Shown here: in pieces, positions 1-64,000 of the stretch | Layout: every line of letters starts with the position of its first letter | How positions within the stretch are numbered: position 1 is the first letter of the stretch | Source: Victivallales bacterium | GTDB taxonomy: Bacteria > Verrucomicrobiota > Lentisphaeria > Oligosphaerales > Oligosphaeraceae | Assembly: GCA_017535315.1 (NCBI GenBank) | Contig: JAFXUD010000002.1 | Location: forward strand, 248,001 to 312,000 | Direction of reading: 5' to 3' | DNA length: 64,000 nt | Made by a program: the position numbers and the translations under genes | The notes under the pieces: model-generated | Databases searched by the model: none | Seen by the model: the letters and a program-made list of their open reading frames with translations, nothing else | Told to the model about the DNA's origin: nothing

Positions 1-318
1 GAGGTTGAGCCCGCCGAGGTCGCAGAGCGGTTCAGGGAAACGTTTGTTTGCCGCCCAGGTCATCAGTTGGCATGGTGGATTCGAGTATGGGATTTTTACC
101 TTCAGGAAGCCCGAACGCAGGGGCTTCCCCGCTGTCTCGCGCAGGTGGAATCTCCACGAAAGCCCACCTTTGATGGACTTTACAGACTGGCTCCACTCCA
201 CGCCGTCAGGCACGGTGACGCTTCCTGCATAGCCGTTGAATTGTACCCCGCCGATGTGGATGCCAGACAGGGTCTGACCTTCAAAAGATAGCTCAAGTTT
301 TTTTATGTCGTGATTCAT
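1..318 (-). CDS. Hypothetical protein, N-terminal part only
   Basis: This is the first 106 codons of a gene that leaves the left edge of the window. It starts at ATG 318 with an AGGAG ribosome site eight bases upstream. The product begins MNHDIKKLELSFEGQ, has no signal peptide, and alternates short polar and hydrophobic stretches in a way that suggests a beta-rich domain. I do not recognise the family. Its position next to glycosidase genes makes a carbohydrate-active enzyme possible, but nothing in the visible residues shows this. Its upstream leader is the CTAG tandem repeat at 347-600. Confidence 0.6.
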   Translation of the reverse strand, partial: MNHDIKKLELSFEGQTLSGIHIGGVQFNGYAGSVTVPDGVEWSQSVKSIKGGLSWRFHLRETAGKPLRSGFLKVKIPYSNPPCQLMTWAANKRFPEPLCDLGGLNL

Positions 319-346
319 GGTTGGGGCTCCTAGGGGGGCTGCTGGG

Positions 347-600
347 GTCTGGATCTGCTAGGGTAGGTCTTCTAGGGTAGGTCTGCTAGGGTAGGTCTGC
401 TAGGGTAGGTCTGCTAGGGTAGGTCTTCTAGGGTAGGTCTGCTAGGGTAGGTCTGCTAGGGTAGGTCTGCTAGGGTAGGTCTGCTAGGGCTACTAGGATA
501 AGTCTGCTAAGTCTTCTAAGTCATCTAGGGGGTAGGTCTTCTAGGGTAAGTCCTCTAGGGTAAGTCCTCTAGGGTAAGTCTTCTAGGTTGAGTCTTCTAG
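347..600. repeat. 14-bp CTAG-rich tandem repeat
   Basis: Nine consecutive, almost identical copies of the 14-mer gggtaggtctgcta run from 361 to 486; the only change is g to t in a few units. A degenerate stretch follows, then four or five variant units of the form gggtaagtcctcta reach about 600. Each unit joins the next through CTAG. The array fills the gap between the gene starting at 318 and the gene ending at 770, so it would be transcribed as leader of the former. No open frame or known family explains it. Confidence 0.9.
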
Positions 601-633
601 AAAAAACATACCCTAAATACCTATAAGAAAACC

Positions 634-664
634 CTTTTCCGCGCCGCGTAGCGGCGCGGAAAAG
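634..664. terminator. Perfect 14-bp GC-rich stem-loop
   Basis: The arm cttttccgcgccgc (634-647) and its exact complement (651-664) are separated by the three bases gta. It lies about 105 bases past the stop codon of the GH20-like gene (770), so it may end that minus-strand transcript. On the minus strand the stem is followed by ggg rather than a clean T-run, so it is not a textbook intrinsic terminator. Confidence 0.55.
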
Positions 665-686
665 CATCTGGGATAGAGGGTGGGGG

Positions 687-728
687 CTGGGGCGGGGGGA
701 AGGGCCATGGCCCTTCCCCCCGCCCCAG
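687..728. repeat. 42-bp perfect palindrome
   Basis: Two 21-base arms are exact reverse complements with no spacer, centred on ccATgg at 707/708. The arms are G-rich then C-rich (ctggggcggggggaaggg and complement). Just to the right, ccccagaaaaagct occurs twice as a direct repeat (723-736 and 740-753). It lies directly downstream of the minus-strand gene ending at 770 and could fold into a very stable transcript hairpin. Its function is unknown. Confidence 0.85.
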
Positions 729-769
729 AAAAAGCTCCTCCCCAGAAAAAGCTTCGCCTTGGGAAAAGA

Positions 770-3523
770 CTAGATGGGTTCCTGCTCGGTGCCGCGGGTC
801 CATTCGGGCATGGTTGAGATGTCGAGGGTGGTATCGCCGATATTGTCGATATAGATTTCGGTGATATCGTCGATGCTTTTGAAGAAGAAGCTGATGCGGC
901 GGTATTGTGTGGCAGTGGGGTCGGTCAGTTTGGGTTGTCCATCGGAGCGTGCCCAGAGGGGGATGATTTCTTGTGTCCACTTGTTGGTGGGGGACATGCG
1001 GTGGTTCAGATAGTGTGCAGCGGGGTCTGCGACGGGGGAGATTCTATCGACCAGGTAGTTGTTTGCGAAGCTGAAGCCTGTTTTGGCGGCGACGAGCCGA
1101 TGGTCGAGCAGCACCGCCTTGGTGCCTTTTGCGATAGAGTAGGGCAAATCGATGGAGATACGCAGGTAGCTGGCGTCTTCTTGGCGTCCCGTGTATTCGC
1201 CTTTGGGAACGGTGATTTTCAGAACCTTGCTCTTTGAAGGCGAGGTCGGGTCGTCAATAATCTCCACGCGTGTGTTAGCTTCCAGGCTTGGTGATACATT
1301 CACCTTCACGTCGCCCATGCCCTGCTCGAAGTCGGCGACGATGTGCGGTTTCGGTGCGGCATTGTCATTGACTCCGACGCGATTCACCATTACGGCTGGG
1401 TTGAAGGGCTCGACAGGCTTGGGGAATGGACGGTCTGCGCTATACGCCGATAATGCCAGCAGGACAGGTGAGATACCGTCGGTCTTCTTGGTGCCGAAAA
1501 TGATGTTTTTGATGGGCTTTTCGGGGTGGGGGTTCTGCCAATCGTAGATGCCGAAGCTGTAGTAGCGCTGCTCGGAATCCAATCCGCGCACGGCAAAGCG
1601 CATGCCTGTCCCGCCGAATGTGCGGTTCCAGTCAACGATATCTCGGCGGTAGGCCAGTTCGACGACAGCATTGGTGCCATCACTATAGACCACGTTCAGC
1701 GTCGAGACGGGTGGATACTGGAAACGTTTTGCGCCGTAGAATCTCCCGCCTGCGTAGGCTCGCGGATCTGTCGAGCGGGAGGTGGTCATCAGGAAGGCGA
1801 GTTGCGAGGCCTTGCGTCCACCGATGTCAACGGCGATGCCCTGGCGGTTGGTGCGGTCGTCTTTGTAACCCGTCACGCGTAGGCCGTAGTATTTCCCGCC
1901 TGGGGAGGTGACAAGGTGGAAGCGTTCTGGCAGGGAGGCAAGGATCGTCTTCAGCTCCATTGTCTCCGCGTCGGTGGTGAAATGCGGGAAGCGTCCCGTA
2001 CCCGAGAGTTCGGCATTCACGGAGTTTTCCAGCGGTACTGTCTCCGCACGCTCAAGGCGCGGTTTGGCAACAACCTTCTCTGGGTAGAGGCGGCGCATCA
2101 TCTCGAATGTGCCATCATAGCCGAGGGAGGCGTAGTGGGTGTCTGTAAGCCGCCACATATAGTCTGCGCCGTTGACGAATCCGCCAAGGCTGTCGGGCGT
2201 CTCCTTGTCGAGGTCGTAGAGCATACCGCCGTTGCTGAAGTACCAATAGACCATTGTGCTGGCGCGTCCACCGTGCTTTTTAATGAGCCGCGACATGTTC
2301 CAGACATTGAGCGGCTTGCCGTTGACGGCATGCCCGATGAGCGGGAACTCCTTGAAGGGGAGGATGTTTGGCTCACGCAGCACATCGGTGTAGTTCCACC
2401 AGAGGATGTTTGTGCGCTTGTCCAGTTTCTCGCGGAGGGCGTCACCGATATTCCATCCCCCTGCCTGGTTCAGGAAGGAGTCGTGGCACACGATTGGCGT
2501 TGCGCCCGCCTCAAACACCTGCCCCTCATATTGTTTGACGATGCCCGTGAAGAGCTCCAGCAGGTCAGCGTTCTTGCATTTTGGGCATTTGCCGAAGGGA
2601 CCGAGGTAGAACTCGTCCATCATCAGGAAGAAATCCTTTGGCTTGAAGAGTTCAAGATGCTCCTTAATGGCCATGGCGGTGAGGTCGCGTGCCTCCTGCG
2701 ACAAGGGGCAGGGCTGGTTGGACCAGGCGTTGCGCGGCGTGCCTTCGGACATCTTCTCCCAGTCGGGGTGGCCTGTCATCCAGAGGGCATGGCTCCACAC
2801 CTGCAGGGCTGGAGTGATGGTAATGTGGCGCTTGGTGCAGTAGTCCTGGATGTCCAGCACCTCTTCACGCGTGAAGGCATTGCGGCGGTTCGGGAAGGGA
2901 TTCTCCGTGAAGGGGAACGCCTCCGCCAGTTCCAGCAGAATCCAGTTGATTTTCAGCTTCGCGAGCACATCCAGCATCTTTTTCAACTGCGGGATGTTTT
3001 TCGGGGGCATCGAACGGATGGTGAAGAAGTATCCGCGCTTGTCCAGGTCGGGATAGTCGGTTATGCGGCAGCCTGGGAGAGCAGGCGACGGTATGTCGCC
3101 GATGATGTTGCAGAGCGTCTGCGCACCGTAGAAGAGGCCTGCCCCGCTCCGCGAGCGGACTGTGACGCCATCCTTTCCGATGTGCAGGAGGTAGCCTTCT
3201 GGGTGGATAGGCTCCGTGGCTTCGTCCAGTATGAAGCGGCAATGGGCCTCGGTGCCTGCCTGGACTAGCTGGACTTTGGTCTCGGGGAAGCGCTGCAGCG
3301 ATTCTGTTAACAGTTCCACGATAAGCTCCTCGCCAGCTGGAACCGATACCGTCAACAGCTGCGGCAGCGTAAAATCCTCCGCCAACTCAAAGCCCGCCTC
3401 GTATTTCTGGACGCCTGGCACCAGAACGGGCTTCCCATCACGCATGAACTCCGCAAACGGCATCACCGTTGCCTGAAGCATCGCGGTGACAAATACCAAC
3501 AATGGACAAAAAAGTTTTTTCAT
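770..3523 (-). CDS. Secreted GH20-like beta-N-acetylhexosaminidase
   Basis: The 917-residue product has a signal peptide (MKKLFCPLLVFVTAMLQA). A GH20 N-terminal domain follows at about residues 20-150, ending in ITDYPDLDKRGYFF, the usual entry to the GH20 barrel. The barrel spans roughly 155-450, with an Asp-Glu pair in LMMDEFYLGPFG near residue 302, where GH20 enzymes carry their substrate-assisting Asp and acid Glu. CPKC follows at once. The C-terminal 400 residues are beta-rich and include a module starting VVADFEQGMG that resembles a carbohydrate-binding domain. The expected role is release of terminal N-acetylhexosamine from host or dietary glycans outside the inner membrane. No clear ribosome site precedes the start. 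Exact substrate is not inferable. Confidence 0.75.
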   Translation of the reverse strand: MKKLFCPLLVFVTAMLQATVMPFAEFMRDGKPVLVPGVQKYEAGFELAEDFTLPQLLTVSVPAGEELIVELLTESLQRFPETKVQLVQAGTEAHCRFILDEATEPIHPEGYLLHIGKDGVTVRSRSGAGLFYGAQTLCNIIGDIPSPALPGCRITDYPDLDKRGYFFTIRSMPPKNIPQLKKMLDVLAKLKINWILLELAEAFPFTENPFPNRRNAFTREEVLDIQDYCTKRHITITPALQVWSHALWMTGHPDWEKMSEGTPRNAWSNQPCPLSQEARDLTAMAIKEHLELFKPKDFFLMMDEFYLGPFGKCPKCKNADLLELFTGIVKQYEGQVFEAGATPIVCHDSFLNQAGGWNIGDALREKLDKRTNILWWNYTDVLREPNILPFKEFPLIGHAVNGKPLNVWNMSRLIKKHGGRASTMVYWYFSNGGMLYDLDKETPDSLGGFVNGADYMWRLTDTHYASLGYDGTFEMMRRLYPEKVVAKPRLERAETVPLENSVNAELSGTGRFPHFTTDAETMELKTILASLPERFHLVTSPGGKYYGLRVTGYKDDRTNRQGIAVDIGGRKASQLAFLMTTSRSTDPRAYAGGRFYGAKRFQYPPVSTLNVVYSDGTNAVVELAYRRDIVDWNRTFGGTGMRFAVRGLDSEQRYYSFGIYDWQNPHPEKPIKNIIFGTKKTDGISPVLLALSAYSADRPFPKPVEPFNPAVMVNRVGVNDNAAPKPHIVADFEQGMGDVKVNVSPSLEANTRVEIIDDPTSPSKSKVLKITVPKGEYTGRQEDASYLRISIDLPYSIAKGTKAVLLDHRLVAAKTGFSFANNYLVDRISPVADPAAHYLNHRMSPTNKWTQEIIPLWARSDGQPKLTDPTATQYRRISFFFKSIDDITEIYIDNIGDTTLDISTMPEWTRGTEQEPI

Positions 3524-3541
3524 GACAACTTGATTTGTAAT

Positions 3542-3712
3542 TATTCAGAAGGGGGCATATTGGCATAATCCACTGGGTTTTCTGTGCCTTGCCGCTCTGC
3601 TTCGCTACACGGCACGACGCAAAGGAACTGGGGGTTTCGTCTACCCGTGGGTTTCGCTTTCGCCACCCACGGCTATGTTCTTGTCGCCGCTACGCTGCTC
3701 CCCTTCTGAATA
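3542..3712 (+). repeat. Hairpin-rich dispersed element, copy A
   Basis: A 171-bp intergenic element bounded by 13-bp terminal inverted repeats, tattcagaagggg (3542-3554) and ccccttctgaata (3700-3712). Inside are an imperfect stem around tgtgccttgccgc and cggcacgacgca, and a second stem with ccgtgggt and acccacgg. The same internal order occurs at 32205-32346, 47369-47520 (reverse orientation) and, as a 5' fragment, at 50243-50300. It has no coding capacity, so it looks like a non-autonomous, MITE-like or REP-like element. Confidence 0.75.
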
Positions 3713-3714
3713 GC

Positions 3715-6700
3715 TTAGTTTTGTAATTCACGAATTGAAACCTCATCAACCCAGACATCTGTCGTGCCCATGTTCACGAACACCACAGGTGTCTGCGTGC
3801 AGTTGAATATAGTGTCTGGAGTTTCAAATGCAAGCTCCTTGACGCTCCATTCGCGGTCTCCCACCTCTGGTTTATAGGTGACGGGCTTGAAAGTCAGGGA
3901 GACCTGGCCTTGGCGCTCGCTGTAGGCGAAGGACTGGAGCCGAAGCTCACCTTCGTCACCGCCAAAGCGTATCGCAAACGTGAGGCGGTACTTTGTGGCT
4001 GGCTTGAGCACGACGTTCTGCTGGGAGTTGTAGTACCACGGCAGGCGAGCGGTCTCCTTCGGGTAGTTGAAGCGTCCGTAGGGACCAGCCAGCGTCTTCG
4101 GGAAGGGGAGCGGAACCGTGCGGGCGGGCAGGCGCAGGGCATAGCGCCCCTTGTAGGGTGCGCTTTCGTCGAGGATGCCGCCCAGGGCCTGCTTGTCCAG
4201 CGGTTTTCCATCCAGCTGCTGCATGGCGTGTATGTAATATTGCGGATTGGTGCCCCAGTAGTCTGCCGCCATCGTCTTGCCCGTATGGCTCTCGAAGGAA
4301 CCGTTGCAGATGGTCGGCAACACATATTCCTTGCGGTGGATGTCGTTTACGTCCAGCGTGATGCTCTCCAGCTTCAAGAGGCTTTCCCGTTCCTGCAAGG
4401 GCACTTCGAGCAGCCGATATTCGCCGCTGCGCAGGGAGACGCTGGTGGGCAGTCCTGTCACCTTGAGACCCTTTGGCAAGGCTAGCTTCAGCGGAACTTC
4501 CACGCGTCCCTCGCCGAAGTTCATCAGCGAGATGCGCAGCACGTCTGGTCCCTTCTGCTGTGGCCAGATTAAATCGGCTCGCACAAGTTCGCCTGCGGGC
4601 ATGCGCACGGGGATGAGCAAGGACAATGCGCGGTCTGCGGGGACGCTTACGGAGAAGTATTCACCTGCCTGTTCGATGGCCACGGGCTCGGTGCGCTGCC
4701 CCTCCATAAGATAGGCCAGTGCATTGACGGGCAGCTCCGCGTCGGCTGGCAGAATGTTCCTGCGGAAACGCAGCTTCGCCCCCGCCCGCTTCTCCTCGTT
4801 GCGGATGTTCACAAGGAGGCCACAATAATCTTTGCCATTGCGCAGGAAGTATTTGGCGATGATGCCGACGCAGGATGGCTCCAGTCCCACGTCGTCCCTG
4901 AAGACACCGTTGTACATCCAGTCTTTGATGCGGTCGCGGTGCATGATGAAATGCCGTGCGTTTCCTGCGTAAACAGGCACGTCGGAACGGGCGATGAGAT
5001 GGTAGTCGCGCAGAGCCTCGTCCCAGTTCGGCACGCCGTCCTGCGGATGATTGCCCTCGCCTCGGAAGAACTTGATTTCAGGGAAGGCGAAGAGCAGCGG
5101 CGCGCCGTCGAGGGCGTCAGCTCCGCTGCGCAGACCCATCTCCTCGAATTGCAGCAGGTAGTCGGGCGAGCCCTCGCCATTGATGATGCAATCCCTGCCT
5201 GACTGGCGCGCCTTTTCGTGGACGGCTGTGAAGAGCCTGCCCAATCCTACCATCTTCATGCCATACTGTTTGCCGTGGTCGTGGGCAGTGTTGTGGCAGT
5301 TCACATAGACGCAGGATTCGTCTGCATAGATGCCAGAGAGTTTGTACCTGGTGAAGTAGTGGTCGTGCATGACGAATATGGCGTAGTCGGTCCACTCGTG
5401 CGAGGCAGTACACATGGTGCAGTCGGGCGGCGCGTAGTTCCATACGCAGAGGCGGCCGAACTCATTGCGGTTGCCCGCCTTCTCCGCAATGCCTGGCTTC
5501 GCCAGGGTTTCGATGAAGGGGATGGCGTCTTTGGGGAAGTTTTTAATGGTCGGTTCGGTCTCGTACTTGAGCGACCAGCCGTAGTGGTCCCAGTACTGGA
5601 TGGCGGGCTGCCCCGCTTCCGCAAGGGCCTGGTGTTGTGCGCTGACGGCCTCTGGCGTGCCGTAGTTGGGGCAGTAGAGGTGCGTATAGCCCACTCTGCC
5701 CCAGACGAGCCAGTGCATTTCATAGCCCAGCCAGCGATAGAGCGGTATCATCTGGTTCTCCGTCCTGTCGGGCGGGTAGTATGCTGCATGCGTGCAGGCG
5801 GTGACATTCTTTGCGATGGGTCTGTTCACCTGCGAGAAGTCCATCCAGGTGTGCGCCCATTTCCCGTAGAGTTCGCAGACGTCGTGCTCGTCGCCGTTGT
5901 AATAGCCCGCTGCGTATTTGACGGTTGCGCTTTTGCCCGCCTCGACCATATAGTAGCGCGTGGTGCTCATTCTGACGGCACTGCCGCCTGCGTTCGGCTT
6001 GAAAGTGAAGTGTACGCCGATGCCGTTTGGGTTGCGGTTTTGGATGGTGAAGGAGCCAATGCCTTTTGCGTACATCTCCGCGTAGCCCATGGAATACGAG
6101 CCTGGCCAGGGGCCGTCAATGAGTCCGCGTCCCCCTAGAGATGCACCTGGCCAGCCGAAGGCGCACAGGTTGCGTATGGACGTGAAATAGCTGTTTTCGG
6201 GTTCGCTGCAAAGGCGCACATCCCTGAATGTGGGGAAAGTGATGTGCCTGATATCCTCCTTGGAGGCATTGTCGATGGCAAGTTCCCATTGCGGCAGCTG
6301 TCCATCTTCCACGGTGATTGTCACGGTAGCGGCAACCTGCTCGTTGCAGAGTGCGTACTTGAGCGTCAAAACCTGCTTCGTGCCTTCCTTGCGGGTGCTG
6401 CGTTCAACAAGATTGCCAGGTTCGGGGGCGATTTGGCGGTAGCCCGCCTTCTGTGTGCCTATCTGGAAGTTGAACAGCGGCAGATTGCAGCCCTCGGGGA
6501 GAAGCGGCCTGCCGTCCGTCAGAAAATACCCTGTCAGGTTGCCCGTGGTGCGGTCGAAGAGCAGCCGCTGGTCTTTGTCCTGCAAGGCGATGGCAGCGCT
6601 TTGCGCCAACTGTGCCGTCACGGTCGGTATCGCACCCTTGAAATGGCCCCGCAGCACAAAGGCGCGGCGTTCTTTCATGGGCAGGGTGAGGGGCACGAAG

Positions 6701-9102
6701 GTCTTGCCGCTGTCGAATGAAATCTCGAAATTGGATTCTTCGCAGTCGATGGAGATGAGCCGTCCCTCCACCTCGGCGTACTCTATCGTGGCCGTGGTGG
6801 CCAGCTGCCGTGCGGAACTTTTGGGCATGGTGGTCTTCTCGGGGGCCTTGGCCTTTTCTCCTTCGGGGACTAGCGCAATGGCCGCGCAGTTCATGTAGTG
6901 CATTCCCCAGAGCAGGCGCAGACAGTGCTCGCCTGCTGCCAGTTCGGTTGGGTTCCCCCCGCACCAGTAGTAGGTGCCCTTGTAATAGGCACCCTGCGTG
7001 GGAGGAGCACCCTTTCCTGCACCCGTGATTTCCACTCGCTTGTTGTCAATGCTATAGCCGTATTTCAGATAGACGTTCTCAGGCCTATTGAACTCCATAA
7101 TGATGGCGGTGGTGGGAAGTACCATACGCATAAGAAAATAGGGGCGGTACTTGCCATGCTCCTTCAGGGTGAAGTCGAATGAAACCAAATTGCTGTTCAG
7201 GCGCCCCTGGTGGAGCACCATTTCGCCTCCAAGACGTTCGTCCTTTTCCAGCCATGAGCGCTCCTTCGGCGCAAGCACCATGTTGTCGGCGTCGGTGATT
7301 TTGGCGAAGATGCATCCCTCCTTGTCCTGGACAAGCGGCTTCGAGAAATGCAGTTCGTCCTCTTGCCAGCGTGCTCCGCTCCATTTCGCGGGCTGGAGCA
7401 TGATTTTGCCGCTGGTGGTCTCCATAGATTTGTCCAGACGGCTTTTTTCAGGCGGCAGTTCGGTCGAGACAAGGTAGTTGACCCTCAGCGTCTCAACCAT
7501 TGGCAACTCGTCGGGCGTCTTGCTGGAGATGGCGACCTTGACCAGCAGAGGCGTGTTCTGCGTGCAGTCAGGCAGTCTGTCGCCAGGCGACACCTTGAAC
7601 CAGGTGCCGCCGTTGTCCAGCGACGACGTTACATTGACGGTGCCCTTTCCCGAGACCTTGTAGGCGAGAATGGCGTTCGAGTAGCGAGGTCCCGCAAGGA
7701 AGCCGCCATACAGCGCCTCGCCTGAAAGGCCCTCGTTTTCAAATTGCGGACTCAAGGGCTCATTAGTCTTGGGCGCAAGTTGGCTATCGACAGGGATGAA
7801 GGCAATCTGGTCGAGCATGGCGCCACCTTGGAAGTCCATGGAGAGCGTATGCTTGCCTTCAGTCAGTTCAACCACTTGCGTGCCGTTCCAGTTCCACTGG
7901 CTGAAGGTGGGGAAAGTGGCGGGGATGCTGTCGGTGATGCGCAACGACTTGCCGTCCAGAACCATGGTGTGGCACCATTCGCCAGAGAAGGGCACGCGTT
8001 GCCGATGGAATAGTTTGTATGTTCCTGGTTTTTCGACCGTGAATGGATAGGTTGCGTTCTTGCAGTGCTGCATGAAGCGTCCGCCGCCGCACCCCTTTTC
8101 CTCGCAGATGGAAGGAATGTCCAGCTTTGAGGCCGTAAACTCCCAGGGGGCCTCTGCCTCTATGACGATGGAGCCGTCCGCCTTTTGTGCGAAACGGCGA
8201 TGCGGCCAGGCAGCCATCGGTGTCGTGATGATGTTCGCGTCGCTTTCAGGGACAAGCGGTTTGGTGGCCGCTACCATGCCCTCAGGCACTTCATCTACCC
8301 GTTTCAGCGAGATTTTGTCGAAGAAAACCTTCTGGTCCTTTCTGACGCAGAGCGCCAGGCGGGCGAATCGTGTGGTTTTCCAGAACTGGTTGCGTGGAGT
8401 GCCTCTGTCGGCTGTGCCGCTGATACGTGCCTTGTAGTTTTTCCAAGTCGGTGTCATGGAGCTGAACTCCAGCAGGCACCACTGGTAGCCGCCGTCCTTG
8501 TGCAGGCGTACCTTCGTGCCCGCTGGATATCCCTTGTATGCAGGTGTGCTTAGCTCGACGCAAAGGATGTCACCTTTTTTATCCAACTTCGTGACATAGT
8601 AGCAGAGGTTTCTGTTGGGCAGGTCCGAATAGTCCTCTTCGGCTCCCATTGCAACAATCCTGCCGCCTTTTTTCACCAGGCTAGCCCAGTCAGCCGTGTC
8701 CTTGAGCTTCAGCTCCTTTGCGCCCTTTGCAACGTCCTCGGCCAGCACTGCCTCGCTTTCTGGCATGGCATCCATGGACGAATGGGTGATGAGCTGCTTG
8801 TTTTTGTCATAGAGCGCAAGGCCGAAATCGACGTGGTTTGCCTTGTCGTCCCCCTCTCCACAGAAATTTCCGCTCAGTTCGTAGGTGCCTTCTGGGTCGA
8901 TTTCAATGTATTCGACACCAAGCAGTATTTTGCCGTTTCCCTTGGTTGCGAAGCATTTTACGCCGTTTGGCCCATTGTCGATTGTCTCGACGCCTGGCAA
9001 GAGGGCTAGCCCGCTGCTTGCTTCCCCGTTTTTGACAAGATTATCCGCAGCAAGTACCGAAAATGTCGCAGCCAGCAGAGTAGTCCAGAAAATATGTTTC
9101 AT
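3715..9102 (-). CDS. Giant secreted glycosidase-like multidomain protein
   Basis: The protein has 1795 residues starting at ATG 9102, chosen because AAGGAGA lies eight bases upstream and the signal peptide MKHIFWTTLLAATFSVLAA follows; an earlier in-frame start at 9135 lacks both. Order: beta-sandwich module (about 20-275), a CBM35-like module (about 315-450) with PGTYKLFHRQ, more beta modules including a second CBM-like stretch near 600-760, then a central TIM-barrel-like catalytic region (about 1000-1460). The barrel contains YADESCVYVNCHN and INGEGSPDYL, as in DUF6259-type hydrolases. A further CBM-like module closes the C-terminus. The role is probably cleavage of a complex polysaccharide at the cell surface or in the periplasm. 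Catalytic residues are not assigned with confidence. Confidence 0.65.
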   Translation of the reverse strand: MKHIFWTTLLAATFSVLAADNLVKNGEASSGLALLPGVETIDNGPNGVKCFATKGNGKILLGVEYIEIDPEGTYELSGNFCGEGDDKANHVDFGLALYDKNKQLITHSSMDAMPESEAVLAEDVAKGAKELKLKDTADWASLVKKGGRIVAMGAEEDYSDLPNRNLCYYVTKLDKKGDILCVELSTPAYKGYPAGTKVRLHKDGGYQWCLLEFSSMTPTWKNYKARISGTADRGTPRNQFWKTTRFARLALCVRKDQKVFFDKISLKRVDEVPEGMVAATKPLVPESDANIITTPMAAWPHRRFAQKADGSIVIEAEAPWEFTASKLDIPSICEEKGCGGGRFMQHCKNATYPFTVEKPGTYKLFHRQRVPFSGEWCHTMVLDGKSLRITDSIPATFPTFSQWNWNGTQVVELTEGKHTLSMDFQGGAMLDQIAFIPVDSQLAPKTNEPLSPQFENEGLSGEALYGGFLAGPRYSNAILAYKVSGKGTVNVTSSLDNGGTWFKVSPGDRLPDCTQNTPLLVKVAISSKTPDELPMVETLRVNYLVSTELPPEKSRLDKSMETTSGKIMLQPAKWSGARWQEDELHFSKPLVQDKEGCIFAKITDADNMVLAPKERSWLEKDERLGGEMVLHQGRLNSNLVSFDFTLKEHGKYRPYFLMRMVLPTTAIIMEFNRPENVYLKYGYSIDNKRVEITGAGKGAPPTQGAYYKGTYYWCGGNPTELAAGEHCLRLLWGMHYMNCAAIALVPEGEKAKAPEKTTMPKSSARQLATTATIEYAEVEGRLISIDCEESNFEISFDSGKTFVPLTLPMKERRAFVLRGHFKGAIPTVTAQLAQSAAIALQDKDQRLLFDRTTGNLTGYFLTDGRPLLPEGCNLPLFNFQIGTQKAGYRQIAPEPGNLVERSTRKEGTKQVLTLKYALCNEQVAATVTITVEDGQLPQWELAIDNASKEDIRHITFPTFRDVRLCSEPENSYFTSIRNLCAFGWPGASLGGRGLIDGPWPGSYSMGYAEMYAKGIGSFTIQNRNPNGIGVHFTFKPNAGGSAVRMSTTRYYMVEAGKSATVKYAAGYYNGDEHDVCELYGKWAHTWMDFSQVNRPIAKNVTACTHAAYYPPDRTENQMIPLYRWLGYEMHWLVWGRVGYTHLYCPNYGTPEAVSAQHQALAEAGQPAIQYWDHYGWSLKYETEPTIKNFPKDAIPFIETLAKPGIAEKAGNRNEFGRLCVWNYAPPDCTMCTASHEWTDYAIFVMHDHYFTRYKLSGIYADESCVYVNCHNTAHDHGKQYGMKMVGLGRLFTAVHEKARQSGRDCIINGEGSPDYLLQFEEMGLRSGADALDGAPLLFAFPEIKFFRGEGNHPQDGVPNWDEALRDYHLIARSDVPVYAGNARHFIMHRDRIKDWMYNGVFRDDVGLEPSCVGIIAKYFLRNGKDYCGLLVNIRNEEKRAGAKLRFRRNILPADAELPVNALAYLMEGQRTEPVAIEQAGEYFSVSVPADRALSLLIPVRMPAGELVRADLIWPQQKGPDVLRISLMNFGEGRVEVPLKLALPKGLKVTGLPTSVSLRSGEYRLLEVPLQERESLLKLESITLDVNDIHRKEYVLPTICNGSFESHTGKTMAADYWGTNPQYYIHAMQQLDGKPLDKQALGGILDESAPYKGRYALRLPARTVPLPFPKTLAGPYGRFNYPKETARLPWYYNSQQNVVLKPATKYRLTFAIRFGGDEGELRLQSFAYSERQGQVSLTFKPVTYKPEVGDREWSVKELAFETPDTIFNCTQTPVVFVNMGTTDVWVDEVSIRELQN

Positions 9103-9118
9103 TAGACTTGTCTCCTTG

Positions 9119-9166
9119 AAAAAAAGAGTCGGCAAGGCGTATTGGCAAATACACCGCCGACTCTTT
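9119..9166 (-). terminator. Intrinsic terminator in leader of giant glycosidase gene
   Basis: Read on the minus strand, an 11-bp stem aaagagtcggc/gccgactcttt encloses about 22 bases and ends in a run of seven T. The AAGGAGA ribosome site (9111-9117) and ATG 9102 follow almost immediately. It could end the transcript of the vanished gene whose 3' relic lies at 9211-9255, or act as an attenuator of the glycosidase gene. Confidence 0.75.
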
Positions 9167-9210
9167 CCTGTTATCCTTTGATTTTCAATTTAAGATTTCC
9201 AATTCGCTTG

Positions 9211-9255
9211 TTAGAAGCCGAAGCTCAAACCAGTCCTGTAAACCACCAGATTGGA
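9211..9255 (-). pseudogene. 3' relic of an outer-membrane beta-barrel gene
   Basis: The minus strand from 9255 to the TAA at 9213-9211 reads SNLVVYRTGLSFGF followed by stop. The ending has Tyr at -9, Leu at -5, Phe at -3 and terminal Phe, the established C-terminal signature of BAM-recognised outer-membrane barrels. Upstream, the frame runs straight into hairpin repeat copy 1 (9256-9303) with no plausible start. A terminator follows at 9119-9166, as expected for a real gene end. I infer a truncated remnant; a chance match over 14 residues cannot be excluded. Confidence 0.45.
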
Positions 9256-9303
9256 TAAAGAGGTAATTTCAAAACTAGCGCATTTCGATGATAGTTTTGA
9301 AAA
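9256..9303. repeat. Hairpin repeat, copy 1 (degraded)
   Basis: Starts taaagaggtaatttcaaaac and continues tagcgcattt, matching the left arm of the 80-bp hairpin at 9541-9620. Its own right arm is shortened: ttcaaaacta (9268-9277) pairs with tagttttgaa (9292-9301). It lies on the far side of tRNA-Leu from copy 2. Confidence 0.8.
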
Positions 9304-9337
9304 ATACAACTTTCGTAATAGGAACACTGCGAAGCAA

Positions 9338-9378
9338 TAAAAAAGCCCTGAATGCCAAAAAATGGCTAAAACCAGGGC
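9338..9378 (-). terminator. Intrinsic terminator after tRNA-Leu
   Basis: On the minus strand GCCCTG (9378-9373) pairs with CAGGGC (9350-9345) across a loop that includes gccatttttt, and six T follow. It lies 17 bases past the encoded CCA of the tRNA, so it ends a single-gene tRNA transcript. Confidence 0.75.
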
Positions 9379-9394
9379 AATTTGTGCTTATATT

Positions 9395-9480
9395 TGGTAC
9401 CGGAAGTGGGACTTGAACCCACACGCCCTCACGGGCGCCAGATTTTGAGTCTAGTGCGTCTGCCATTCCGCCATTCCGGC
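9395..9480 (-). tRNA. tRNA-Leu (anticodon CAA)
   Basis: 86 bases including encoded CCA. The acceptor stem GCCGGAA pairs with TTCCGGT (a G-U at position 1-72). The anticodon stem CTAGA/TCTGG holds loop CTCAAAA, giving anticodon CAA, which reads UUG. A long variable arm (CGCCC gtga GGGCG) is typical of class II leucine tRNAs, and the T arm contains GGGTTCAAGTCCC. A promoter is visible at 9494-9521 and a terminator at 9338-9378. Two of the four CCGG sites seen in the window are in this gene, where stem pairing constrains them. Confidence 0.95.
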
Positions 9481-9493
9481 TCAACTACTCATT

Positions 9494-9521
9494 AATATAA
9501 TCCTGAATGGCAAATGCGCAA
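9494..9521 (-). promoter_or_regulatory. Sigma-70-type promoter of tRNA-Leu
   Basis: On the minus strand TTGCGC (9521-9516) and TATATT (9499-9494) are separated by 16 bases, and the tRNA begins 13 bases past the -10 box. Spacing and position fit a stable-RNA promoter. Confidence 0.6.
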
Positions 9522-9540
9522 ATCCATAATGCTTTTTTTG

Positions 9541-9620
9541 TAAAGAGGCAATTTCAAAACTAGCGCCAAATGCGCTAAGAGACGGGCGCATTTGGCGCTA
9601 GTTTTGAAATTACCTCTTTA
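9541..9620. repeat. 80-bp hairpin repeat, copy 2 (near-perfect)
   Basis: Two 35-base arms (9541-9575 and 9586-9620) are reverse complements with one mismatch, around the 10-base spacer taagagacgg. Arm ends read taaagagg. It sits between the end of the helicase gene (9657) and tRNA-Leu. Shorter matches to its outer part (gaaattacctc or gaggtaattt) occur near 32411, 56309 and 61085. It may double as terminator of the helicase transcript, although no T-run follows. Confidence 0.85.
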
Positions 9621-9656
9621 GGATGTTCATGTTTTCTGCAAGACCGAATGACTTGT

Positions 9657-12600
9657 TTAGATTTTGCCTGATTTCCGTAAGGCTTCCAGGGCGAAGACGA
9701 GATATTTCCGTGCTTTCTGCGTAACAGTCGATAGACCGAAGAGCCTGACGGTTTCACGGAAGAGGGTTTCCTGCTCAATGGAGGCGAAATCGGTCAGGAT
9801 TTCCAGCATGGCGTTTGCCAGTTCCTCGATGGGAATCTCGTCAATGGCGCGTTTGTTCACATCGTTGTTTCCATTTGCGCGGTATTCGTGGTATTCTTCA
9901 GGAATCTGATCATTTTGCCAATAGACTTTTTCCTCCCCAAGCAGTGTGACAGGAATGTTGTTGGGAAGGCAGTCATTCAGAATGGACTGGATGTTTTTGC
10001 CCGCTTGAAGGAATTTCCATGCCCTGGTAATCCGTTTTTTCAGGAGACGTTCATAGATGGGAGCCTCCTGCTGGATGACCTGCATCATCTGCTGGCGGAT
10101 GAACAGGCGTGTCTCCAAGAGGTAGAACTCCTCTTGAGGACGCTCGCAGACGATGCTACAAGCCTCATAGTATTTTTTGGGTTTTTCAACTACGACGTTT
10201 GCACAAATTGGTTTTTCCATGACTGGCTTTGGGGAGGATGGCGGGGTAGCAGGGGGTGTAGAAGTCGCTTCCGACTTGGCCTTCTCCAGAGCATTCAGAA
10301 GCGCATTTTCAGCCTGCTTTCGGTCGAATGCCCAATCGACGCTCCAGGTCTGCCAGAGATGCCAGCCAAGGGATTTAAGCACGCTGTGTCGAATGTGGTC
10401 GCGGTCGCGTGTCGTCTTCTGTGCCGCGTATGCAGGACCGTCGCATTCGATGCCGAGCAGATAGGCGTCTTCTTTTTCAGGATGGCGCACGGCGACGTCG
10501 ATGCGGTAGCCAGAGCAACCGATGTTGCGTTCAACAACATAGCCTTTTTCCTGAAGGAATCGCGCAATTACGGCAGCGAGGTTCTCGGTTTCCGCACTGG
10601 CAGGGCGTACCGTCTGGATGTCGAATCCCTTTTCCGCATAGTCGAGGAAATACTTCAGGTGCGCGGCTCCGACGGCCATGGTGCGCGAAAGTTCAATCTG
10701 GTAGGAGTGGACGGACGAGAAGACAACCACCTGCTCCTTGGCGCGCGTGATGGCCACATTCAGGCGGCGTTCGCCGCCTTGGCGGTTCAGCGGCCCGAAG
10801 TTCATGGAGAACTTGCCTGTGCTGTCAGGCGCATAGCCGATGCTGAACAGGATGACGTCTCGCTCATCGCCCTGCACATTCTCCAGGTTTTTGACAAAGG
10901 GCGGTTCTTCGTTTTGGTCGCTGAAATAATCCTCCAGACTGGGGTGCTTGGAGCGTTCCGCCTCCAGTAGGTCTTCAATCAGGTTCTTCTGCGCCTCGCT
11001 GAAGGTCACAATGCCGATGCTACGCCTTTTATCAGAGTTGCCTTCAAGCTGCTCAAAGACGTAGCGCACGAGTGCCTCTGCTTCCTTGCGGTTGGTGCGG
11101 GTGACCCGTCTGTCATAGATGCCGTCGGGGACAAAATGGAAGCGGACACCCAGACGTTCGGAGAGGCGTGCGGCAGGGAAGGTGAAGAGCCTGTCCTCGT
11201 AGTAGTAGTGGTTGCTGAAGGCTATCAGGGATTCATGGCGGCTACGGTAGTGCCAGTTCAGGTAACTGGAGTGAACGCCTGCCGCGAGGCATTCGTCCAG
11301 GATGCTTTCCATGTCTTCCAAGTCCGTGATTTCCTCGTCGTCATCCACACTGTCGCCTTTTTGGAAGAAGTTGGTTGGCGGCATCTGCTTGGGGTCGCCG
11401 ACGACGATGAGCTGCTTGCCACGCGCGATGACGCCGATGGCGTCCCATACGGGAATCTGGGAGGCTTCGTCGAAGACAACCAGGTCAAACTGCGCGGAAT
11501 CAGCAGGCAGATACTGCGCCACAGAGAGCGGGCTCATCAGGAAACAGGGCTTGAGTGTTCCCGCAAGTGTCGGAATCTCGGAGAGCAACTGGCGGACAGG
11601 CTTCTGGCGCGTCTTCTTCTCGCATTCGCGCTTGAGCAGGCCCAGTTCGGTGCCTTCGGGGCAGGGGCCTGAACGGCGGCGCGGGAGAGTGGCGGCCAGC
11701 TTTGCGAAAACGATTTTTCGTGAGAGTTGGATGTATTTGTCGTCCAGGTCGCAGAATCGGTCGATGCGCTGCTGCTGGTTGAGACCGTTGAATTGCGAGA
11801 GCGTGTGGTTTTCGTTGAGAATTGCGTCCAGCATCCTTCTGAAATAGGCGGTGTCAAAGGCCTCGGAGGCTTGCTGGACAGGAATCAAACCATCTTCCAG
11901 GGCTTCCACGAAACCTTGGATATTGCTGGTCGCAGCCTCCTCATAGAACTTTTTATATCGCAAGAAATTACGTAGACTTTCGCGATGGTCAAAGAGTGCC
12001 TCCGTTTTTTCAGAAAGAGAGGCAAGGCTTTTTTCCTCTGCGAGCGTCTTTGCATAGTCACTTGAGAACCTTTGCATATGTTCTTGGAAGCTGTTCCAGG
12101 ACAGTAGGAAATCGTTGATGAGCTTGTGTTCAGGTGTTTCGTCTGCATAGATGGCTTTGGGCAGGTTTTCCCGACAACGCTTCAGGAGGCTTTCACGCTG
12201 TGTAGTCTCATTCCCAGTGATTTCATGTGCAAGGCCGACGATTTTCTGAGCTGCCTCGATGACAGCTTGCAAGGTTGTCCAGTCAGTGGTCTCCTCCTGC
12301 CATAAATTTCCTAGGAGTTTCTTCCCACGTTCCACCATGCCTTCGTATTTCTCGGATGTCTCATTCCACTGAGCGAAGACGGGAAGCGAACGGCTCAGTT
12401 CCTCAATGGTGAGCTTGGCGCCTCCGAGCTTCTTCAAACCAGCCAGTTCTTTTAGAAGGGCACTATTCTTGAAGGGACGCACCAGGAAGAACGCCTGGCG
12501 GTTCTGTCGGATTCGCGCTTCCAGCCCATTTGTGTCTAGCGAGCGTATCATCTCTAACTTATAGGATTTAAGCTTTTCCATCAGGCTGCGACGCTGTAGC

Positions 12601-15600
12601 GCAATCTCGCTGAGTGTGGAGAGAAACTGCGCATCCTCAATAATACTCTCCGACAGCAAGGCCTCTGGGATCGCAGGCACTGTCTTTAGCGTCTCTCCGA
12701 AGCGTGCCGTGGCATTAATCGTAGCCATCTCGTCAGATGGTTTCAGTCCGAGGTGATTGCAGAACACTGAATAAGCGCTACTCAGGGCGGAAAGCGCATC
12801 TTTAACCTCTTTGGCGGAGGTAAGCATCGTCTTTTCAAAAACGGGACTCCAATCAGCGGGGTCCAACCAGGAGAGTTTCTGGCGTGCATTGGCGTCGAGT
12901 ACCTTGAATGCGCCAGACAGATCGCTGACAAGCTGGACAACTCTCCCATATTCCTCGCGTGTCTGGGTCAGGCAGGAGATGCCGAGCAAATCATCTGGCA
13001 CTTCCTCCGCTTGCATCAGGTGTGAGAAGCATGTGTATGCAGAGAAGCCGTTGGGGTATTGGAAATGCAAGGCCCCCACATAGTCATTCAACTGTTCCCG
13101 AAGAACCTGCAAATTATTGGTAAGCTCTTGCCATTCTGCAGGTTCTTGTGTTTCAGGGACGTTGAGGGCCTCGGAGAACTGAGCTAGCACCTCGCTCTTG
13201 CCTGACTTGTTGGAGTGGAGCTCCAGACAGAACGGGCGTAGCCCCACCTGCGAAAGGCGCTTGTGAACCACATCCAACGCCGCCTTCTTTTCGGAGACGA
13301 AAAGGACGCGCCTGCCCATGGCGAGGTTTTGCGCGATGATGTTGGTGATGGTCTGGGACTTGCCTGTGCCAGGCGGTCCATGGAGGACGAAACTCTTGCC
13401 AAGCGTGGAATAGAGGACGGCAGTGAGTTGCGAGGAATCCGCGCTCATTGGACAGTAGAGTTGCTTTGGGTCAATGTGCTTCCCGATTTCATCGGGCGGG
13501 AATACTTCGATGCCATCGTCAAAGAGGCCGCCGCCCTCCATTAGGTGATTGACCAGCGGATGCTTTTTCAGGATTTCCGCGCGTGCGGTCATGTCCGTCC
13601 ACATAATGAACTTTCCGAAGGAGAACTGGCCGATGCAGGCCTCTTCGCGCACCTCCCAGCCAGGCATGTTCTTGATGGTCTGACGGATAATCTGCATCAC
13701 TAGCGCCACATCGACTCCAGACTTGTCCGTCGGCAACGGAGCCAGTCCAGGGATGGTCAGGTGGAATTGGCTGCGCAATAGCTCCAGCAGAGTTTCGTTG
13801 ATGATGGTCTCCTCGTCCAGACGGACGATTTTGATGCCCTCGACGATGGATTTCCGCACCAGACGTATGGGCACCAGCAGAATAGGAGCCAGATAGCTCT
13901 TTTCGTCACGCGGGGAGACCCTCCATTCGAGAAAGCCGATTCCTGCGAAAATGGTATTAACGCCACCTTCCTCCAAATCGGTTTTCCCCTGGCGGAAGAG
14001 CGCCGTCATACGGCGCGACATGTCATTCAGGGACAGGTTGGTGCAAAGATGCTTTTGCTTTAATTCATTGTCCAGCAGTTCCTTAAGGCTTGTCATTATT
14101 TCACTGTTGCGGAGCATGGCGAGGTCGTGGACATCCTTTTCGCCCAATTCGGCGATGATGGAGTTCAGCGTGAGGGTTTCATTGGCGGCAAGGTAGTTCT
14201 CAAGCGCCGTGATGTCAGGGCAGACCAGCGGAATGACGTACTGTGTGTTGCGGACGTTGAGCAGACGGTTGCGCAGGGAGAGGTCCAGAAGCTTTTGTGT
14301 CCAGCGTGCGATGCGCCCTGAACGGAGCTCCGTCTCCTTCAACGTTGCCAAATCAATTGCCTCTTGCAGCTTTCTCTTGTGCTCTTCGCCGAGAGCATCT
14401 ACGTTGCGTTCTGGTGGCTCGAACTCCATCCCCTCCGTGCTGTGCTTCAAGGGGAGAGGGTGGATGCCGCTGAGGCGCGCGCGCACCACGTCAATGGCGC
14501 ACTTGAAGTCCTTGTCGATGTTGAGATGCTCGGTTCTGGCGACTGCCTCTGCTTCCGAGAAGGTCCTGTTTTTGGTGGCAAGTGTGGTTTCAATGACAAC
14601 AAACTCATCCAAATCCACCAGTTTGCGGATGGTTTGGAGGTCGTCAAGTGGGAGGTTTGGGAAATAGCGGTCAAGGAGATGACAGCCGATGTAGGCGTGG
14701 CTTTCCTGTATTAAGATGACAGGGTGCAAGCCGCACTGCTCCATGACCGAGGCAAAAAGCAGGGTGGTGTCCAGGCAGGTGCCGAGGCGGAACTTGTAGA
14801 TGCTGTCGGCAAAGCGGATGCGCTGGCCTGGTGTGCCGAAGGAGGAGGGGGGATTGGAGTAGCTGATGCCCCAACTGTGGATGGCACGGTAGATGGCGGC
14901 GCAGATTTCATAGACGCGATGCCTGTCTGCCTGGTAGCCTTGGATGGAATCGGAGGCTGTTGCCTTCTTCAGCTCTTCGGCAACGATGGACAACAGGTGG
15001 TTGACGACCTCCAGATTGGGTGTCACATAAGCGCAGATGAGTTCGGGGAAGATGTTCGTGCCCAGCCACTGGTCGGCAGAAAGCGCGAGCATATCGTGTT
15101 CCTGATGCAGAAGGGTGTTTCCCTCTTGTGTGATTTCCAGGGTCATTTTCCCTTTCAGGGGTTCTGTAAGCGTGGAGAGAAGCTGGTAGTTAAGGGTGAG
15201 ACGAATGTCGTGCAGCGGCAGCTCTTCCTTTGCCTTGAGGCGCTCAATCTTGATGGTGGCTGCATCGAAGAACTCGCTCGTGGAGGCTAGGTGGCATTCC
15301 AGGTTTTCCAAATCATGGTCGGTCTGGTTGACAAGGGTAATCTCCTGGATGACGTTGATGGCGTTCTGCTCCAGGGAAAGGTTGATGGCAGGAATGTAGT
15401 TTACCTTCGCATTGAGTTCTGGTGTGCGTTTATTTTCGGTTGGCAGGGTGTCAACTGTCGGCTCCCCTCCCGTCAGCGGCGCACAGGACTGGTCGGAATC
15501 TGGCACGCCAGATGGGGTGGCCTGGCAGTCCACGGCCTGGGGTTCCGCTGCGGTGGGGTGCGACGGACAGGAGAGGTCGGTATCCTCTGCAGTGGGGTGT

Positions 15601-15650
15601 GGCGAAGAAGGCTGGCTATTGTTGTTTGGGCATTGCATCATGTGGTCCAT
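9657..15650 (-). CDS. DUF4011/DUF3320 SF1 helicase with TGase-like and Vsr-like domains
   Basis: A cytoplasmic-looking protein of 1997 residues. Order: a Pro/Ser/Thr-rich, low-complexity first 60 residues; an Ig-like beta domain (about 70-180); a transglutaminase-like domain with Cys in RLGTCLDTT (near 292) and His in SHAYIG (near 318). Next comes a DUF4011 start (WTQKLLDLSLRNRLLNVRN, near 446), then an SF1 helicase split by a long insert: Walker A GPPGTGKS near 757, Walker B VVFDEASQIP near 1390, GDPKQMPP, and motif VI-like LNVAITRAKEQ. A Vsr-like/PD-(D/E)xK nuclease has YRIDVAV and GIECDGPAY (about 1735-1790), and a DUF3320 module closes the protein. Such helicase-nucleases are often linked to DNA defence. 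The two preceding genes encode membrane proteins and the gap is 42 bases. The target is unknown. Confidence 0.85.
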   Translation of the reverse strand: MDHMMQCPNNNSQPSSPHPTAEDTDLSCPSHPTAAEPQAVDCQATPSGVPDSDQSCAPLTGGEPTVDTLPTENKRTPELNAKVNYIPAINLSLEQNAINVIQEITLVNQTDHDLENLECHLASTSEFFDAATIKIERLKAKEELPLHDIRLTLNYQLLSTLTEPLKGKMTLEITQEGNTLLHQEHDMLALSADQWLGTNIFPELICAYVTPNLEVVNHLLSIVAEELKKATASDSIQGYQADRHRVYEICAAIYRAIHSWGISYSNPPSSFGTPGQRIRFADSIYKFRLGTCLDTTLLFASVMEQCGLHPVILIQESHAYIGCHLLDRYFPNLPLDDLQTIRKLVDLDEFVVIETTLATKNRTFSEAEAVARTEHLNIDKDFKCAIDVVRARLSGIHPLPLKHSTEGMEFEPPERNVDALGEEHKRKLQEAIDLATLKETELRSGRIARWTQKLLDLSLRNRLLNVRNTQYVIPLVCPDITALENYLAANETLTLNSIIAELGEKDVHDLAMLRNSEIMTSLKELLDNELKQKHLCTNLSLNDMSRRMTALFRQGKTDLEEGGVNTIFAGIGFLEWRVSPRDEKSYLAPILLVPIRLVRKSIVEGIKIVRLDEETIINETLLELLRSQFHLTIPGLAPLPTDKSGVDVALVMQIIRQTIKNMPGWEVREEACIGQFSFGKFIMWTDMTARAEILKKHPLVNHLMEGGGLFDDGIEVFPPDEIGKHIDPKQLYCPMSADSSQLTAVLYSTLGKSFVLHGPPGTGKSQTITNIIAQNLAMGRRVLFVSEKKAALDVVHKRLSQVGLRPFCLELHSNKSGKSEVLAQFSEALNVPETQEPAEWQELTNNLQVLREQLNDYVGALHFQYPNGFSAYTCFSHLMQAEEVPDDLLGISCLTQTREEYGRVVQLVSDLSGAFKVLDANARQKLSWLDPADWSPVFEKTMLTSAKEVKDALSALSSAYSVFCNHLGLKPSDEMATINATARFGETLKTVPAIPEALLSESIIEDAQFLSTLSEIALQRRSLMEKLKSYKLEMIRSLDTNGLEARIRQNRQAFFLVRPFKNSALLKELAGLKKLGGAKLTIEELSRSLPVFAQWNETSEKYEGMVERGKKLLGNLWQEETTDWTTLQAVIEAAQKIVGLAHEITGNETTQRESLLKRCRENLPKAIYADETPEHKLINDFLLSWNSFQEHMQRFSSDYAKTLAEEKSLASLSEKTEALFDHRESLRNFLRYKKFYEEAATSNIQGFVEALEDGLIPVQQASEAFDTAYFRRMLDAILNENHTLSQFNGLNQQQRIDRFCDLDDKYIQLSRKIVFAKLAATLPRRRSGPCPEGTELGLLKRECEKKTRQKPVRQLLSEIPTLAGTLKPCFLMSPLSVAQYLPADSAQFDLVVFDEASQIPVWDAIGVIARGKQLIVVGDPKQMPPTNFFQKGDSVDDDEEITDLEDMESILDECLAAGVHSSYLNWHYRSRHESLIAFSNHYYYEDRLFTFPAARLSERLGVRFHFVPDGIYDRRVTRTNRKEAEALVRYVFEQLEGNSDKRRSIGIVTFSEAQKNLIEDLLEAERSKHPSLEDYFSDQNEEPPFVKNLENVQGDERDVILFSIGYAPDSTGKFSMNFGPLNRQGGERRLNVAITRAKEQVVVFSSVHSYQIELSRTMAVGAAHLKYFLDYAEKGFDIQTVRPASAETENLAAVIARFLQEKGYVVERNIGCSGYRIDVAVRHPEKEDAYLLGIECDGPAYAAQKTTRDRDHIRHSVLKSLGWHLWQTWSVDWAFDRKQAENALLNALEKAKSEATSTPPATPPSSPKPVMEKPICANVVVEKPKKYYEACSIVCERPQEEFYLLETRLFIRQQMMQVIQQEAPIYERLLKKRITRAWKFLQAGKNIQSILNDCLPNNIPVTLLGEEKVYWQNDQIPEEYHEYRANGNNDVNKRAIDEIPIEELANAMLEILTDFASIEQETLFRETVRLFGLSTVTQKARKYLVFALEALRKSGKI

Positions 15651-15692
15651 TATGGTGAAATAGGCTGTTCAGGGTATGGCGAATAGTGGTTT

Positions 15693-16889
15693 TCAGCGGT
15701 TCTGGTGGTGCGCCTTGATTTTCTGTATGCTGTCCTTCCCGACGATAGCGGAAATCCAGCAGATAGCGAGGTCGTCGAGCAAGCCGATGACTGGGATGGA
15801 ATCGGGAAAGGCATCGAATGGCATGATAGTCCAGACGACAGCGATGAAGGCTACTGCAATGAAGCGTGGAACGACCGTGAAGTTGGCAAGCAGACGGTTG
15901 CACTCGTAGAGTTCAGGGATAGGGTGCATGACCGTGCCGTTGATGGTGACATCCAGCGAGACAAGACGATACCCTTCCACCATCCGCCGTATGATTTCGT
16001 TCATCATCAGACGCTGTTCATCGCGGGAGTATTCGATGCGTGGAGCATAGCGGTCGCGCACAATCTGCTCGAATTCGCGACCGTTCATCTCGCCGCTCTC
16101 GTAAAGCCTCTCCATTGTGGCTATAATAACCTCAAACATGAGCGCATCGCCTGATTGACTGCCCAGGTGCTTGTGGATGTTGCATAAATAAGCTGTTTTT
16201 CCATAGGGATTCCACTGGAGCGTGACACCCGCGATAAACACCAGAACCGCCAGTAGGAAGGGCCAGTTCAGACCGTTGGCGATAGTTGTTGCAAGCATTA
16301 CCAGCAGGACAATGCACAGGATGGAGAGGCGCACGTGGGAACTGCGGAAACACAGAACCACAAGCACGGTTATCACAAGAAGGGCCAGCCACGGATGGAA
16401 GGCTAGCTCAAGAAGCCATTTGGGCAGCCATGCCTGCAAGGCTTGGGCAAGTGTCATCACGCCATTGTGTAAAGTGTCAAATACCATCTTCAGAATACCC
16501 CTGTTTTCATCGGCATTCTTGATAAGGGCGTATGGTCCGATCATGCGTGAAATCAGCAGGGAGAGCGGTGCCATCATCGCGATTTGCAGGAAGAGGTTTG
16601 GCCCGCCAGGGCGCCCTGTGAAGAGCATGGACCAGTTGAGGTCGCTGGCTATCAGGAAGGCCAGGATGAGGGGGATGATGCCCTGCAATTGGAAACTGTA
16701 GTTTGGGGAGAAAAATGGATCGCGCAGGATGATGAGCACGCTTGCAAGGTAGCAGCAGAGCACCAGCCAGAAGCGCAACGAGGCCAATGATTCCACTCCG
16801 CAGGCCGTGGTGGTCGGGGTGAAAAGGAAGTCCTGCATCGGTCTCCAAAAGAAACTGTTGCCTTTGTCTTTTTGCACAAGTTGGTTCAT
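15693..16889 (-). CDS. Multispanning membrane protein with C-terminal DUF1232
   Basis: The product has 398 residues. Hydrophobic spans are visible near 40-60, 66-84, 100-118, 165-185 and 190-225. They are followed by a roughly 100-residue soluble stretch (YESGEMNGREFEQIVRDRYA) and a C-terminal hydrophobic module reading MPFDAFPDSIPVIGLLDD. That last motif is the DUF1232 signature. The start overlaps the stop of the gene at 16886-18058 by four bases (ATGA), so the two are translationally coupled. The helicase gene starts 42 bases downstream. Function is unknown; membrane sensing or tethering for the helicase is inference from context. Confidence 0.75.
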   Translation of the reverse strand: MNQLVQKDKGNSFFWRPMQDFLFTPTTTACGVESLASLRFWLVLCCYLASVLIILRDPFFSPNYSFQLQGIIPLILAFLIASDLNWSMLFTGRPGGPNLFLQIAMMAPLSLLISRMIGPYALIKNADENRGILKMVFDTLHNGVMTLAQALQAWLPKWLLELAFHPWLALLVITVLVVLCFRSSHVRLSILCIVLLVMLATTIANGLNWPFLLAVLVFIAGVTLQWNPYGKTAYLCNIHKHLGSQSGDALMFEVIIATMERLYESGEMNGREFEQIVRDRYAPRIEYSRDEQRLMMNEIIRRMVEGYRLVSLDVTINGTVMHPIPELYECNRLLANFTVVPRFIAVAFIAVVWTIMPFDAFPDSIPVIGLLDDLAICWISAIVGKDSIQKIKAHHQNR

Positions 16890-18058
16890 TGGTGTTTTCT
16901 GGTTGGAGATAGTTTTTGTTTTTTCAATTTAATGTCGGCGATAATCTCCTGCAGGTCTTTGCTTTCCCAGTGGTTTTCTCCATTGAAATAGTATTTTTCG
17001 GGGAAGAATGGAATGGGAACCAAACCGTCAAGCACCCGTTGGGCAATGAGAAGTTGCAAATCGAGAAACGCAATATCATTTTCATGCTTTGCCGCCAGCG
17101 AATAGGCTTGTTCACGGAACTCTACGCCAGGTTCGCCCACGTCGTCGGGGAGGGTTTTGCCGCCTTCCATGCGCCACCTTGTAATCAGCACCTGGCATTC
17201 TATCAGATCCAGGGTGGTGACGGTGGTCTCGGTCAAGCGTTTTTCGGGTGGCTTGTTGGCATTCAGATTGCGAATTTTCTCGATTTTCGTTTGGGTTCTC
17301 AAACAGGTCATTCTGACTTGATAAGAACGCATTTCATTGTTCAGAACAGCCTCCACACGGTATTCTGCCTTGTGGATATTTTGGAAAGGCTGCCAATCTA
17401 GGCAGATTCTGTAGATTGACCATTCAAGGTTATCTGGGTCAAATTTGTTCGCCATGCCGAGCCATTTTCCCAATTCGGGTGCATCTTTCGGGAAGCCACT
17501 TTTCTGATGCGAGGAGAAAAAGAGGGAGGCTAGCCGTGCATTCGCACGGAAACTCTCTTGGTCCATGAAAATCGCATCCATTTTAGGGGCGATTATCTCC
17601 TTGACTTCCGCAAACCGCCCCGTGTCGTAGGCGGCGGTGGCCTGTTTGAGCAAGGCTGAATATTCGGAACTCACCTTTGACGATGTCTGCGTGTCGATGA
17701 CTAGCACATCGGAGGAATCAACGAGTTTCGGGAAACGTGGACGACAAAAATATACTAGCAACCCGATTGCCACAAAACCGACAAGAAACAGCAGCTTCAT
17801 GGCGGGTGTATAGGCGGGGCGCCGACCGTGCAGAGCCTCCAGCAGTTCTGGAAGCTCATCACGTGGGATGGCCTTTGCCAAAACATGCTCCTCGAACTCC
17901 TTGTCGGCAGGCGCAACACTTCGCGTCTCTGGCAGGAGTACCTGCCCATCCCGCACGACAAGCTCTGTGGAAGGCACATTCGACACGCGCATAGGCGTTG
18001 TCCCCTCCACAACCGCAAGGGCATCGATGGAATGGTCTTTTGGAGAGTCTTCGTTCAT
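16886..18058 (-). CDS. Single-pass membrane protein of unknown function
   Basis: The product has 390 residues. An acidic cytoplasmic N-terminal segment of about 80 residues is followed by one membrane span (MKLLFLVGFVAIGLLVYF, about 85-103). A predicted periplasmic region of nearly 290 residues follows, rich in helix-forming stretches; YDTGRFAEVKEIIAPKMD could be a TPR-like helix pair. No family is recognised. It begins 13 bases after the stop of a glycosidase gene (18072), so it may be co-transcribed with that gene. Its stop overlaps the next start by four bases. Together with the DUF1232 protein and the helicase it forms a tightly packed set. Confidence 0.7.
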   Translation of the reverse strand: MNEDSPKDHSIDALAVVEGTTPMRVSNVPSTELVVRDGQVLLPETRSVAPADKEFEEHVLAKAIPRDELPELLEALHGRRPAYTPAMKLLFLVGFVAIGLLVYFCRPRFPKLVDSSDVLVIDTQTSSKVSSEYSALLKQATAAYDTGRFAEVKEIIAPKMDAIFMDQESFRANARLASLFFSSHQKSGFPKDAPELGKWLGMANKFDPDNLEWSIYRICLDWQPFQNIHKAEYRVEAVLNNEMRSYQVRMTCLRTQTKIEKIRNLNANKPPEKRLTETTVTTLDLIECQVLITRWRMEGGKTLPDDVGEPGVEFREQAYSLAAKHENDIAFLDLQLLIAQRVLDGLVPIPFFPEKYYFNGENHWESKDLQEIIADIKLKKQKLSPTRKHQ

Positions 18059-18071
18059 TTGGATTAAGCCT

Positions 18072-20270
18072 TTATTTTTTCATGGGAATTTCAAGAACGG
18101 AATAGCGCCCGAAGGCGGTGGCGGGAACATCAATTCTCCATGCGGAATCCGCTTCACTGAACTGCGGGGTAATACGCAGCGCATCGGGGTTGTCGTAGGA
18201 ATGAAGCACAACCTCGGCGGGAACAAAACCGTCTCGCAACAGCACATTCACAGGCTTGTTGTCATTTCGTTCAGCGAATGGCTTAAAGCGGAGCGGCTGG
18301 TTCTCTGGGATGATTTCACCTGGTTCACAACCACCGTAGGAATCAAGGAAATGCAGGATTCTCGCTCCTGAATCTCCCGCGATATGTGCATTGAAGAGCA
18401 CCTTGGCTGGAAGGTTTTTCACCTCCACGGCCATCTGACCAGCCAAAAGCTTGCGCACGGTCTCGGCAAAGAGCTGACGCTGTTCGGGCAGGTAGTTGCG
18501 AATGTAGGTTGGTGTTTTCTGCGCTCCTACATGCGTCATGCCGCAGCCCCAGCGACCCGCAAACACAATGACTCGCCCCTTGCCGTAGAGACGCTCAATG
18601 ATGGCGGGAACGCCTTCTGTTGTCGTGGCAAGAATGGTTGTACCAGCGGTTGGCTGAATGCGCTCCATGCCGTCGATGAAAACATAGGTGCCTGCTGGCA
18701 GGCTTTTGCCTTCGACAACCTGAACCTCAATTCGTCCATCCAGCTTCTCGCCCCTGGATGCAAGGCCGAGAAAAGCGTTCAGCTCATCCTGCGCCATTGG
18801 AGCCTCCGTGAACGGATCTGCCATTCTGCATGGTCCAGAGACAAGCAGGATGCCACCACGCTCCACAAACTCCTTCAGTCTGGCCAGCATTTGTGGCGAG
18901 ACATAGTCGTTGGAGGGCATTACGACTAGTTTGAGGTTGGCTGGCAATTCCTTCGCGAAGCTACCGCGAACAAGTTGTGACGCAGGGATGTTGTGCCACG
19001 CCAGTGCCTCGCCGAAGCCTCCCCAATCGCTGATGATGCGTTCCGCTTCCTCTGGTTCCGAGAAGTCACGGCTCTGCTCGGGGAAAAAGATGCCGATGTC
19101 GTTGCGTTCGCGCGGTTTGACGAATAGCTTTTCATGGGCGGCTTCCCACTTGAACAGCTCACCCTCCATCTGGTAGTCGCGCATCTCATAGCGAAAGCCC
19201 ATGGAAAGGCTCAGCGCCCACAGGTAGAACTGCTCCGAGTTCTCGCGCTTCCAAGTGGAGGGGTATCCGATGCAATAGCAGCACTTCCAGTTGTAGTTTG
19301 CTGCATGCGCTTGGTAGAGTGCCATCTCACGCACATAGCGAGGAAACTCCGTGCAGGACATGAAGCCGCAGCGCTTCCCTTTCGGATGCCCTGCCTCCTC
19401 CATCTCGTAGAAGCCCATCGTCCAGTTTCGCAGCCAGTTTTCCGCCCCCATCGCCCACACGCGGCGATAGTACTTGGAGATGCCCGCCAGGCATCCTGTT
19501 ATCTGCATATCGGGGTTGGCCTGGCGCAGACTTGACAGCAATGCACCGTAGAAGTCGCCGCCTGAATCAAAACGGAACGACACATAGCGGCGCCAATGCA
19601 CGTCGCTGGTATCCACTTTTCCTGTCGGCATCTCCTCTCCATATTTCTGACGATAGACGGCACGAGAGCCCTCCTTTGTGCCACAGGCGTAGATATCTGG
19701 TAGCCACTCCACCTCATCAGTCTGGAAGCCGTCAACGCCCGTTTTCTGCGCGTATTCGGTCATGCGCCCAAAGAGGAAGCTGCGGAAGCCAGGGTGGTTC
19801 ATATCCATAAAACAGGCTGTTGCGTATGCATTGTTCGGTGCACAAAGGGCAGGTTCCCCTGTGTTCAGGTTCTCGCTTACCCATGGCCTATACTGCGAGT
19901 TTTCCATCGCTTCAATTCGCGTGAAGGTACTGGTCGTGTGGTGGATCAGCCTGAAGCCTGCCTTTTTGACCGCTTGCGAAAAAGGCACCGCCAGATCGTA
20001 GTTGACCTGCGACTGCCACTGGGACTTCATGTTGTCTGGAAGCCCAGGCAAGTACTGCATCCCACCATGGTCAACGATGGTGTTGACCCCGCATTCCTTC
20101 AGTTCGGCGAGGCATTTTTCCAATGCCTCCCCCTGCAACTTTGTGCCAATGCGCAAGGAGACGATGCGGGCATTCTGCTCCCAATCCATCGCATCTTCCT
20201 TGTTTGGTTTCGATTCCTGAGCAAACATGGTCACCGCCATCGTCATCAGCAATATCGCAGTCTTCTTCAT
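18072..20270 (-). CDS. Secreted GH42-like glycosidase
   Basis: The product has 732 residues from ATG 20270, chosen because the signal peptide MKKTAILLMTMAVTMFAQ starts there; an upstream in-frame ATG adds an implausible N-terminus. The first 400 residues look like a TIM barrel, with VNTIVDHGGMQYLPGL and GVDGFQTDEVEWLPD (near 190), where an acidic pair follows a beta strand. Residues about 440-560 (LVVMPSNDYVSPQMLARLKE then GGILLVSGP) resemble the glutamine-amidotransferase-like trimerisation domain of GH42 and related enzymes. A beta domain ends the protein. It lies 16 bases downstream of another glycosidase gene, in one operon. Substrate is not inferable. Confidence 0.65.
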   Translation of the reverse strand: MKKTAILLMTMAVTMFAQESKPNKEDAMDWEQNARIVSLRIGTKLQGEALEKCLAELKECGVNTIVDHGGMQYLPGLPDNMKSQWQSQVNYDLAVPFSQAVKKAGFRLIHHTTSTFTRIEAMENSQYRPWVSENLNTGEPALCAPNNAYATACFMDMNHPGFRSFLFGRMTEYAQKTGVDGFQTDEVEWLPDIYACGTKEGSRAVYRQKYGEEMPTGKVDTSDVHWRRYVSFRFDSGGDFYGALLSSLRQANPDMQITGCLAGISKYYRRVWAMGAENWLRNWTMGFYEMEEAGHPKGKRCGFMSCTEFPRYVREMALYQAHAANYNWKCCYCIGYPSTWKRENSEQFYLWALSLSMGFRYEMRDYQMEGELFKWEAAHEKLFVKPRERNDIGIFFPEQSRDFSEPEEAERIISDWGGFGEALAWHNIPASQLVRGSFAKELPANLKLVVMPSNDYVSPQMLARLKEFVERGGILLVSGPCRMADPFTEAPMAQDELNAFLGLASRGEKLDGRIEVQVVEGKSLPAGTYVFIDGMERIQPTAGTTILATTTEGVPAIIERLYGKGRVIVFAGRWGCGMTHVGAQKTPTYIRNYLPEQRQLFAETVRKLLAGQMAVEVKNLPAKVLFNAHIAGDSGARILHFLDSYGGCEPGEIIPENQPLRFKPFAERNDNKPVNVLLRDGFVPAEVVLHSYDNPDALRITPQFSEADSAWRIDVPATAFGRYSVLEIPMKK

Positions 20271-20286
20271 GGTGTTTTCTTGTTGC

Positions 20287-22209
20287 TTATGGTACCAACT
20301 TGACAAACGCGGGTTCAAAGCCTGCCAGCTTCAGCGTGAAGCTGTTGCTCTTCAGCGTAGGCGCAGGGCCGAACTCGGCAGTTGCTTTTGTGGCGGTTGC
20401 GCCGACGGTCACCTCGACCTCGACAGGCTTGTCATTGCCGTTTACAACCAGCACATAGTCCGCGCCGTTGTAGTGCCAGGTGCGCGTATCAATCTTTTCG
20501 GCATTGACGCTGACCGTAGGCGCGGGCTCGACGGAGAGCAGCACGGGTATCTGCTTTTTCACCATCTCGCCAGCTTCGCACACCTCCGCCCAGGCCTCCT
20601 CGAACGGCACTCCGTTGGCGGGCTTTTTGAGGTCGTAGTAGGAGTAGGGGATGAGGCCGTTGGCACCGTTGGCGATGCAGAGCCAGAACATGCACTTGAT
20701 TTCGGCAAGTGTCGGCTTGCGGCAGCCGATGGCGGCAGGACCTTTGCGGTAGCAAGCCCAGTTGAAAATCTGGGGCACCTGCCATACGGCGTAGTGCTTG
20801 AAGGCACCGTCGCGGGTCATGCGCGTCCAGCGCGCCGCCTCGTAGGCGCCCTTGCCAGGGATGGGATAGGGATCTGTCCCGATGATGTCGAAGGAGTTGA
20901 GGTATTCGCTTATCTGCGTATATTGGTAGAGGACGACCCACGTCGGGTGGTCAGGATCGAGCTTCTCCATCAAATCCCGCCTGGCAACGAGCTTGTCAAT
21001 CATGCTAAGAGGAAGTTCGTCGTTGATGTACCATGCGATGAGCGCAGGATGCTTCGCAAAGTCCTTGACCCTCTTTTCAATGAAATTCACGGCGTCCTCG
21101 TCGGTGTTGATGCTTTTGGGGCACCATTTGGTGCCTGGGTAGGCATCCTTGATGGAGTAGATGATTTTGAGGCCGTTCTCGCTGATTTTGTCCATTCCCT
21201 CGATGTTTCCAGGAGGCCCGTATGCCATGATGCAGTTGAAGGGCGATGCGCCGATGACCTTCAAGTCCGCCTCGGCGGCGTTGGAGACGTAGAGCCCCAG
21301 CGGGAAGAAAGGCTGGCCATCGGCAATCAGCCGCTTGTATTCGTCGATATAGCAACGGCCATAATCAAGTTTTGCGGCCTTTGTGAAAGTGCGTTGCGCG
21401 CTGCCCTTCTTGCTCTTGCACTCGAAGTTTGCCTTCACGGTATATTTCCCTGCGAGAAGTGGTGCAATGTCGAGCTTTGCCGTGCATTGGGTCAGCTCAA
21501 TGCCTTCCGCCTTTTGCGTAAGCACGGTTTTGCCAGCGGCATCGACAATCTCGAATTGCCCTGAAACATCTTTAGGCTCAATGCGCAGGGGACGGAGGTT
21601 CAGTGCAACGGTGATCTCAAGTTCCTTGCCGTCCGTGATGCCGCGATAAGGCGCGACGGAAATCGGCCCCACCAGCTCTGGCTGGAACAGACGGCAGTAT
21701 GGACGGTCGAACCAAGCCTTGCCGACCATCCCCTTGCGGGCATAGAGGGCAAAACGCGCGGTGTTCACGCCTTCTGGCACTTGTCCTGACCTCATATGAA
21801 TGAGCGTCCAATTCGGGGTGTTTCCCTTTTTGCCGCTTGGGTAGTCGCCGCCGCGGAACTTCCCGTCCTTGTCGTACCACTCCAGGCAGACGGTGGCTCC
21901 GCTGTCTTCGCCAGTCATGTTTTCTGTCTTCACGTAGGTGCCAAAGACAAAAATATCGCCAGGACGGCAGTTGATGTTCTGAACACAGAGATGGTAGGTT
22001 TCAGGGCTCTTGTTCTCAAACGCCAGACAGTTGCCATTCTCTCCACCGTTAATCAAAACGCTGAAATTGGACCCCATCACCCACCCCGCAGGCTTCCCAT
22101 TCCCCTCGAATTGGCTGAAGTCGTGGTTCGCAATGAGATTGTCGTCTGCATATAAGAAACTTATACAGACCAAGAAAAAGATTGTTAAAGCAGAATGATG
22201 TTTTAACAC
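20287..22209 (-). CDS. Secreted CBM plus TIM-barrel glycosidase (GH2/GH5-like)
   Basis: The product has 640 residues with a GTG start at 22209, supported by AAGGAGG six bases upstream and a signal peptide (LTIFFLVCISFLYA). Residues about 20-180 form a carbohydrate-binding jelly roll (NLIANHDFSQFEGNGKPAGW). An Ig-like linker follows, then a TIM barrel from about 285, with LIADGQPFFPLGLY at its start and HPALIAWYINDELP near 395. That acidic residue matches the acid/base Glu of clan GH-A enzymes. The protein at 53030-55552 has the same barrel motifs, so the two are distant paralogues. The next gene starts 16 bases downstream. Confidence 0.65.
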   Translation of the reverse strand: MLKHHSALTIFFLVCISFLYADDNLIANHDFSQFEGNGKPAGWVMGSNFSVLINGGENGNCLAFENKSPETYHLCVQNINCRPGDIFVFGTYVKTENMTGEDSGATVCLEWYDKDGKFRGGDYPSGKKGNTPNWTLIHMRSGQVPEGVNTARFALYARKGMVGKAWFDRPYCRLFQPELVGPISVAPYRGITDGKELEITVALNLRPLRIEPKDVSGQFEIVDAAGKTVLTQKAEGIELTQCTAKLDIAPLLAGKYTVKANFECKSKKGSAQRTFTKAAKLDYGRCYIDEYKRLIADGQPFFPLGLYVSNAAEADLKVIGASPFNCIMAYGPPGNIEGMDKISENGLKIIYSIKDAYPGTKWCPKSINTDEDAVNFIEKRVKDFAKHPALIAWYINDELPLSMIDKLVARRDLMEKLDPDHPTWVVLYQYTQISEYLNSFDIIGTDPYPIPGKGAYEAARWTRMTRDGAFKHYAVWQVPQIFNWACYRKGPAAIGCRKPTLAEIKCMFWLCIANGANGLIPYSYYDLKKPANGVPFEEAWAEVCEAGEMVKKQIPVLLSVEPAPTVSVNAEKIDTRTWHYNGADYVLVVNGNDKPVEVEVTVGATATKATAEFGPAPTLKSNSFTLKLAGFEPAFVKLVP

Positions 22210-22239
22210 TGTTAACCTCCTTATTGTTATTGTCTTGAA

Positions 22240-22273
22240 CCACTAATCACTAACCACTAATCACTAACCACTT
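22240..22273. repeat. Short 14-bp tandem repeat
   Basis: The unit ccactaatcactaa is present twice, followed by a partial third copy (ccactta). It lies in the 62-base gap between two minus-strand genes and abuts, or just enters, the stop codon of the gene ending at 22272. Confidence 0.75.
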
Positions 22274-25103
22274 ACTCGCACAGCTGTCGGCAATACTCAC
22301 GAATTGTCTCCGCGCGTTCTGGCTCGTTAGGATACGAACGGACTAGCTTGACGTTGCTCTTCAGCTTCTCTATTGCTTCCAACTGGTCAGAGGCTTTGAG
22401 TTTGCTTTCAGCTAGCTTCAGCAGTTGGAAGTCCTGCATTCCGCGCTTCCAGCCGAAGAGGCGCCTGGAGGGGATGACGCCGTTTTCCGTCGGATACATC
22501 AGGGCCGTGTCGTAATTGCCTTTATAGGTCTTGCGGTACCACGGGTCGCCATAGTACTGCCCAGCCGCCCAGTAGCCGAGGCCGCGCATATTCCTCTCGT
22601 AACAACTCCAGAAGTTCAGCGCGTAGTCACAGTAGGGGGATTTGAGCTTCTCGACGTTGCTGTTGCAGTAATAGTAGTTCATGACGATTTTGTTTGCCTT
22701 GGCGATGTTCTCGTAGAAGGGCTTGTAGCCCTCCTGGTTCACTGTCTTTAGGTGCGGCATCCAGATGTCGGCAAACTCGTTCATCTTGTTGACGGTCTCC
22801 ATGTCGGTTGACGAGCAGTCGATGATGATGCGCGTCTTCGGGGAGGTTTCCTTGGTCCAGCGCGCGATCTTGAGGGAGATGGGGCCGCAGTTCTCATCAT
22901 ACGGGCAGACCACCAGCTTGTCCGAGGTGACGCCCAGCTCATCGCACTTGGCAATGACCTTGGCAATCCAGCTTTTGTAGGCAACCTCGAAGAGGGGATC
23001 ATTGACATCAATGCCGAAGAGATCCTTGCGCTGCCACTTCTTCTCCATAATATCGACGTTCATATAGTAGGCATCGAACTTGGTGCCGACGATTTTGATG
23101 AGCTTCTCCAGCTTGGTGAAGTCCAGGTTTTCGGGGATTTCGCCTTTTATATTGGCTTTGGGGCGCGGCAGGCTTCTCAGCGAGCTGATGCCAACGGTGT
23201 TGAAGCCATACTTGCGTAGCGTCTGGAAATGTTGTTCCGCGAACTCGGGGCGTTCATCGCAGATTTCAGAGAGCAGGAAGTCCCAGCCGAAGCTAAGGGG
23301 CTGCTCAGGGGCATCCTGCAGACGACTACCTTTAGTCGTGAAATGCACGGGTATCTCCAAACGGGCAAAGTCGCTGCCGTCAATGGGCTCCATGCAGATG
23401 ATGCCCTTCACGTCATTCGAGGGCTTTGTCGGCTCGACGGAGAGGAACACCTGCACGGTCTCCCCAGGGCCGAGGCGATAGACGCCTCCATGGTTCTCTG
23501 GCATGGTGTCAGACGAGAGACTGCCGTCCTTGCACGCAACTGTCACGGCGTTCCGCCAGGTGGTGGCATAGCCAGGTAGCCCAAGCTTCAGGAAGTTATA
23601 GCCTTCAAAGTCACCATAATGCAACGAGAAGCGAACTGTGACAGGCTGCTGCGCGATATTCGTGGCATTGAAGGCAAAGTGCCTGAGCTCATCCGCCATG
23701 AACGTGGCCTCCAGGCGGCTGAACAGACTTGTCTTTCCGCCGTCCAGCGAAACGGCCTGCGTGGGCAACTTGTTGCTGTAGGCGTCTGCTTCCTGGAGAA
23801 TCAGCGTCGCACCGCTGTTTTTGAACAGTGCCGCAAAAAGCTGCTTTTCCATCTTGGATGCAATACCTTTCAGTTCCTTTTCAAGTTCCTGGTAGCGGTC
23901 CGCCGCCTCCTGCTCGGTGGCGTTCTTCGCAAATGTTCTGATGGTTTCCACCTGTGTGAAAAGCTCAGCCAGGGTGGCGTCGGAAGTATCGCCCAGCTTT
24001 GCCTTCGCGGAGTCGGCGAAGGCGGTGGCCTGCTGAATGGCGTCTTTTGCGGAACCGAAAATCAAATAGCCGTAGCGGCGTGTCTGGGAGTGCCCGCCAT
24101 AGGTGGGGCTCCAGCCCGAAAGGGAACGGCCTCCTTCGCGGTAGCGGAAGAAGTCTGCCCGCCAGACCGTCCCCGACTTCACCTCTTTCTTCGTGATGGC
24201 GGAAAAGGGGATTTTCACCTCAAAGTAACGATAGTTGTCGGCTTTGGAAGAAGCCGCCTCCCAGACGGGATTGTACCCCGCAAAGTCGTTGGTGAAGGCA
24301 TCGTATTTCTGCCCTATGACATCGAAGATGAACTGGTAGTAGTCCCATTCGGCAGGGTCGGGGCAGAAGTACATCTCCGCTGCGTCGTTATTCCAGAGCG
24401 AGCTGTCATGCAGGGGATATTGATTCTGCGCCTCCTCATAGCCCTCGGGCATCACTGTCTTAAACAGAAGGTAAATGTTTGATGCGTCATATCCCAACTG
24501 GACGGTGGTTTCAGGCTTGTAGGCACTCCCGTCCTTGCTGGAGACAAACACGCTTGTCTCCACTGCGTCTTTCCATTCCTGTCCTTGCGGAACGCCGTCA
24601 ATGGCGGGGGATTTCATAGGCGGGATGGTCATTTGAAGCATTCGGCCATTGGAGTTCGTCTGAAGTTCAGCAGGTTTGCCGCAGGCGATGTCGAATGTGA
24701 GCCTGGTTTTGCCATCAATGGGCGACCAGATGTACTTGCCGTCGATTTTCCGCCACAGTCCGAAGGAGACAATTCCTGCGTCACCAGCGGGCACCTTGGC
24801 ATCGATGGTGAAGGTCGCCGTCACGTCGAATGTATCTCCCGCCTTGATGCCATCGACCTTCCAGGGTGCCAACGCCGATGGCGGAATGGACTGTGCTGTA
24901 CCGCTTTTCTGCCACTTGATGGAAGCTTCTGGTCTGAAATGAAGTGGTTCGTCAACCGTTTCCGCACGTAGTTTTACCGTGAAACTGACGGTTTGCCCGC
25001 AGCCGACCACTTTCGGGCTCACCAGTTCCACCAGCTTGAAGCGACTATCTGCTAAAACAGTTGCGACACACGTTAGAAAGAAGCAGAAAAAGATATTGTG
25101 CAT
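22272..25103 (-). CDS. Secreted CBM9-like and DUF4091-type glycosidase-like protein
   Basis: The product has 943 residues with signal peptide MHNIFFCFFLTCVATVLA. An Ig-like domain (about 20-140) precedes a CBM9-like domain (about 165-350) recognisable by MKSPAIDGVPQGQEW and LWNNDAAEMYFCPD. A helical linker follows, then beta modules. A TIM-barrel region from about 600 ends in MYPTENGVIPSRRLFGWKRG and MQDFQLLKLAE, the usual ending of DUF4091 proteins related to GH123. A role in cutting N-acetylgalactosamine-containing glycans would fit GH123 relatives but is only suggested. A weak promoter is visible at 25154-25183; no strong ribosome site precedes the start. Confidence 0.65.
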   Translation of the reverse strand: MHNIFFCFFLTCVATVLADSRFKLVELVSPKVVGCGQTVSFTVKLRAETVDEPLHFRPEASIKWQKSGTAQSIPPSALAPWKVDGIKAGDTFDVTATFTIDAKVPAGDAGIVSFGLWRKIDGKYIWSPIDGKTRLTFDIACGKPAELQTNSNGRMLQMTIPPMKSPAIDGVPQGQEWKDAVETSVFVSSKDGSAYKPETTVQLGYDASNIYLLFKTVMPEGYEEAQNQYPLHDSSLWNNDAAEMYFCPDPAEWDYYQFIFDVIGQKYDAFTNDFAGYNPVWEAASSKADNYRYFEVKIPFSAITKKEVKSGTVWRADFFRYREGGRSLSGWSPTYGGHSQTRRYGYLIFGSAKDAIQQATAFADSAKAKLGDTSDATLAELFTQVETIRTFAKNATEQEAADRYQELEKELKGIASKMEKQLFAALFKNSGATLILQEADAYSNKLPTQAVSLDGGKTSLFSRLEATFMADELRHFAFNATNIAQQPVTVRFSLHYGDFEGYNFLKLGLPGYATTWRNAVTVACKDGSLSSDTMPENHGGVYRLGPGETVQVFLSVEPTKPSNDVKGIICMEPIDGSDFARLEIPVHFTTKGSRLQDAPEQPLSFGWDFLLSEICDERPEFAEQHFQTLRKYGFNTVGISSLRSLPRPKANIKGEIPENLDFTKLEKLIKIVGTKFDAYYMNVDIMEKKWQRKDLFGIDVNDPLFEVAYKSWIAKVIAKCDELGVTSDKLVVCPYDENCGPISLKIARWTKETSPKTRIIIDCSSTDMETVNKMNEFADIWMPHLKTVNQEGYKPFYENIAKANKIVMNYYYCNSNVEKLKSPYCDYALNFWSCYERNMRGLGYWAAGQYYGDPWYRKTYKGNYDTALMYPTENGVIPSRRLFGWKRGMQDFQLLKLAESKLKASDQLEAIEKLKSNVKLVRSYPNEPERAETIREYCRQLCE

Positions 25104-25153
25104 TGTTATGTACTCATTTTAGTATGATTGTTTTCTAGAGCAGAAGTGTCCTT

Positions 25154-25183
25154 ATACTATGATGGTATTTATGAAAAAAGCAA
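25154..25183 (-). promoter_or_regulatory. Possible promoter of the DUF4091-type gene
   Basis: On the minus strand TTGCTT (25183-25178) and TAGTAT (25159-25154) are 18 bases apart, about 50 bases ahead of the start at 25103. The boxes match the consensus only moderately. Confidence 0.3.
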
Positions 25184-25242
25184 GTTGGAAATTTACAGAA
25201 CTGATGTCCATCGGGCACCATGTCGCCTTAAACGTTACTCCA

Positions 25243-27678
25243 TTATTTCACACGGTCAATAAATGCGATTTCACCGAATTGGATACGTACTTGTGTGACC
25301 CTTTTGCCATTGAGGAGAATCTGCTTGAAGTCTGCAGGGATGCGATGGCCTTCATAGTTGAAGAGGCTCACTCTCACAGGGTCGTCGCTACCAAAACTGA
25401 AATCGCCGCTTATGGCCGTGATTATCTTGTCGGTACCCAGAATATAGCCGCGACCCAGCTCGTCTATGGCAATGGGGAAGGCTGCCGTGTCGGGACAGTC
25501 GGTCCAGGTGTATGGATAATCGTATTCCTGTGGCACTACCCCAAGGTAAAGTGCGCTTAAAAACTGCTTTGGTGTATTGCGGTAGGTGCGTTGCAAGGAG
25601 TTTGGCACGGGGGCAAAGTAGTTGCGTGCCACGTGAAAAAGGCAACCAGCCTCTCCAAAGCGCATGGGAATGAGCTCCTTGAGCGCCTCGCGCGTGGTGC
25701 GGGTATAGAAACTGCGGTTGCCCACAACGGGCACTTTGCGCTCATTGATGATATAGCGCATCAAGTTGATGATGAACTCCTGTGAAAGCAGCTGGTAGGA
25801 GGCCTTCTCGCAGCTCAGAAGCTTGGTCGTGGGATGGATGTCACCACTGACTCCATCAGCTCGATTATAGGTATAATAGGCTTTGGCACCCTCCAGATAG
25901 TCAAAAAACAATCCGTCGCACTTCCAGTCATCAATGGCGGTATCCACGAGTTGGCGGAGAGCCTTGCCAGGGCCGTTGTCCTGGGTGAGGATAAAGAATC
26001 GATACCCCGCCTCCGTCAATTTCACACCGCTTTTGTTGATAACAAGCCATTCTCCGAAGAGCTTGTCATCCAGATTGTCTGGATGGTTACTGCCGTATGG
26101 TGCCATGATGCAGTAGTAGAGCGGCACCTTTCTGGCAAGGGGATAATCTCTGCGTAGTACCTCGAAGAGTTCCTTGCGATGATTGAGCATGTCGCTGTCC
26201 TGGAGGACCGCCCATCCCCACTTGCAGATTGTCCGTCGGGGAGTGGTTTTGGTCCATCCAGCAAAATGGCATACGTAAATGGAGCCGATGGCCTCCTCGT
26301 ATGGTTTCCAGCGTTCCATCAGGCGTGGGAGCGACTCCTTTTCCCAGATTAATGCGCGTTTGCCCTTAGTTGCCTCGATGCCATTGAGCCCCCAGTTGTC
26401 GCGGGCGTTGTTGACAAACGTGAACATATCGCCTTTGGCGACGGGATAAATCTCAAATTCCAGCGTGACCTGCTTTTTGCCCTGCAACACCAGGGATGGA
26501 TTGTTGAGGCCACAGTTGTTGTCATCGACGACGTATGTCAGCGCCTGGAATTGCAAGATGTCATCGTTGGGCACTAAGGCGCAGCCACCTTCGCCAGAGG
26601 GCAGAAAGACGGAAGCGTTTTCAGGGGAATGAATCTCTGTCCTGGTGGCAACTGGAAGCCCGCTGACCATGATTGGCTTGTCGTTGCGTTTGTCTGTGGT
26701 CAACTGCGAACGGACGATGACTCCGAGCGGCGTCTCGGTCAGATTCGTGAGGATGTCTTTGACGCTGATATAATTGCCTTGCCGCATAATAGAACGCTCG
26801 ACGGTGTAGTATTTCCCACCGCCATTGACCGTGGCTCCACGACCGTTGACAGACGTGACAACTCTAAATTCCTGCTCGGGCTGTTCAAGATGGCGGCTCC
26901 CAAAGGAGTTGTATCCACCATGGGGATATGAGAAAAAGGTATCCAGCCTATAGACCGCACTGCCCGAACGGATGACGATTTGACCGTTCTCCAAAAGTTG
27001 ATAGGTGAAATCTTCTGCCGTGTTCTTGCGTGGTTCGACATAGCGGGGGGTCTCATTGAGTTCTTTCAGTTCCGTAATCCACCACTCCTCTGCGGGAATG
27101 GTTTTTTCAGCAGAGGTGAAAAGGTTGATGTTGCTGATGACAGCAGGGATGGGGGTGTCGTCATTGAAGAGCTTATGCACTTCAGTCGGCTGGCCGTTGA
27201 TGAATGTCAGGGTATTTTTGCCAGGTTTTGCATATTTGGAGATATCAAACCTGTATGTCGTCCCATTCCAGTGAAGTGGTCGATATTCATTCTTTTCGCT
27301 TCGTGCCGCCTCCAGCGACGGAGCATACAGCAGATAAAAACGGTTGTTTCGCCAATGGTAGCTGATTGAATCCATGCCATTGCTGCGCAAAAACATTTCG
27401 GGAACGTTCAGCAACGCCTCCCCCGCAATCAATTCGCCATTGCACTCGACTGACAAACAGCAGTCGTAGCCGCTGTAACGCTTGAACTTCAAATAGCCGT
27501 CGAACTCCAGATTGAGGTATTCACCCGTTTTCAAGTCTTCAGGCAACGTGAACTCCACAGTCTGGCTCCTCTGCCCGTCAATCAGGTGCTCTTGCGCCAT
27601 CGGTGTTATCGGCAGTTGACCGCCAAAAAGCAAGGCAAACAGCAAGCCTGACAGCACTGACAGGGTGATTCTTCTCAT
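25243..27678 (-). CDS. Secreted putative glycosidase, unassigned family (paralogue 1)
   Basis: The product has 811 residues from ATG 27678, chosen for GGAGG at 27688-27684 and for the signal peptide MRRITLSVLSGLLFALLFGG. The N-terminal half is beta-rich (jelly-roll-like, about 30-430). A probable TIM barrel follows (about 440-740), with ARDNWGLNG at its start and CDGLFFDYLEG near 591, an Asp at the end of a beta strand as in many glycosidases. The protein encoded divergently at 27936-30563 shares both motifs and the layout, so they are paralogues. I cannot name the family. Role in glycan degradation is inferred from secretion, fold and neighbours. Confidence 0.6.
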   Translation of the reverse strand: MRRITLSVLSGLLFALLFGGQLPITPMAQEHLIDGQRSQTVEFTLPEDLKTGEYLNLEFDGYLKFKRYSGYDCCLSVECNGELIAGEALLNVPEMFLRSNGMDSISYHWRNNRFYLLYAPSLEAARSEKNEYRPLHWNGTTYRFDISKYAKPGKNTLTFINGQPTEVHKLFNDDTPIPAVISNINLFTSAEKTIPAEEWWITELKELNETPRYVEPRKNTAEDFTYQLLENGQIVIRSGSAVYRLDTFFSYPHGGYNSFGSRHLEQPEQEFRVVTSVNGRGATVNGGGKYYTVERSIMRQGNYISVKDILTNLTETPLGVIVRSQLTTDKRNDKPIMVSGLPVATRTEIHSPENASVFLPSGEGGCALVPNDDILQFQALTYVVDDNNCGLNNPSLVLQGKKQVTLEFEIYPVAKGDMFTFVNNARDNWGLNGIEATKGKRALIWEKESLPRLMERWKPYEEAIGSIYVCHFAGWTKTTPRRTICKWGWAVLQDSDMLNHRKELFEVLRRDYPLARKVPLYYCIMAPYGSNHPDNLDDKLFGEWLVINKSGVKLTEAGYRFFILTQDNGPGKALRQLVDTAIDDWKCDGLFFDYLEGAKAYYTYNRADGVSGDIHPTTKLLSCEKASYQLLSQEFIINLMRYIINERKVPVVGNRSFYTRTTREALKELIPMRFGEAGCLFHVARNYFAPVPNSLQRTYRNTPKQFLSALYLGVVPQEYDYPYTWTDCPDTAAFPIAIDELGRGYILGTDKIITAISGDFSFGSDDPVRVSLFNYEGHRIPADFKQILLNGKRVTQVRIQFGEIAFIDRVK

Positions 27679-27725
27679 AAGAGCCTCCAATACAACGTAG
27701 TTTTGCTTTTTAGCATTTTGCTATG

Positions 27726-27808
27726 GCAACTTGTAAAGCAAGTGTTAAGCAGAGCCATGTTTCAGCTCAACTAATAACTTACCAGCTATTGCAGGGTTTA
27801 CAAGTTGC
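27726..27808. promoter_or_regulatory. 12-bp inverted repeat between divergent paralogues
   Basis: gcaacttgtaaa (27726-27737) and tttacaagttgc (27797-27808) are exact complements 59 bases apart in the 257-base space between the starts at 27678 and 27936. The placement suits a shared operator or a looped regulator site; a structural hairpin is the alternative. The rest of this intergenic region shows no gene. Confidence 0.45.
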
Positions 27809-27935
27809 TTCCTTCTATACATCTTTCTATTAAGAAAACAAATGGATCAACTGATTTTCAAAATGCCGACTTGACAAGCCCCTAAAATCAGGCTAAATTT
27901 TTCTCCGAACCCCAAAAGCAAAAGGTGTGAGAAAG

Positions 27936-30563
27936 ATGAAGACATTGAGATTCGGGATTGTTTTGTCGGTTATCTGCGGGCTATGCTGCATGGCAAACGA
28001 AAAGATGCAGTTTTCGCCAGTATTCAAATCGGAGCAGGTCGTGCGTGTTCCCGTAGGGGATGCGCTCATGGTTTCAGATGTTGTGCAGTTGCCTGCCCTA
28101 CCCCAGAAGGAGGGCATGACCGCTGTCCTGCGCCTCAATATCCGCCAGGTGACCAAGGACACGGACGGATGGAATCCCTGGTGCGCCCTTGAACTCAATG
28201 GACAGAAGTTGGGGCCACGAACCGCTCGCCACACCCCGCGTCTGCTGCTGCGCGGCAATTATATGAAAACAACCTACAAGGGCGAGGAAAGGGTCCCCTA
28301 TTGGAGCAGCCAGAGTTCCGCCTATTTTCTGACGCTTTTCACGCCCGACGAGACCGAAAAACTTGACCCGCGCATTCTAGACCGTGACGACGGCTACAAC
28401 TACTACTTTGATGTGGATGACATCGTGAGCAAGGTTATCATCGGCGCCGACAACCGCATTGAGAACGACGCGCCGAACCGTCTGCGCTTCATGAACATCC
28501 TTACCCGAAAAATCCTGAACTCGACACTGGTGGTCAAGGACATTGAGCTCGGCTATGTGCCGTCCTCCCTCCTCAACGCCCTTTCTGGCATCGAATACGC
28601 GAAATACAAGGCTGTTTCCAAGCCAGAAGCCACTGTCAAGGCGGCTGGCTGCCAGCTGATATTCTCACCCAATGGCGGGATGGAGCTGAAAATCGGCGGC
28701 GAGAGCATCTTCATCGAATCCGCTTTCAGCTATGCGGCTTCCCCTGAAATGAAGTACAATGCTTTGGGCATCGGCAAGATGGACAACCAGCCACGCGTGA
28801 AAACCACTGTCGCACAACTTCCGAATGGTGCCGTGATGGTTACGTTGGAGACGCCGAATCTGTCCCTCAAACGCCTTTGTTCGCCTGTGTCTGGCCACAT
28901 CAAGGTGACGGACATTATCATCTCCAACCTTGACGAAGACCAGGGGCTCAAGTGGAAGAACCGCTTCGCCTTCAGCAACAAAATGCCTGAAAACTGGCGC
29001 ATTTCAGGGCTTACAGGCGCGCTGGCAACGGACAGCTCCTGCATGGCCTCTGCCAACCCAACCATCTTCATGGCAGCCCAGAAGGGTGCTGCAGGCTTCG
29101 TGGTCGAGGATACGGTGAGCCGCATTCTGCTGGAGATGGAGGCCAGTGGCAATATCTTCGAGATGGCCTCCAAGGGCGTCGGGCTTCCCGCTGGCAAGAG
29201 CCTGACCGTTGAGTGGTGCATCTACCCGCTGGCGGGCGATGAACGGGACTACTTTGATTTCATCAACCAGGTGCGCGAGGACTGGGGCGTGAACAACACG
29301 GTGCCAGGCCCCTACTTGATTCGCGCCCAGCAGTTCCCTGGGCTGACCCTCCGCTTCGCCTCCGTCTCCCCCTGGTTCGAGTATGCGGACGGCTTGGAGT
29401 ACACGCGTGAGCAGTACGTGAAGACCACTTCTGAGAAGGTGGCGGCTCTACGCAAGCAGTTCCCTGGCGTCAAATTGATGGCATTGCTGGAGACAAACCT
29501 CGTGAACTTCGATTCAACGACGGTGCCCTGGGGAAAGGAACTGCCCCTGACCTACGGCGACCGCAAGAACCCCGCTACCGCATACGGCCAGTACCTCTCG
29601 CCTGAACTTTCCCGCAAGCTCAACGAGGTGACGCCACTTCGCGATTCGCTGCTTCATGACAAGGACGGCAACATCATGGTTGACACAGTCTATGTCTATC
29701 AGAAGAAGCCTTGGATCAATTTGATGCCCCAGCTAGAAAAGGGCAACGCGCGCTATAACCAGATGATGGAGCAGATTGAATTCGTCATGAAGAATGTCGA
29801 TTTCGACGGCATCTACATCGACCAGTTCAACCCGACCCTGAAGGACGGCGTGAGCTTCGACCGCTGGGATGGATACAGCGTGGTCTTGGACAAGGAGGGC
29901 CGCATCCTTTCCAAGAGCTACAACTATGCCATCACAGGCGCAGAGGGACGCATGGAGATTGTGCGCAAGGTGACCTCGAAAGGCGGCGTTGTGCTGACCA
30001 ACGGCCATCCCGTCACACGCGAGGAGCAGAACTCAGGCCGTCTCAGCTTCGCCGAGATGGAGAACGACCGCTGCAACCCCATTCCATTCCTCGACGAAAT
30101 GCCGCCCGAGCTCCGCTACGAGGCGACAGGCCATCTAGCCTCCCCTATCATTCTTAACCTACGTCCTGGCAGATACTCCCAGGAGCCCCGCATGATGGCG
30201 CGTGTCCTCTTCAAGGGGCTCATCATTGCGCTGCGGAACGGCGTGCTGCCTTACTACTACACCGTTAACATCCAGACCAGTGGTCCTGATGCGGGCGGTC
30301 TGGGCGTCGCAAACTGGATGTTCCCCTTCACGCCTGTCAAGCTGGGCGAGGGCGTGATGGTTGCGAAGGAGCGCACCGTCGTCTGCAAATCGGGTACTTA
30401 CACGGTTGGTGGTCAAAACAAGCCTGCGGTGGCGCACTTCAACAACATGGGACTGGAGGTCAAGGATACCAAGGCCTTCGACATCACAGGGGAGCCAGGT
30501 GCCTGGAAGGTGAAGGTCACCATTGACGACTGGAACGAAATCGCCGCCATTGAACTACGCTGA
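27936..30563 (+). CDS. Secreted putative glycosidase, unassigned family (paralogue 2)
   Basis: The product has 875 residues from ATG 27936 (AAAGG ten bases upstream); a GTG nine bases earlier is possible but crowds the ribosome site. The signal peptide is MKTLRFGIVLSVICGLCCMA. A beta-rich N-terminal half is followed by VREDWGVNN near 445 and a barrel containing FDGIYIDQFNP near 624, mirroring paralogue 1. LTNGHPVTREEQNSG and FAEMENDR follow, in the region where paralogue 1 has VVGNRSFYTRTTREA. A beta domain closes the chain. It is transcribed away from paralogue 1 and lies 38 bases ahead of the reductive activator gene. The substrate is unknown. Confidence 0.6.
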   Translation: MKTLRFGIVLSVICGLCCMANEKMQFSPVFKSEQVVRVPVGDALMVSDVVQLPALPQKEGMTAVLRLNIRQVTKDTDGWNPWCALELNGQKLGPRTARHTPRLLLRGNYMKTTYKGEERVPYWSSQSSAYFLTLFTPDETEKLDPRILDRDDGYNYYFDVDDIVSKVIIGADNRIENDAPNRLRFMNILTRKILNSTLVVKDIELGYVPSSLLNALSGIEYAKYKAVSKPEATVKAAGCQLIFSPNGGMELKIGGESIFIESAFSYAASPEMKYNALGIGKMDNQPRVKTTVAQLPNGAVMVTLETPNLSLKRLCSPVSGHIKVTDIIISNLDEDQGLKWKNRFAFSNKMPENWRISGLTGALATDSSCMASANPTIFMAAQKGAAGFVVEDTVSRILLEMEASGNIFEMASKGVGLPAGKSLTVEWCIYPLAGDERDYFDFINQVREDWGVNNTVPGPYLIRAQQFPGLTLRFASVSPWFEYADGLEYTREQYVKTTSEKVAALRKQFPGVKLMALLETNLVNFDSTTVPWGKELPLTYGDRKNPATAYGQYLSPELSRKLNEVTPLRDSLLHDKDGNIMVDTVYVYQKKPWINLMPQLEKGNARYNQMMEQIEFVMKNVDFDGIYIDQFNPTLKDGVSFDRWDGYSVVLDKEGRILSKSYNYAITGAEGRMEIVRKVTSKGGVVLTNGHPVTREEQNSGRLSFAEMENDRCNPIPFLDEMPPELRYEATGHLASPIILNLRPGRYSQEPRMMARVLFKGLIIALRNGVLPYYYTVNIQTSGPDAGGLGVANWMFPFTPVKLGEGVMVAKERTVVCKSGTYTVGGQNKPAVAHFNNMGLEVKDTKAFDITGEPGAWKVKVTIDDWNEIAAIELR

Positions 30564-30601
30564 CAATCATCTGCGTGCGTAACTGATATCGCAATGAATC
30601 C

Positions 30602-32026
30602 ATGCGCATAGAGATACACGATAAAACCCTTGGGTTGGCCGAGCAGCTTCGCAGGTTCGGCTTCCCGCTGGATATGCGCTGCGATGGACGCGGCACTTGC
30701 GGACGCTGCCGTGTCCGTCTGCTCTCTGGATGCTGGCTTGAAAATGGCGTGGCGGTGAATGCGCCAGCCGAGGCACTGGCTTGCCGCACATGGTTGGTTT
30801 CCGAGACGGGAAGCGTGGAGATCCCTTTTGCCTCCTGCTTGCCAAGTACCCAGGGGCTTTTTGCTGACGCCTGGCAGAATATCGCTCCGATGCCTGTAAA
30901 AGACGAGGTGGTTGTCGGCATTGACATCGGCACCACAACCTTGGCTGCCGCCGCGCTTCAAAGAGGTAGAATCATAGCACGTGAGGCCTGCTTCAATCCT
31001 CAGGCTCGCTTCGGCGACAATGTGATGTCCCGCATCAGCGCGGCAGAAACGCATCTTGAGGAGATGCGTCAAGCACTGCTGGATGCACTGGCAGACATGC
31101 TGCGGAAAATGCCGCCTCCCACACGGGTTGCAATCGCTGGCAACTCCACGATGACCAGTCTCTTCCATGGAGTTAATCCCGTTTCCCTGGGGCATGCACC
31201 GTTTGCATTGCCGCAGAGCGATTTTGCACCCGTTTCGGGCGATTGCCTAGGGTTGCCAGCCAGTGTGCCAATCCACACATTGCCGCTGATATCGGCTTTC
31301 TTGGGTGGCGACATCCTTGGCGGATTGGGAGAACTTCACCTTAAACCAGGCGACCTTTTCATCGACATCGGCACTAACTGCGAGATGGTTTTCTGCAAAA
31401 TGGATGGAACACTTGTCGGCGCAGCGGCCGCTGCTGGTCCCGCCTTCGAGGGTGCAGGAATCGCCTGCGGGACGCGTGCCGTACCTGGTGCAATCTGCCA
31501 TTACCGTGGTTTTGACGCATTTGAGATGATTCCCCGCGACGATGGTCTGCTTGGAACACCTGTTGGATTATGCGGGAGCGCGATGGTCGATGCTCTGGCG
31601 GTGCTTCGACGTGCAGGCCTGTTGAGCAGATTCGGACGATTTGAACCGCCTTGTCCCAAGAAAGAGATTGCGCAGGGGGTGTACATTACAGAGCAGGACA
31701 TCGAGCAGTTGCTGACGGCAAAAGGAGCCGTTGCCGCAGGAATCCGCTGCCTAGAGGAGTATTGCGGGGGACCATGCAGGCGGCTTATTCTGGCAGGTGG
31801 TTTCGCGCAGTTTTTGGATTTGGATAATGCCGCTGCCATCGGCATGCTGCCTAAGCGACCTGTATTTGTTGTTGGAAACACCTCGCTTGCCGCGGCTGTT
31901 CGTCTAGCTGCAGAGCCAACCCATGCAACTGAGCTATCCTCCTTGCGACAATCGGTCTCCGAGCTGCATCTCAACAATGTCCCTGGTTTTGATGTGAAGT
32001 TTTTGGAGGGAATGATGCTCCCTTGA
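30602..32026 (+). CDS. RACE-type ATP-dependent reductive activator (2Fe-2S/ASKHA)
   Basis: The product has 474 residues. The N-terminus is a ferredoxin-like [2Fe-2S] domain with CDGRGTCGRC (Cys27, Cys33, Cys36) and Cys61. A DUF4445/ASKHA region follows: VVGIDIGTTTLAAAAL near 100, IAGNSTMTSLFHG, FIDIGTNCEMVF, and ILAGGFAQFLD near the end. In this family (RamA-like) ATP hydrolysis drives electron transfer that reactivates corrinoid proteins of methyltransferases. It is shorter than the usual 600 or so residues because the linker between the ferredoxin and ASKHA parts is brief. No corrinoid protein or methyltransferase lies nearby. No signal peptide, so cytoplasmic. Confidence 0.85.
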   Translation: MRIEIHDKTLGLAEQLRRFGFPLDMRCDGRGTCGRCRVRLLSGCWLENGVAVNAPAEALACRTWLVSETGSVEIPFASCLPSTQGLFADAWQNIAPMPVKDEVVVGIDIGTTTLAAAALQRGRIIAREACFNPQARFGDNVMSRISAAETHLEEMRQALLDALADMLRKMPPPTRVAIAGNSTMTSLFHGVNPVSLGHAPFALPQSDFAPVSGDCLGLPASVPIHTLPLISAFLGGDILGGLGELHLKPGDLFIDIGTNCEMVFCKMDGTLVGAAAAAGPAFEGAGIACGTRAVPGAICHYRGFDAFEMIPRDDGLLGTPVGLCGSAMVDALAVLRRAGLLSRFGRFEPPCPKKEIAQGVYITEQDIEQLLTAKGAVAAGIRCLEEYCGGPCRRLILAGGFAQFLDLDNAAAIGMLPKRPVFVVGNTSLAAAVRLAAEPTHATELSSLRQSVSELHLNNVPGFDVKFLEGMMLP

Positions 32027-32204
32027 GCTTTTTTCACTTTGTCGCTACAGGGTAGGAATCTGCTTTGTCTGCACGTTTTTTATTTCCACCAGACAAGTGG
32101 CGTAGCCGCGAAAGAGTATAGCCGTGGGCAAGCAAAATTCACAGTAGGCAAGGTTTTTTCGGGAATTATATACTTGAGTTTTCTGATGACATTATCCTTC
32201 ATTG

Positions 32205-32346
32205 GTCGATGGCCTGGATGCGCCTTGCCGCTTTCTAAAGCGGCAAGGCGCACGGGGACTGGGGTGGGCATCTGACCGTGGTTTTTGCTTCGCCGCTGTC
32301 GCAGCTTCGCTCTACCCACGGCTATGCTCTTGCTGCCGCTTACGCG
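32205..32346 (+). repeat. Hairpin-rich dispersed element, copy B
   Basis: Contains a perfect 16-bp stem, tgcgccttgccgcttt (32219-32234) with its complement (32237-32252). A second imperfect stem follows around accgtggt and acccacgg, then ctatgctcttgctgccgctt, the same order as copies A and C. It fills most of a 533-base gene-free gap (32027-32559). The remainder holds ttttgaaattac near 32409, resembling the edge of the 9541 hairpin, and no gene. Copy B may act as a terminator between converging genes. Confidence 0.75.
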
Positions 32347-32559
32347 GCTCTTCTCTGTGGGTAAAGTCCAATCGGCAACTAAAGTTTATAATTCCCCCTT
32401 TTTTTCAAGAGCTTATTTTGAAATTACTTCTCAAGCCTGAGACAACAGAGGATTTCTGCCGCCCCTTATACAGGGCTCTATTCTACCTGAGGAACAAAGT
32501 GTAGGGAGAATTCGTCACGCTAATAGTACAAAGACGTGACAATTTGCGGCATCCGTAAA

Positions 32560-33690
32560 CTATTTTATACAGAGGTTGTTTTGCTGGATTAGGCTATAGA
32601 GTTTTGATAACTCCTTTGCGAGAGTTTCCTTGGAGAAGGGGGTAAGGTCAGGGGAGGGGTGCGGCTGTTCAATGGCTTTCAAAATGGATTGCGCGAAGTC
32701 AAGGGCCGTGGGGGAACACCGTGTGACACCGTCTAGTTGGAACAATTCGGGAGCCAGGGCTGCTTCGGTGGCGACAACGCGCTTGCCAAGTGCCAGTGCC
32801 TCAATGGCAGTGCGCCCGAATGGCTCGTTTTCCGAGCAGGTGACAAGTACCTGCGCAGAGGCAATCCATGGCAGGGCTGGCGTGTCGTCAACGATGAAGC
32901 GCACGTTTTTCATCTGACATTCTTTGACATGGTTGCGCAGTTCTTCCAGATATTTTGAGGAAGAAGGTCGCTGCCGTCCCTTCAGAATGGCGTGAAGTTG
33001 GGAACGCTCTGCCTGTGCCAGTTGAAATGCCTTCAGAAATAGACGATGCTTTTTCCAAGGCTCGAAGTCCGCAGCAATGATGACACAGGGTGTGGCGACG
33101 GTGTCTTCGCCGTCGTAACATGTGCCCGCTCCACAGGTTTTTTGTGAAGTGTCAGGCAAGGCGGGTACAGTCCTTGCAATAGCCTCCAAATCAAAGCCAT
33201 TGTGGAGGACAATCCTGTGGTCGTCTGGCACGACTTCACGCCACTTTTCACAGACTGTTGAAGAGACGGCGAAAATGAAGGGGGATAGCTTTCGTGCCAC
33301 GTGGCGCCGCGCCAGTAACGGCATCCGCAAATCCCTGTCATGGACGATGATTCTCGTTTCCAGGCGCGGCAACGCGCAAAGCACCAGTGCGGAGCGCACT
33401 GTGTTGCAGTGGATGATGTCTGGCCTGAAGCTACGGATGAAATCCAGCAGCGGTGCGCGATTCTGCCAGCACTCCCAGCAATATTGCAGTCCCCCCCACA
33501 GGTTGGCGCGCCAGTGTGTGGTGGTCAGCTTGAGGGATGGAAAGTTTTTCTGCCGCGCCCACTCCCATAGTCCGTCGCCCATTGCAAGGGCCTGGTCACA
33601 GTTTTCCGCGCACTCAATGAGGGTGCGGAAACTGTCTTGCGCCCCGCCTGCAAAGGGCGCGACGTCTATGAACAGGATGCGCGGCGGCAT
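32560..33690 (-). CDS. Family 4 glycosyltransferase
   Basis: The product has 376 residues without signal peptide. An N-terminal Rossmann domain starts RILFIDVAPFAGGAQDS, which fits a GT4 acceptor-side fold with a Gly-rich loop. PDIIHCNTVRSALVL and VLHNGFDLEAI follow. The C-terminal domain carries SENEPFGRTAIEALALGK, containing the EX7E motif that binds the nucleotide-sugar donor. It is expected to build surface glycans on the cytoplasmic side. It lies 13 bases downstream of the amidohydrolase gene at 33704-34459, so it belongs to that four-gene minus-strand run. Sugar specificity is unknown. Confidence 0.8.
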   Translation of the reverse strand: MPPRILFIDVAPFAGGAQDSFRTLIECAENCDQALAMGDGLWEWARQKNFPSLKLTTTHWRANLWGGLQYCWECWQNRAPLLDFIRSFRPDIIHCNTVRSALVLCALPRLETRIIVHDRDLRMPLLARRHVARKLSPFIFAVSSTVCEKWREVVPDDHRIVLHNGFDLEAIARTVPALPDTSQKTCGAGTCYDGEDTVATPCVIIAADFEPWKKHRLFLKAFQLAQAERSQLHAILKGRQRPSSSKYLEELRNHVKECQMKNVRFIVDDTPALPWIASAQVLVTCSENEPFGRTAIEALALGKRVVATEAALAPELFQLDGVTRCSPTALDFAQSILKAIEQPHPSPDLTPFSKETLAKELSKLYSLIQQNNLCIK

Positions 33691-33703
33691 GAAATGCGAG
33701 ATC

Positions 33704-34459
33704 CTACAGCTTCAGCAGGCGTTTTGCGTTCTCGCTGCTAATCAGCTCCAGTTCATCGCCAAACAGCTTGCTGGTGTGCAGCTTGAGGATGGCAGGTTCT
33801 GCCGCCTTGAAGGGCGAGCCTGTGCCGAAAAGCACATGGTCGGCACCGACGTTCTTGACAAGCGTGGCCAGCACGTCACCGTAGGAGGAGCGGTAGCGCG
33901 ACATCTCGAAATAGAGGTTTTTCGGGTAGTTGCCATCAGGCTTCACGCCTGTTTCCATGTAGATGAAGTTGGTGTTTGGATTTGCCTCGGCCACCTTCAG
34001 GAACTCATTGAAGTTCAAGGGCTTTTCAGGCTCAAGGTGGTGGCGTTGGCGGTAGTTGACCAGCTCGTGCGGGACAAGGATGGGCATTTCCAGCTCTCCC
34101 GCCTTGGCAATCATCGCCTGTGCCTCGGGCGCAGACCATTCGTAGGCATGGTACTTGGGAAGCATGCGGAGGGCGCGGAAGCCCAGCTTGGCGCAGGTTT
34201 CCAGGTCGCGCTCCCAGGCGGCATAGAGGGGATTCAGGGTGGCGACGCCAACGAAAAAGCCGTCGTAGTCCTCCAGTTCGCGGGCAATCTCCAGATTGCC
34301 GTCCTGCGTGTTCTTGTAGAAGACGGCGTTTGTCGAGGAAACAGCGGCTCCGCCGATGCCCTGGCTGACCAGGTAGCGTCTAAGTTCGGGAAGCGTTTGG
34401 TTTGGTATTTGACGGAATGGCCAATGGCCGACTGCTGTGTTGATATCAAAAAGCATCAT
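33704..34459 (-). CDS. Amidohydrolase-2 family protein lacking the HxH motif
   Basis: The product has 251 residues; ATG 34459 overlaps the previous stop as ATGA, with AGGAGG immediately upstream. A second ATG at 34456 has better spacing from that site. The chain is TIM-barrel-like: FRALRMLPKYHAYEW, NTNFIYMETGV, ADHVLFGTGSPFKAAEPA and a final ISSENAKRLLKL, all typical of amidohydrolase-2 proteins. The N-terminal metal motif DxHxH is replaced by FDINTAVGHWPF, so the first two metal-binding histidines are absent, unlike its upstream partner. It may be a partner subunit or work with altered metal ligands. Confidence 0.75.
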   Translation of the reverse strand: MMLFDINTAVGHWPFRQIPNQTLPELRRYLVSQGIGGAAVSSTNAVFYKNTQDGNLEIARELEDYDGFFVGVATLNPLYAAWERDLETCAKLGFRALRMLPKYHAYEWSAPEAQAMIAKAGELEMPILVPHELVNYRQRHHLEPEKPLNFNEFLKVAEANPNTNFIYMETGVKPDGNYPKNLYFEMSRYRSSYGDVLATLVKNVGADHVLFGTGSPFKAAEPAILKLHTSKLFGDELELISSENAKRLLKL

Positions 34460-35265
34460 ACCCTCCTGCGCGCGAAGATGCGCTTCATATTGCCAGAGAA
34501 CAGTTTCATGTATTCGTCTTCGGTCAAGTCCGCGGCCTGCACCTTGCCCACGCCCTCTTCCATCGAGCAGTCCGTGGCAAACAGCACGTGGTCGATGCCA
34601 ACGGCGTTCACGGTGCGGCGGACGATGCCCGCGTCGATGACGCTTCCGCTGATGTCGATGAAGTAGTTGTCGGAATCCATTTCCTCCAGTATACGGAGGT
34701 TCCATTCCCAGTCGCCGCCGCCACCGATGTGCCCCTGGATGAAGGTGGTCTTTGGGAACTTCTTCACGGCTTTGAGGAAATTCGAAGCGTTGCTTAGATA
34801 AGGCTGTGAAGCCATGGTGGCGGGGTCGGTGCATTTCCCTGCGTGCATCAGCACGGGAACGCCGAGTTCGGCGGCCAGTTCCATCACAGGAGCCTGCACA
34901 TCATCCTCAAGAAACTGTTGATGGTACATCTTGATACCTGCCATGCCATTCTCTACGACGCAGCGCTTGACCTCATCGACAGCCGCCTGACCAAGAGCTG
35001 CATCGACAAAGCAGAAGCCGATGAGTCGGTCGCTCATCTTCATCGCTTCCACGACGATGTCATTTACATAGCGCATGGACTCCACAGTCACGCCAGGTTT
35101 TGTGATGGGGTAGGAGACGCAGAGCTTACGAATCCCCAGGCAGTCCGCCGAATAGAGCAGCTGCTTGGTTTGTTCCACGTTCAAGGGGCCGTTGTTTGGG
35201 GTCCCCCAGACGTGATTGTGGGCGTCTATGCAATCATAACGCTCAGGAATACAATACCATTTCAT
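34456..35265 (-). CDS. Amidohydrolase-2 family metal-dependent hydrolase
   Basis: The product has 269 residues, with AAGGAG eight bases ahead of ATG 35265. It is a TIM-barrel metal hydrolase: YDCIDAHNHVWG gives the N-terminal DxHxH, LMHAGKCTDPA supplies the next His, FIQGHIGGGG another, and DHVLFATDCSMEEG the late Asp. The C-terminus (LFSGNMKRIFARR) matches the usual family ending. Members include decarboxylases, lactonases and deacetylases, so the reaction cannot be given. It is coupled by a 4-base overlap to a second, degenerate family member, which suggests a two-component enzyme. Confidence 0.8.
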   Translation of the reverse strand: MKWYCIPERYDCIDAHNHVWGTPNNGPLNVEQTKQLLYSADCLGIRKLCVSYPITKPGVTVESMRYVNDIVVEAMKMSDRLIGFCFVDAALGQAAVDEVKRCVVENGMAGIKMYHQQFLEDDVQAPVMELAAELGVPVLMHAGKCTDPATMASQPYLSNASNFLKAVKKFPKTTFIQGHIGGGGDWEWNLRILEEMDSDNYFIDISGSVIDAGIVRRTVNAVGIDHVLFATDCSMEEGVGKVQAADLTEDEYMKLFSGNMKRIFARRRV

Positions 35266-35687
35266 GCAAAGATTCTCCTTGGGTTGTTCACTGTTTGGAA
35301 TACAAACACATTAAGAATGTAATATGGCAGTTTATTTTTTCAAGGCTGATGGTGCTGGAAAGAAAGTGTAGTGAGTTTTCATGGAAGGTTTCCAATCAGG
35401 AGAACGCTTTTTTTCTCAAGGGGGGTAGTGTGAAGAACTCCGTCGGAGCGGTGGAACAATCGCTATAGGCTACGCTCGCTTTTGCAGGGCTTCACTTGAC
35501 TAGGCCTATACTCTGCCACAGTTACGCCGCTGAAGTGAGGACAAGTAAATAAAGCAAATAGCTACCCTCTTGAAGAACAGAGTATTTTGAAAATATACTT
35601 AAAGGCACTATATTGAAGCAGTGTCATTGACAATAATATTCATTACATTTGGTATCAGAATATCAAAGGAATAATTCAGGAGAAATC
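35266..35687. other. Gene-free region between divergent genes
   Basis: 422 bases with no supported gene. A short inverted repeat tataggc/gcctata lies at 35464-35470 and 35504-35510. TTGACA at 35627-35632 is a good -35 box for the plus-strand gene at 35688, but the -10 at the proper distance (TGGTAT, about 35650) is weak. The stretch is fairly AT-rich near the plus-strand start. Confidence 0.4.
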
Positions 35688-37970
35688 ATGAAGTTAACCG
35701 TACTGCTTGGAATCGCCTGTCTTGGGATGGTTGCGGCACAGAGCATACAGATCAGTCAGGAGGGGAAAAGCGACTACTGCATCGTCGTGCCAGATGGGGC
35801 TGCGCCCGTGTTGAAGACTGCGGCGGCGGAACTAGGACGCTATCTGAAGGAAGTGACCAAGGCAGAGTTGCCGATTGTGGTGGAGGCGGAGCGTCCAACA
35901 GGGAAGCCCGCCTTTGTCATCGGTCCAGCGAAAGCGGCAAGTGCTGTGTTCAGCGATCCAACTTTTGCCAAAGGAAAGCCCGATGAAATCGCCATCAAGT
36001 TCAAGGGAACCGACATTTACCTGAATGGTCGGATGCCGCGCGGACCACTCTACGCCACCTATACGTTCTTGGAAGACTATGTTGGTGTCAACTGGTGGAC
36101 GCTTGAGGAACATGACAGCCCCGACAAGCCCACGCTAGTTGTTTCCGCCAAAGACCACGAGTATGCACCGAAGCTGATCAGCCGCGAGACCTTCTACGGT
36201 GGAACGCACAACCAGGTTTTCGCCAGTTATATGAAATGCAACGGCCATTACTCACGAATAAAGGAGGAATACGGCAGGAGCTTCACGATCATCGGCTTTT
36301 GCCACACCTTCAACCAATTCCTCCCTCCTTCCAAGTTTTTTTCCGAGCATCCCGAATGGTATAGCGAAATCAAGGGCAAACGTAGCGACAAGGCACAGCT
36401 TTGTCTCACCAACGACGAAATGAAGGCGGAGTTCATAAAAGTATGCCTGGAACAGATTCGCAAGAATCCGACGGCCGAGATGATATCCGTTTCCCAGAAC
36501 GACCTGAAAGACGGGCGGTGCGAGTGCGCAAAATGCAAGGCGATTGAGGAGGTGGAGGGAAGCGCGTCGGGACCGCTGCTTCGCTTTGTCAATGATGTTG
36601 CTGCCGAAATAGCCAAGGAGTACCCCGACATTTGGGTTGATACGCTTGCCTATCATTACACGCGCCAGGCACCGAAGGTCACTCGCCCTGCGAACAACGT
36701 GGTCATCCGTCTGTGCAGCATTGAGATGGATTTCTCGAAGCCTCTGGAGACGGGAGAGACCAATGCGAGCTTCCGCAAGGACATCGAGGATTGGAGTGCC
36801 ATTGCGCCCAACCTTTTTGTCTGGAACTATGTGACCAATTTTGCCAACTATTTGCTGCCGCAGCCAAACTGGCGCGGGCTAGTGCCTGACATCCGTTTCT
36901 TCCTGAAGCACCACGCCATCGGGTTGTTCGAGCAAGGAGATGCAGGCTGCAAGGTTGGGGACTTTGTTCGTCCACGCCAGTGGATTATCGCACATCTGCT
37001 TTGGAACCCAGATTTGGACGAAAAGGAGTTGACACGAAAGTTCTTTAATGGCTACTACGGGCCTGCGGGGATGCATTTGCTGAAATACATTGACTACCTC
37101 TGCGACTGCGTCGAGCAGTCCAATTTCTATCTGCGGTGCTTTAACAATGATGTTTTTGGCTGGTTCAAGCCCGAACAGGTTGAGGAGGCTATGAGGCTGT
37201 ATGCGGTCGCAGAAGAGGCGGTCAAAGGAAACGAGGTGTTTGCAACGCGGGTGCGGCGTGAGCGCATCCCCTTGGACTTGGTACGCATTATGTACGCCAT
37301 CAAGCAGGCCAATCTCTATCGTCTTAAGGTGAAACAAACACCTGAAGCCAGGCAGGAGATTCTGGATTTGGCAGATGAGTTTGTCGAGTTGACGAAAAAA
37401 GCTGGCAATTGGCGCGAGGGAATCAAGTTCGCTGACTATGCTACCAACCTCAAGGATGCCCTTGAAACGCTTTATGGCAGCGGCTATGTCCCAGAAATCT
37501 GCAAGGGCAAGCCACTGGACAGTTGGGACTTTTTCCCAGTTGGAAGCTATCGCATCTACAAGGAGGGAAAGTGGGCAAAACGGGTGGATGACCCTGCCGC
37601 GATCCGAAAGAGGGCGATTCGCATGCCCAACGATCATTTCCAATGGGCCACTCAGGCCAATGTTTCCATCGACCAATATGATGCAACTAAAAAGTGGAAG
37701 ATCGTGGCGCGCGTGCGCTGCGAGGGTAACGCAACAGACGGGGAGGCGCTTCATTTTGGCATCTACGGGACAGGATTGTTCCATTGCAAACAGGAGGTAA
37801 AAGTTTCCGAGTGCAAGGGGAAGGATTATGCGCTAATCGAATCGCGGCCTTTCACCATCAAGGAGCTTCAGGGGAAGGAGACCTGCATCTGGTTCGCACC
37901 TGTTCAACACCCCGCTGACGAACTTGAAGCGGTTTACATCGATGAAGTCATTTTAATGCAAGCAGAGTAG
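35688..37970 (+). CDS. Secreted DUF4838 protein
   Basis: The product has 760 residues from ATG 35688, chosen for AGGAG six bases upstream and signal peptide MKLTVLLGIACLGMVAA. Residues about 20-130 resemble the N-terminal domain of GH67 alpha-glucuronidases (LKTAAAELGRYLKEVTKAEL, FLEDYVGVNWWT). A DUF4838 domain follows (about 190-450), with AEMISVSQNDLKDGRCECAK and LFVWNYVTNFANYLLPQPNW. The last 120 residues are a beta module. The DUF4838 fold is a TIM barrel related to GH20, and a glycosidase role is usual to assume, though no activity is established that I can name. It is followed after 48 bases by a carboxypeptidase gene. Confidence 0.8.
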   Translation: MKLTVLLGIACLGMVAAQSIQISQEGKSDYCIVVPDGAAPVLKTAAAELGRYLKEVTKAELPIVVEAERPTGKPAFVIGPAKAASAVFSDPTFAKGKPDEIAIKFKGTDIYLNGRMPRGPLYATYTFLEDYVGVNWWTLEEHDSPDKPTLVVSAKDHEYAPKLISRETFYGGTHNQVFASYMKCNGHYSRIKEEYGRSFTIIGFCHTFNQFLPPSKFFSEHPEWYSEIKGKRSDKAQLCLTNDEMKAEFIKVCLEQIRKNPTAEMISVSQNDLKDGRCECAKCKAIEEVEGSASGPLLRFVNDVAAEIAKEYPDIWVDTLAYHYTRQAPKVTRPANNVVIRLCSIEMDFSKPLETGETNASFRKDIEDWSAIAPNLFVWNYVTNFANYLLPQPNWRGLVPDIRFFLKHHAIGLFEQGDAGCKVGDFVRPRQWIIAHLLWNPDLDEKELTRKFFNGYYGPAGMHLLKYIDYLCDCVEQSNFYLRCFNNDVFGWFKPEQVEEAMRLYAVAEEAVKGNEVFATRVRRERIPLDLVRIMYAIKQANLYRLKVKQTPEARQEILDLADEFVELTKKAGNWREGIKFADYATNLKDALETLYGSGYVPEICKGKPLDSWDFFPVGSYRIYKEGKWAKRVDDPAAIRKRAIRMPNDHFQWATQANVSIDQYDATKKWKIVARVRCEGNATDGEALHFGIYGTGLFHCKQEVKVSECKGKDYALIESRPFTIKELQGKETCIWFAPVQHPADELEAVYIDEVILMQAE

Positions 37971-37975
37971 ATAGG

Positions 37976-38006
37976 CTAGATTGTCTAGATTGTCTAGGTA
38001 AAAACA
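37976..38006. repeat. CTAG-linked 9-bp repeat
   Basis: Reads ctagattgt ctagattgt ctagg just after the stop codon at 37970 and ahead of the ribosome site of the next gene. It resembles the CTAG-phased array at 347-600, on a smaller scale. Confidence 0.7.
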
Positions 38007-38018
38007 AAAAGGAGCAAC

Positions 38019-39659
38019 ATGAACATTCCTGAACTGCCGTTTGAGCATTTTTACCGTTTTGCCGAGGTTGAGGCGTTTGTCAAGGAGCTGGCGCAGGCCG
38101 CGCCTGAGCTGGTGAAGCTGGGCGAGATCGGGAAGTCGCGCGAGGGGCGTCCGCTGTATATGCTGACCATCACGGACTTCAGTACAGGGGCTGCCGAGGA
38201 CAAGCCCGCCTACCTTATCCATGGGAACATCCACTCTATGGAACTGGCAGGCACACACGCCTCGCTCTACACGGCCAGGCAGCTGGTTGCCGACCACAAG
38301 AAGGGCGGGCTGCTTGAGCAGATGGCCTTCTACATTATTCCGCGCCTCAACCCCGACGGCGCAGAGTTCTGTGTCACCACCAACGGCAGTTGCCGCAGCC
38401 GCATGGACATCTCCGAGAAGGTGGCCAATACCCTCTACCAAGCCGATATGAACGGCGATGGCATGATTCTCAACATGCGCATCGAGAACCCGAACGGCGG
38501 CTGGGCAAAGAACCCGAAAGATCCGCGCCTGATGGTCGGGCGCACAGCCGATACCCCTGGTCCCTACTACGATTTGATGCCCGAGGGTTCCATCTACAAG
38601 TGGGATGGCTCCCGCAACCTCAAGTTTCATGGGCGCACCTTCGACTGGAACCGTAACTGGTCATGCAACTGGAAACCCGAGCCCGAACAGTGGGGCGCGG
38701 GCGACTTCCCGTTCAGCGAGACGGAGATGCACGCCATCGGCGAGTTCATCCACTCACACCACAATCTCTTTGCCATCCTGGGCTACCATACGGGCACGAA
38801 CGGCGTACTGCGTCCGCCGTCAAGCGGAACCGATGACGACATCGACAAATGGGACCTGCGGGCGATGCACCGCATAGCTGAGATTGCCTCCGAATGCACA
38901 GGCTTCCCCATTATCCCTGTCTGCAGCTACTACTTCAAGCGTCTTGGCGAACGTGCGAGGGAGACCCGCTATCACGGGCATTTCCACGACTTTGGCTACC
39001 GCAACCTAGGGTTGTACGTCTATGAATTCGAGCTGGGCACCCTGCTCAACTCCGCAGGCATCAAAACCGAGCAGGTATTTGGGACGGCGACCGCCCAGGA
39101 ACTGGACGAACTCTACCGCCAGGCACTTGCCTGGGTGGATTCGAAGGGGCTACACGACAAGCTCTTCTGCGATTGGAAGGAGTACCAGCATCCACAGCTT
39201 GGAAAGGTCGAAATCGGCGGTTGGATTTCGCAGCACCTCGGCAACCCGCTTATGCCAGATTTGCAGAAGATAGCGGCCAATACGTACAACTTCACTTTGA
39301 AGCATGCTGCGTTCCGTCCTCAGCTTGCCGTTGAGGATGTGTCTGTGGAGGCGATTGGCGGTGGCAACTACCGCGTCCGCGCACGGGTTGTCAACCACGG
39401 TCCGTTCCCCACGAACATCTCCAACCGCGGCAGTCAGCTCAACTATCACCGTCCCGTGCGCGTGGAGATGGAATTGCCTGAGGGCGTGAAGTTGCTTTCC
39501 ACGGAAGGCCACAAGGACCTAGGGCATCTGGCTGGCTTGACGGGCAATCGTCTGCTGGAATGGTTCGTCAATGCTCCCGACAGCGCCAAGGAGCTTCTGC
39601 GTCTGCATGTCTTCGGCTGGACTGGCGGGAATTTTACTACCACAATTAATCGGCTGTAG
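38019..39659 (+). CDS. M14 family zinc carboxypeptidase
   Basis: The product has 546 residues, with AAGGAG upstream of ATG 38019. The M14 fold is clear: IHGNIHSMELAG gives zinc ligands His72 and Glu75, AILGYHTGT the third ligand (about residue 257), and LYVYEFELGT the catalytic Glu (near 337). Basic residues follow RSRMDISE and FDWNRNWSCNW. The last 150 residues form a beta domain (VRARVVNHGPFPTNISNRG) like those appended to secreted M14 enzymes. No signal peptide is visible, which is odd for this group; the protein may be cytoplasmic. It probably trims peptides or peptidoglycan fragments. Confidence 0.85.
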   Translation: MNIPELPFEHFYRFAEVEAFVKELAQAAPELVKLGEIGKSREGRPLYMLTITDFSTGAAEDKPAYLIHGNIHSMELAGTHASLYTARQLVADHKKGGLLEQMAFYIIPRLNPDGAEFCVTTNGSCRSRMDISEKVANTLYQADMNGDGMILNMRIENPNGGWAKNPKDPRLMVGRTADTPGPYYDLMPEGSIYKWDGSRNLKFHGRTFDWNRNWSCNWKPEPEQWGAGDFPFSETEMHAIGEFIHSHHNLFAILGYHTGTNGVLRPPSSGTDDDIDKWDLRAMHRIAEIASECTGFPIIPVCSYYFKRLGERARETRYHGHFHDFGYRNLGLYVYEFELGTLLNSAGIKTEQVFGTATAQELDELYRQALAWVDSKGLHDKLFCDWKEYQHPQLGKVEIGGWISQHLGNPLMPDLQKIAANTYNFTLKHAAFRPQLAVEDVSVEAIGGGNYRVRARVVNHGPFPTNISNRGSQLNYHRPVRVEMELPEGVKLLSTEGHKDLGHLAGLTGNRLLEWFVNAPDSAKELLRLHVFGWTGGNFTTTINRL

Positions 39660-39684
39660 CCAGAGCCTACTGGCTCTGTAGGAA

Positions 39685-39726
39685 AATGCTCTCCCCCCCG
39701 CTCCTTCACGCGGCGGGAGAGCATTC
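39685..39726 (+). terminator. Stem-loop after carboxypeptidase gene
   Basis: aatgctctccc (39685-39695) pairs exactly with gggagagcatt (39716-39726) about 25 bases past the stop. It is followed by cctttc rather than a long T-run, so termination strength is uncertain. Confidence 0.6.
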
Positions 39727-39766
39727 CTTTCAAAAAAGGGCATGAATTGGGAACAAAACCGACAAG

Positions 39767-39806
39767 GTCGTGTCTAATCTAGATATATTAGACTCTCTAG
39801 AACGAC
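39767..39806 (+). promoter_or_regulatory. Nested inverted repeat ahead of the Bat operon
   Basis: gtctaat (39772-39778) pairs with attagac (39787-39793), inside gtcgt (39767-39771) and acgac (39802-39806). It ends 15 bases before the moxR start and includes CTAG twice. It could be an operator or a leader hairpin of the nine-gene operon. Confidence 0.4.
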
Positions 39807-39821
39807 AACAACGGAGAATAT

Positions 39822-40811
39822 ATGATTGACGTAAAGCAGATTGGTGCGAAGGTCTCTGAGGAGAGCTCGCTGTTGGTGCGTGTGCGCGCGGAGATGGCGC
39901 GTGTGATTGTGGGGCAGGAGGCGTTGATAGACCGCCTATTGATGGCGTTGCTGTGCAACAACCACGTGCTGATCGAGGGATTGCCTGGTCTGGCGAAGAC
40001 CCTGACCGTCACCACGCTTGCGCGTTGCCTGGATGCCACTTACCACCGCATCCAGTTCACGCCCGATCTGCTGCCCGCCGATGTGGTCGGCACGATGATA
40101 TACAACCCGAAGACAGGTGATTTCAGCACAAAGAAAGGGCCGATTTTTGCGAATATCATCTTGGCTGATGAAATCAACCGTGCTCCCGCCAAGGTGCAGA
40201 GTGCTCTGCTGGAGGCGATGCAGGAGCGTCAGGTGACCGTGGGCGACAGCACCTTCAAGCTGGACGATCCTTTCCTGGTGCTTGCCACCCAGAATCCCGT
40301 TGAACAGGAAGGCACCTATCCGTTGCCTGAGGCGCAGGTTGACCGCTTCATGTTCAAGGTCAAGGTCGAATATCCTGAAAAGGATTCAGAGCTGAAGATA
40401 TTGCGCCGTATGGCCTCCTCTGCGCCAGCGCTCCAGGTTAACTCCGTGCTGAAGCCCACCGATGTGAAGCGGCTGCGTGAACTGACAGATAGCATCTTTA
40501 TGGACGAGAAGATTGAATCCTACATCGTGGATTTGGTGGATGCATCCCGCCATCCCGACCAGTACGGTCTGAAGGATATCCAGGAACTGATACGCTACGG
40601 TGCTTCGCCACGCGCCACCATTTTCCTGGCGATGGCCTCGAAGGCGCAGGCGTTTGTCGAAGGGCGCCCCTACGTGACGCCGCAGGATGTGAAGTCCGTC
40701 GCAAAGGATGTGCTGCGTCACCGAATCATGGTCACCTACGAGGCGGAGGCCGAGGAGATCAGCTCCGAGCAGATTGTACAAAAAATTCTGGACACGGTGA
40801 AGGTGCCATGA
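39822..40811 (+). CDS. moxR: MoxR-family AAA+ ATPase
   Basis: The product has 329 residues; GGAGA lies six bases ahead of the start. It is an AAA_3-type ATPase with Walker A GLPGLAKT near 53-60, Walker B ILADEINRAP near 113, sensor 1 in VLATQNPVEQEGTYPLPEAQ, and a winged C-terminal lid with GASPRATIFLAMASKA. MoxR proteins act with VWA-domain partners as chaperone-like remodelling complexes. Here it begins the Bat operon and overlaps the DUF58 gene by four bases, the arrangement seen in Bacteroides aerotolerance (Bat) loci. Cytoplasmic. Confidence 0.95.
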   Translation: MIDVKQIGAKVSEESSLLVRVRAEMARVIVGQEALIDRLLMALLCNNHVLIEGLPGLAKTLTVTTLARCLDATYHRIQFTPDLLPADVVGTMIYNPKTGDFSTKKGPIFANIILADEINRAPAKVQSALLEAMQERQVTVGDSTFKLDDPFLVLATQNPVEQEGTYPLPEAQVDRFMFKVKVEYPEKDSELKILRRMASSAPALQVNSVLKPTDVKRLRELTDSIFMDEKIESYIVDLVDASRHPDQYGLKDIQELIRYGASPRATIFLAMASKAQAFVEGRPYVTPQDVKSVAKDVLRHRIMVTYEAEAEEISSEQIVQKILDTVKVP

Positions 40812-41683
40812 TTCCGAAAGAGTTGGCGAAGAAGATTCGCTACATACAGATTTACACCAGTAAGACGGTCAACGACGTCCTTGCGGGCGAGTACCAGAGT
40901 GCTTTCAAAGGTTCTGGCATGGAGTTCGACGAGGTGCGCGAGTACCAGCCTGGTGACGAAGTGCGCTCCATCGACTGGAACGTGACCGCACGCCAAGGGC
41001 ATCCCTACGTCAAGCGCTTCCATGAGGAGCGCGAATTGACGGTGATGTTCATGGTTGATTTGTCCGCCTCGGGCATGTTTGGAACGGGGACGCAGACAAA
41101 GAGCGAACTGGCGGCAGAGCTGTGCGCGCTGCTCTCCTTTTCTGCTGTGAAAAGCAACGACAAGGTGGGGCTCATCATGTTCACGGACCGCATCGAGCGG
41201 TTCATTCCGCCCGCGAAGGGGGTCAGCTATGCGCTGCGCATCATCCGCGAGGTGATGGGACACAGGCCCGAAGGGCGCAACACGGACATCCCTGGTGCGC
41301 TGGACTACCTCGGCAAGGTCATCCGCAAGCGGTGCGTCGTCTTCATGGTTTCGGACTTCCAGGGCGGCGAGTTTGCCAAGTCCATGCGCGTGCTTGCGCG
41401 CCGCCATGATTTGATTGCAGTGAGCGTGGCAGACCGCCGCGAATTGCAGTTGCCCGATGTGGGATTGTTGGAACTGGAGGATGCCGAGACAGGCGAGCTT
41501 GTGATGGTCGATACCTCCAGCCTTGCCATTCGCGGCGAATATGGCAAGCTTGGGACGGATGAGCACGCCCAATTGAAGGGTCTCTTCCGCTCCATGGGAG
41601 TGGATTTGCTGGAGTTGATGACAGGCGAGGACTACGCGCGGAAACTCGTGCAGTTCTTCCGACACCGTGAAAAGGCACGATAA
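40808..41683 (+). CDS. DUF58 protein
   Basis: The product has 291 residues with the DUF58 signature EYQPGDEVRSIDWNVTAR near 50-67. A VWA-like domain follows, starting FMVDLSASGMFGTG, whose DxSxS metal site is intact, and then CVVFMVSDFQGGEF. DUF58 proteins are the usual direct partners of MoxR ATPases. The start overlaps moxR by four bases. No membrane span is present, so it probably stays on the cytoplasmic side. The next gene follows after 19 bases. Confidence 0.92.
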   Translation: MIPKELAKKIRYIQIYTSKTVNDVLAGEYQSAFKGSGMEFDEVREYQPGDEVRSIDWNVTARQGHPYVKRFHEERELTVMFMVDLSASGMFGTGTQTKSELAAELCALLSFSAVKSNDKVGLIMFTDRIERFIPPAKGVSYALRIIREVMGHRPEGRNTDIPGALDYLGKVIRKRCVVFMVSDFQGGEFAKSMRVLARRHDLIAVSVADRRELQLPDVGLLELEDAETGELVMVDTSSLAIRGEYGKLGTDEHAQLKGLFRSMGVDLLELMTGEDYARKLVQFFRHREKAR

Positions 41684-41702
41684 GTAATAAGGAGACTTAA
41701 TA

Positions 41703-43121
41703 ATGGCGGATAGCGATTTTGATTTCAGTTTACCAAAAGCAAGCGAAAAAGCGACTGACAGCAGCAAGTGGAAGCTGATATGCGTGCTTCAGTTGCTGAC
41801 GCTTGTCTGCGTGCTGCTTGCCTTCTTTGGGATGCGTCGCGGTACGGCGGCATCTTCTGGGGCTTCTGTCGGCGATGCAGAGAAGTTGCTGGAGTTAGCC
41901 CAGCGGCTTGAGAAGCAGGGGCTGGCAAAGGAGGCGACGGAGGCGTGGAAGGAGTACATGCGTGCATCGAATCCCGATGCCGAGAAGGAGGCGAAACTTT
42001 GGTACCGTATTGCCACCATTCAGCAGGATGGAAAACTCTATGAAGAGGCGTTGGCTTCCTTTTATCGCTCTGACATGGCGATGAAGGTTCCCGTGCTGGA
42101 GACGGAGATTACACGGCGCACCCAGGAGTGCCTTGCCGCTCTTGGCAAGGCCGTCGCCATGAAGCGCAATTTGGAGGAGCGCACCACGGCAGGTGCTTCG
42201 GTTCAAAATGCGGCGCCGTTGGTGGCCATTGGCGAGTGGAAGCTGACGCGCGAAGATGTGGAGGCCATGGCCGAGAAGGAAATCGACATGATGATCGCCA
42301 ACAGCGGAATGCCTGACGACAAGAAACTGGAGCAGAAGAAACAGATGCTGAAGCAACTGAACCAGGGCGAGGGGCTGATGCAGTTTGCCATGCAGGTGGT
42401 TTCGCAGGAGTTGCTCTATCGAGCTGCGCTTGAGGAGAAGCTGATGGATGACGCAACTGTCCGCGAGGATGTGATGCGGCGTGAGCGCGGGGCACTGGCC
42501 GAGGCGTATATGCGTCGGCGCCTTTCCAGCATTGAGGTTTCCGACACGGAAATCAATGATTTTTACAAGGCGCATCCTGAGCAGTTCACCGATTTGGCGG
42601 CTGTGCAGTTGGCTCACATCGAATTTGCAGATGAAGAGAGTGCAAAGGCGGCGATGAAGTCCCTGGTCGAGAAGCAAGATTTTGCCGAGCTGGCGAAACT
42701 GCTCTCCCAGGACAAGGCGACAGCCGATAAGGGGGGCTTGATGAACGGCTGGTTCACTGCCGCAAGCGGCTTGGAGTGGACCCGCGAGGCCGCAAAAGCC
42801 TTCTTGGCTGACGAGAAGCTGGCAAAGGGAGCACTTCTGCCAACCGTTATCAAGGGCGGCAAGACGTGGCATATCGTGAAATTGCTGGAGAAGCGTGCGG
42901 AGAAAGTGCAGGACATCAAGGACCAGAAGGTCTTTGAGAATGCGCGGAACATGTTGTTGGACCGTAAATCCCATGAGGCGCAAAACAGGGTCATGCAGGA
43001 ACTGGCACAGCGTTACCGCGTTGCCTGGAATCTGAACAGTGGGAAAGAAGATGCGAACACCGCGTCGGACTCCGCCGTGCCAGAACCCAAGTACAATCCA
43101 CCGAATGGAGGCGTTAAGTGA
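41703..43121 (+). CDS. Membrane-anchored PpiC-type peptidyl-prolyl isomerase
   Basis: The product has 472 residues, with AAGGAGA ahead of ATG 41703. A cytoplasmic tail of about 22 residues precedes one membrane span (LICVLQLLTLVCVLLAFFGM). A TPR-like helical stretch (LELAQRLEKQGLAKEATEAW) comes next, then a SurA/PrsA-like foldase: a helical chaperone part with KEIDMMIANSGMPDDKK and a parvulin domain with AAVQLAHIEFADEE, LSQDKATADKGGLMNGWF and GGKTWHIVKLLEK. It should fold secreted proteins in the periplasm. Its place inside a Bat operon, between DUF58 and the BatA region, is unusual and suggests service to the Bat complex. Confidence 0.85.
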   Translation: MADSDFDFSLPKASEKATDSSKWKLICVLQLLTLVCVLLAFFGMRRGTAASSGASVGDAEKLLELAQRLEKQGLAKEATEAWKEYMRASNPDAEKEAKLWYRIATIQQDGKLYEEALASFYRSDMAMKVPVLETEITRRTQECLAALGKAVAMKRNLEERTTAGASVQNAAPLVAIGEWKLTREDVEAMAEKEIDMMIANSGMPDDKKLEQKKQMLKQLNQGEGLMQFAMQVVSQELLYRAALEEKLMDDATVREDVMRRERGALAEAYMRRRLSSIEVSDTEINDFYKAHPEQFTDLAAVQLAHIEFADEESAKAAMKSLVEKQDFAELAKLLSQDKATADKGGLMNGWFTAASGLEWTREAAKAFLADEKLAKGALLPTVIKGGKTWHIVKLLEKRAEKVQDIKDQKVFENARNMLLDRKSHEAQNRVMQELAQRYRVAWNLNSGKEDANTASDSAVPEPKYNPPNGGVK

Positions 43122-44140
43122 GGTTCCTGGAAACCATAACCGCTCTTTTTCTGGTTGCGTTCCTTTTACTTGGATGTCACAGGCAGAATGCTGCCACAGG
43201 CAAGGCGGATACGACCGCCCAGGCTGCTGAAAAACTGGAGCCGACTCCCTATTCCAAGGAGTTTGAGAGCGGTCCCCTGAAAATACGCCTGGCCCTCGAC
43301 AGGACGCATCTGCGGCTGGACGAGGTGATTCAGTTGGAACTGGAGGTGTGGGCGCCAGAGGAGTATTCCGTTGAACTACCCAAGTTGGAAAGCGGGCTGG
43401 AGCAGTTTCGCTGGGAGCCAGTCTCCCTCTCCACGCCTGAACTTCAGGATGGGGGGCTTCTTCACTATTCGCGCAAAATCCTGCTGGAACCGCTGCTGAT
43501 TGTCGATAAGACAGCCGTGAGGCCGATGGAAGTGAAGTTTGCCGCAGCGGACAAAGCTGGTGGTGAGACAAAGCACTATGCTCTTTCGACAGACGAAGTG
43601 GAAATCACCGTCGAGATGCCGCCAGAGGAGTACTGGAACAACTTGACGGTTGATACGGCCTTGTCGGAGAAGCCAGTCGAGCAACTGGAGAGGAAGGTAC
43701 GGTGGTGGCCGTGTGCAGTCGCTGGCGGTCTGCTTCTGGTGGTTTTGCTGGTCATCGTGTTGTTGCGTCGTAGGCGCGTCAAGGCAGTGGAGCTACCGCC
43801 GCCGATTCCGCCGCAGGATATTGCCTTGGAGGAGCTTCGCCGCCTTGTGGAGGCGCATCTCGTAGAGCAGGGGGACTTCATGGGGTTCTACAACGCCATC
43901 CAGGGGATTCTGCGGCGCTACATTGAGGCGCGGTTTGACATCCACGCGCCTGAGCGTACTACAGAGGAGTTTCTCGATGAACTGCGCGGCAGCCGCTCCC
44001 CCATCGGAAAGCACCAGAAGCTGCTGGAGAGATTCCTCACGCACTGCGATTTGGTGCGCTTTGCGAAGCATACCCCCGAAAAACAGGAGATTCAGGCGAC
44101 CTTTGACGCCTGCAAGCAGTTTATCATAGAGAATCAATGA
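43118..44140 (+). CDS. DUF4381-like lipoprotein of the Bat operon
   Basis: The product has 340 residues with a GTG start overlapping the previous stop (GTGA) and GGAGG six bases upstream. The N-terminus has a lipobox, FLLLGC with Cys20, so it is probably acylated. A beta domain of about 150 residues (LRLDEVIQLELEVWAPEEY) precedes one membrane span (CAVAGGLLLVVLLVIVLLRR) and a helical tail (LRRLVEAHLVEQGDFMGFYN). The tail matches the DUF4381-type protein commonly found between DUF58 and the VWA genes of Bat loci. A lipoprotein with a second span is uncommon. Confidence 0.75.
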   Translation: MRFLETITALFLVAFLLLGCHRQNAATGKADTTAQAAEKLEPTPYSKEFESGPLKIRLALDRTHLRLDEVIQLELEVWAPEEYSVELPKLESGLEQFRWEPVSLSTPELQDGGLLHYSRKILLEPLLIVDKTAVRPMEVKFAAADKAGGETKHYALSTDEVEITVEMPPEEYWNNLTVDTALSEKPVEQLERKVRWWPCAVAGGLLLVVLLVIVLLRRRRVKAVELPPPIPPQDIALEELRRLVEAHLVEQGDFMGFYNAIQGILRRYIEARFDIHAPERTTEEFLDELRGSRSPIGKHQKLLERFLTHCDLVRFAKHTPEKQEIQATFDACKQFIIENQ

Positions 44141-45216
44141 ATCTTGGATTGTTACGATTTGAATCGCCGCTGATGGCGTTGTTGGCCCTGATACCGCTGG
44201 TATTGTGGCTGGTGCGCCGTCGTCTGCGTATGCGCAGGGCGGCAGTCGGCTTTTCATCGGTGCGGAATGTTTCGCGCCTGAAACGGTCGTTGCGTCAGCG
44301 TCTTCTCTGGATGCCGATGGCGTTACGGTGGTTAGGGTGTGCGCTGCTGCTTGTCGCACTGATGCGTCCGCAGGCGGGTCACGAACAGGTGCAGGAGATC
44401 AGCCAGGGTGTTGCCATAGAGATGGTGCTCGACCGTTCTGGCTCCATGCAGTTGGAGATGGACTTCGAGGGGAAGCTGCGCAACCGTCTGGATTGTGCGA
44501 AGGAGGTGTTCCGCCGCTTCGTTTTCGGGCATGGCAGCAGCCTAAAAGGGCGCGGCAACGACCTGATTGGCATGGTTACCTTTGCGCGCTATGCAGATAC
44601 CGTCTGCCCGCTGACCCTCACCCACAATGTCATCAAGCCCTTCCTGGACACGGTTAGGCTGGCGGACACGCAGGCGGAGGACGGCACCGCCATCGGTGAC
44701 GCCGTTGCCCTGGCCGCCGCGCGCCTCCACACCGTGGAGGAAACACTTGCCAGGCAGAACAACAAGGAGACGAATGCATACAAAATCAAGAGCAAGGTGA
44801 TGATTCTGCTAACTGACGGCGAAAACAACTGCGGACGGAGAAACGTGCTGCAAGGCGGTGAAATCGCGAAGAAGTGGGGGATTCGCCTTTATGTCATCGC
44901 CTTGACGAGCGATGACGTCTATCAGACGGTCAAGACACCCTTTGGCAATGTTTCCAAACGCGTCATGGCGCAGCGCATCGACACGCGGGACCTGGAGAAA
45001 ATCGCCGAAGATACAGGCGGCTTCTTCCGCTCGGCAGGGGACACGCGCGCACTCCAGCGGGTGTATGAGGAGATTGATTCGATGGAGAGGAGCGAGGTTG
45101 AATCGACGCGTTTTGTCGATTACAAGGAACTGTTTGCGCCGTTTGTGCTGTGCGGGTTTGCGGTTTTGGCGCTGGAGCAGCTTCTCAGTTGCACCTATTT
45201 CAGGAGGTTACCGTGA
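44137..45216 (+). CDS. batA: BatA-like VWA membrane protein
   Basis: The product has 359 residues, starting four bases inside the previous gene. Hydrophobic segments lie near 10-26 and 64-80 and at the C-terminus (PFVLCGFAVLALEQLL). Between them is a VWA domain with MIDAS motif VLDRSGSM near 97 and later NDLIGMVTFARYADT, DGTAIGDAV and ILLTDGENNCG. BatA and BatB are inner-membrane proteins presenting VWA domains for a complex with MoxR. It overlaps batB by four bases. Closest alternative name is a generic VWA protein. Confidence 0.9.
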   Translation: MNLGLLRFESPLMALLALIPLVLWLVRRRLRMRRAAVGFSSVRNVSRLKRSLRQRLLWMPMALRWLGCALLLVALMRPQAGHEQVQEISQGVAIEMVLDRSGSMQLEMDFEGKLRNRLDCAKEVFRRFVFGHGSSLKGRGNDLIGMVTFARYADTVCPLTLTHNVIKPFLDTVRLADTQAEDGTAIGDAVALAAARLHTVEETLARQNNKETNAYKIKSKVMILLTDGENNCGRRNVLQGGEIAKKWGIRLYVIALTSDDVYQTVKTPFGNVSKRVMAQRIDTRDLEKIAEDTGGFFRSAGDTRALQRVYEEIDSMERSEVESTRFVDYKELFAPFVLCGFAVLALEQLLSCTYFRRLP

Positions 45217-46220
45217 TTTGGCAGTCGTTGAATATGCTGAACTGGCTGTGGGTGTTGCCCGTGTTCGTGCTGATGTTTGTGTATGCGGGCATCATGCGTC
45301 GTCGCGGAATGGCGACCTTTGCGGCTCTTGGGATGCAGGAGCGGCTTCTGAAAAACGTGAGTTTTGTGCGTCGCCGCTGGAAGCAGGTAATGATATTGGC
45401 AGCGTTGTGTTTGACGGTTTTAGCGCTGGCGCGTCCAGCGTGGAACCCTGTTGCACGTGAGGTTTCACGAAAGGGGCGTGATGTGGTTTTCGTGCTCGAT
45501 GTCTCGCGCTCCATGCTGGCGGACGACTTGCAGCCAAACCGCCTGGAGCGAGCCAAGATTGCCATTGGCGACTGCTTGGATGTGCTGGAGGGCGATCGTG
45601 TGGCCCTCGTGGTCTTTGCTGGCACGGCGATGGTGCGTTGCCCGTTGACTGTTGATTACGGTTTTTTCCGCATGATGCTGGCCGACGTGGAACCGCGCAG
45701 CGTTGGGCATGGCGGCACGAAAATCGGCGATGCCCTGCGCCTCGTGATGAAGGAGGTGTTCGACAACCAGGAGAAGCAGTTCAAGGACGTGGTGCTGATT
45801 ACGGACGGCGAGGACCAGGACAGTTTTGCCGTGCAGGCGGCAGAGGCCCTTGGCAAGGCGTCGGTGCGTCTGCTGGCGGTCGGCCTTGGCGACGAAGTCA
45901 ATGGCACGCCTATTCTCGTGACAGGCGAGGACGGTAGCCGCGATTTCATCAAGAACAAAGGCGAGGTTGTGCGCAGCAAGCTGGACGGTGCCACGCTGCG
46001 CGAAATGGTGGCGGCCACGCCAGGCGGACGCTATCTGCCTGTTGCCACTGGAAACTTCGACTTGGGCGCAATTTATCGCTCGCTGATAGCGACAGCGGAG
46101 AAACGTCTGGTGGAGAGCGAGACGGTAGAACGCTATGAGGAGAAATACCAGATTTTCCTGCTTGGAGCCCTGTTTCTTCTGTTGGTGGAGCCATTCATCG
46201 GGATAAGGAGGGCTGCATGA
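45213..46220 (+). CDS. batB: BatB-like VWA membrane protein
   Basis: The product has 335 residues with a GTG start at 45213, chosen for AGGAGG five bases upstream and the GTGA overlap with batA; a longer reading frame begins earlier but inside batA. Two N-terminal spans (LWVLPVFVLMFVYAGI and VMILAALCLTVLAL) precede the VWA domain with MIDAS VLDVSRSM near 95, GGTKIGDALRLV and VVLITDGEDQDSF. A C-terminal span (FLLGALFLLLVEPFIG) ends the protein. It is a paralogue and probable partner of BatA, overlapping batC by four bases. Confidence 0.92.
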   Translation: MIWQSLNMLNWLWVLPVFVLMFVYAGIMRRRGMATFAALGMQERLLKNVSFVRRRWKQVMILAALCLTVLALARPAWNPVAREVSRKGRDVVFVLDVSRSMLADDLQPNRLERAKIAIGDCLDVLEGDRVALVVFAGTAMVRCPLTVDYGFFRMMLADVEPRSVGHGGTKIGDALRLVMKEVFDNQEKQFKDVVLITDGEDQDSFAVQAAEALGKASVRLLAVGLGDEVNGTPILVTGEDGSRDFIKNKGEVVRSKLDGATLREMVAATPGGRYLPVATGNFDLGAIYRSLIATAEKRLVESETVERYEEKYQIFLLGALFLLLVEPFIGIRRAA

Positions 46221-47368
46221 TGCGTAGATGGCTATTGTTGATGGCATTTTGCCTGATTTCTTTTGCGGGTGAGGCGGAAAAGCTGCTCAAGCAGGGCAAC
46301 AATGCCTTGAATGAAGAAAAGTACGATGATGCGCTTTCGCTTTATGACAAGGCATTGGTGGAAAGTCCAGAAAACCCCTATCTTATTTTCAACAAGGGTG
46401 TCGCCTATTTCAAGCAAGGCGAATACGAAAAGGCTATGAAGGAATACAAGCTGGCGGTTGAGAAGCTGGCCAGCCAGAAACGCGGGGATTCTGCGTTGGA
46501 GGCGCGTGCATTTGCCTCCATGGGCAACGCCTGCTTCCTTCAGGCGAAGCCTCTGCTGGAAAGCAATCTGGATCAGGCTTCTGCCCTGTGCCTGGGGGCT
46601 GTCGCCGCGTTCGACGAGGCCCTTCGGATACGTCCAGAAGACGCCGCTCTCCTGGAGAACCGCAAGGCGGCACGTATGCTATTGAAGAAGATCTTGGGTA
46701 TCAAGTATATGCAGGCAAAGGAACAGCAGAAGCAGCAGGAGATGGCACAGAAACTGAAGGAACTTGCGGAACGTCAGAAGCAGGCCGCCGACGAGACCGC
46801 CCAGCAGAAGCCTGATGTTCAGAAACAGGAGCAGTTGAACCAAGAGACACAGGAGCTGATGGAACAAATGAGTGGGCAGAACCAACCGCAGCCACAACAA
46901 CAAGATCCACAGCAACAGCAGAATCCCATTCAGGAGGCGATGCAGCAGGCTCGTCAGGCGCAGGATGACGCCACGCAGAACTTGAAGGAGAACCAATTGC
47001 CTGCAGCCGAGGCCAAACAGCGCGAGGCTGCCGAGAAGCTGGAGGAGGCTCTCAAGCAGGGCCAGCAGCAACAGCAACAGCAGCAACAGAACCAAGAGGG
47101 CGACGATAAGCAGGAACAAGATAAGGACAAACAGGAGCAGGAAAAAGAGGGTGACGACAAGCAGGAGCAGGAGAAGGACAAGCAGGACGATTCGGAGGAA
47201 CAGCAGCAACAACAGGAGCAGAATGAGCAGGAAGCACAGGAGAACAAGGAAGAGCCCAAGGAGGATGCTCAGGAAGCACAGGAGATAATCGACCGTGAAC
47301 GCCAGGACAAGAAGGAGCGCGAGCAAGGCGAAAAACGTAACTACCGTGCTGTTCCGATGGACTGGTAG
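46217..47368 (+). CDS. batC: BatC-like TPR protein with Gln-rich tail
   Basis: The product has 383 residues with signal peptide MMRRWLLLMAFCLISFAG. TPR repeats occupy about 18-150 (AEKLLKQGNNALNEEKYDDA, PYLIFNKGVAYFKQGEYEKA). From about 165 to 365 the chain is a long charged, Gln/Lys/Glu-rich, coiled-coil-like tail with runs of up to nine Gln. It ends NYRAVPMDW; BatC proteins characteristically end in a short motif with DW. BatC is a periplasmic component of the Bat system. The last 57 bases of the gene are repeated 210 bases downstream at 47521-47577, on the other side of hairpin element copy C. Confidence 0.88.
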   Translation: MMRRWLLLMAFCLISFAGEAEKLLKQGNNALNEEKYDDALSLYDKALVESPENPYLIFNKGVAYFKQGEYEKAMKEYKLAVEKLASQKRGDSALEARAFASMGNACFLQAKPLLESNLDQASALCLGAVAAFDEALRIRPEDAALLENRKAARMLLKKILGIKYMQAKEQQKQQEMAQKLKELAERQKQAADETAQQKPDVQKQEQLNQETQELMEQMSGQNQPQPQQQDPQQQQNPIQEAMQQARQAQDDATQNLKENQLPAAEAKQREAAEKLEEALKQGQQQQQQQQQNQEGDDKQEQDKDKQEQEKEGDDKQEQEKDKQDDSEEQQQQQEQNEQEAQENKEEPKEDAQEAQEIIDRERQDKKEREQGEKRNYRAVPMDW

Positions 47369-47520
47369 GTCGTTAGGAGCCGCGTTAGCGGCGACAGGAA
47401 CATAGCCGTGGGTGAAGCGAAGCGCCGTAGGCGCGAAGCGAAACCCACGGTCAAGATACACTTAAGTTCGTTTGCGCCGTGCCGCGAAGCATAGCGAAGC
47501 GGCAGGGCGCAGATGTGAGC
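47369..47520 (-). repeat. Hairpin-rich dispersed element, copy C
   Basis: In the reverse orientation to copies A and B. Stem 1: tgcgccgtgccgc (47473-47485) with gcggcagggcgca (47499-47511), one mismatch. Stem 2: ccgtgggt (47406-47413) with acccacgg (47443-47450), enclosing gcgcc/ggcgc. The end reads as copy A does (ctatgttcctgtcgccgct on the minus strand). It separates the two copies of the batC 3' end. Confidence 0.8.
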
Positions 47521-47577
47521 GAAGGAGCGCGAGCAAGGCGAAAAACGTAACTACCGTGCCGTCCCGATGGACTGGTA
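47521..47577 (+). pseudogene. Duplicate of the last 19 codons of batC
   Basis: 55 of 57 bases match 47311-47367 at a constant offset of 210 bases. The only differences are third-position changes, GCT to GCC and GTT to GTC, so both copies encode KEREQGEKRNYRAVPMDW, ending TAG in batC and TAA here. In-frame stops in the intervening element prevent readthrough. There is no start codon of its own; it is a relic or the original gene end displaced by the element. Confidence 0.85.
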
Positions 47578-47602
47578 ACTTGATTTGGAAATACGCATTA
47601 TA

Positions 47603-49405
47603 ATGAAAACGTTATTGTCATTTTTGTTTTTGACCGCTATAATCTGCTTTGCTCAGGAGGCGGTAACTGTCCGTGTTGCCATTGAGAGCAGGGATGTTCT
47701 CGTCGGGGAGGCGTTTATCTTTCAGGTAGTGGTTTCCAATGCGAAGGATGTGAAAGATTTTGCCTTTCCTGCAACGAATGCGTTTATGGTGCAGCCGCTG
47801 GGACCGTCCAACAACAACAGTACGCAGATCAGCATTGTGAACGGGAAATACACTAAAATCGAGAAGCGGGAGGTTCTCTATAATTTCCGCCTGGTGGCGA
47901 AGCAGGAGGGAAATCTTGTAATACCCTCCTTGACGGTGGTTGCCGACGGCAGGAGCTTTCGCACGCAGCCAGTTCGCATACACTCCAGCAAGGGCGAGGA
48001 GATAACCGACATCGTCCTGGAGCTGAAATGCTCGAGCGCAGAGTGCTATGTGGGGCAGACCGTCATGGCAAATTGGAAACTCTATTTTGCGCGCAACATC
48101 CAGTTGAGCCGCATCGAACTGCCTTTGCTTGAAAACAGCGAATTCTCCTTCCCACCATACGAGGCTCCCATCGACAATGCGAAAATTGACAATTACAGGC
48201 GCATCCCCATCTCGGATACGGACAGTGTCATCGCCTATCTTTCATACGAAAACTACGATGGAATGCAAGTGCGTTGCCTCTCGTTTTCACGTCCGATAAC
48301 CGCGCAGAAGGCAGGAGAGTTTCGGCTTTCCGCAGGGCGTGCGCTTTGTAGCGTGCCTGACAAGCGTGCCCGCCGTACACGCCGCTCGCCATTTGACTTT
48401 TTCGACAGCGAGCCCATGCGCTCCGTGATGATAGATGGCAAGTCCTTCATGTTAAAGGTGAAAGAACTTCCTGAGGCTGGGCGCCCTGCCAATTTCAGCG
48501 GCATCATCGGCGCATGCTCCATTGTGACAACTGCGAAGCCCGTCGATGTGAATGTGGGCGACCCGATTGTTCTGACCATCGCTCTCAAGGGACTTGCCTA
48601 TCCCGACACGGCGCGTCTGCCGGCATTGACTTCTCAGTCCGACCTCGCAAAATACTTTCGTATCTCCGACCAGGACAGCGGTACGGTGCAGGACGGCAAC
48701 AAAGTTTTCCAATGTACTCTGCGCGCCCAGAACAGCGATGTCAAGGAGATACCCGCCTTATCCCTCGCCTACTTCGACAGTCCCACTGGCACCTATACGG
48801 AGGCGGTGAGCCAGCCGATCCCCATCACTGTCCACGCGGTGAAGACGGTTACGGCTGCCGATGCCCAGGGGACTGTGTTGGCGGCTCCTGTCGTGGGCAC
48901 CGAGGTGAAGGCGCTGGATGACGGTATCGCCCACAACTATTCCTACGACAAACTATTGCATGATGACCGTGCGGGATTCTTCAACTGGAGTTCCCGAAAA
49001 TGGCAACCGTGGGTCTGCCTGGGATGTTTGTTCTTGTACGGGGTGTGCGGAGCATTGAATTGGATGGTTGCTCGAAGAAACGCAGATCCAGCCCGCCTAG
49101 CGGCACAGCACCGTCTATCGGAGGCGATGGCTGTCATCCAGGGGGGCAAGGCGGATGTATCGGATCTATTCAATGCCTTGCAGGGGGTATTGGCAGCCAA
49201 ACTGCGGCTGCCACCAGGCGCGTTGACCTTCCATGATGTGAAGGTCCCACTCGAAAAGTCACGTTTGAAAGCGGAGGACAGGGAGAGCCTGGCCAAGCTC
49301 TTTGACTCTTTCGAGGCAGCCAGTTACTCAGGTGGGCGGGCAGATGCAACCAGCCTTCAAGCAGAGACGCAGCGCCTCGCCAAGCTCCTTTCACGCACGC
49401 TTTAA
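47603..49405 (+). CDS. batD: BatD-like protein (oxygen tolerance)
   Basis: The product has 600 residues from ATG 47603, where the signal peptide MKTLLSFLFLTAIICFAQ begins. It contains several Ig-like beta domains typical of BatD: EAVTVRVAIESRDVLVGEAF, then GQTVMANWKLYFARN and VNVGDPIVLTIALKGLAYPD. One membrane span lies near 470 (WVCLGCLFLYGVCGALNWMV). A helical cytoplasmic tail has VSDLFNALQGVLAAKLRL, similar to the tail of the DUF4381-like protein. BatD spans periplasm and inner membrane in the Bat complex. The gap from batC (234 bases) is filled by the element and duplicate, so coupling in the operon is interrupted here. Confidence 0.9.
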   Translation: MKTLLSFLFLTAIICFAQEAVTVRVAIESRDVLVGEAFIFQVVVSNAKDVKDFAFPATNAFMVQPLGPSNNNSTQISIVNGKYTKIEKREVLYNFRLVAKQEGNLVIPSLTVVADGRSFRTQPVRIHSSKGEEITDIVLELKCSSAECYVGQTVMANWKLYFARNIQLSRIELPLLENSEFSFPPYEAPIDNAKIDNYRRIPISDTDSVIAYLSYENYDGMQVRCLSFSRPITAQKAGEFRLSAGRALCSVPDKRARRTRRSPFDFFDSEPMRSVMIDGKSFMLKVKELPEAGRPANFSGIIGACSIVTTAKPVDVNVGDPIVLTIALKGLAYPDTARLPALTSQSDLAKYFRISDQDSGTVQDGNKVFQCTLRAQNSDVKEIPALSLAYFDSPTGTYTEAVSQPIPITVHAVKTVTAADAQGTVLAAPVVGTEVKALDDGIAHNYSYDKLLHDDRAGFFNWSSRKWQPWVCLGCLFLYGVCGALNWMVARRNADPARLAAQHRLSEAMAVIQGGKADVSDLFNALQGVLAAKLRLPPGALTFHDVKVPLEKSRLKAEDRESLAKLFDSFEAASYSGGRADATSLQAETQRLAKLLSRTL

Positions 49406-49417
49406 AGAGGGATGAAT

Positions 49418-50230
49418 ATGAATATGTTTATAAAGACAATATGTCTGCTTTGCATCTTGTTCTGCATAAATGCCTATTGTGCTCTTTCTCACGAAGAGTG
49501 TACGACTTTGCTACGGGAGGCGGAACGCTGTTTTGACGACGGTAACGAGGTGGCTGCCGTAAGCCATGAGCGTGCCGTGGAGAACTGGCGCAAGGCGGTG
49601 GCACGCTACGAGCGGGTTATAAAAGAGGGCGCGGTTGTCAATGGTGCCCTGTTCTACAACCTTGGCAACGCCTATTTCCGCCTGGGGGACATGGGGAACG
49701 CCATCGCAAACTTCCGCCGTGCACAGAGGCTTATCCCCCGTGATGCCAATGTCCAGAAAAACCTTGCTTACGCACGGCGAAACTGCCAGGACAATATCCA
49801 GGAGCCCGAAAGCCGCAAGGTGCTGAAGACCCTCTTTTTCTGGCACTATGACTTTCCGCTGGGGTTGCGCGAACTGCTCTTTGTGATAACCCTTTGCGGG
49901 GCGTGTTTTCTGGGCATTGTACGCTTGAAGGTGAAGCGTAGCTGGCTAACTGCGACCATCGTCGTATTGTTTCTTATGGCCATCGTCATGGCGACTTCCA
50001 TGTTGACAACGGAACTGAGCGAAAGGGGCACAATCTATGGTGTCATCGTCGCGTCCGAGGTTGAAGGACGCAAGGGCAACAGCGAGTCCTACGACAAGAG
50101 CTTCCAAGCTCCATTGCACGCAGGAACCGAGTTCCGCCTTCTCGAATCACGCGGCAACTGGGTGGAAATCCAGCTTGCCGACAACCAGACCTGCTGGCTT
50201 CCCACAGAGGCAGTCATCCTTATTCAGTAA
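49418..50230 (+). CDS. batE: BatE-like TPR and SH3-domain protein
   Basis: The product has 270 residues from ATG 49418, preferred because GAGGG lies six bases upstream; ATG 49412 is too close to it. The signal peptide is FIKTICLLCILFCINAYC. TPR repeats follow (VNGALFYNLGNAYFRLGDMG, ANFRRAQRLIPRDANVQKNL). Two membrane spans come next (LRELLFVITLCGACFLGIV and LTATIVVLFLMAIVMATSML), then a C-terminal SH3-like domain (FRLLESRGNWVEIQLADN). This layout is the standard BatE. It is the last gene of the operon, 12 bases after batD. Confidence 0.9.
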   Translation: MNMFIKTICLLCILFCINAYCALSHEECTTLLREAERCFDDGNEVAAVSHERAVENWRKAVARYERVIKEGAVVNGALFYNLGNAYFRLGDMGNAIANFRRAQRLIPRDANVQKNLAYARRNCQDNIQEPESRKVLKTLFFWHYDFPLGLRELLFVITLCGACFLGIVRLKVKRSWLTATIVVLFLMAIVMATSMLTTELSERGTIYGVIVASEVEGRKGNSESYDKSFQAPLHAGTEFRLLESRGNWVEIQLADNQTCWLPTEAVILIQ

Positions 50231-50242
50231 GCTCGCGGTAAC

Positions 50243-50300
50243 AATTCGGAGGGAGCATTATTGGCATGATTTGCTTGTTTTTCTGCGCCGTGCCGCTTCC
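50243..50300 (+). repeat. Hairpin-rich dispersed element, fragment D
   Basis: attcggagggagcat, ttggcatgat and ttctgcgccgtgccgcttcc align in order with the first 57 bases of copy A (3543-3599). The rest of the element is missing. It lies between the converging ends of batE and the SGNH gene. Confidence 0.65.
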
Positions 50301-50347
50301 GTAAACTACCTTGGAACAGAGCGATGTTGAGAGGTTTTGGCGTTTAT

Positions 50348-51523
50348 TCATTTCCCCTCGGCCTTTCGTTGCAGGAGGGCTTTGATCCAGCAGTAAAGGG
50401 TATCTCCCATCTGGTAATAGCCTGCCTTGGCGGGATGGACGCCATTGTTCTGGAGCACAAGCGTTTGAGGGTTGTCCAGGTTGACAGGCTGCTCCAGCAC
50501 AGGGTAATTGTGTTCGGTATCGATGTTGATATACATTGGAATGACCCCGATGTCCAACTGGCAGCTTTTTTCCAATAGCATTCGATTGTAATAGTATTGA
50601 TTCTTACGGTATTGCCAGCCCGTCTGCCCGCAATTGTAGCTGGCGGCAAAGCCGTCCTGACTGGCCCCAGGGATGTGCTGGAATACCAGTATTTCTGGTT
50701 TTGGATCAAGTTTTTTAAACTCCGCAATCAATAGTTCCATGTTTGCGAGGGATTTTTCCGTGACGGCTGCAATGGTGTCATCATTGGCCGAGAAAAAGTC
50801 ATTCAGGCCCAACTGAAACGTCACCACATCAGGAAGCCTGCCTTCGCTTTTTTCAAGGAAATAGCGCTTCAAGTCGAAAACGCCTTTCTCTGCTTCCTGT
50901 CCATCGGCTGCTGGAAAGAGGAATGGGCTGTTGTACATCACGGCTCGATTGGGATGCATGCCATCCATCGTGTTCTTGCCAGTATAGCCCCAGCGTGTCA
51001 GAAAACTGTCCCAGCGCCACCCGCCATAGCCTTCGTGTTTGCCAATCTTGCCGCGAGTGCCAATGGTTGTGAGTTCAGGATTGCCAGGGCGTTCCATCAG
51101 TTCCACCAGGCGACTGGCATAATGTCCAGCATTGGTTTGGCTGGCTCCCACCATCAGCACGTATAGTTTTTTCCCTTCACCTGCGTTTGGCGGAAGGACA
51201 ACCAATTTGCTTTTGCCTTCGGCCACAGTGCCAGACTGTCCTATGACGCGAATCTTCCATTCGTATGTCCCGATATCACTTTCCGCAGGGGTAAAACACC
51301 ACCTTTTCTGCAAGTGCAATCCCTTGGCGCAATCCACGTCAAAAGCATAATTGGCTGGATTGACAACGGTAATGATATTGCTGAAATAGACATTCATTTC
51401 CACGCCTGGAACAGCATAAATGACTTCAGGAAGAAAAAGCCTGACATCCTCTGCAGATAAGGTAAAAAGAACCCCCAAAAGGAGGAATGCTGTTAAAAAT
51501 GAGCTAATTGTTTTGCTTTTCAT
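50348..51523 (-). CDS. Secreted SGNH/GDSL hydrolase
   Basis: The product has 391 residues from ATG 51523, where the signal peptide FLTAFLLLGVLFTLSA begins; an upstream in-frame ATG adds an unlikely segment. An Ig-like domain (about 30-120) precedes an SGNH domain: VLMVGASQTNAGH (block I, nucleophile Ser), TFQLGLNDFFS (block III Asn) and NNGVHPAKAGYYQMG (block V Asp/Asn and His; the usual Asp is Val-preceded here). A role as esterase that deacetylates polysaccharides is common in this group. The neighbour at 51620 is on the same strand, 96 bases away. Confidence 0.8.
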   Translation of the reverse strand: MKSKTISSFLTAFLLLGVLFTLSAEDVRLFLPEVIYAVPGVEMNVYFSNIITVVNPANYAFDVDCAKGLHLQKRWCFTPAESDIGTYEWKIRVIGQSGTVAEGKSKLVVLPPNAGEGKKLYVLMVGASQTNAGHYASRLVELMERPGNPELTTIGTRGKIGKHEGYGGWRWDSFLTRWGYTGKNTMDGMHPNRAVMYNSPFLFPAADGQEAEKGVFDLKRYFLEKSEGRLPDVVTFQLGLNDFFSANDDTIAAVTEKSLANMELLIAEFKKLDPKPEILVFQHIPGASQDGFAASYNCGQTGWQYRKNQYYYNRMLLEKSCQLDIGVIPMYINIDTEHNYPVLEQPVNLDNPQTLVLQNNGVHPAKAGYYQMGDTLYCWIKALLQRKAEGK

Positions 51524-51619
51524 TTTTTGTCCGATTGGTTTTTTCCCAAAAGGGTTGCTGAACGACTTGGATGACGCAAGTGGTATCAACGGAGGTAAAA
51601 GCATGCCTTATGGAATGTC

Positions 51620-52975
51620 TTATAATACATTCTTCATTTTGCGCAGGGAAGCCAGGCTCTGGGTAATGGCCAGGTCACCAGCCTCGGGTTTGATGACGTA
51701 TGGACGGATGGTCTTCAGGCATTCTGGCTCGTAGCCTCCCATGGCAAAGGCTGCTCTATCGGGCAGATAGGCATTGCGTCCATTGGTGTTGCCGCATACC
51801 AGGTTGTATTGGTAGGGGCCGTATTTGCGTAGCCGAAGCGAGAACACGGAAAAGACCTCGAAGGGGAACGGAACCAAGGCAAGGGGACCGAATGCGACGA
51901 TGGTCTGCTCAAATACGTATTCAGGCTGCAACGGTTTCTTGTATTCAGCGGCAATTGCCTTGGCTATCTGGTAGTTCAAGTCAGGTTCTGCCTCCTTTTC
52001 CACATTGGCGTCGAAACTGGCGATGATGCGCTTAGCCTCCTCTTCGCTCATGGAGAGGGCCTGCGGCATGTGAATCTCGCCCACATTCACGGCCAATGGA
52101 AGTTGGCTTTGGAAATCCCTGATGTCGGCGAGCGTCCGCAAGGCCTCTGTTGCAGCGACGAGTCCCACAGCCGAAGCTGTGACAGAACCTGCGCCACCAC
52201 CAGCCGAATAGCCTTTGCCCGTGGCGTTCTGCGTCCAGCGGTTGGAGCGCGGCCCCATGTCTCCAAAGCCTCCATTGACAAACAGCACGGGCACCTTGTA
52301 GGTATCGTGGATGCGCGACTTCATCACGCCGCACCAGTCGCTGGAGATGCTTGTGTCAAAGCCGCCCATTGCAGTGTTATGACCGCTTGCATGTATCAAG
52401 ATTCCCAGCAACGCACCCGTTTCGTGCTCACGGAACAGCACCGTTGTCATGTTGTCATCGTGAACTGCATCGTCATCGCAGAAGAACATGGATATCTTGC
52501 CGTTTTCATCCGTGCCGCGGCGCGAGGTACAGGCCTTTGTCTTGCAGGTGGAAAAGCCCGCCTCGCATTCCTTCGCGGCTTTCTTGGCGCGTTTCACGGC
52601 ATCCACGATGGCGGGGATGGATTTGAACACATAGTCAATGCCCTTATTCTCTGGATCGACGGCCACGCGCCCCAGTGTGCGCATATAGGTCGTATGTGGG
52701 GCGGAATGGGTGTGGGAACAGCATAGAAGAATGTGGGCTTCTGGCACGCCTGTCGCGGCGGTGATTGCCTTGCGTATGCTTTTTGTCAGTTCCCAATCGA
52801 CAAAGCACCAGTCAAATCCAATCACTACTGCCTGTGAACCGCCGTCCTCTAGGAATATGGCAGTGGCGTTCAGGGGGGAATGCACCGATTCGGCCAGGCG
52901 TTCAGGTCTTCCATAACCAGTCAGATAGATGCCCAATTCAGGGGTGATGTCGCTTACGGCAAATCCTGTTTTCAT
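51620..52975 (-). CDS. Neutral/alkaline ceramidase-like protein
   Basis: The product has 451 residues from ATG 52975, chosen for TGGAGA eight bases upstream. It starts FAVSDITPELGIYLTGYG, the typical opening of neutral ceramidase-like proteins. LLCCSHTHSAPHTT and LIHASGHNTAMGG supply zinc-binding histidines, and VLFVNGGFGDMGPRSN matches the conserved NGDISP-like segment. Only the N-terminal catalytic domain is present; the full-length enzyme is longer. There is no signal peptide. PVC genomes carry many such proteins with unproven substrates, so ceramide hydrolysis is not assured. Confidence 0.8.
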   Translation of the reverse strand: MKTGFAVSDITPELGIYLTGYGRPERLAESVHSPLNATAIFLEDGGSQAVVIGFDWCFVDWELTKSIRKAITAATGVPEAHILLCCSHTHSAPHTTYMRTLGRVAVDPENKGIDYVFKSIPAIVDAVKRAKKAAKECEAGFSTCKTKACTSRRGTDENGKISMFFCDDDAVHDDNMTTVLFREHETGALLGILIHASGHNTAMGGFDTSISSDWCGVMKSRIHDTYKVPVLFVNGGFGDMGPRSNRWTQNATGKGYSAGGGAGSVTASAVGLVAATEALRTLADIRDFQSQLPLAVNVGEIHMPQALSMSEEEAKRIIASFDANVEKEAEPDLNYQIAKAIAAEYKKPLQPEYVFEQTIVAFGPLALVPFPFEVFSVFSLRLRKYGPYQYNLVCGNTNGRNAYLPDRAAFAMGGYEPECLKTIRPYVIKPEAGDLAITQSLASLRKMKNVL

Positions 52976-53029
52976 TGTTTTTTCTCCAGAAATCTTGAAA
53001 CTCAAAGGGACGGGAGGGACGAGGCTTTG

Positions 53030-55552
53030 CTACTTGTTTTCCTTTTCTATTTCCTTTTCAACGGCAAGCACGTTGACTGTTGGCTTCGCATTTGCGTCAT
53101 CGGTCAGCACGAATGCATCGTATTTTCCGAAATCAATGGCGATGGTGCTGCCCTTTGCGAGCAATTTTCCATTTCCGCCCAGCAGTCGCACCTTTGATGC
53201 ATCCTTTCCAGGCCAGGTGACATTCACAAGTCCCTTGGGTTCAGGCTTCAGATTTAGCAGGAACACATAGAGTGCCCCGTTATGGTCAAGGGTAATCTGC
53301 CTGATGTCCTCCTTGTCAACGGTGGCCTGTTTGGCGGCAATCGGGGCCAGCAAGGCGTCATTCAGCGCATTGAGTTCTGGCATGATGCCCTTCAGGAAGC
53401 CCAATTTCATATTGGGGTCGCTGAAAATGCCTGCATTGGGCACCAGTTCCCTGTATTTTGTTTTAATATCCCCGATTTTATAGGGAACCGTGCCCCGAAC
53501 ACCAGCGGTTATGCCAGCAAATACAGAGGCCCTTAACTCCCTGTATGTCATCGAACGGTAATTACCTGGTTTCTTATTGAAGCTGTTCCGTTCAAAGGCC
53601 TGCGGGACATAGCAGACTGCCTCGCGTCCCACTTTTTCCACCACGTTGTGAAGCTGATTGTAAAGCGACGTGATGGGAATGCTCAAGTAGTCTTTTGGCT
53701 CAATATAGGGGCTGGGGTAGATGTCAACCCAGTGGACGTCGCAATGGCCAACCTTGTTTATGCATCCTTCGGATGAGTTGTCGCAGCCGACAACCACGTG
53801 GTAGGGATCGTACTCTCTGAGGAACTCATAGACGGTTTTCAGATTTCTAGAGTATTCGGCGCCGCGCGGTTCGTCATAAAGATACCAACCCAAGAACGCA
53901 GGGTGATTTGAAATCCCATCCACCAGCTCCTTGGCGAGGTTTTGGAGATTCTGGTCAAAGGTCGTCTGCTTCTTGCCTTTGACTGTAAAGCCGAAGAAAC
54001 CGATGTTGAACTTGTAGTAAGGCTTCAAGACGACTTTCAGGCCATTCGCCTGGGCATCATCCAGGAACTTAATTATCTTGGGCAAATCGAAGGTGTTGAC
54101 AACGTAGGAGTGGACGACATTGCCGCCAGCCTGGGCGATGAGCGGGAAGGCGTTTTCCGCGCAACCGAAGAAGCCCCTGGGATAGAAAGGCTGTCCATTA
54201 ACGACCATGCACCGCTCTGAATTGAACCACACCTCGTTGCCGCCCTTCAGCGGCGGCAGGATGTTGATGGTTTTCTCCATGCGTCCCAGCAACTTTTCTC
54301 CCCTAAACATCGTGAAAGTCGCAAGGAGCTTGCCAGGCTTCACGTTCGCCAGCGGCACGGTGAAGCATTCCAATTCAGAAGGAGAAAGCTTTTTTGGGGG
54401 AATTATCACCTTACCAGAGCTTAGCTTGACTTCTACCTCGATTCGACACTCCTTGAAAATTGCAGGGCTGACCAACGGCGTCACCTTAAATCGGGCGGTC
54501 TTGTCCTTCATAGTGGAATAGATGTTGTCGCGGTAGAAGGGCCAGATGGTTTCAACGGAGCAGGGGGCTATTTCAATGCTTTTGGCGACATTCGCTGTAA
54601 AGACAAGCCCCTTTTCGTCCGCAAGATAGAAATAGAAACTATATTTACCGCTTTTTGCGATTTTTACGGGAAGGGTGAATGAGATTGCTTTGTCCTTGGG
54701 AATCATCATGTCCCCCACAAAGTCAATCTGGCTACCGTTTTCATCAAGTATGCGGCATTTCAAATCCAGTTTTCCTACGATAGCGGTTTTGATTATGCCT
54801 TTGACGAAGCAGTTCATGGCATCATTGCCAAGTTCTGTAAGTACATCGGAGGAAAAAAGCTCATTGTCGAAGCGCGTAGGGTCAATGGTTATTCCGCTGA
54901 GTAGCGCATAGTCATCCATTTCCTGGAATTTCAGTGCGGCGGGGAAAGAGGAAGGTTCATACTCCTTCCCCCAGTTTTCACGTCCGCACAGGAATCTCCA
55001 GGAGCCACCGCGGCAATTCGGGAAGGCGGCAAAAGGAATGTAGATTTCAAGTTGCCAGCCGCCTTCCTTGAGTTTGCCGACGGCCTTGGTCATGGAAGTC
55101 CATTGGGTGTCGGCGGCCCCGCCTCTGTTGAACGCATCAAACACGCTGCCCGCTGGATTGACGATGATCTGATAATACTCCCTGATGTTTCTGTCTGGAC
55201 TGATGTCGGGCGAGGTCGAGAGAAAGAGTTCAATGCAGTCGTCGTGCCATATTGAATCATCCAGCGGGCGTGGTTCTGACTTGACGCTGTTATCGACACA
55301 ATCCCAGAAGAACCACAGCCCATTGTTGTCGTTCAGAACCTTGAATCGTGCCTGCTCGGCAGCCTCGATGTTCTTCTTGCCGAGTTTTGTGAATCCTTCG
55401 TTCCAGGGAGCCTTATCCCAGGTCGCCTCCGTGGCTTCGCCGTCAAGAACCAGTGCCACTTCGGCAAATGAAACCCGCACCTCGATTGGATTTGCAGACA
55501 AAATCACACACCACAGCAACGCCAACAAAAAAGCAAATGCACCTTTCGACAT
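53030..55552 (-). CDS. Secreted CBM9-like and TIM-barrel glycosidase
   Basis: The product has 840 residues from ATG 55552, chosen because GGAGA lies eight bases upstream and the signal peptide GAFAFLLALLWCVILSA follows. Residues about 20-210 form a CBM9-like module (ALVLDGEATEATWDKAPW, DDCIELFLSTSPD). Beta domains follow. A TIM barrel starts near 450 (MVVNGQPFYPRGFFG), with HPAFLGWYLYDEPRGAEY near 550 carrying the clan GH-A acid/base Glu, and VHWVDIYPSPYIEP beyond. A beta domain ends the protein. Same barrel type as 20287-22209. It lies 30 bases downstream of the LamG gene. Confidence 0.68.
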   Translation of the reverse strand: MSKGAFAFLLALLWCVILSANPIEVRVSFAEVALVLDGEATEATWDKAPWNEGFTKLGKKNIEAAEQARFKVLNDNNGLWFFWDCVDNSVKSEPRPLDDSIWHDDCIELFLSTSPDISPDRNIREYYQIIVNPAGSVFDAFNRGGAADTQWTSMTKAVGKLKEGGWQLEIYIPFAAFPNCRGGSWRFLCGRENWGKEYEPSSFPAALKFQEMDDYALLSGITIDPTRFDNELFSSDVLTELGNDAMNCFVKGIIKTAIVGKLDLKCRILDENGSQIDFVGDMMIPKDKAISFTLPVKIAKSGKYSFYFYLADEKGLVFTANVAKSIEIAPCSVETIWPFYRDNIYSTMKDKTARFKVTPLVSPAIFKECRIEVEVKLSSGKVIIPPKKLSPSELECFTVPLANVKPGKLLATFTMFRGEKLLGRMEKTINILPPLKGGNEVWFNSERCMVVNGQPFYPRGFFGCAENAFPLIAQAGGNVVHSYVVNTFDLPKIIKFLDDAQANGLKVVLKPYYKFNIGFFGFTVKGKKQTTFDQNLQNLAKELVDGISNHPAFLGWYLYDEPRGAEYSRNLKTVYEFLREYDPYHVVVGCDNSSEGCINKVGHCDVHWVDIYPSPYIEPKDYLSIPITSLYNQLHNVVEKVGREAVCYVPQAFERNSFNKKPGNYRSMTYRELRASVFAGITAGVRGTVPYKIGDIKTKYRELVPNAGIFSDPNMKLGFLKGIMPELNALNDALLAPIAAKQATVDKEDIRQITLDHNGALYVFLLNLKPEPKGLVNVTWPGKDASKVRLLGGNGKLLAKGSTIAIDFGKYDAFVLTDDANAKPTVNVLAVEKEIEKENK

Positions 55553-55582
55553 AATGTCATTCTCCATCATATAGTTCCATGT

Positions 55583-56278
55583 TTATTTCAACTCAGCTAA
55601 ATACGCTTCTACAAGAGCCGAGTGGGACAATGCGCCCTTGTAGATTTTCAGTTCGTCCAACGCGCCTTGTGCAGGATAGGCATAGCCGCTGCGATACGTC
55701 CCGACAGACAAGGGGCCTTTTCCGAGCGTGAACTGAATCTTGTCTTTTGCCTTTTGGACGGCATCAATGTAAATGATGCAATATTCACCATCATAGACGA
55801 CAGCCACTTGAAACCAGCGCTTAAGAGGAAGAAGCACCGTGGAGGAATTCGTGCTTACGGTGTGGACATTCTTGCCATCTCCCGTGCGCGCAGCCAGCGA
55901 GTTGTAGAAAAAAGTGAGCCTGAATCCTGGCCCCCGCTCTCCACCAAGGGAAAGCAATTCCTTGAATTGACGATAGGTGCTGTTTTCGTCCAGTTTAACC
56001 CATAGGGTGGCGGTGAATGGATTCACGAATGTATCGGACGCAATCGGTATGGAGACGCCACACGCCACATTTCTGGCATTTGGATCGTCCTGCTTTGGAA
56101 AATAAAGAGCCTTGCCATACAAGCCTTCCGCCTGCTGAAGTCGAGCAACCTTGCCATTACAGCCGCCAATGCTGTCTATTATTTCACTTCCGTCAAAACG
56201 GTAATAATGGGCCAGTGGAGACTCCTCCGCAAAAATATCCGCGCAAAGCAACATGGCTACCAGAACTGCTATTTTCAT
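55583..56278 (-). CDS. Secreted LamG-like jelly-roll protein
   Basis: The product has 231 residues with signal peptide MKIAVLVAMLLCADIFA. A single concanavalin A-like (LamG) domain fills the rest: LAHYYRFDGSEIIDSIGGCN at the start, TATLWVKLDENSTY and WFQVAVVYDGEYCIIYIDAV in the middle, and GALDELKIYKGALSHSALVE at the end. These motifs are standard for glycan-binding LamG modules. No catalytic domain is attached, so it may be a binding protein for the neighbouring glycosidase, whose gene starts 30 bases downstream. Confidence 0.8.
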   Translation of the reverse strand: MKIAVLVAMLLCADIFAEESPLAHYYRFDGSEIIDSIGGCNGKVARLQQAEGLYGKALYFPKQDDPNARNVACGVSIPIASDTFVNPFTATLWVKLDENSTYRQFKELLSLGGERGPGFRLTFFYNSLAARTGDGKNVHTVSTNSSTVLLPLKRWFQVAVVYDGEYCIIYIDAVQKAKDKIQFTLGKGPLSVGTYRSGYAYPAQGALDELKIYKGALSHSALVEAYLAELK

Positions 56279-56567
56279 ATTCTCGCCTGTGATATTTTGT
56301 CCTTCGAGGTAATTTCCAATTAGTATAGCATATTTACCTGAAAAATCTAACTTGCATTTCTATTTATGCGTGCTTGGTCCCATAAGCGCTTCATGAATAG
56401 ATCAAATTGTTAATGCCTGTGGAGTTTTTTCGCCAGCATATGCTGACATAGTTTTTAAGGCATTTTGTGTCTTGAAAAATGCATACAAGTGATTAAGTTA
56501 TTATATAGAGGTGATTCTTAACAAGCCTCTGTATTATTGCAAATGCACCATTAAGGAGAGTTGAACT
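56279..56567. other. Gene-free region ahead of TMEM43-like gene
   Basis: 289 bases, AT-rich, between divergent genes. cgaggtaatttcc near 56306 resembles the end of the 9541 hairpin repeat. The 12-bp palindrome cagcatatgctg lies at 56434-56445, flanked by aatgcct and aggcatt. No gene is seen and no promoter stands out clearly. Confidence 0.4.
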
Positions 56568-57884
56568 ATGGCTGACAGCAACACTGTTGTGACAACCCAA
56601 TCGTATTTTTCACGCATCGGCAATTCTATCAAAGGAATTGGCATAGGGGTAATCCTGTTCATCGTCGCGTTTCCGCTGCTTTTCTGGAACGAAGGACGTG
56701 CTGTAAAAACCGCCAAAGCCCTGAAAGAAGGTGCGAAAACGGTCATCTCCGTGGCATCCGACAAGGTGGATCCCGCCAACCAGGACAAGTTGATTCATTT
56801 TACGGGTAAGACCGCCACGGTCGATATGCTGATGGATCCGATTTTCCAGATCAACTACAACGGCATCGTCCTGAGGCGCAAGGTTGAGATGTTCCAGTGG
56901 GTTGAAAATGCCTCCACCGAGACCAAGAAGAAGGTCGGCGGCTCCGAAGAAAAGACCACGACCTACACATACGCGCAGGAGTGGAACGAAAACGCTGTTG
57001 ACTCCTCCAATTTCTACAACAAGGAGGGGCACATTAATCCTCCGATGAACTACAAAGCCGAGAAATATGTCGCTTCACACGTCACTGTCGGAGCCTTTAT
57101 CCTGCCTGAAAACATGATTTCCAGCATTGGTGGCGACATGCCCTTTGCGATTGACGAAGCCGCTGCCGCACCCGTTCTAACCGCCATTCCGAACGCCTAC
57201 CGTCTGCTTGATGGCACTGGATACTACGTGGCTGCAGGCGACGCCATCGGCACCCCTGCTGGCTGTGCCCCCAAGGTGGTGGCCGCCGCGACGCAGACTG
57301 TCGGCGCCATTGTGAATGGCCTCAACAACGTCCAGAGTGGCACCCAGACCGCTCAGCAGGCTGGCAACACCATCGCCAATGCCGCTGTTGGTACCACACG
57401 TGCACCCGTTGTGGGGGATATGCGCATCTCCTTCTTTGTTGTTCCGCAGCAGAAGGATGTCAGCATCATTGCCAAACAGAACGGCAACACCCTCGCGAGC
57501 TACCAAATCACTAAGGATAGAAGCCTTCAGATGTTACAGAATGGTGTCAAAACCGCTGACGAAATGTTTACCAGCGCTCAAAAGGGAAACACCATGATAA
57601 CCTGGCTTCTGCGCATTATTGGCTTCTTCGTCATGTTCACTGGCCTCAAGATGGTTTTTGGCCCACTTGGTGTTCTGGCAGATGTCCTGCCCTTCCTGGG
57701 CAGTCTGGTTCGCATGGGGACGGGCTTGCTCTCCTTCCTCATTGCGTTGCCCTGCTCGCTGGTGACCATTGCCATTGCCTGGATTGTCTATCGTCCTGTA
57801 TTGGGGGTCATCCTGCTGGTGGTTGCAGTCGGTGCCATCGTGATGCTGTTCAAGAACAGAAAGTCTGCAGCCGTTGCCGCGTAG
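56568..57884 (+). CDS. TMEM43 family membrane protein
   Basis: The product has 438 residues with AAGGAG ahead of the start. An N-terminal span (IGIGVILFIVAFPLLFWNEG) is followed by a long extra-cytoplasmic region with VEMFQWVENASTETKKKV, YAQEWNENAVDSSNF and GDMRISFFVVPQQKDVSIIA. Three or four C-terminal spans follow (RIIGFFVMFTGLKMVFGPLG and onward). The FLLFWNEGRA and FQWVE segments match the TMEM43/LUMA family (DUF1625). Bacterial members have no established role that I know. The gene stands alone, 51 bases ahead of the GMP synthase gene. Confidence 0.85.
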   Translation: MADSNTVVTTQSYFSRIGNSIKGIGIGVILFIVAFPLLFWNEGRAVKTAKALKEGAKTVISVASDKVDPANQDKLIHFTGKTATVDMLMDPIFQINYNGIVLRRKVEMFQWVENASTETKKKVGGSEEKTTTYTYAQEWNENAVDSSNFYNKEGHINPPMNYKAEKYVASHVTVGAFILPENMISSIGGDMPFAIDEAAAAPVLTAIPNAYRLLDGTGYYVAAGDAIGTPAGCAPKVVAAATQTVGAIVNGLNNVQSGTQTAQQAGNTIANAAVGTTRAPVVGDMRISFFVVPQQKDVSIIAKQNGNTLASYQITKDRSLQMLQNGVKTADEMFTSAQKGNTMITWLLRIIGFFVMFTGLKMVFGPLGVLADVLPFLGSLVRMGTGLLSFLIALPCSLVTIAIAWIVYRPVLGVILLVVAVGAIVMLFKNRKSAAVAA

Positions 57885-57935
57885 TTTTTACGAGGGGACG
57901 CAGTCCCCTGATCAATTAACCATAAGGAAACATCA

Positions 57936-59210
57936 ATGAAACAGACACCTGAAACCGTCGTTCTTCTGAACTTCGTCTGTGAGGACATTCAGAAGATTGC
58001 CCGCGGTATTCGTGCAGAGCACATCTACACAATGTGCATGCCCTATACGGTGGGCGATGAGCGTCTGTTGCAGGAGAAGCCAGTTGGGTTGGTTGTGTGT
58101 GTGGACGAGAACGCTCCCGCGCACGACGAGGCTCTTTCGCGCTTCAAGGCGCTTGGCATTCCTCTGCTGCAGTTGACCATTCACAAGGGTGACCATGCCA
58201 CTGAGATAGCGGAGGCTGTGGCGTTCTGCAAAAACACCTGCAAGTGCCAGGGATTGTGGAAGCTGGAGAACTTCGTTGACGAGGCGGTAGCGGACATTCG
58301 CAAGCAGGTTGGCGACCAGAAGGTCGTCCTGGGGCTTTCGGGAGGCGTGGATTCCTCCGTTGTGGCGGCTCTGATTCACAAGGCCATTGGAAAGCAACTC
58401 ACCTGCGTCTTCGTCAATCACGGTCTGCTCCGCAAGAACGAGCCTGAAATGGTACAGAAGGTATTCGCCAAGACCTTCGGTATGAACCTCGTCTATGTCG
58501 ATGCATCCAACCGTTTCTTGGACAAGTTGGCGGGGGTGGGCGACCCAGAGCAGAAGCGAAAAATCATCGGCAAGGAGTTTATCGACGTCTTTGCCGAGGA
58601 GGCTGCCAAAGTGAACGCCCCCTTCTTGGGACAGGGAACCATCTACCCCGACATCCTGGAGAGCATCCCGTTTGACGGGAATCCTGCTGGTGTCATCAAG
58701 AGCCACCACAACGTTGGCGGTCTGCCAAAGGACCTGAAGTTCAAGCTGGTGGAGCCTGTCGAACGGCTCTTCAAGGACGAAGTCCGAGTGGTGGGACGCA
58801 TGCTTGGTCTGCCGTCGGAGCTGATTGACCGTCATCCCTTCCCTGGTCCGTCGCTTGGTGTGCGCCATGTCGGGGCTATCGACCGCAAGACGCTGGCCAT
58901 CCTGCGCGAGGCGGATGCCATCGTTACGGACGAGCTGCTGAAGTCGGGCTGGTACCAGAAGACCTGGCAGACCTTCGCCATCTTTGTGCCTGTCAAGACC
59001 GTTGGCATGAAGGACCACAAGCGTACCTATGAGTACGTCATTGCCATCCGCTCCATCAACACCGTGGATGCCGTGACGGCGCAGGTCGTGAGGCTCCCCT
59101 GGGAGCTGCTTGAGACCATGTCCAGTCGCATCATAGCCGAGGTGGATGGAGTCAACCGCGTCGTCTATGACATCACCCAGAAGCCACCGGGCACCATCGA
59201 GTGGGAATAA
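57936..59210 (+). CDS. guaA: GMP synthase with vestigial amidotransferase domain
   Basis: The product has 424 residues against about 510-525 for normal bacterial enzymes. The ATP-pyrophosphatase part is complete: LGLSGGVDSSVVAALIH near 131-147, GQGTIYPDILES, SHHNVGGLP, HPFPGPSLGVR, and the dimerisation end KPPGTIEWE. The first 110 residues align with only the start of a class I glutamine amidotransferase (VVLLNFVCEDIQKIARGIRA, VGLVVCVDENAP). They stop before the nucleophile elbow, so the catalytic Cys, His and Glu are all missing. The enzyme should convert XMP to GMP with free ammonia or with a separate glutaminase. AAGGAA precedes the start; a strong terminator follows. Confidence 0.92.
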   Translation: MKQTPETVVLLNFVCEDIQKIARGIRAEHIYTMCMPYTVGDERLLQEKPVGLVVCVDENAPAHDEALSRFKALGIPLLQLTIHKGDHATEIAEAVAFCKNTCKCQGLWKLENFVDEAVADIRKQVGDQKVVLGLSGGVDSSVVAALIHKAIGKQLTCVFVNHGLLRKNEPEMVQKVFAKTFGMNLVYVDASNRFLDKLAGVGDPEQKRKIIGKEFIDVFAEEAAKVNAPFLGQGTIYPDILESIPFDGNPAGVIKSHHNVGGLPKDLKFKLVEPVERLFKDEVRVVGRMLGLPSELIDRHPFPGPSLGVRHVGAIDRKTLAILREADAIVTDELLKSGWYQKTWQTFAIFVPVKTVGMKDHKRTYEYVIAIRSINTVDAVTAQVVRLPWELLETMSSRIIAEVDGVNRVVYDITQKPPGTIEWE

Positions 59211-59238
59211 ACAATTGAAGATTAATGCATTATGAAAA

Positions 59239-59274
59239 AAGGGCTGTCGCAGGTGCGACAGCCCTTTTTTTTCG
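59239..59274. terminator. Bidirectional intrinsic terminator
   Basis: gggctgtcgc (59241-59250) pairs with gcgacagccc (59255-59264) around loop aggt, with six A before and eight T after. It lies between converging genes (guaA ending 59210 and the DegT gene ending 59305) and can serve both strands. Confidence 0.95.
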
Positions 59275-59304
59275 TCAGGCATGTGAGTGCCTGACTACAG
59301 GAGA

Positions 59305-60519
59305 TCAATCGACGTAATACTCTTCCATGACCTTCGCGACGGCGTCGCAGTACTTGTCCTGGTCGGCGCGCGAGGTCATAAGCCATGTCAGGGAGGTCAT
59401 CATGATCTTGTTCATGACGATGTCCTCGGCGACCTCGTTGCTGGCGATGCGGTAATCCTCGGGTTTGACGGACCAGAGGCGCTGGCGGTACATGGGTTGT
59501 CCCCAGCCTTCCCAGAGGGCTGCGCCTTCGGCGGTGACGGCTGCACAGACATCCTTCTTCGTGATGCCTTCCTTGAGGTGCGTGTTGTCAACCATCATGG
59601 TGTAGGTATAGAAGCTCTGCGTGGTGGCCTTGCGTCCGCGTGCTTGGACGGTAATGCCAGGGATGGCGTTCAGCTTCTTGCGCATGTATTCAGCGCTTTC
59701 TTCGCGGAGCTGGGTATCCTCCTTGAGGTGCTCAAGCTGGCTCAGAAGGATGGCGGCCTGGAAGTCGGTGACGCGGTAGTTGTGGCAGAGAAGCCCCATT
59801 GGCGGCGGGGTGCCCTTCTGGCCCTGCTTGGCGGCATATTGGTAGCCGATGTGAGAGAGGCGACCGAGGATTTCAGCCAGTTGCTCATCGTTGGTGATGC
59901 AGGCACCGCCTTCGCCAGAGGCAAGAATCTTGGATTCCTGGAAGCTGAAGGAGCCGATATTGCCGAGGGTGCCGACGTGCTTGCCGTCCCAGCAGCCGCC
60001 GTGAGCGTGTGCGCAGTCTTCAACAACATAGAGGTTGTGCTTTTTGGCAATCTCCAGAATCCTGTCCATATCGGCAATGGAACCGAAGAGGTGGACGGGG
60101 ATGATGGCCTTGGTCTTGGAGGTGATGGCTGCTTCGATTTTATTGGGGTCGAGGCAGAGGGTGTCGGGTTCGATATCGACGACGACAGGGACTGCGCGGC
60201 GATAGACGACCGCTTCGCCAGTGGCAAGCCATGTGTGGGCGGGGACGATGACTTCATCGCCGTCGCCAATGCCTAGCGCCTGCAGGGCGAGTTCGAGGGT
60301 GACGGTGCCGTTGGCCATCATGGCGCAGTATTTTGCGCCAGTGTATTCAGCGTATTTTTCGTTGAAGAGGATTTCCTGTGGGCCGTAGAATGACCACTTG
60401 TGTCCAAGGTAGATTTCCTTGAGCTTTTCAGCGGTTTCAGGGTAAACAGGTGGCCATTTTGGAACAATTGCTGGTGTCTCAAAGACTTTCGAGCCGCCAT
60501 TGATGGCAAGTTTTGACAT
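59305..60519 (-). CDS. DegT/DnrJ/EryC1 family aminotransferase
   Basis: The product has 404 residues from ATG 60519, chosen for AAGGAGA at 60531-60525; an upstream ATG has none. It is a fold-type I PLP enzyme: YCAMMANGTVTLELALQALG near 64-83, VIVPAHTWLATGEAV, VVEDCAHAHGG (167-175) holding the PLP-stacking acid pair, and SFSFQESKILASGEGGAC with Schiff-base Lys197. Family members aminate keto-sugars for surface glycans or antibiotics, or act in AHBA-type synthesis. The opening MSKLAINGGSKVF matches the subgroup found in many PVC genomes with an unknown sugar substrate. Confidence 0.9.
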   Translation of the reverse strand: MSKLAINGGSKVFETPAIVPKWPPVYPETAEKLKEIYLGHKWSFYGPQEILFNEKYAEYTGAKYCAMMANGTVTLELALQALGIGDGDEVIVPAHTWLATGEAVVYRRAVPVVVDIEPDTLCLDPNKIEAAITSKTKAIIPVHLFGSIADMDRILEIAKKHNLYVVEDCAHAHGGCWDGKHVGTLGNIGSFSFQESKILASGEGGACITNDEQLAEILGRLSHIGYQYAAKQGQKGTPPPMGLLCHNYRVTDFQAAILLSQLEHLKEDTQLREESAEYMRKKLNAIPGITVQARGRKATTQSFYTYTMMVDNTHLKEGITKKDVCAAVTAEGAALWEGWGQPMYRQRLWSVKPEDYRIASNEVAEDIVMNKIMMTSLTWLMTSRADQDKYCDAVAKVMEEYYVD

Positions 60520-60562
60520 GTGTTTTCTCCTTAGTGTTTTTTTGTGGGAAGTTAAGAAATAA

Positions 60563-61051
60563 CTATTTTCCTTGTACTTGTTGTATCTTTTTCTGGATGG
60601 CGGCCTGAAGCTCTGGCTGGTGTGCTGCGAGCCTCTGGCTGGCAAGTTTGATGGCCTGCTGCGTGATGAGCGGTTGCTTCTCCTTGAATTTCTTCCCTAG
60701 GTCAGACTGATAGAACTCGGCAACCTTCGCATTGTCTTTTTCCACGCTGGCAGCCTTTTTCAGTTCAGGGGCCGTGAAATGCTCCAGGAAGAGGTCGGCT
60801 ATCTCCTTCTTGAGGGATTCGTATTTGAAGTACTTGTTTGCAAAGGCGACGATTTCAGGCTTGAAGTTTGCCATCATCGGATTGCGGCTCAATTGCGCCT
60901 CAATGGCCTTTTTCTTGGCATTCTCGAAGGTTGTCTTGAGGTTGATTCTTTTCATGAAGGCATAGCATGTCTCGTATTCATCGTCGGAATGGGTCTGCGC
61001 AAATGCCGCGCAGCAGAGGCAAAGCAGGAAGGCGAAGAGAGTTCTTGTCAT
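60563..61051 (-). CDS. Secreted DUF2059-like protein
   Basis: The product has 162 residues from ATG 61051, where the signal peptide TLFAFLLCLCCAAFA begins and AAAGGA lies upstream. The mature part is helical and Lys-rich; KVAEFYQSDLGKKFKEKQPL is the characteristic DUF2059 segment, and the end is Gln-rich. Members are small periplasmic proteins of unknown function. It lies 43 bases upstream of the DegT gene start and 71 bases past the end of tsaB. Confidence 0.7.
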   Translation of the reverse strand: MTRTLFAFLLCLCCAAFAQTHSDDEYETCYAFMKRINLKTTFENAKKKAIEAQLSRNPMMANFKPEIVAFANKYFKYESLKKEIADLFLEHFTAPELKKAASVEKDNAKVAEFYQSDLGKKFKEKQPLITQQAIKLASQRLAAHQPELQAAIQKKIQQVQGK

Positions 61052-61122
61052 GGTAGTGATTCCTTTTTTGAGAAGGTTGGAATTTGAAATTACCTCATTT
61101 GAAAAGTGGGATTGAAACGGTC

Positions 61123-61746
61123 TCATGCATCGACAGGAGGCCTGACGTAAATGGGTTCGATATCGGGGGTGCCCAGCCAAGGGTAATAGGCTGGAGGCGC
61201 GTCCAGCAGTTCCTTGGCTGAAGGTTGCGGGGTGATGACAAGGGGAATGGGGAACTTCCCCTCTAGATCTGCATCGGCAGAGCAGGTGAAGTCGGCTTCA
61301 AGGGCTTTCGGCCATGCGTCGGCTCTTGAGAACAGCATGGAGTTGCCGACAGGCGTGACGTTGTCGGCGACTTGAAAGAGCGATGCATAGAGTTTTCCGC
61401 AGCGTGCATTGTGGATGACAGCGATGCGTCCCTGTTTCCCGATGGATTTTGCGATGGCATAGCCGCTGGCGACGCCTCGTGCCTTCGCACCTGTGCCTGT
61501 GCAGATTCCCTTCACAAGAGCGAGCGCGAAGCGTATGCCAGCGAAACTGCCTGGGCCAAGACCAACGGTCCACCCTTCGACATCCCTTATGGTGAGGGAA
61601 TGGCGGGCGAGGAAATCCGTCAGACAGGGCATGAATTCACTGTCGCTTTCACGGCGAAAGCCCAGATTTTCCAGAGAAAAGATGCCTTCCTGAGTGGAAA
61701 GGGCGATGGAACATTCTCTGGAATTCTCGATGGAAAGTTGTATCAT
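61123..61746 (-). CDS. tsaB: TsaB, tRNA t6A37 threonylcarbamoyltransferase partner
   Basis: The product has 207 residues from ATG 61746, which gives the family opening MIQLSIENS. ATG 61770 has a better ribosome site (AGGAAG) and would add eight residues. The Gcp-like ASKHA fold shows GWTVGLGPGSFAGIRFALAL near 60-80, GVASGYAIAKSIG, and IPLVITPQPSAKELL; the family ending is IYVRPPVD. TsaB is the inactive paralogue that forms the TsaBD complex for N6-threonylcarbamoyl-adenosine synthesis. No tsaD, tsaC or tsaE is in the window. The gene sits 61 bases after the TPR gene. Confidence 0.88.
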   Translation of the reverse strand: MIQLSIENSRECSIALSTQEGIFSLENLGFRRESDSEFMPCLTDFLARHSLTIRDVEGWTVGLGPGSFAGIRFALALVKGICTGTGAKARGVASGYAIAKSIGKQGRIAVIHNARCGKLYASLFQVADNVTPVGNSMLFSRADAWPKALEADFTCSADADLEGKFPIPLVITPQPSAKELLDAPPAYYPWLGTPDIEPIYVRPPVDA

Positions 61747-61807
61747 GGTTGTTATATGTGCGTGCTTCATGCGCCCAGCTTCCTGTTCGCGCTTCGCGTG
61801 CACCACG

Positions 61808-64000
61808 CTATTTCAGGGTATTCATCAGTTTGATGTATCGTTCCTTGGCGGTTGGGGAGGTGGGAAGGTTTGCCTTCATCAAGACGGCGTAGTAGTGCTG
61901 CGCCTTCTTGAGGCGTTCAAGGTTTTTCACATCCTTTTCCAGAAGCTCTGCGAGCTCGAGGATGGCATTGGCGAAATAGTAATTATCGACAGGTGTGTCA
62001 TGGGAGGCCTTTTCGCCAAAGCTGGTGTAGAAATCCTCATATTCCTTGATGGCCTCTTCTGTTTTGTCCTGGCAGTTCAACGTGAACGCGAGGAAATAGC
62101 GTGCCATGATGTTGAGGGGATGATAAAGTCCCTCCTGGCGGATGATTTCACGGAAGCACTGTTCGGCGTCCCTGAAGTAGTCCGTATGTTCGCTGATGGG
62201 GCCTTTGCGCGCGATTTGGAGGAGCATTTCGCCGCGTCGTCCAAGTGCGGAGTATTTCAGGTTGGAATCCTGCGCCTCCCTGAAGCAATTGCTGAAAGCA
62301 TCTGCAGCATTTGCATAATCAAGGAGTTTTGCATGCGCATCCCCCTTAAGAAAAAACGCCCTAGCGAGCAGATTTTGGTCATATTGCGCAGGGAGAGGCT
62401 GGTCTTGCGAGGTAAGAGTAGCGATGAGGGTGGTGAGATGGTCAATTGCATCGTTGAACCTTTCCAAATGAAAGGCTGCGTTGGCTGATTCATAGCGGGC
62501 GTATGGTGTAATGAGTGGGTTGCGGACAGGGGTGGTGTTCAACGGGGTGATATAGTATTTGGCGGCCAATTCCCAATTGCCCTCGTTGGCGTATGAGTCT
62601 CCTATCATGATGCAAAGCTCGTCAGAGAGTGGGTCTGCGGGATACTTTTCAAAGAAGTTCTCTGCGTTTTTGCGTGCATCCTCGTCATCCGATGCATTGA
62701 ATTGAAGCATGGAGAGGCTGAAGAGCGCAACTTTGTTCTTTTCAGATGTTCCGTTGCTGGCGACGCCCATGAGCATAGTTTCGGCGAGTTTGACATTGCC
62801 CGCTTCTTCGGCTGCCTGGGCTGCCTCCAGATTTGCCCAGTCAATGAAGGGACTGTTCGGCGTCATTTTGGTGGCACTTTCAGCAAGAAAATGGTTGGCT
62901 GCCGTTTTTTCGGCAGGAGAGGCGGCATATCGTCTCATGCACATTCCCTGAAGTAGAAGCGCCTCCTCGTATTTATCGCTTGTCTGATAGTTATTTGTGA
63001 GGATGGCATATTCGCCCGCCGCCTTTTTGAATTCGTTCAAGGCATAGAGGATATTGGCTTCTTTGAAAAGGGCCATCGGAGCATTGTCGGTCTTTGGGTA
63101 TTGTGTGGCAACTTTTTTAAAGATTGTGATGGCAGTGGTGGAGTATGGCTTAATTTTCTCAGCATCCTTGGAGTTTTGAAGGGAGTTGTGGAAAAAAACC
63201 GCTGCCATGTCTGCGGCTTGGAAAAGGGCGTCGGCGCGTTCTTCCTCATCTTTCCCGAATGGTTCCGCTTTTTCAAAGGCCTCTATGCTGTTGTTGGTGT
63301 CTCCTTGGAATCTGTAGCATTTGCCAATGTTCATGTAGGCTGCATAGAGTTTATCCTGTTCTGGATTGAGGAGGCAGAGCTTTTTGAAGCGTTCAATAGC
63401 CTCATAATAGTTTTTTTCGCTGTAAAGAGACTGGGCATAAAGTTCGGTCAGCTCGATTTCCTCCTGGGAGGCAGGGAAGGTTTGCCCGAAGCTCTCAAGG
63501 GCTTTAATAAGTTCATCTTTGTTGTACTTGACGGCAATGTAGCTGCGGATGACATATTCCATCGAGTGTTTTTTTTGTTCATCGTCGGCTGCGTAGCCGA
63601 TGGCCCTCTGGTATATTGGGATGGCCTCGTCATATCGTTTTGCCGAGTAGAGGGAATCTGCGAGGGCCACGAACATCTGCCACATCTGTAGCCGTGTGTC
63701 AGCGGAATTCGCTGAGGTGGAGAGCTTAGCATTGGCGAATTCCTCCATTGCCTTATCAACTTGATTCAGCAAGGAAAGGATGCGGATTTTGATGATATCG
63801 TATTTCAGTTTTTCCCTTTCATTCTGCTTGGGAGGCTGGACAGTGCTGATGGTGTCCAGGGCTAGCTGATATTTCTGCAGGGCGATCTGGGCTTCCGCAA
63901 GTCTGTATTGCAACTGGAAATCCCCCCTAGTGGATTCGCTGATGGCATTGATGCTGGTGATGAAAAGCTCCATTTCCTCCCATTTCCGCTGTTCCATAAG
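61808..64000 (-). CDS. TPR-repeat protein, N-terminus outside window
   Basis: At least 730 residues; the frame stays open to the right edge, and the Met at 63997 is unlikely to be the real start. It is composed almost entirely of TPR-like helix pairs: LQYRLAEAQIALQKYQLALD, DSLYSAKRYDEAIPIYQRAI, AYMNIGKCYRFQGDTNNSIE, ANILYALNEFKKAAGEYAIL and others through the C-terminus. Such long TPR proteins usually scaffold envelope complexes, in the way YbgF/BamD-like proteins do. Location cannot be judged without the N-terminus. Confidence 0.8.
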   Translation of the reverse strand, partial: LMEQRKWEEMELFITSINAISESTRGDFQLQYRLAEAQIALQKYQLALDTISTVQPPKQNEREKLKYDIIKIRILSLLNQVDKAMEEFANAKLSTSANSADTRLQMWQMFVALADSLYSAKRYDEAIPIYQRAIGYAADDEQKKHSMEYVIRSYIAVKYNKDELIKALESFGQTFPASQEEIELTELYAQSLYSEKNYYEAIERFKKLCLLNPEQDKLYAAYMNIGKCYRFQGDTNNSIEAFEKAEPFGKDEEERADALFQAADMAAVFFHNSLQNSKDAEKIKPYSTTAITIFKKVATQYPKTDNAPMALFKEANILYALNEFKKAAGEYAILTNNYQTSDKYEEALLLQGMCMRRYAASPAEKTAANHFLAESATKMTPNSPFIDWANLEAAQAAEEAGNVKLAETMLMGVASNGTSEKNKVALFSLSMLQFNASDDEDARKNAENFFEKYPADPLSDELCIMIGDSYANEGNWELAAKYYITPLNTTPVRNPLITPYARYESANAAFHLERFNDAIDHLTTLIATLTSQDQPLPAQYDQNLLARAFFLKGDAHAKLLDYANAADAFSNCFREAQDSNLKYSALGRRGEMLLQIARKGPISEHTDYFRDAEQCFREIIRQEGLYHPLNIMARYFLAFTLNCQDKTEEAIKEYEDFYTSFGEKASHDTPVDNYYFANAILELAELLEKDVKNLERLKKAQHYYAVLMKANLPTSPTAKERYIKLMNTLK

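Follow-up and report, generated by a model that had tools for sequence, protein, structure and literature searches.

A predicted ProA-family helicase-nuclease gene lies downstream of a probably unrelated envelope gene pair in a Victivallales bacterium

Three closely spaced genes in a Victivallales genome encode two membrane proteins, here termed UP and MEM, and a predicted giant helicase-nuclease. Do they constitute a new three-gene defence system, as the initial annotation had proposed, or is the giant a defence protein in its own right that happens to have membrane neighbours? We addressed this question in the 64,000-nucleotide stretch of DNA that carries them (the window), in which the following features are relevant.

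18072-20318, minus strand: glycosidase-like gene (Pfam Glyco_hydro_42M), directly upstream of UP
16886-18058, minus strand: UP, 390 amino acids (ORF call)
15693-16889, minus strand: MEM, 398 amino acids (ORF call)
9657-15650, minus strand: ProA-family giant, 1997 amino acids (ORF call)
9541-9620, no strand assigned: palindromic dispersed repeat of 35 bp, directly downstream of the giant

The UP and MEM ORFs share a 4-base overlap, and 42 bases separate MEM from the giant. Both values, the shared minus-strand orientation and the domains attributed to the three proteins in the initial annotation were confirmed by ORF calls and Pfam, and the ORF positions likewise agree with its statement that the set begins 13 bases after a glycosidase gene. 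Nearby genes encode a carbohydrate-binding protein and glycosidases, and a MoxR/BatD-type operon is also present. A scan of 31 further main ORFs of the window gave no match to a PADLOC model at a cut-off of 1e-5. The locus is not a defence island, and the glycosidase-like gene at 18072-20318 is not a component of any defence unit. Consensus scans returned promoter-like and terminator-like sites at roughly chance frequency only. Elsewhere in the window, the region 39822-50227 apparently contains genes for MoxR-type AAA, DUF58, VWA, TPR and BatD proteins and resembles a Bat/MoxR operon, as read from a tally of matches without positions. The same kind of tally records one match to the TMEM43 family (Pfam PF07787) without naming the ORF, of which 56568-57884 is the likely carrier.

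Several repeats accompany these genes. The arms of the 35-bp palindrome are 97% complementary, with a DNA-fold z-score of -13.4. Across the 4.9-Mb genome, 27 copies of its core were counted, as opposed to 0 in a reversed control; the palindrome is therefore a dispersed REP- or MITE-like repeat. A half copy lies at 9256-9281, just past a tRNA-Leu gene (9395-9480). The two arms of a 29-bp inverted repeat (3664-3692 and 47386-47414; 97% complementary), situated 44 kb apart, possibly represent another dispersed family, and positions 319-500 hold a tandem array of the 14-nt unit GGGTAGGTCTGCTA.

The giant is composed of the following regions.

Residues 1 to about 85: N-terminal low-complexity tail
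Residues about 90-400: transglutaminase-like region, recognized by conserved motifs and uncalled by Pfam
Residues 453-625: DUF4011 (Pfam)
Residues 736-1650: SF1 helicase, AAA_11 and AAA_12 halves (Pfam)
Residues 1695-1788: Vsr-like nuclease MTES_1575 (Pfam)
Residues 1842-1889: DUF3320/wHTH (Pfam)

An alignment of 21 sequences, namely the giant and 20 relatives from the same phylum, indicated conservation of the transglutaminase-like Cys motif (CLD; GTCLD at 290 in the giant) and His motif (HA; at 318), as well as of the nuclease motifs RIDVAV, IECDG and RDRDxxR and of the helicase motifs. The catalytic motifs of the giant itself are intact, both in the helicase (GPPGTGKSQT at 758, VFDEAS at 1392, GDPKQMPPT at 1418, QGDERDVI at 1593 and NVAITRA at 1631) and in the nuclease (YRIDVAV at 1715, GIECDG at 1733 and RDRDHIR at 1748). 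Against NF058533, an NCBIfam equivalog named "anti-phage protein ProA" with a curated cut-off of 1500 bits, the giant scored 1951.7 bits, and the alignment of its residues 90-1974 spans positions 1-1902 of the 1903 in the profile. The PADLOC candidate defence family PDC-S37 gave 1264 bits, and a search of solved structures returned only helicases of the UPF1, SEN1 and SMUBP-2 types. The order of domains, transglutaminase-like, DUF4011, SF1 helicase, Vsr nuclease and DUF3320, is that of ProA. By profile match, we thus assign the giant to ProA, an anti-phage family of stand-alone proteins that already has a name. Matching NF058533 in full length and above the cut-off, it is very probably an anti-mobile-element protein. 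The initial annotation was accordingly right to suspect a defence protein, and the family membership supports it there; the new three-component system that it proposed is unsupported (see below). No paper explaining how the family came to be called ProA turned up in the literature that was searched.

In the phylum, ProA is patchy, exceeding the cut-off in 21 of 195 genomes. Neighbour clustering of 20 ProA loci revealed no recurrent partner gene, and inspection of over 20 further ProA loci revealed UP and MEM beside none of them. Some loci have McrBC in the vicinity, others an integrase together with a D12 DNA methylase, or a recombinase accompanied by macro-domain and PD-(D/E)XK genes. Relatives at about 36% identity are present on Proteobacterial plasmids, where they sit among transposases, toxin-antitoxin genes and a restriction endonuclease, again without membrane partners. 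ProA behaves as a stand-alone gene.

What, then, are UP and MEM? According to hydropathy and an AlphaFold model (mean pLDDT 79), UP has one membrane helix at residues 85-104 and a large all-helical soluble domain. UP had no Pfam match and fell into no database family; in the model its soluble domain is probably TPR-like, a label to be taken loosely. Because the charge bias leans only slightly to N-in, the placement of this large domain outside the cytoplasm is no more than probable. MEM has many membrane helices (hydropathy and AlphaFold, mean pLDDT 80), a soluble insert at residues 245-325 that weakly resembles a winged helix in the model, and a C-terminal DUF1232 at residues 344-377 (Pfam). 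A Foldseek comparison of the UP and MEM models with the PDB gave no significant match for either protein.

Outside the window, UP is located immediately 5' of MEM on the same strand in 25 of the 26 loci tabulated, and at the remaining locus the contig edge falls within the gene upstream. Full-length relatives of MEM paired in this way with a UP relative were found in the phylum sample, in the host family, in a genome collection that includes Victivallis vadensis, in distant Verrucomicrobia and on one Desulfatirhabdium contig; examples are L099:8914-11810, L192, L197 and L105. ProA was absent from about 25 other UP-MEM loci, a single congener (G195, see below) excepted. An EI24/CysZ-like gene adjoins the pair in 10 of these loci, and none was detected in the genome of the window. 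UP-MEM is an independent, widely conserved envelope pair. Because a third membrane protein of the EI24/CysZ type is often encoded alongside, UP and MEM probably form a membrane complex, which we infer to act in envelope upkeep or transport.

The distributions of the pair and of ProA can be compared directly. Of the host-family genomes, 12 have the pair and 16 lack it; taking E below 1e-50 as presence, ProA is found in 6 of the former and 9 of the latter (Fisher p = 1.0), and there is thus no association between the two. In the phylum sample, it is found in 2 of 10 genomes that have the pair and in 18 of 184 that lack it (Fisher p = 0.28). Six genomes contain both on different contigs (G070, G165, G197, G214, G216 and G218), a separation that rests partly on fragmented metagenome assemblies.

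Within genus g1, to which the window belongs, the picture is different from that elsewhere. Adjacency could be assessed in one other member, G195, whose contig L191 carries the glycosidase gene, UP and MEM in the order of the window. On this contig, 50 bases past MEM, there is an ATG whose reading frame resembles the beginning of ProA in the window, and the remainder of ProA is carried by contig L190. A local repeat (GCGCGGCGGAAACCCAGGCCGTGGAC), found only on L190 and L191, is situated at both ends of L191 and before ProA on L190. The N-terminal tail of the G195 ProA is made of this repeat region, and the tail of the ProA of the window resembles it. On L190, ProA is joined directly to a 640-aa gene. 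We do not take this junction as the native arrangement; it is more readily explained by a jump of the assembly from one copy of the local repeat to another, because the contig with the glycosidase gene, UP and MEM has this repeat at either end. The contig ends are most simply explained if G195 has the order glycosidase-UP-MEM-ProA and the assembly jumps at the repeat. Within the genus, and at about 80% nucleotide identity, the adjacency of UP, MEM and ProA has thus probably been kept; beyond the genus it has not. In the third member of the genus, G196 (78% complete), neither the pair nor ProA was found; the downstream gene is present there with different neighbours, and the genome therefore provides no clean empty site.

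How do these observations bear on the possible explanations? In a three-component defence system, the pair would sense infection at the envelope or anchor ProA, and ProA would cut phage DNA. The tight spacing and common direction of the genes speak for such a system, as do the defence-family membership of ProA and the order that seems to be kept in the sole assessable congener. Yet the pair lacks ProA in about 25 loci, ProA lacks the pair everywhere else examined, and it is EI24, rather than ProA, that recurs as a third partner beside the pair. Because the pair and ProA occur apart and are statistically unassociated, a three-component system is unsupported, and we consider it very unlikely. 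The initial annotation had looked to conservation of the three-gene order across genomes for support, and had regarded membrane genes without the helicase as evidence to the contrary; the order was seen only in genus g1, in the window and by inference in G195, and co-occurrence came out against a new system, genus-level adjacency excepted. A narrower version, in which ProA was recruited into the UP-MEM transcription unit in genus g1 and the pair localizes or triggers the giant as a membrane-coupled variant, appears to us of similarly low probability, and any genus-specific functional link between the pair and ProA is unlikely. Alternatively, the glycosidases, UP, MEM and ProA could form one polysaccharide-use operon, with the giant serving in housekeeping DNA repair and not in defence. 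The initial annotation had itself cautioned that the set might belong to a metabolic gene run, which fits the glycosidase-rich surroundings; the carbohydrate-binding genes nearby, the lack of any other defence-model match within 64 kb and the glycosidase-UP-MEM order kept in the congener point the same way. However, a patchy distribution, relatives on plasmids or in some genomes beside a recombinase, McrBC, DNA methylase or integrase, and the anti-phage name given to NF058533 by NCBI are at odds with housekeeping, and we regard this explanation as very improbable.

By far the most plausible explanation, in our judgement, is that an intact ProA of the stand-alone family lies downstream of a functionally unrelated envelope pair, inside a run of glycosidase genes. 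UP, with its single anchor and helical domain, and the polytopic DUF1232 protein MEM would then be an independent two-gene envelope module, and its contiguity with ProA a local arrangement of one genus. As suggested by its domain families, the SF1 helicase of ProA would most likely translocate on invading or damaged DNA, which the Vsr-like nuclease may cut; the wHTH (DUF3320) part may help in DNA binding, and the transglutaminase-like part could be a regulatory or a second effector peptidase. One candidate new defence system is thereby struck off, and the giant is filed under a named family. As a by-product, we describe an uncharacterised conserved membrane module (UP, MEM and often EI24) of Lentisphaeria, Verrucomicrobia and others, which merits study as an envelope complex.

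Compared with known families, MEM has a C-terminal DUF1232 but a far longer polytopic part than DUF1232 alone, and the EI24/CysZ family is represented by genes that often adjoin the UP-MEM pair in other genomes. Giants of the MTES_1575 type were described in 2013 as combining transglutaminase, SF1 helicase, Vsr REase and wHTH parts fused to HEPN, and methylation-independent defence was proposed for them, with the wHTH domains recognising DNA (Anantharaman et al., PMC3710099). The giant described here has the transglutaminase, helicase, Vsr and wHTH parts in common with them, whereas no HEPN was detected in it by Pfam. DUF4011 has also been recorded at a Pseudomonas hotspot in the literature. 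With Hhe, a DUF4011 anti-phage protein (NF042953), the giant has the helicase/nuclease half in common; we rejected membership in this family because the score of 820.8 bits is far under its 2000-bit cut-off. From ProA (NF058533), the giant differs by a low-complexity N-terminal tail of about 85 residues and, in genus g1, by the adjoining membrane pair, but it is like ProA in its full-length match, its domain order and its intact motifs.

Follow-up and report, generated by a model that had tools for sequence, protein, structure and literature searches.

The window, which is the whole stretch of 64,000 nucleotides analyzed here, has a batC-like TPR gene (46217..47368, plus strand) followed by the batD gene (47585..49405, plus strand). 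The batC-like ORF product has TPR domains and matched the BatC model weakly in a profile search. The product of the next ORF has a BatD domain (PF13584, E 1e-20), and its translation likely starts from the ATG at about 47603. A direct-repeat search confirmed the original prediction that the last bases of batC recur in front of batD. The 57 bases at 47311..47367 are found again at 47521..47577 (both plus strand), with an offset of 210 and an identity of 55/57, and the two differences (GCT/GCC and GTT/GTC) are both synonymous. The upstream copy is coding and in use as the 3′ end of the gene. A chance origin of this repeat was ruled out, and an unbiased duplication scan, which covered about 1.2 of 4.9 Mb, gave no other comparable case.

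The stop codon had been described as intact in the second copy. Both copies do end in a stop codon, but the 57-bp repeat reaches only two bases into it, and the codons are TAG (47366-47368) upstream and TAA (47576-47578) downstream, a third difference if the stop is counted. The insertion left batC intact and its C-terminus is preserved, as had been predicted, although the residues conserved in relatives are DW rather than MDW. It had also been supposed that the second copy is in frame. However, a TGA shortly before this copy closes its reading frame, which has no start codon (...RAQM*AKEREQ...). Thus, the downstream copy is not translated. Since there are stops between the copies and no downstream start, an offset divisible by three has no meaning here. 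Present coding selection on the extra copy, another suggestion, is excluded for such an untranslated relic.

Comparison with a sister species

Is the duplication ancestral? The genus comparison set consisted of three genomes. The sister genome, Victivallales bacterium RGIG3631 (G001), is a goat rumen MAG of the same genus, and near the locus it shows 83-86% DNA identity with the window. In the comparison of batC-batD junctions, which had been proposed as a check, G001 has one batC end with the junction TGG-TAA-CTTGATT (GTTCCGATGGATTGG-TAA-CTTGATTC), and neither the hairpin element nor the duplication exists at this junction, so that an empty sister site is established. The downstream copy of the window continues in a G001-like context, TAACTTGATT. 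Since it is the downstream copy that retains the ancestral context, what was added is the element together with the upstream copy. Five sites distinguish the upstream copy from G001, and the downstream copy shares all of these differences (5/5). Thus, the duplication took place after the species had split. At the two sites that distinguish the copies from each other, the sister's (ancestral) base is in the upstream copy and the derived base in the downstream copy. Judging from these alignments, the downstream copy is the original gene end, now an untranslated relic, and batC now uses the upstream copy as its end, with a new TAG stop.

The insert and the dispersed hairpin family

The 153-bp insert between the copies consists of a ten-base filler, a 136-base core with three hairpins, and a filler of about seven bases. 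The left filler, GGTCGTTAGG (47368..47377, plus strand), finishes the TAG stop with its first base. The core (47378..47513, plus strand) forms hairpin 1 at ~47379-47392, hairpin 2 at ~47405-47450, and hairpin 3 at ~47465-47522. The right filler (47514..47520, plus strand) lies within GATGTGAGC. The folding energy of the element is -84.4 kcal/mol (z -6.4). The insert has no ORF of its own and no room for a recombinase gene. In the DNA examined, the pattern search found neither filler at any other copy, and a source copy sharing the batC junction filler was therefore rejected.

The original prediction that this hairpin element is a dispersed one proved correct, as 128 distinct copies of the core were found in the own genome (DNA examined). 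A whole-genome search with the batC element gave dozens of matches, the best non-self ones being 85-86% identical. The nearest copy to the batC element is at 0.871, against a median of 0.956. The element is also present in five other genomes (G001, G002, G003, G020, and G024). Most core copies lie inside MITEs of three families having terminal inverted repeats (TIRs) of 17-25 bp, namely F1 (GTAACTATTCAGAAGGG), F2 (GGGAATTATGTACTTTAGTTGCC), and F3 (GTAATCCCTCAGTGATTGATATG). The same window has a copy in an F2 MITE (GGGAATTATATACTT...; 32217..32349, minus strand) and another in an F1 MITE (CTATTCAGAAGGGG...CCTTCTGAATAATTAC; 3581..3699, minus strand). Some copies of each TIR family have 8-bp target duplications (TSDs), such as CATAAACC, CACCTAAT, and AAACTTTA. 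TIR-less copies also exist, and the batC copy is one of them. It has no TIR of F1, F2, or F3 on either side, and the 8-bp TSD is missing, the flanking repeat there being 57 bp. Thus, a normal MITE insertion is disfavored at batC.

The family resembles known MITEs, which are non-autonomous miniature elements of the DDE type, in that most copies have the same core between TIRs, many of them with 8-bp target duplications. In contrast to known MITEs, the batC copy has a 57-bp flanking repeat without TIRs, one core is combined with three TIR families, and no gene for an IS66-type transposase (PF03050) was found in the genome. IS66 was rejected as the driver of the F1 MITE because of this absence. 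One hairpin core is common to three MITE families with different TIRs (for example, L083, L088, and L145, and L107 of G001). Hybrid MITEs with an F2 left end and an F1 right end, or an F3 left end and an F1 right end, were also seen, and their sequences suggest module exchange among MITEs. Another copy without recognized TIRs (L178 1478-1611, in G000:C82) lies within what looks like the end of a gene (KTWSFVADFN, followed by TAG), a 9-bp direct repeat, ATTTCAATT, bordering it on either side, and this insertion seems to have shortened the protein. A literature search on long target duplications of bacterial MITEs and on MITEs in Victivallales yielded no useful information.

The first 73 bases of the core (47378..47450, plus strand) correspond to a module flanking two solitary Y1 transposase (PF01797) genes elsewhere in the genome (L193, G000:C58 about 17290-17631; L194, G000:C78:90597-90938). 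At both loci the module lies on both sides of the gene in opposite orientation. RAYT (TnpA_REP) genes have been described with inverted palindromic copies on both sides (PMC2817692). Thus, there is a likeness to REP/BIME and RAYT systems in the inverted copies around Y1 genes and in the abundance of a palindromic element (128 copies, stable hairpins), as expected of REP. On the other hand, the element is longer than REP and often nested in MITEs. It lacks a GTAG head on the 5′ side of the palindrome, and GTAG is present only in the loop of the RAYT-adjacent copies (TTTTTGAGCCCC.. and TTTCAAGCGGCG..). The Y1 proteins clearly matched PF01797 but scored 19-23 bits with the NCBIfam RAYT model NF047646, against a cut-off of 80. 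Since this score is below the cut-off and the GTAG head is absent, the element was not classed as REP. It is possible that the Y1 genes and the core module constitute a REP/RAYT-like system in Lentisphaerota. A known RNA family was rejected for the hairpin element, the only Rfam result being sub-threshold matches to Acido-Lenti-1 on parts of this element (L193 628-672 and L182 6413-6445, minus strand; window 47378-47450, minus strand). The Acido-Lenti-1 candidate RNA may itself be a repeat of the REP-like type in Lentisphaerota.

Survey of gene-end duplications

Is gene-end duplication a habit of the element? I surveyed the flanks of about 231 copies, comprising the 128 own-genome copies, 25 in G001 and G002, and 78 more in G002, G003, G020, and G024, leaving aside TIRs, tandem copies, and simple repeats. 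A duplicated gene end flanks only two of them. One is batC with 57 bp, and the other is a nagB-like gene (L042, G000:C56 about 20835-21110), of which the final 20 bases are repeated with a single synonymous difference, the upstream stop being TAG and the downstream copy reading TCG TAA. A sister empty site was unobtainable for the nagB-like case, because G001 offers just a paralogue and the G002 contig ends within the orthologue. The intact-ended MITE copies make ordinary 8-bp TSDs. Thus, the original prediction of an element arriving with, or recreating, its target gene's end holds only in part. The sister genome lacks both parts and their joint arrival at batC is probable, but no general rule emerges from two cases in about 231, and the proposed survey of duplicated gene ends went against such a rule. 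The failure of the general claim is useful in itself.

In the 1.2-Mb scan, the batC repeat was the sole local non-array host duplication of at least 35 bp with the hairpin element in its spacer, and no host duplication of like kind with a unique spacer and no element was found. Thus, the element and the duplication probably came in one event. Other local duplications (L157, L164, and L171) were rejected, being protein or GC-rich repeats and not gene ends with an insert. The dispersed hairpin element is of a new but ordinary kind, and the batC case is a rare structural event within it. It probably represents a one-off joint insertion and duplication rather than a habit of the repeat, as far as the surveyed flanks tell.

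Origin of the insertion and the duplication

A single, fairly recent duplication-insertion event probably took place at the batC-batD junction once the sister species had separated, the incoming material being the TIR-less hairpin element and a further copy of the 57 bases at the batC 3′ end. How did they come together? I tentatively favor illegitimate recombination with an allele of a related strain that already bore the element; this explanation leads the candidates while falling somewhat short of being probable. The donor allele and the recombination route are what I infer here. The donor would have had the hairpin already behind its batC. One side would be anchored by batC homology, either through a single crossover with a small circle or through one-sided invasion, and the other junction would form 57 bases before the resident gene ends. 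The upstream copy would thereby become the working gene end with its new TAG stop, and the original end, its TAA, and the native batD leader would be shifted 210 bases downstream, leaving an untranslated relic. The nagB-like case may be the same kind of event.

Several observations argue for the allelic donor. The copy differences are all synonymous, for which the chance is 0.034 to 0.088 for batC alone and about 0.01-0.03 for all three synonymous-only differences (two in batC and one in nagB), the latter being a post hoc value from three sites. These values come from a random-substitution model in which the synonymous fraction for batC is 0.185 (all changes) or 0.296 (transitions), and that for nagB is 0.296. 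The genome has no close source copy of the element, though the host repeats around the insert are 96.5% identical. Both this and the synonymous-only differences would fit if an element-bearing related allele had been imported, and the synonymous-only pattern is suggestive of such an origin. The lack at batC of the TIRs of all three MITE families and of the 8-bp TSD also speaks for it. It has been reported that a single crossover with a circle holding a truncated gene end leaves the insert between duplicated gene-end stretches of 109-950 bp (PMC3240628). The batC locus resembles these cases and those of homology-facilitated illegitimate recombination in having one homologous and one illegitimate side and the order gene end-insert-gene end. 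In contrast, the batC duplication is far shorter, 57 bp against 109-950 bp, and microhomology is not visible at the illegitimate join, where 3-10 bp are usual (PMC3240628). Moreover, no donor allele is known, and three substitutions are very few.

The derived bases both lie in the downstream copy, which is also expected from a relic drifting after an in-place insertion. This second-ranked explanation, an insertion with an unusually long target duplication, ranks only slightly below recombination with an element-bearing allele. A staggered break or a backward template switch would have brought in a copy of a hairpin element from another place and copied the final 57 bases a second time, and the downstream copy would then have drifted by two mutations. 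The geometry (X-element-X) is the simplest, the 8-bp TSDs at ordinary copies make target duplication normal for the family, and junction filler is present. However, 57 and 20 bp are long compared with the usual 8 bp, the batC copy has no TIR, the genome has no close source copy, and the substitutions are synonymous in 3/3.

An assembly chimera, made of an element-bearing and an element-free strain haplotype of batC fused end to end during metagenome assembly, is unlikely. The sister record is a MAG and the genome studied here (96 contigs, 95.6% completeness) is probably one too, and synonymous-only differences resemble strain variation. A plain k-mer overlap artefact would yield identical copies; the batC copies differ, and thus a De Bruijn overlap artefact was rejected as the sole cause. 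Only two such places were found, and the copies are divergent at each, whereas insertions that vary among strains should in most cases be young intact-ended MITEs, and element-free chimeras were not seen in 1.2 Mb. It seems improbable that the TIR-less form of the element has its own insertion mode at gene 3′ ends, duplicating or importing the last tens of bases while keeping the protein intact.

Integrative elements of the SGI1 type integrate at the 3′ ends of genes and restore these ends. An analogous hairpin element that carries gene ends and rebuilds its target would match the batC locus in the upstream replacement end with a new stop, the displaced native end downstream, and the synonymous differences, and the nagB-like gene offers a second case, but this is the least credible of all the explanations, since the survey largely refuted it, the two target genes are unrelated with repeats differing in sequence and length (57 and 20 bp), and no recombinase or integrase gene is present in the spacer, which is MITE-type DNA of about 150-220 bp in all (153 bp at batC).

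The batC locus shows how a dispersed hairpin element can get into a tight operon junction with the neighbors unharmed, the gene end and the native leader of the next gene surviving separately. The batC and nagB-like cases are clean substrates for distinguishing transposition from allele exchange between strains in rumen Victivallales.

Other repeats

Other repeats were seen in this genome. A CRISPR-like array (L161 16421-18564; G000:C78:216421-218564) has the repeat CTCAAACAGCACCCTTTAACCGAAAGGTGATTGAGAC with a period of about 75. A second dispersed palindrome family, TAAAGAGGTAATTTCAAAACTAGCGC, has a near-perfect inverted repeat and lies at window 9541-9620, near 9256, and at L194 about 650-690. 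The 14-base unit GGGTAGGTCTGCTA forms a tandem array at window 319-585.
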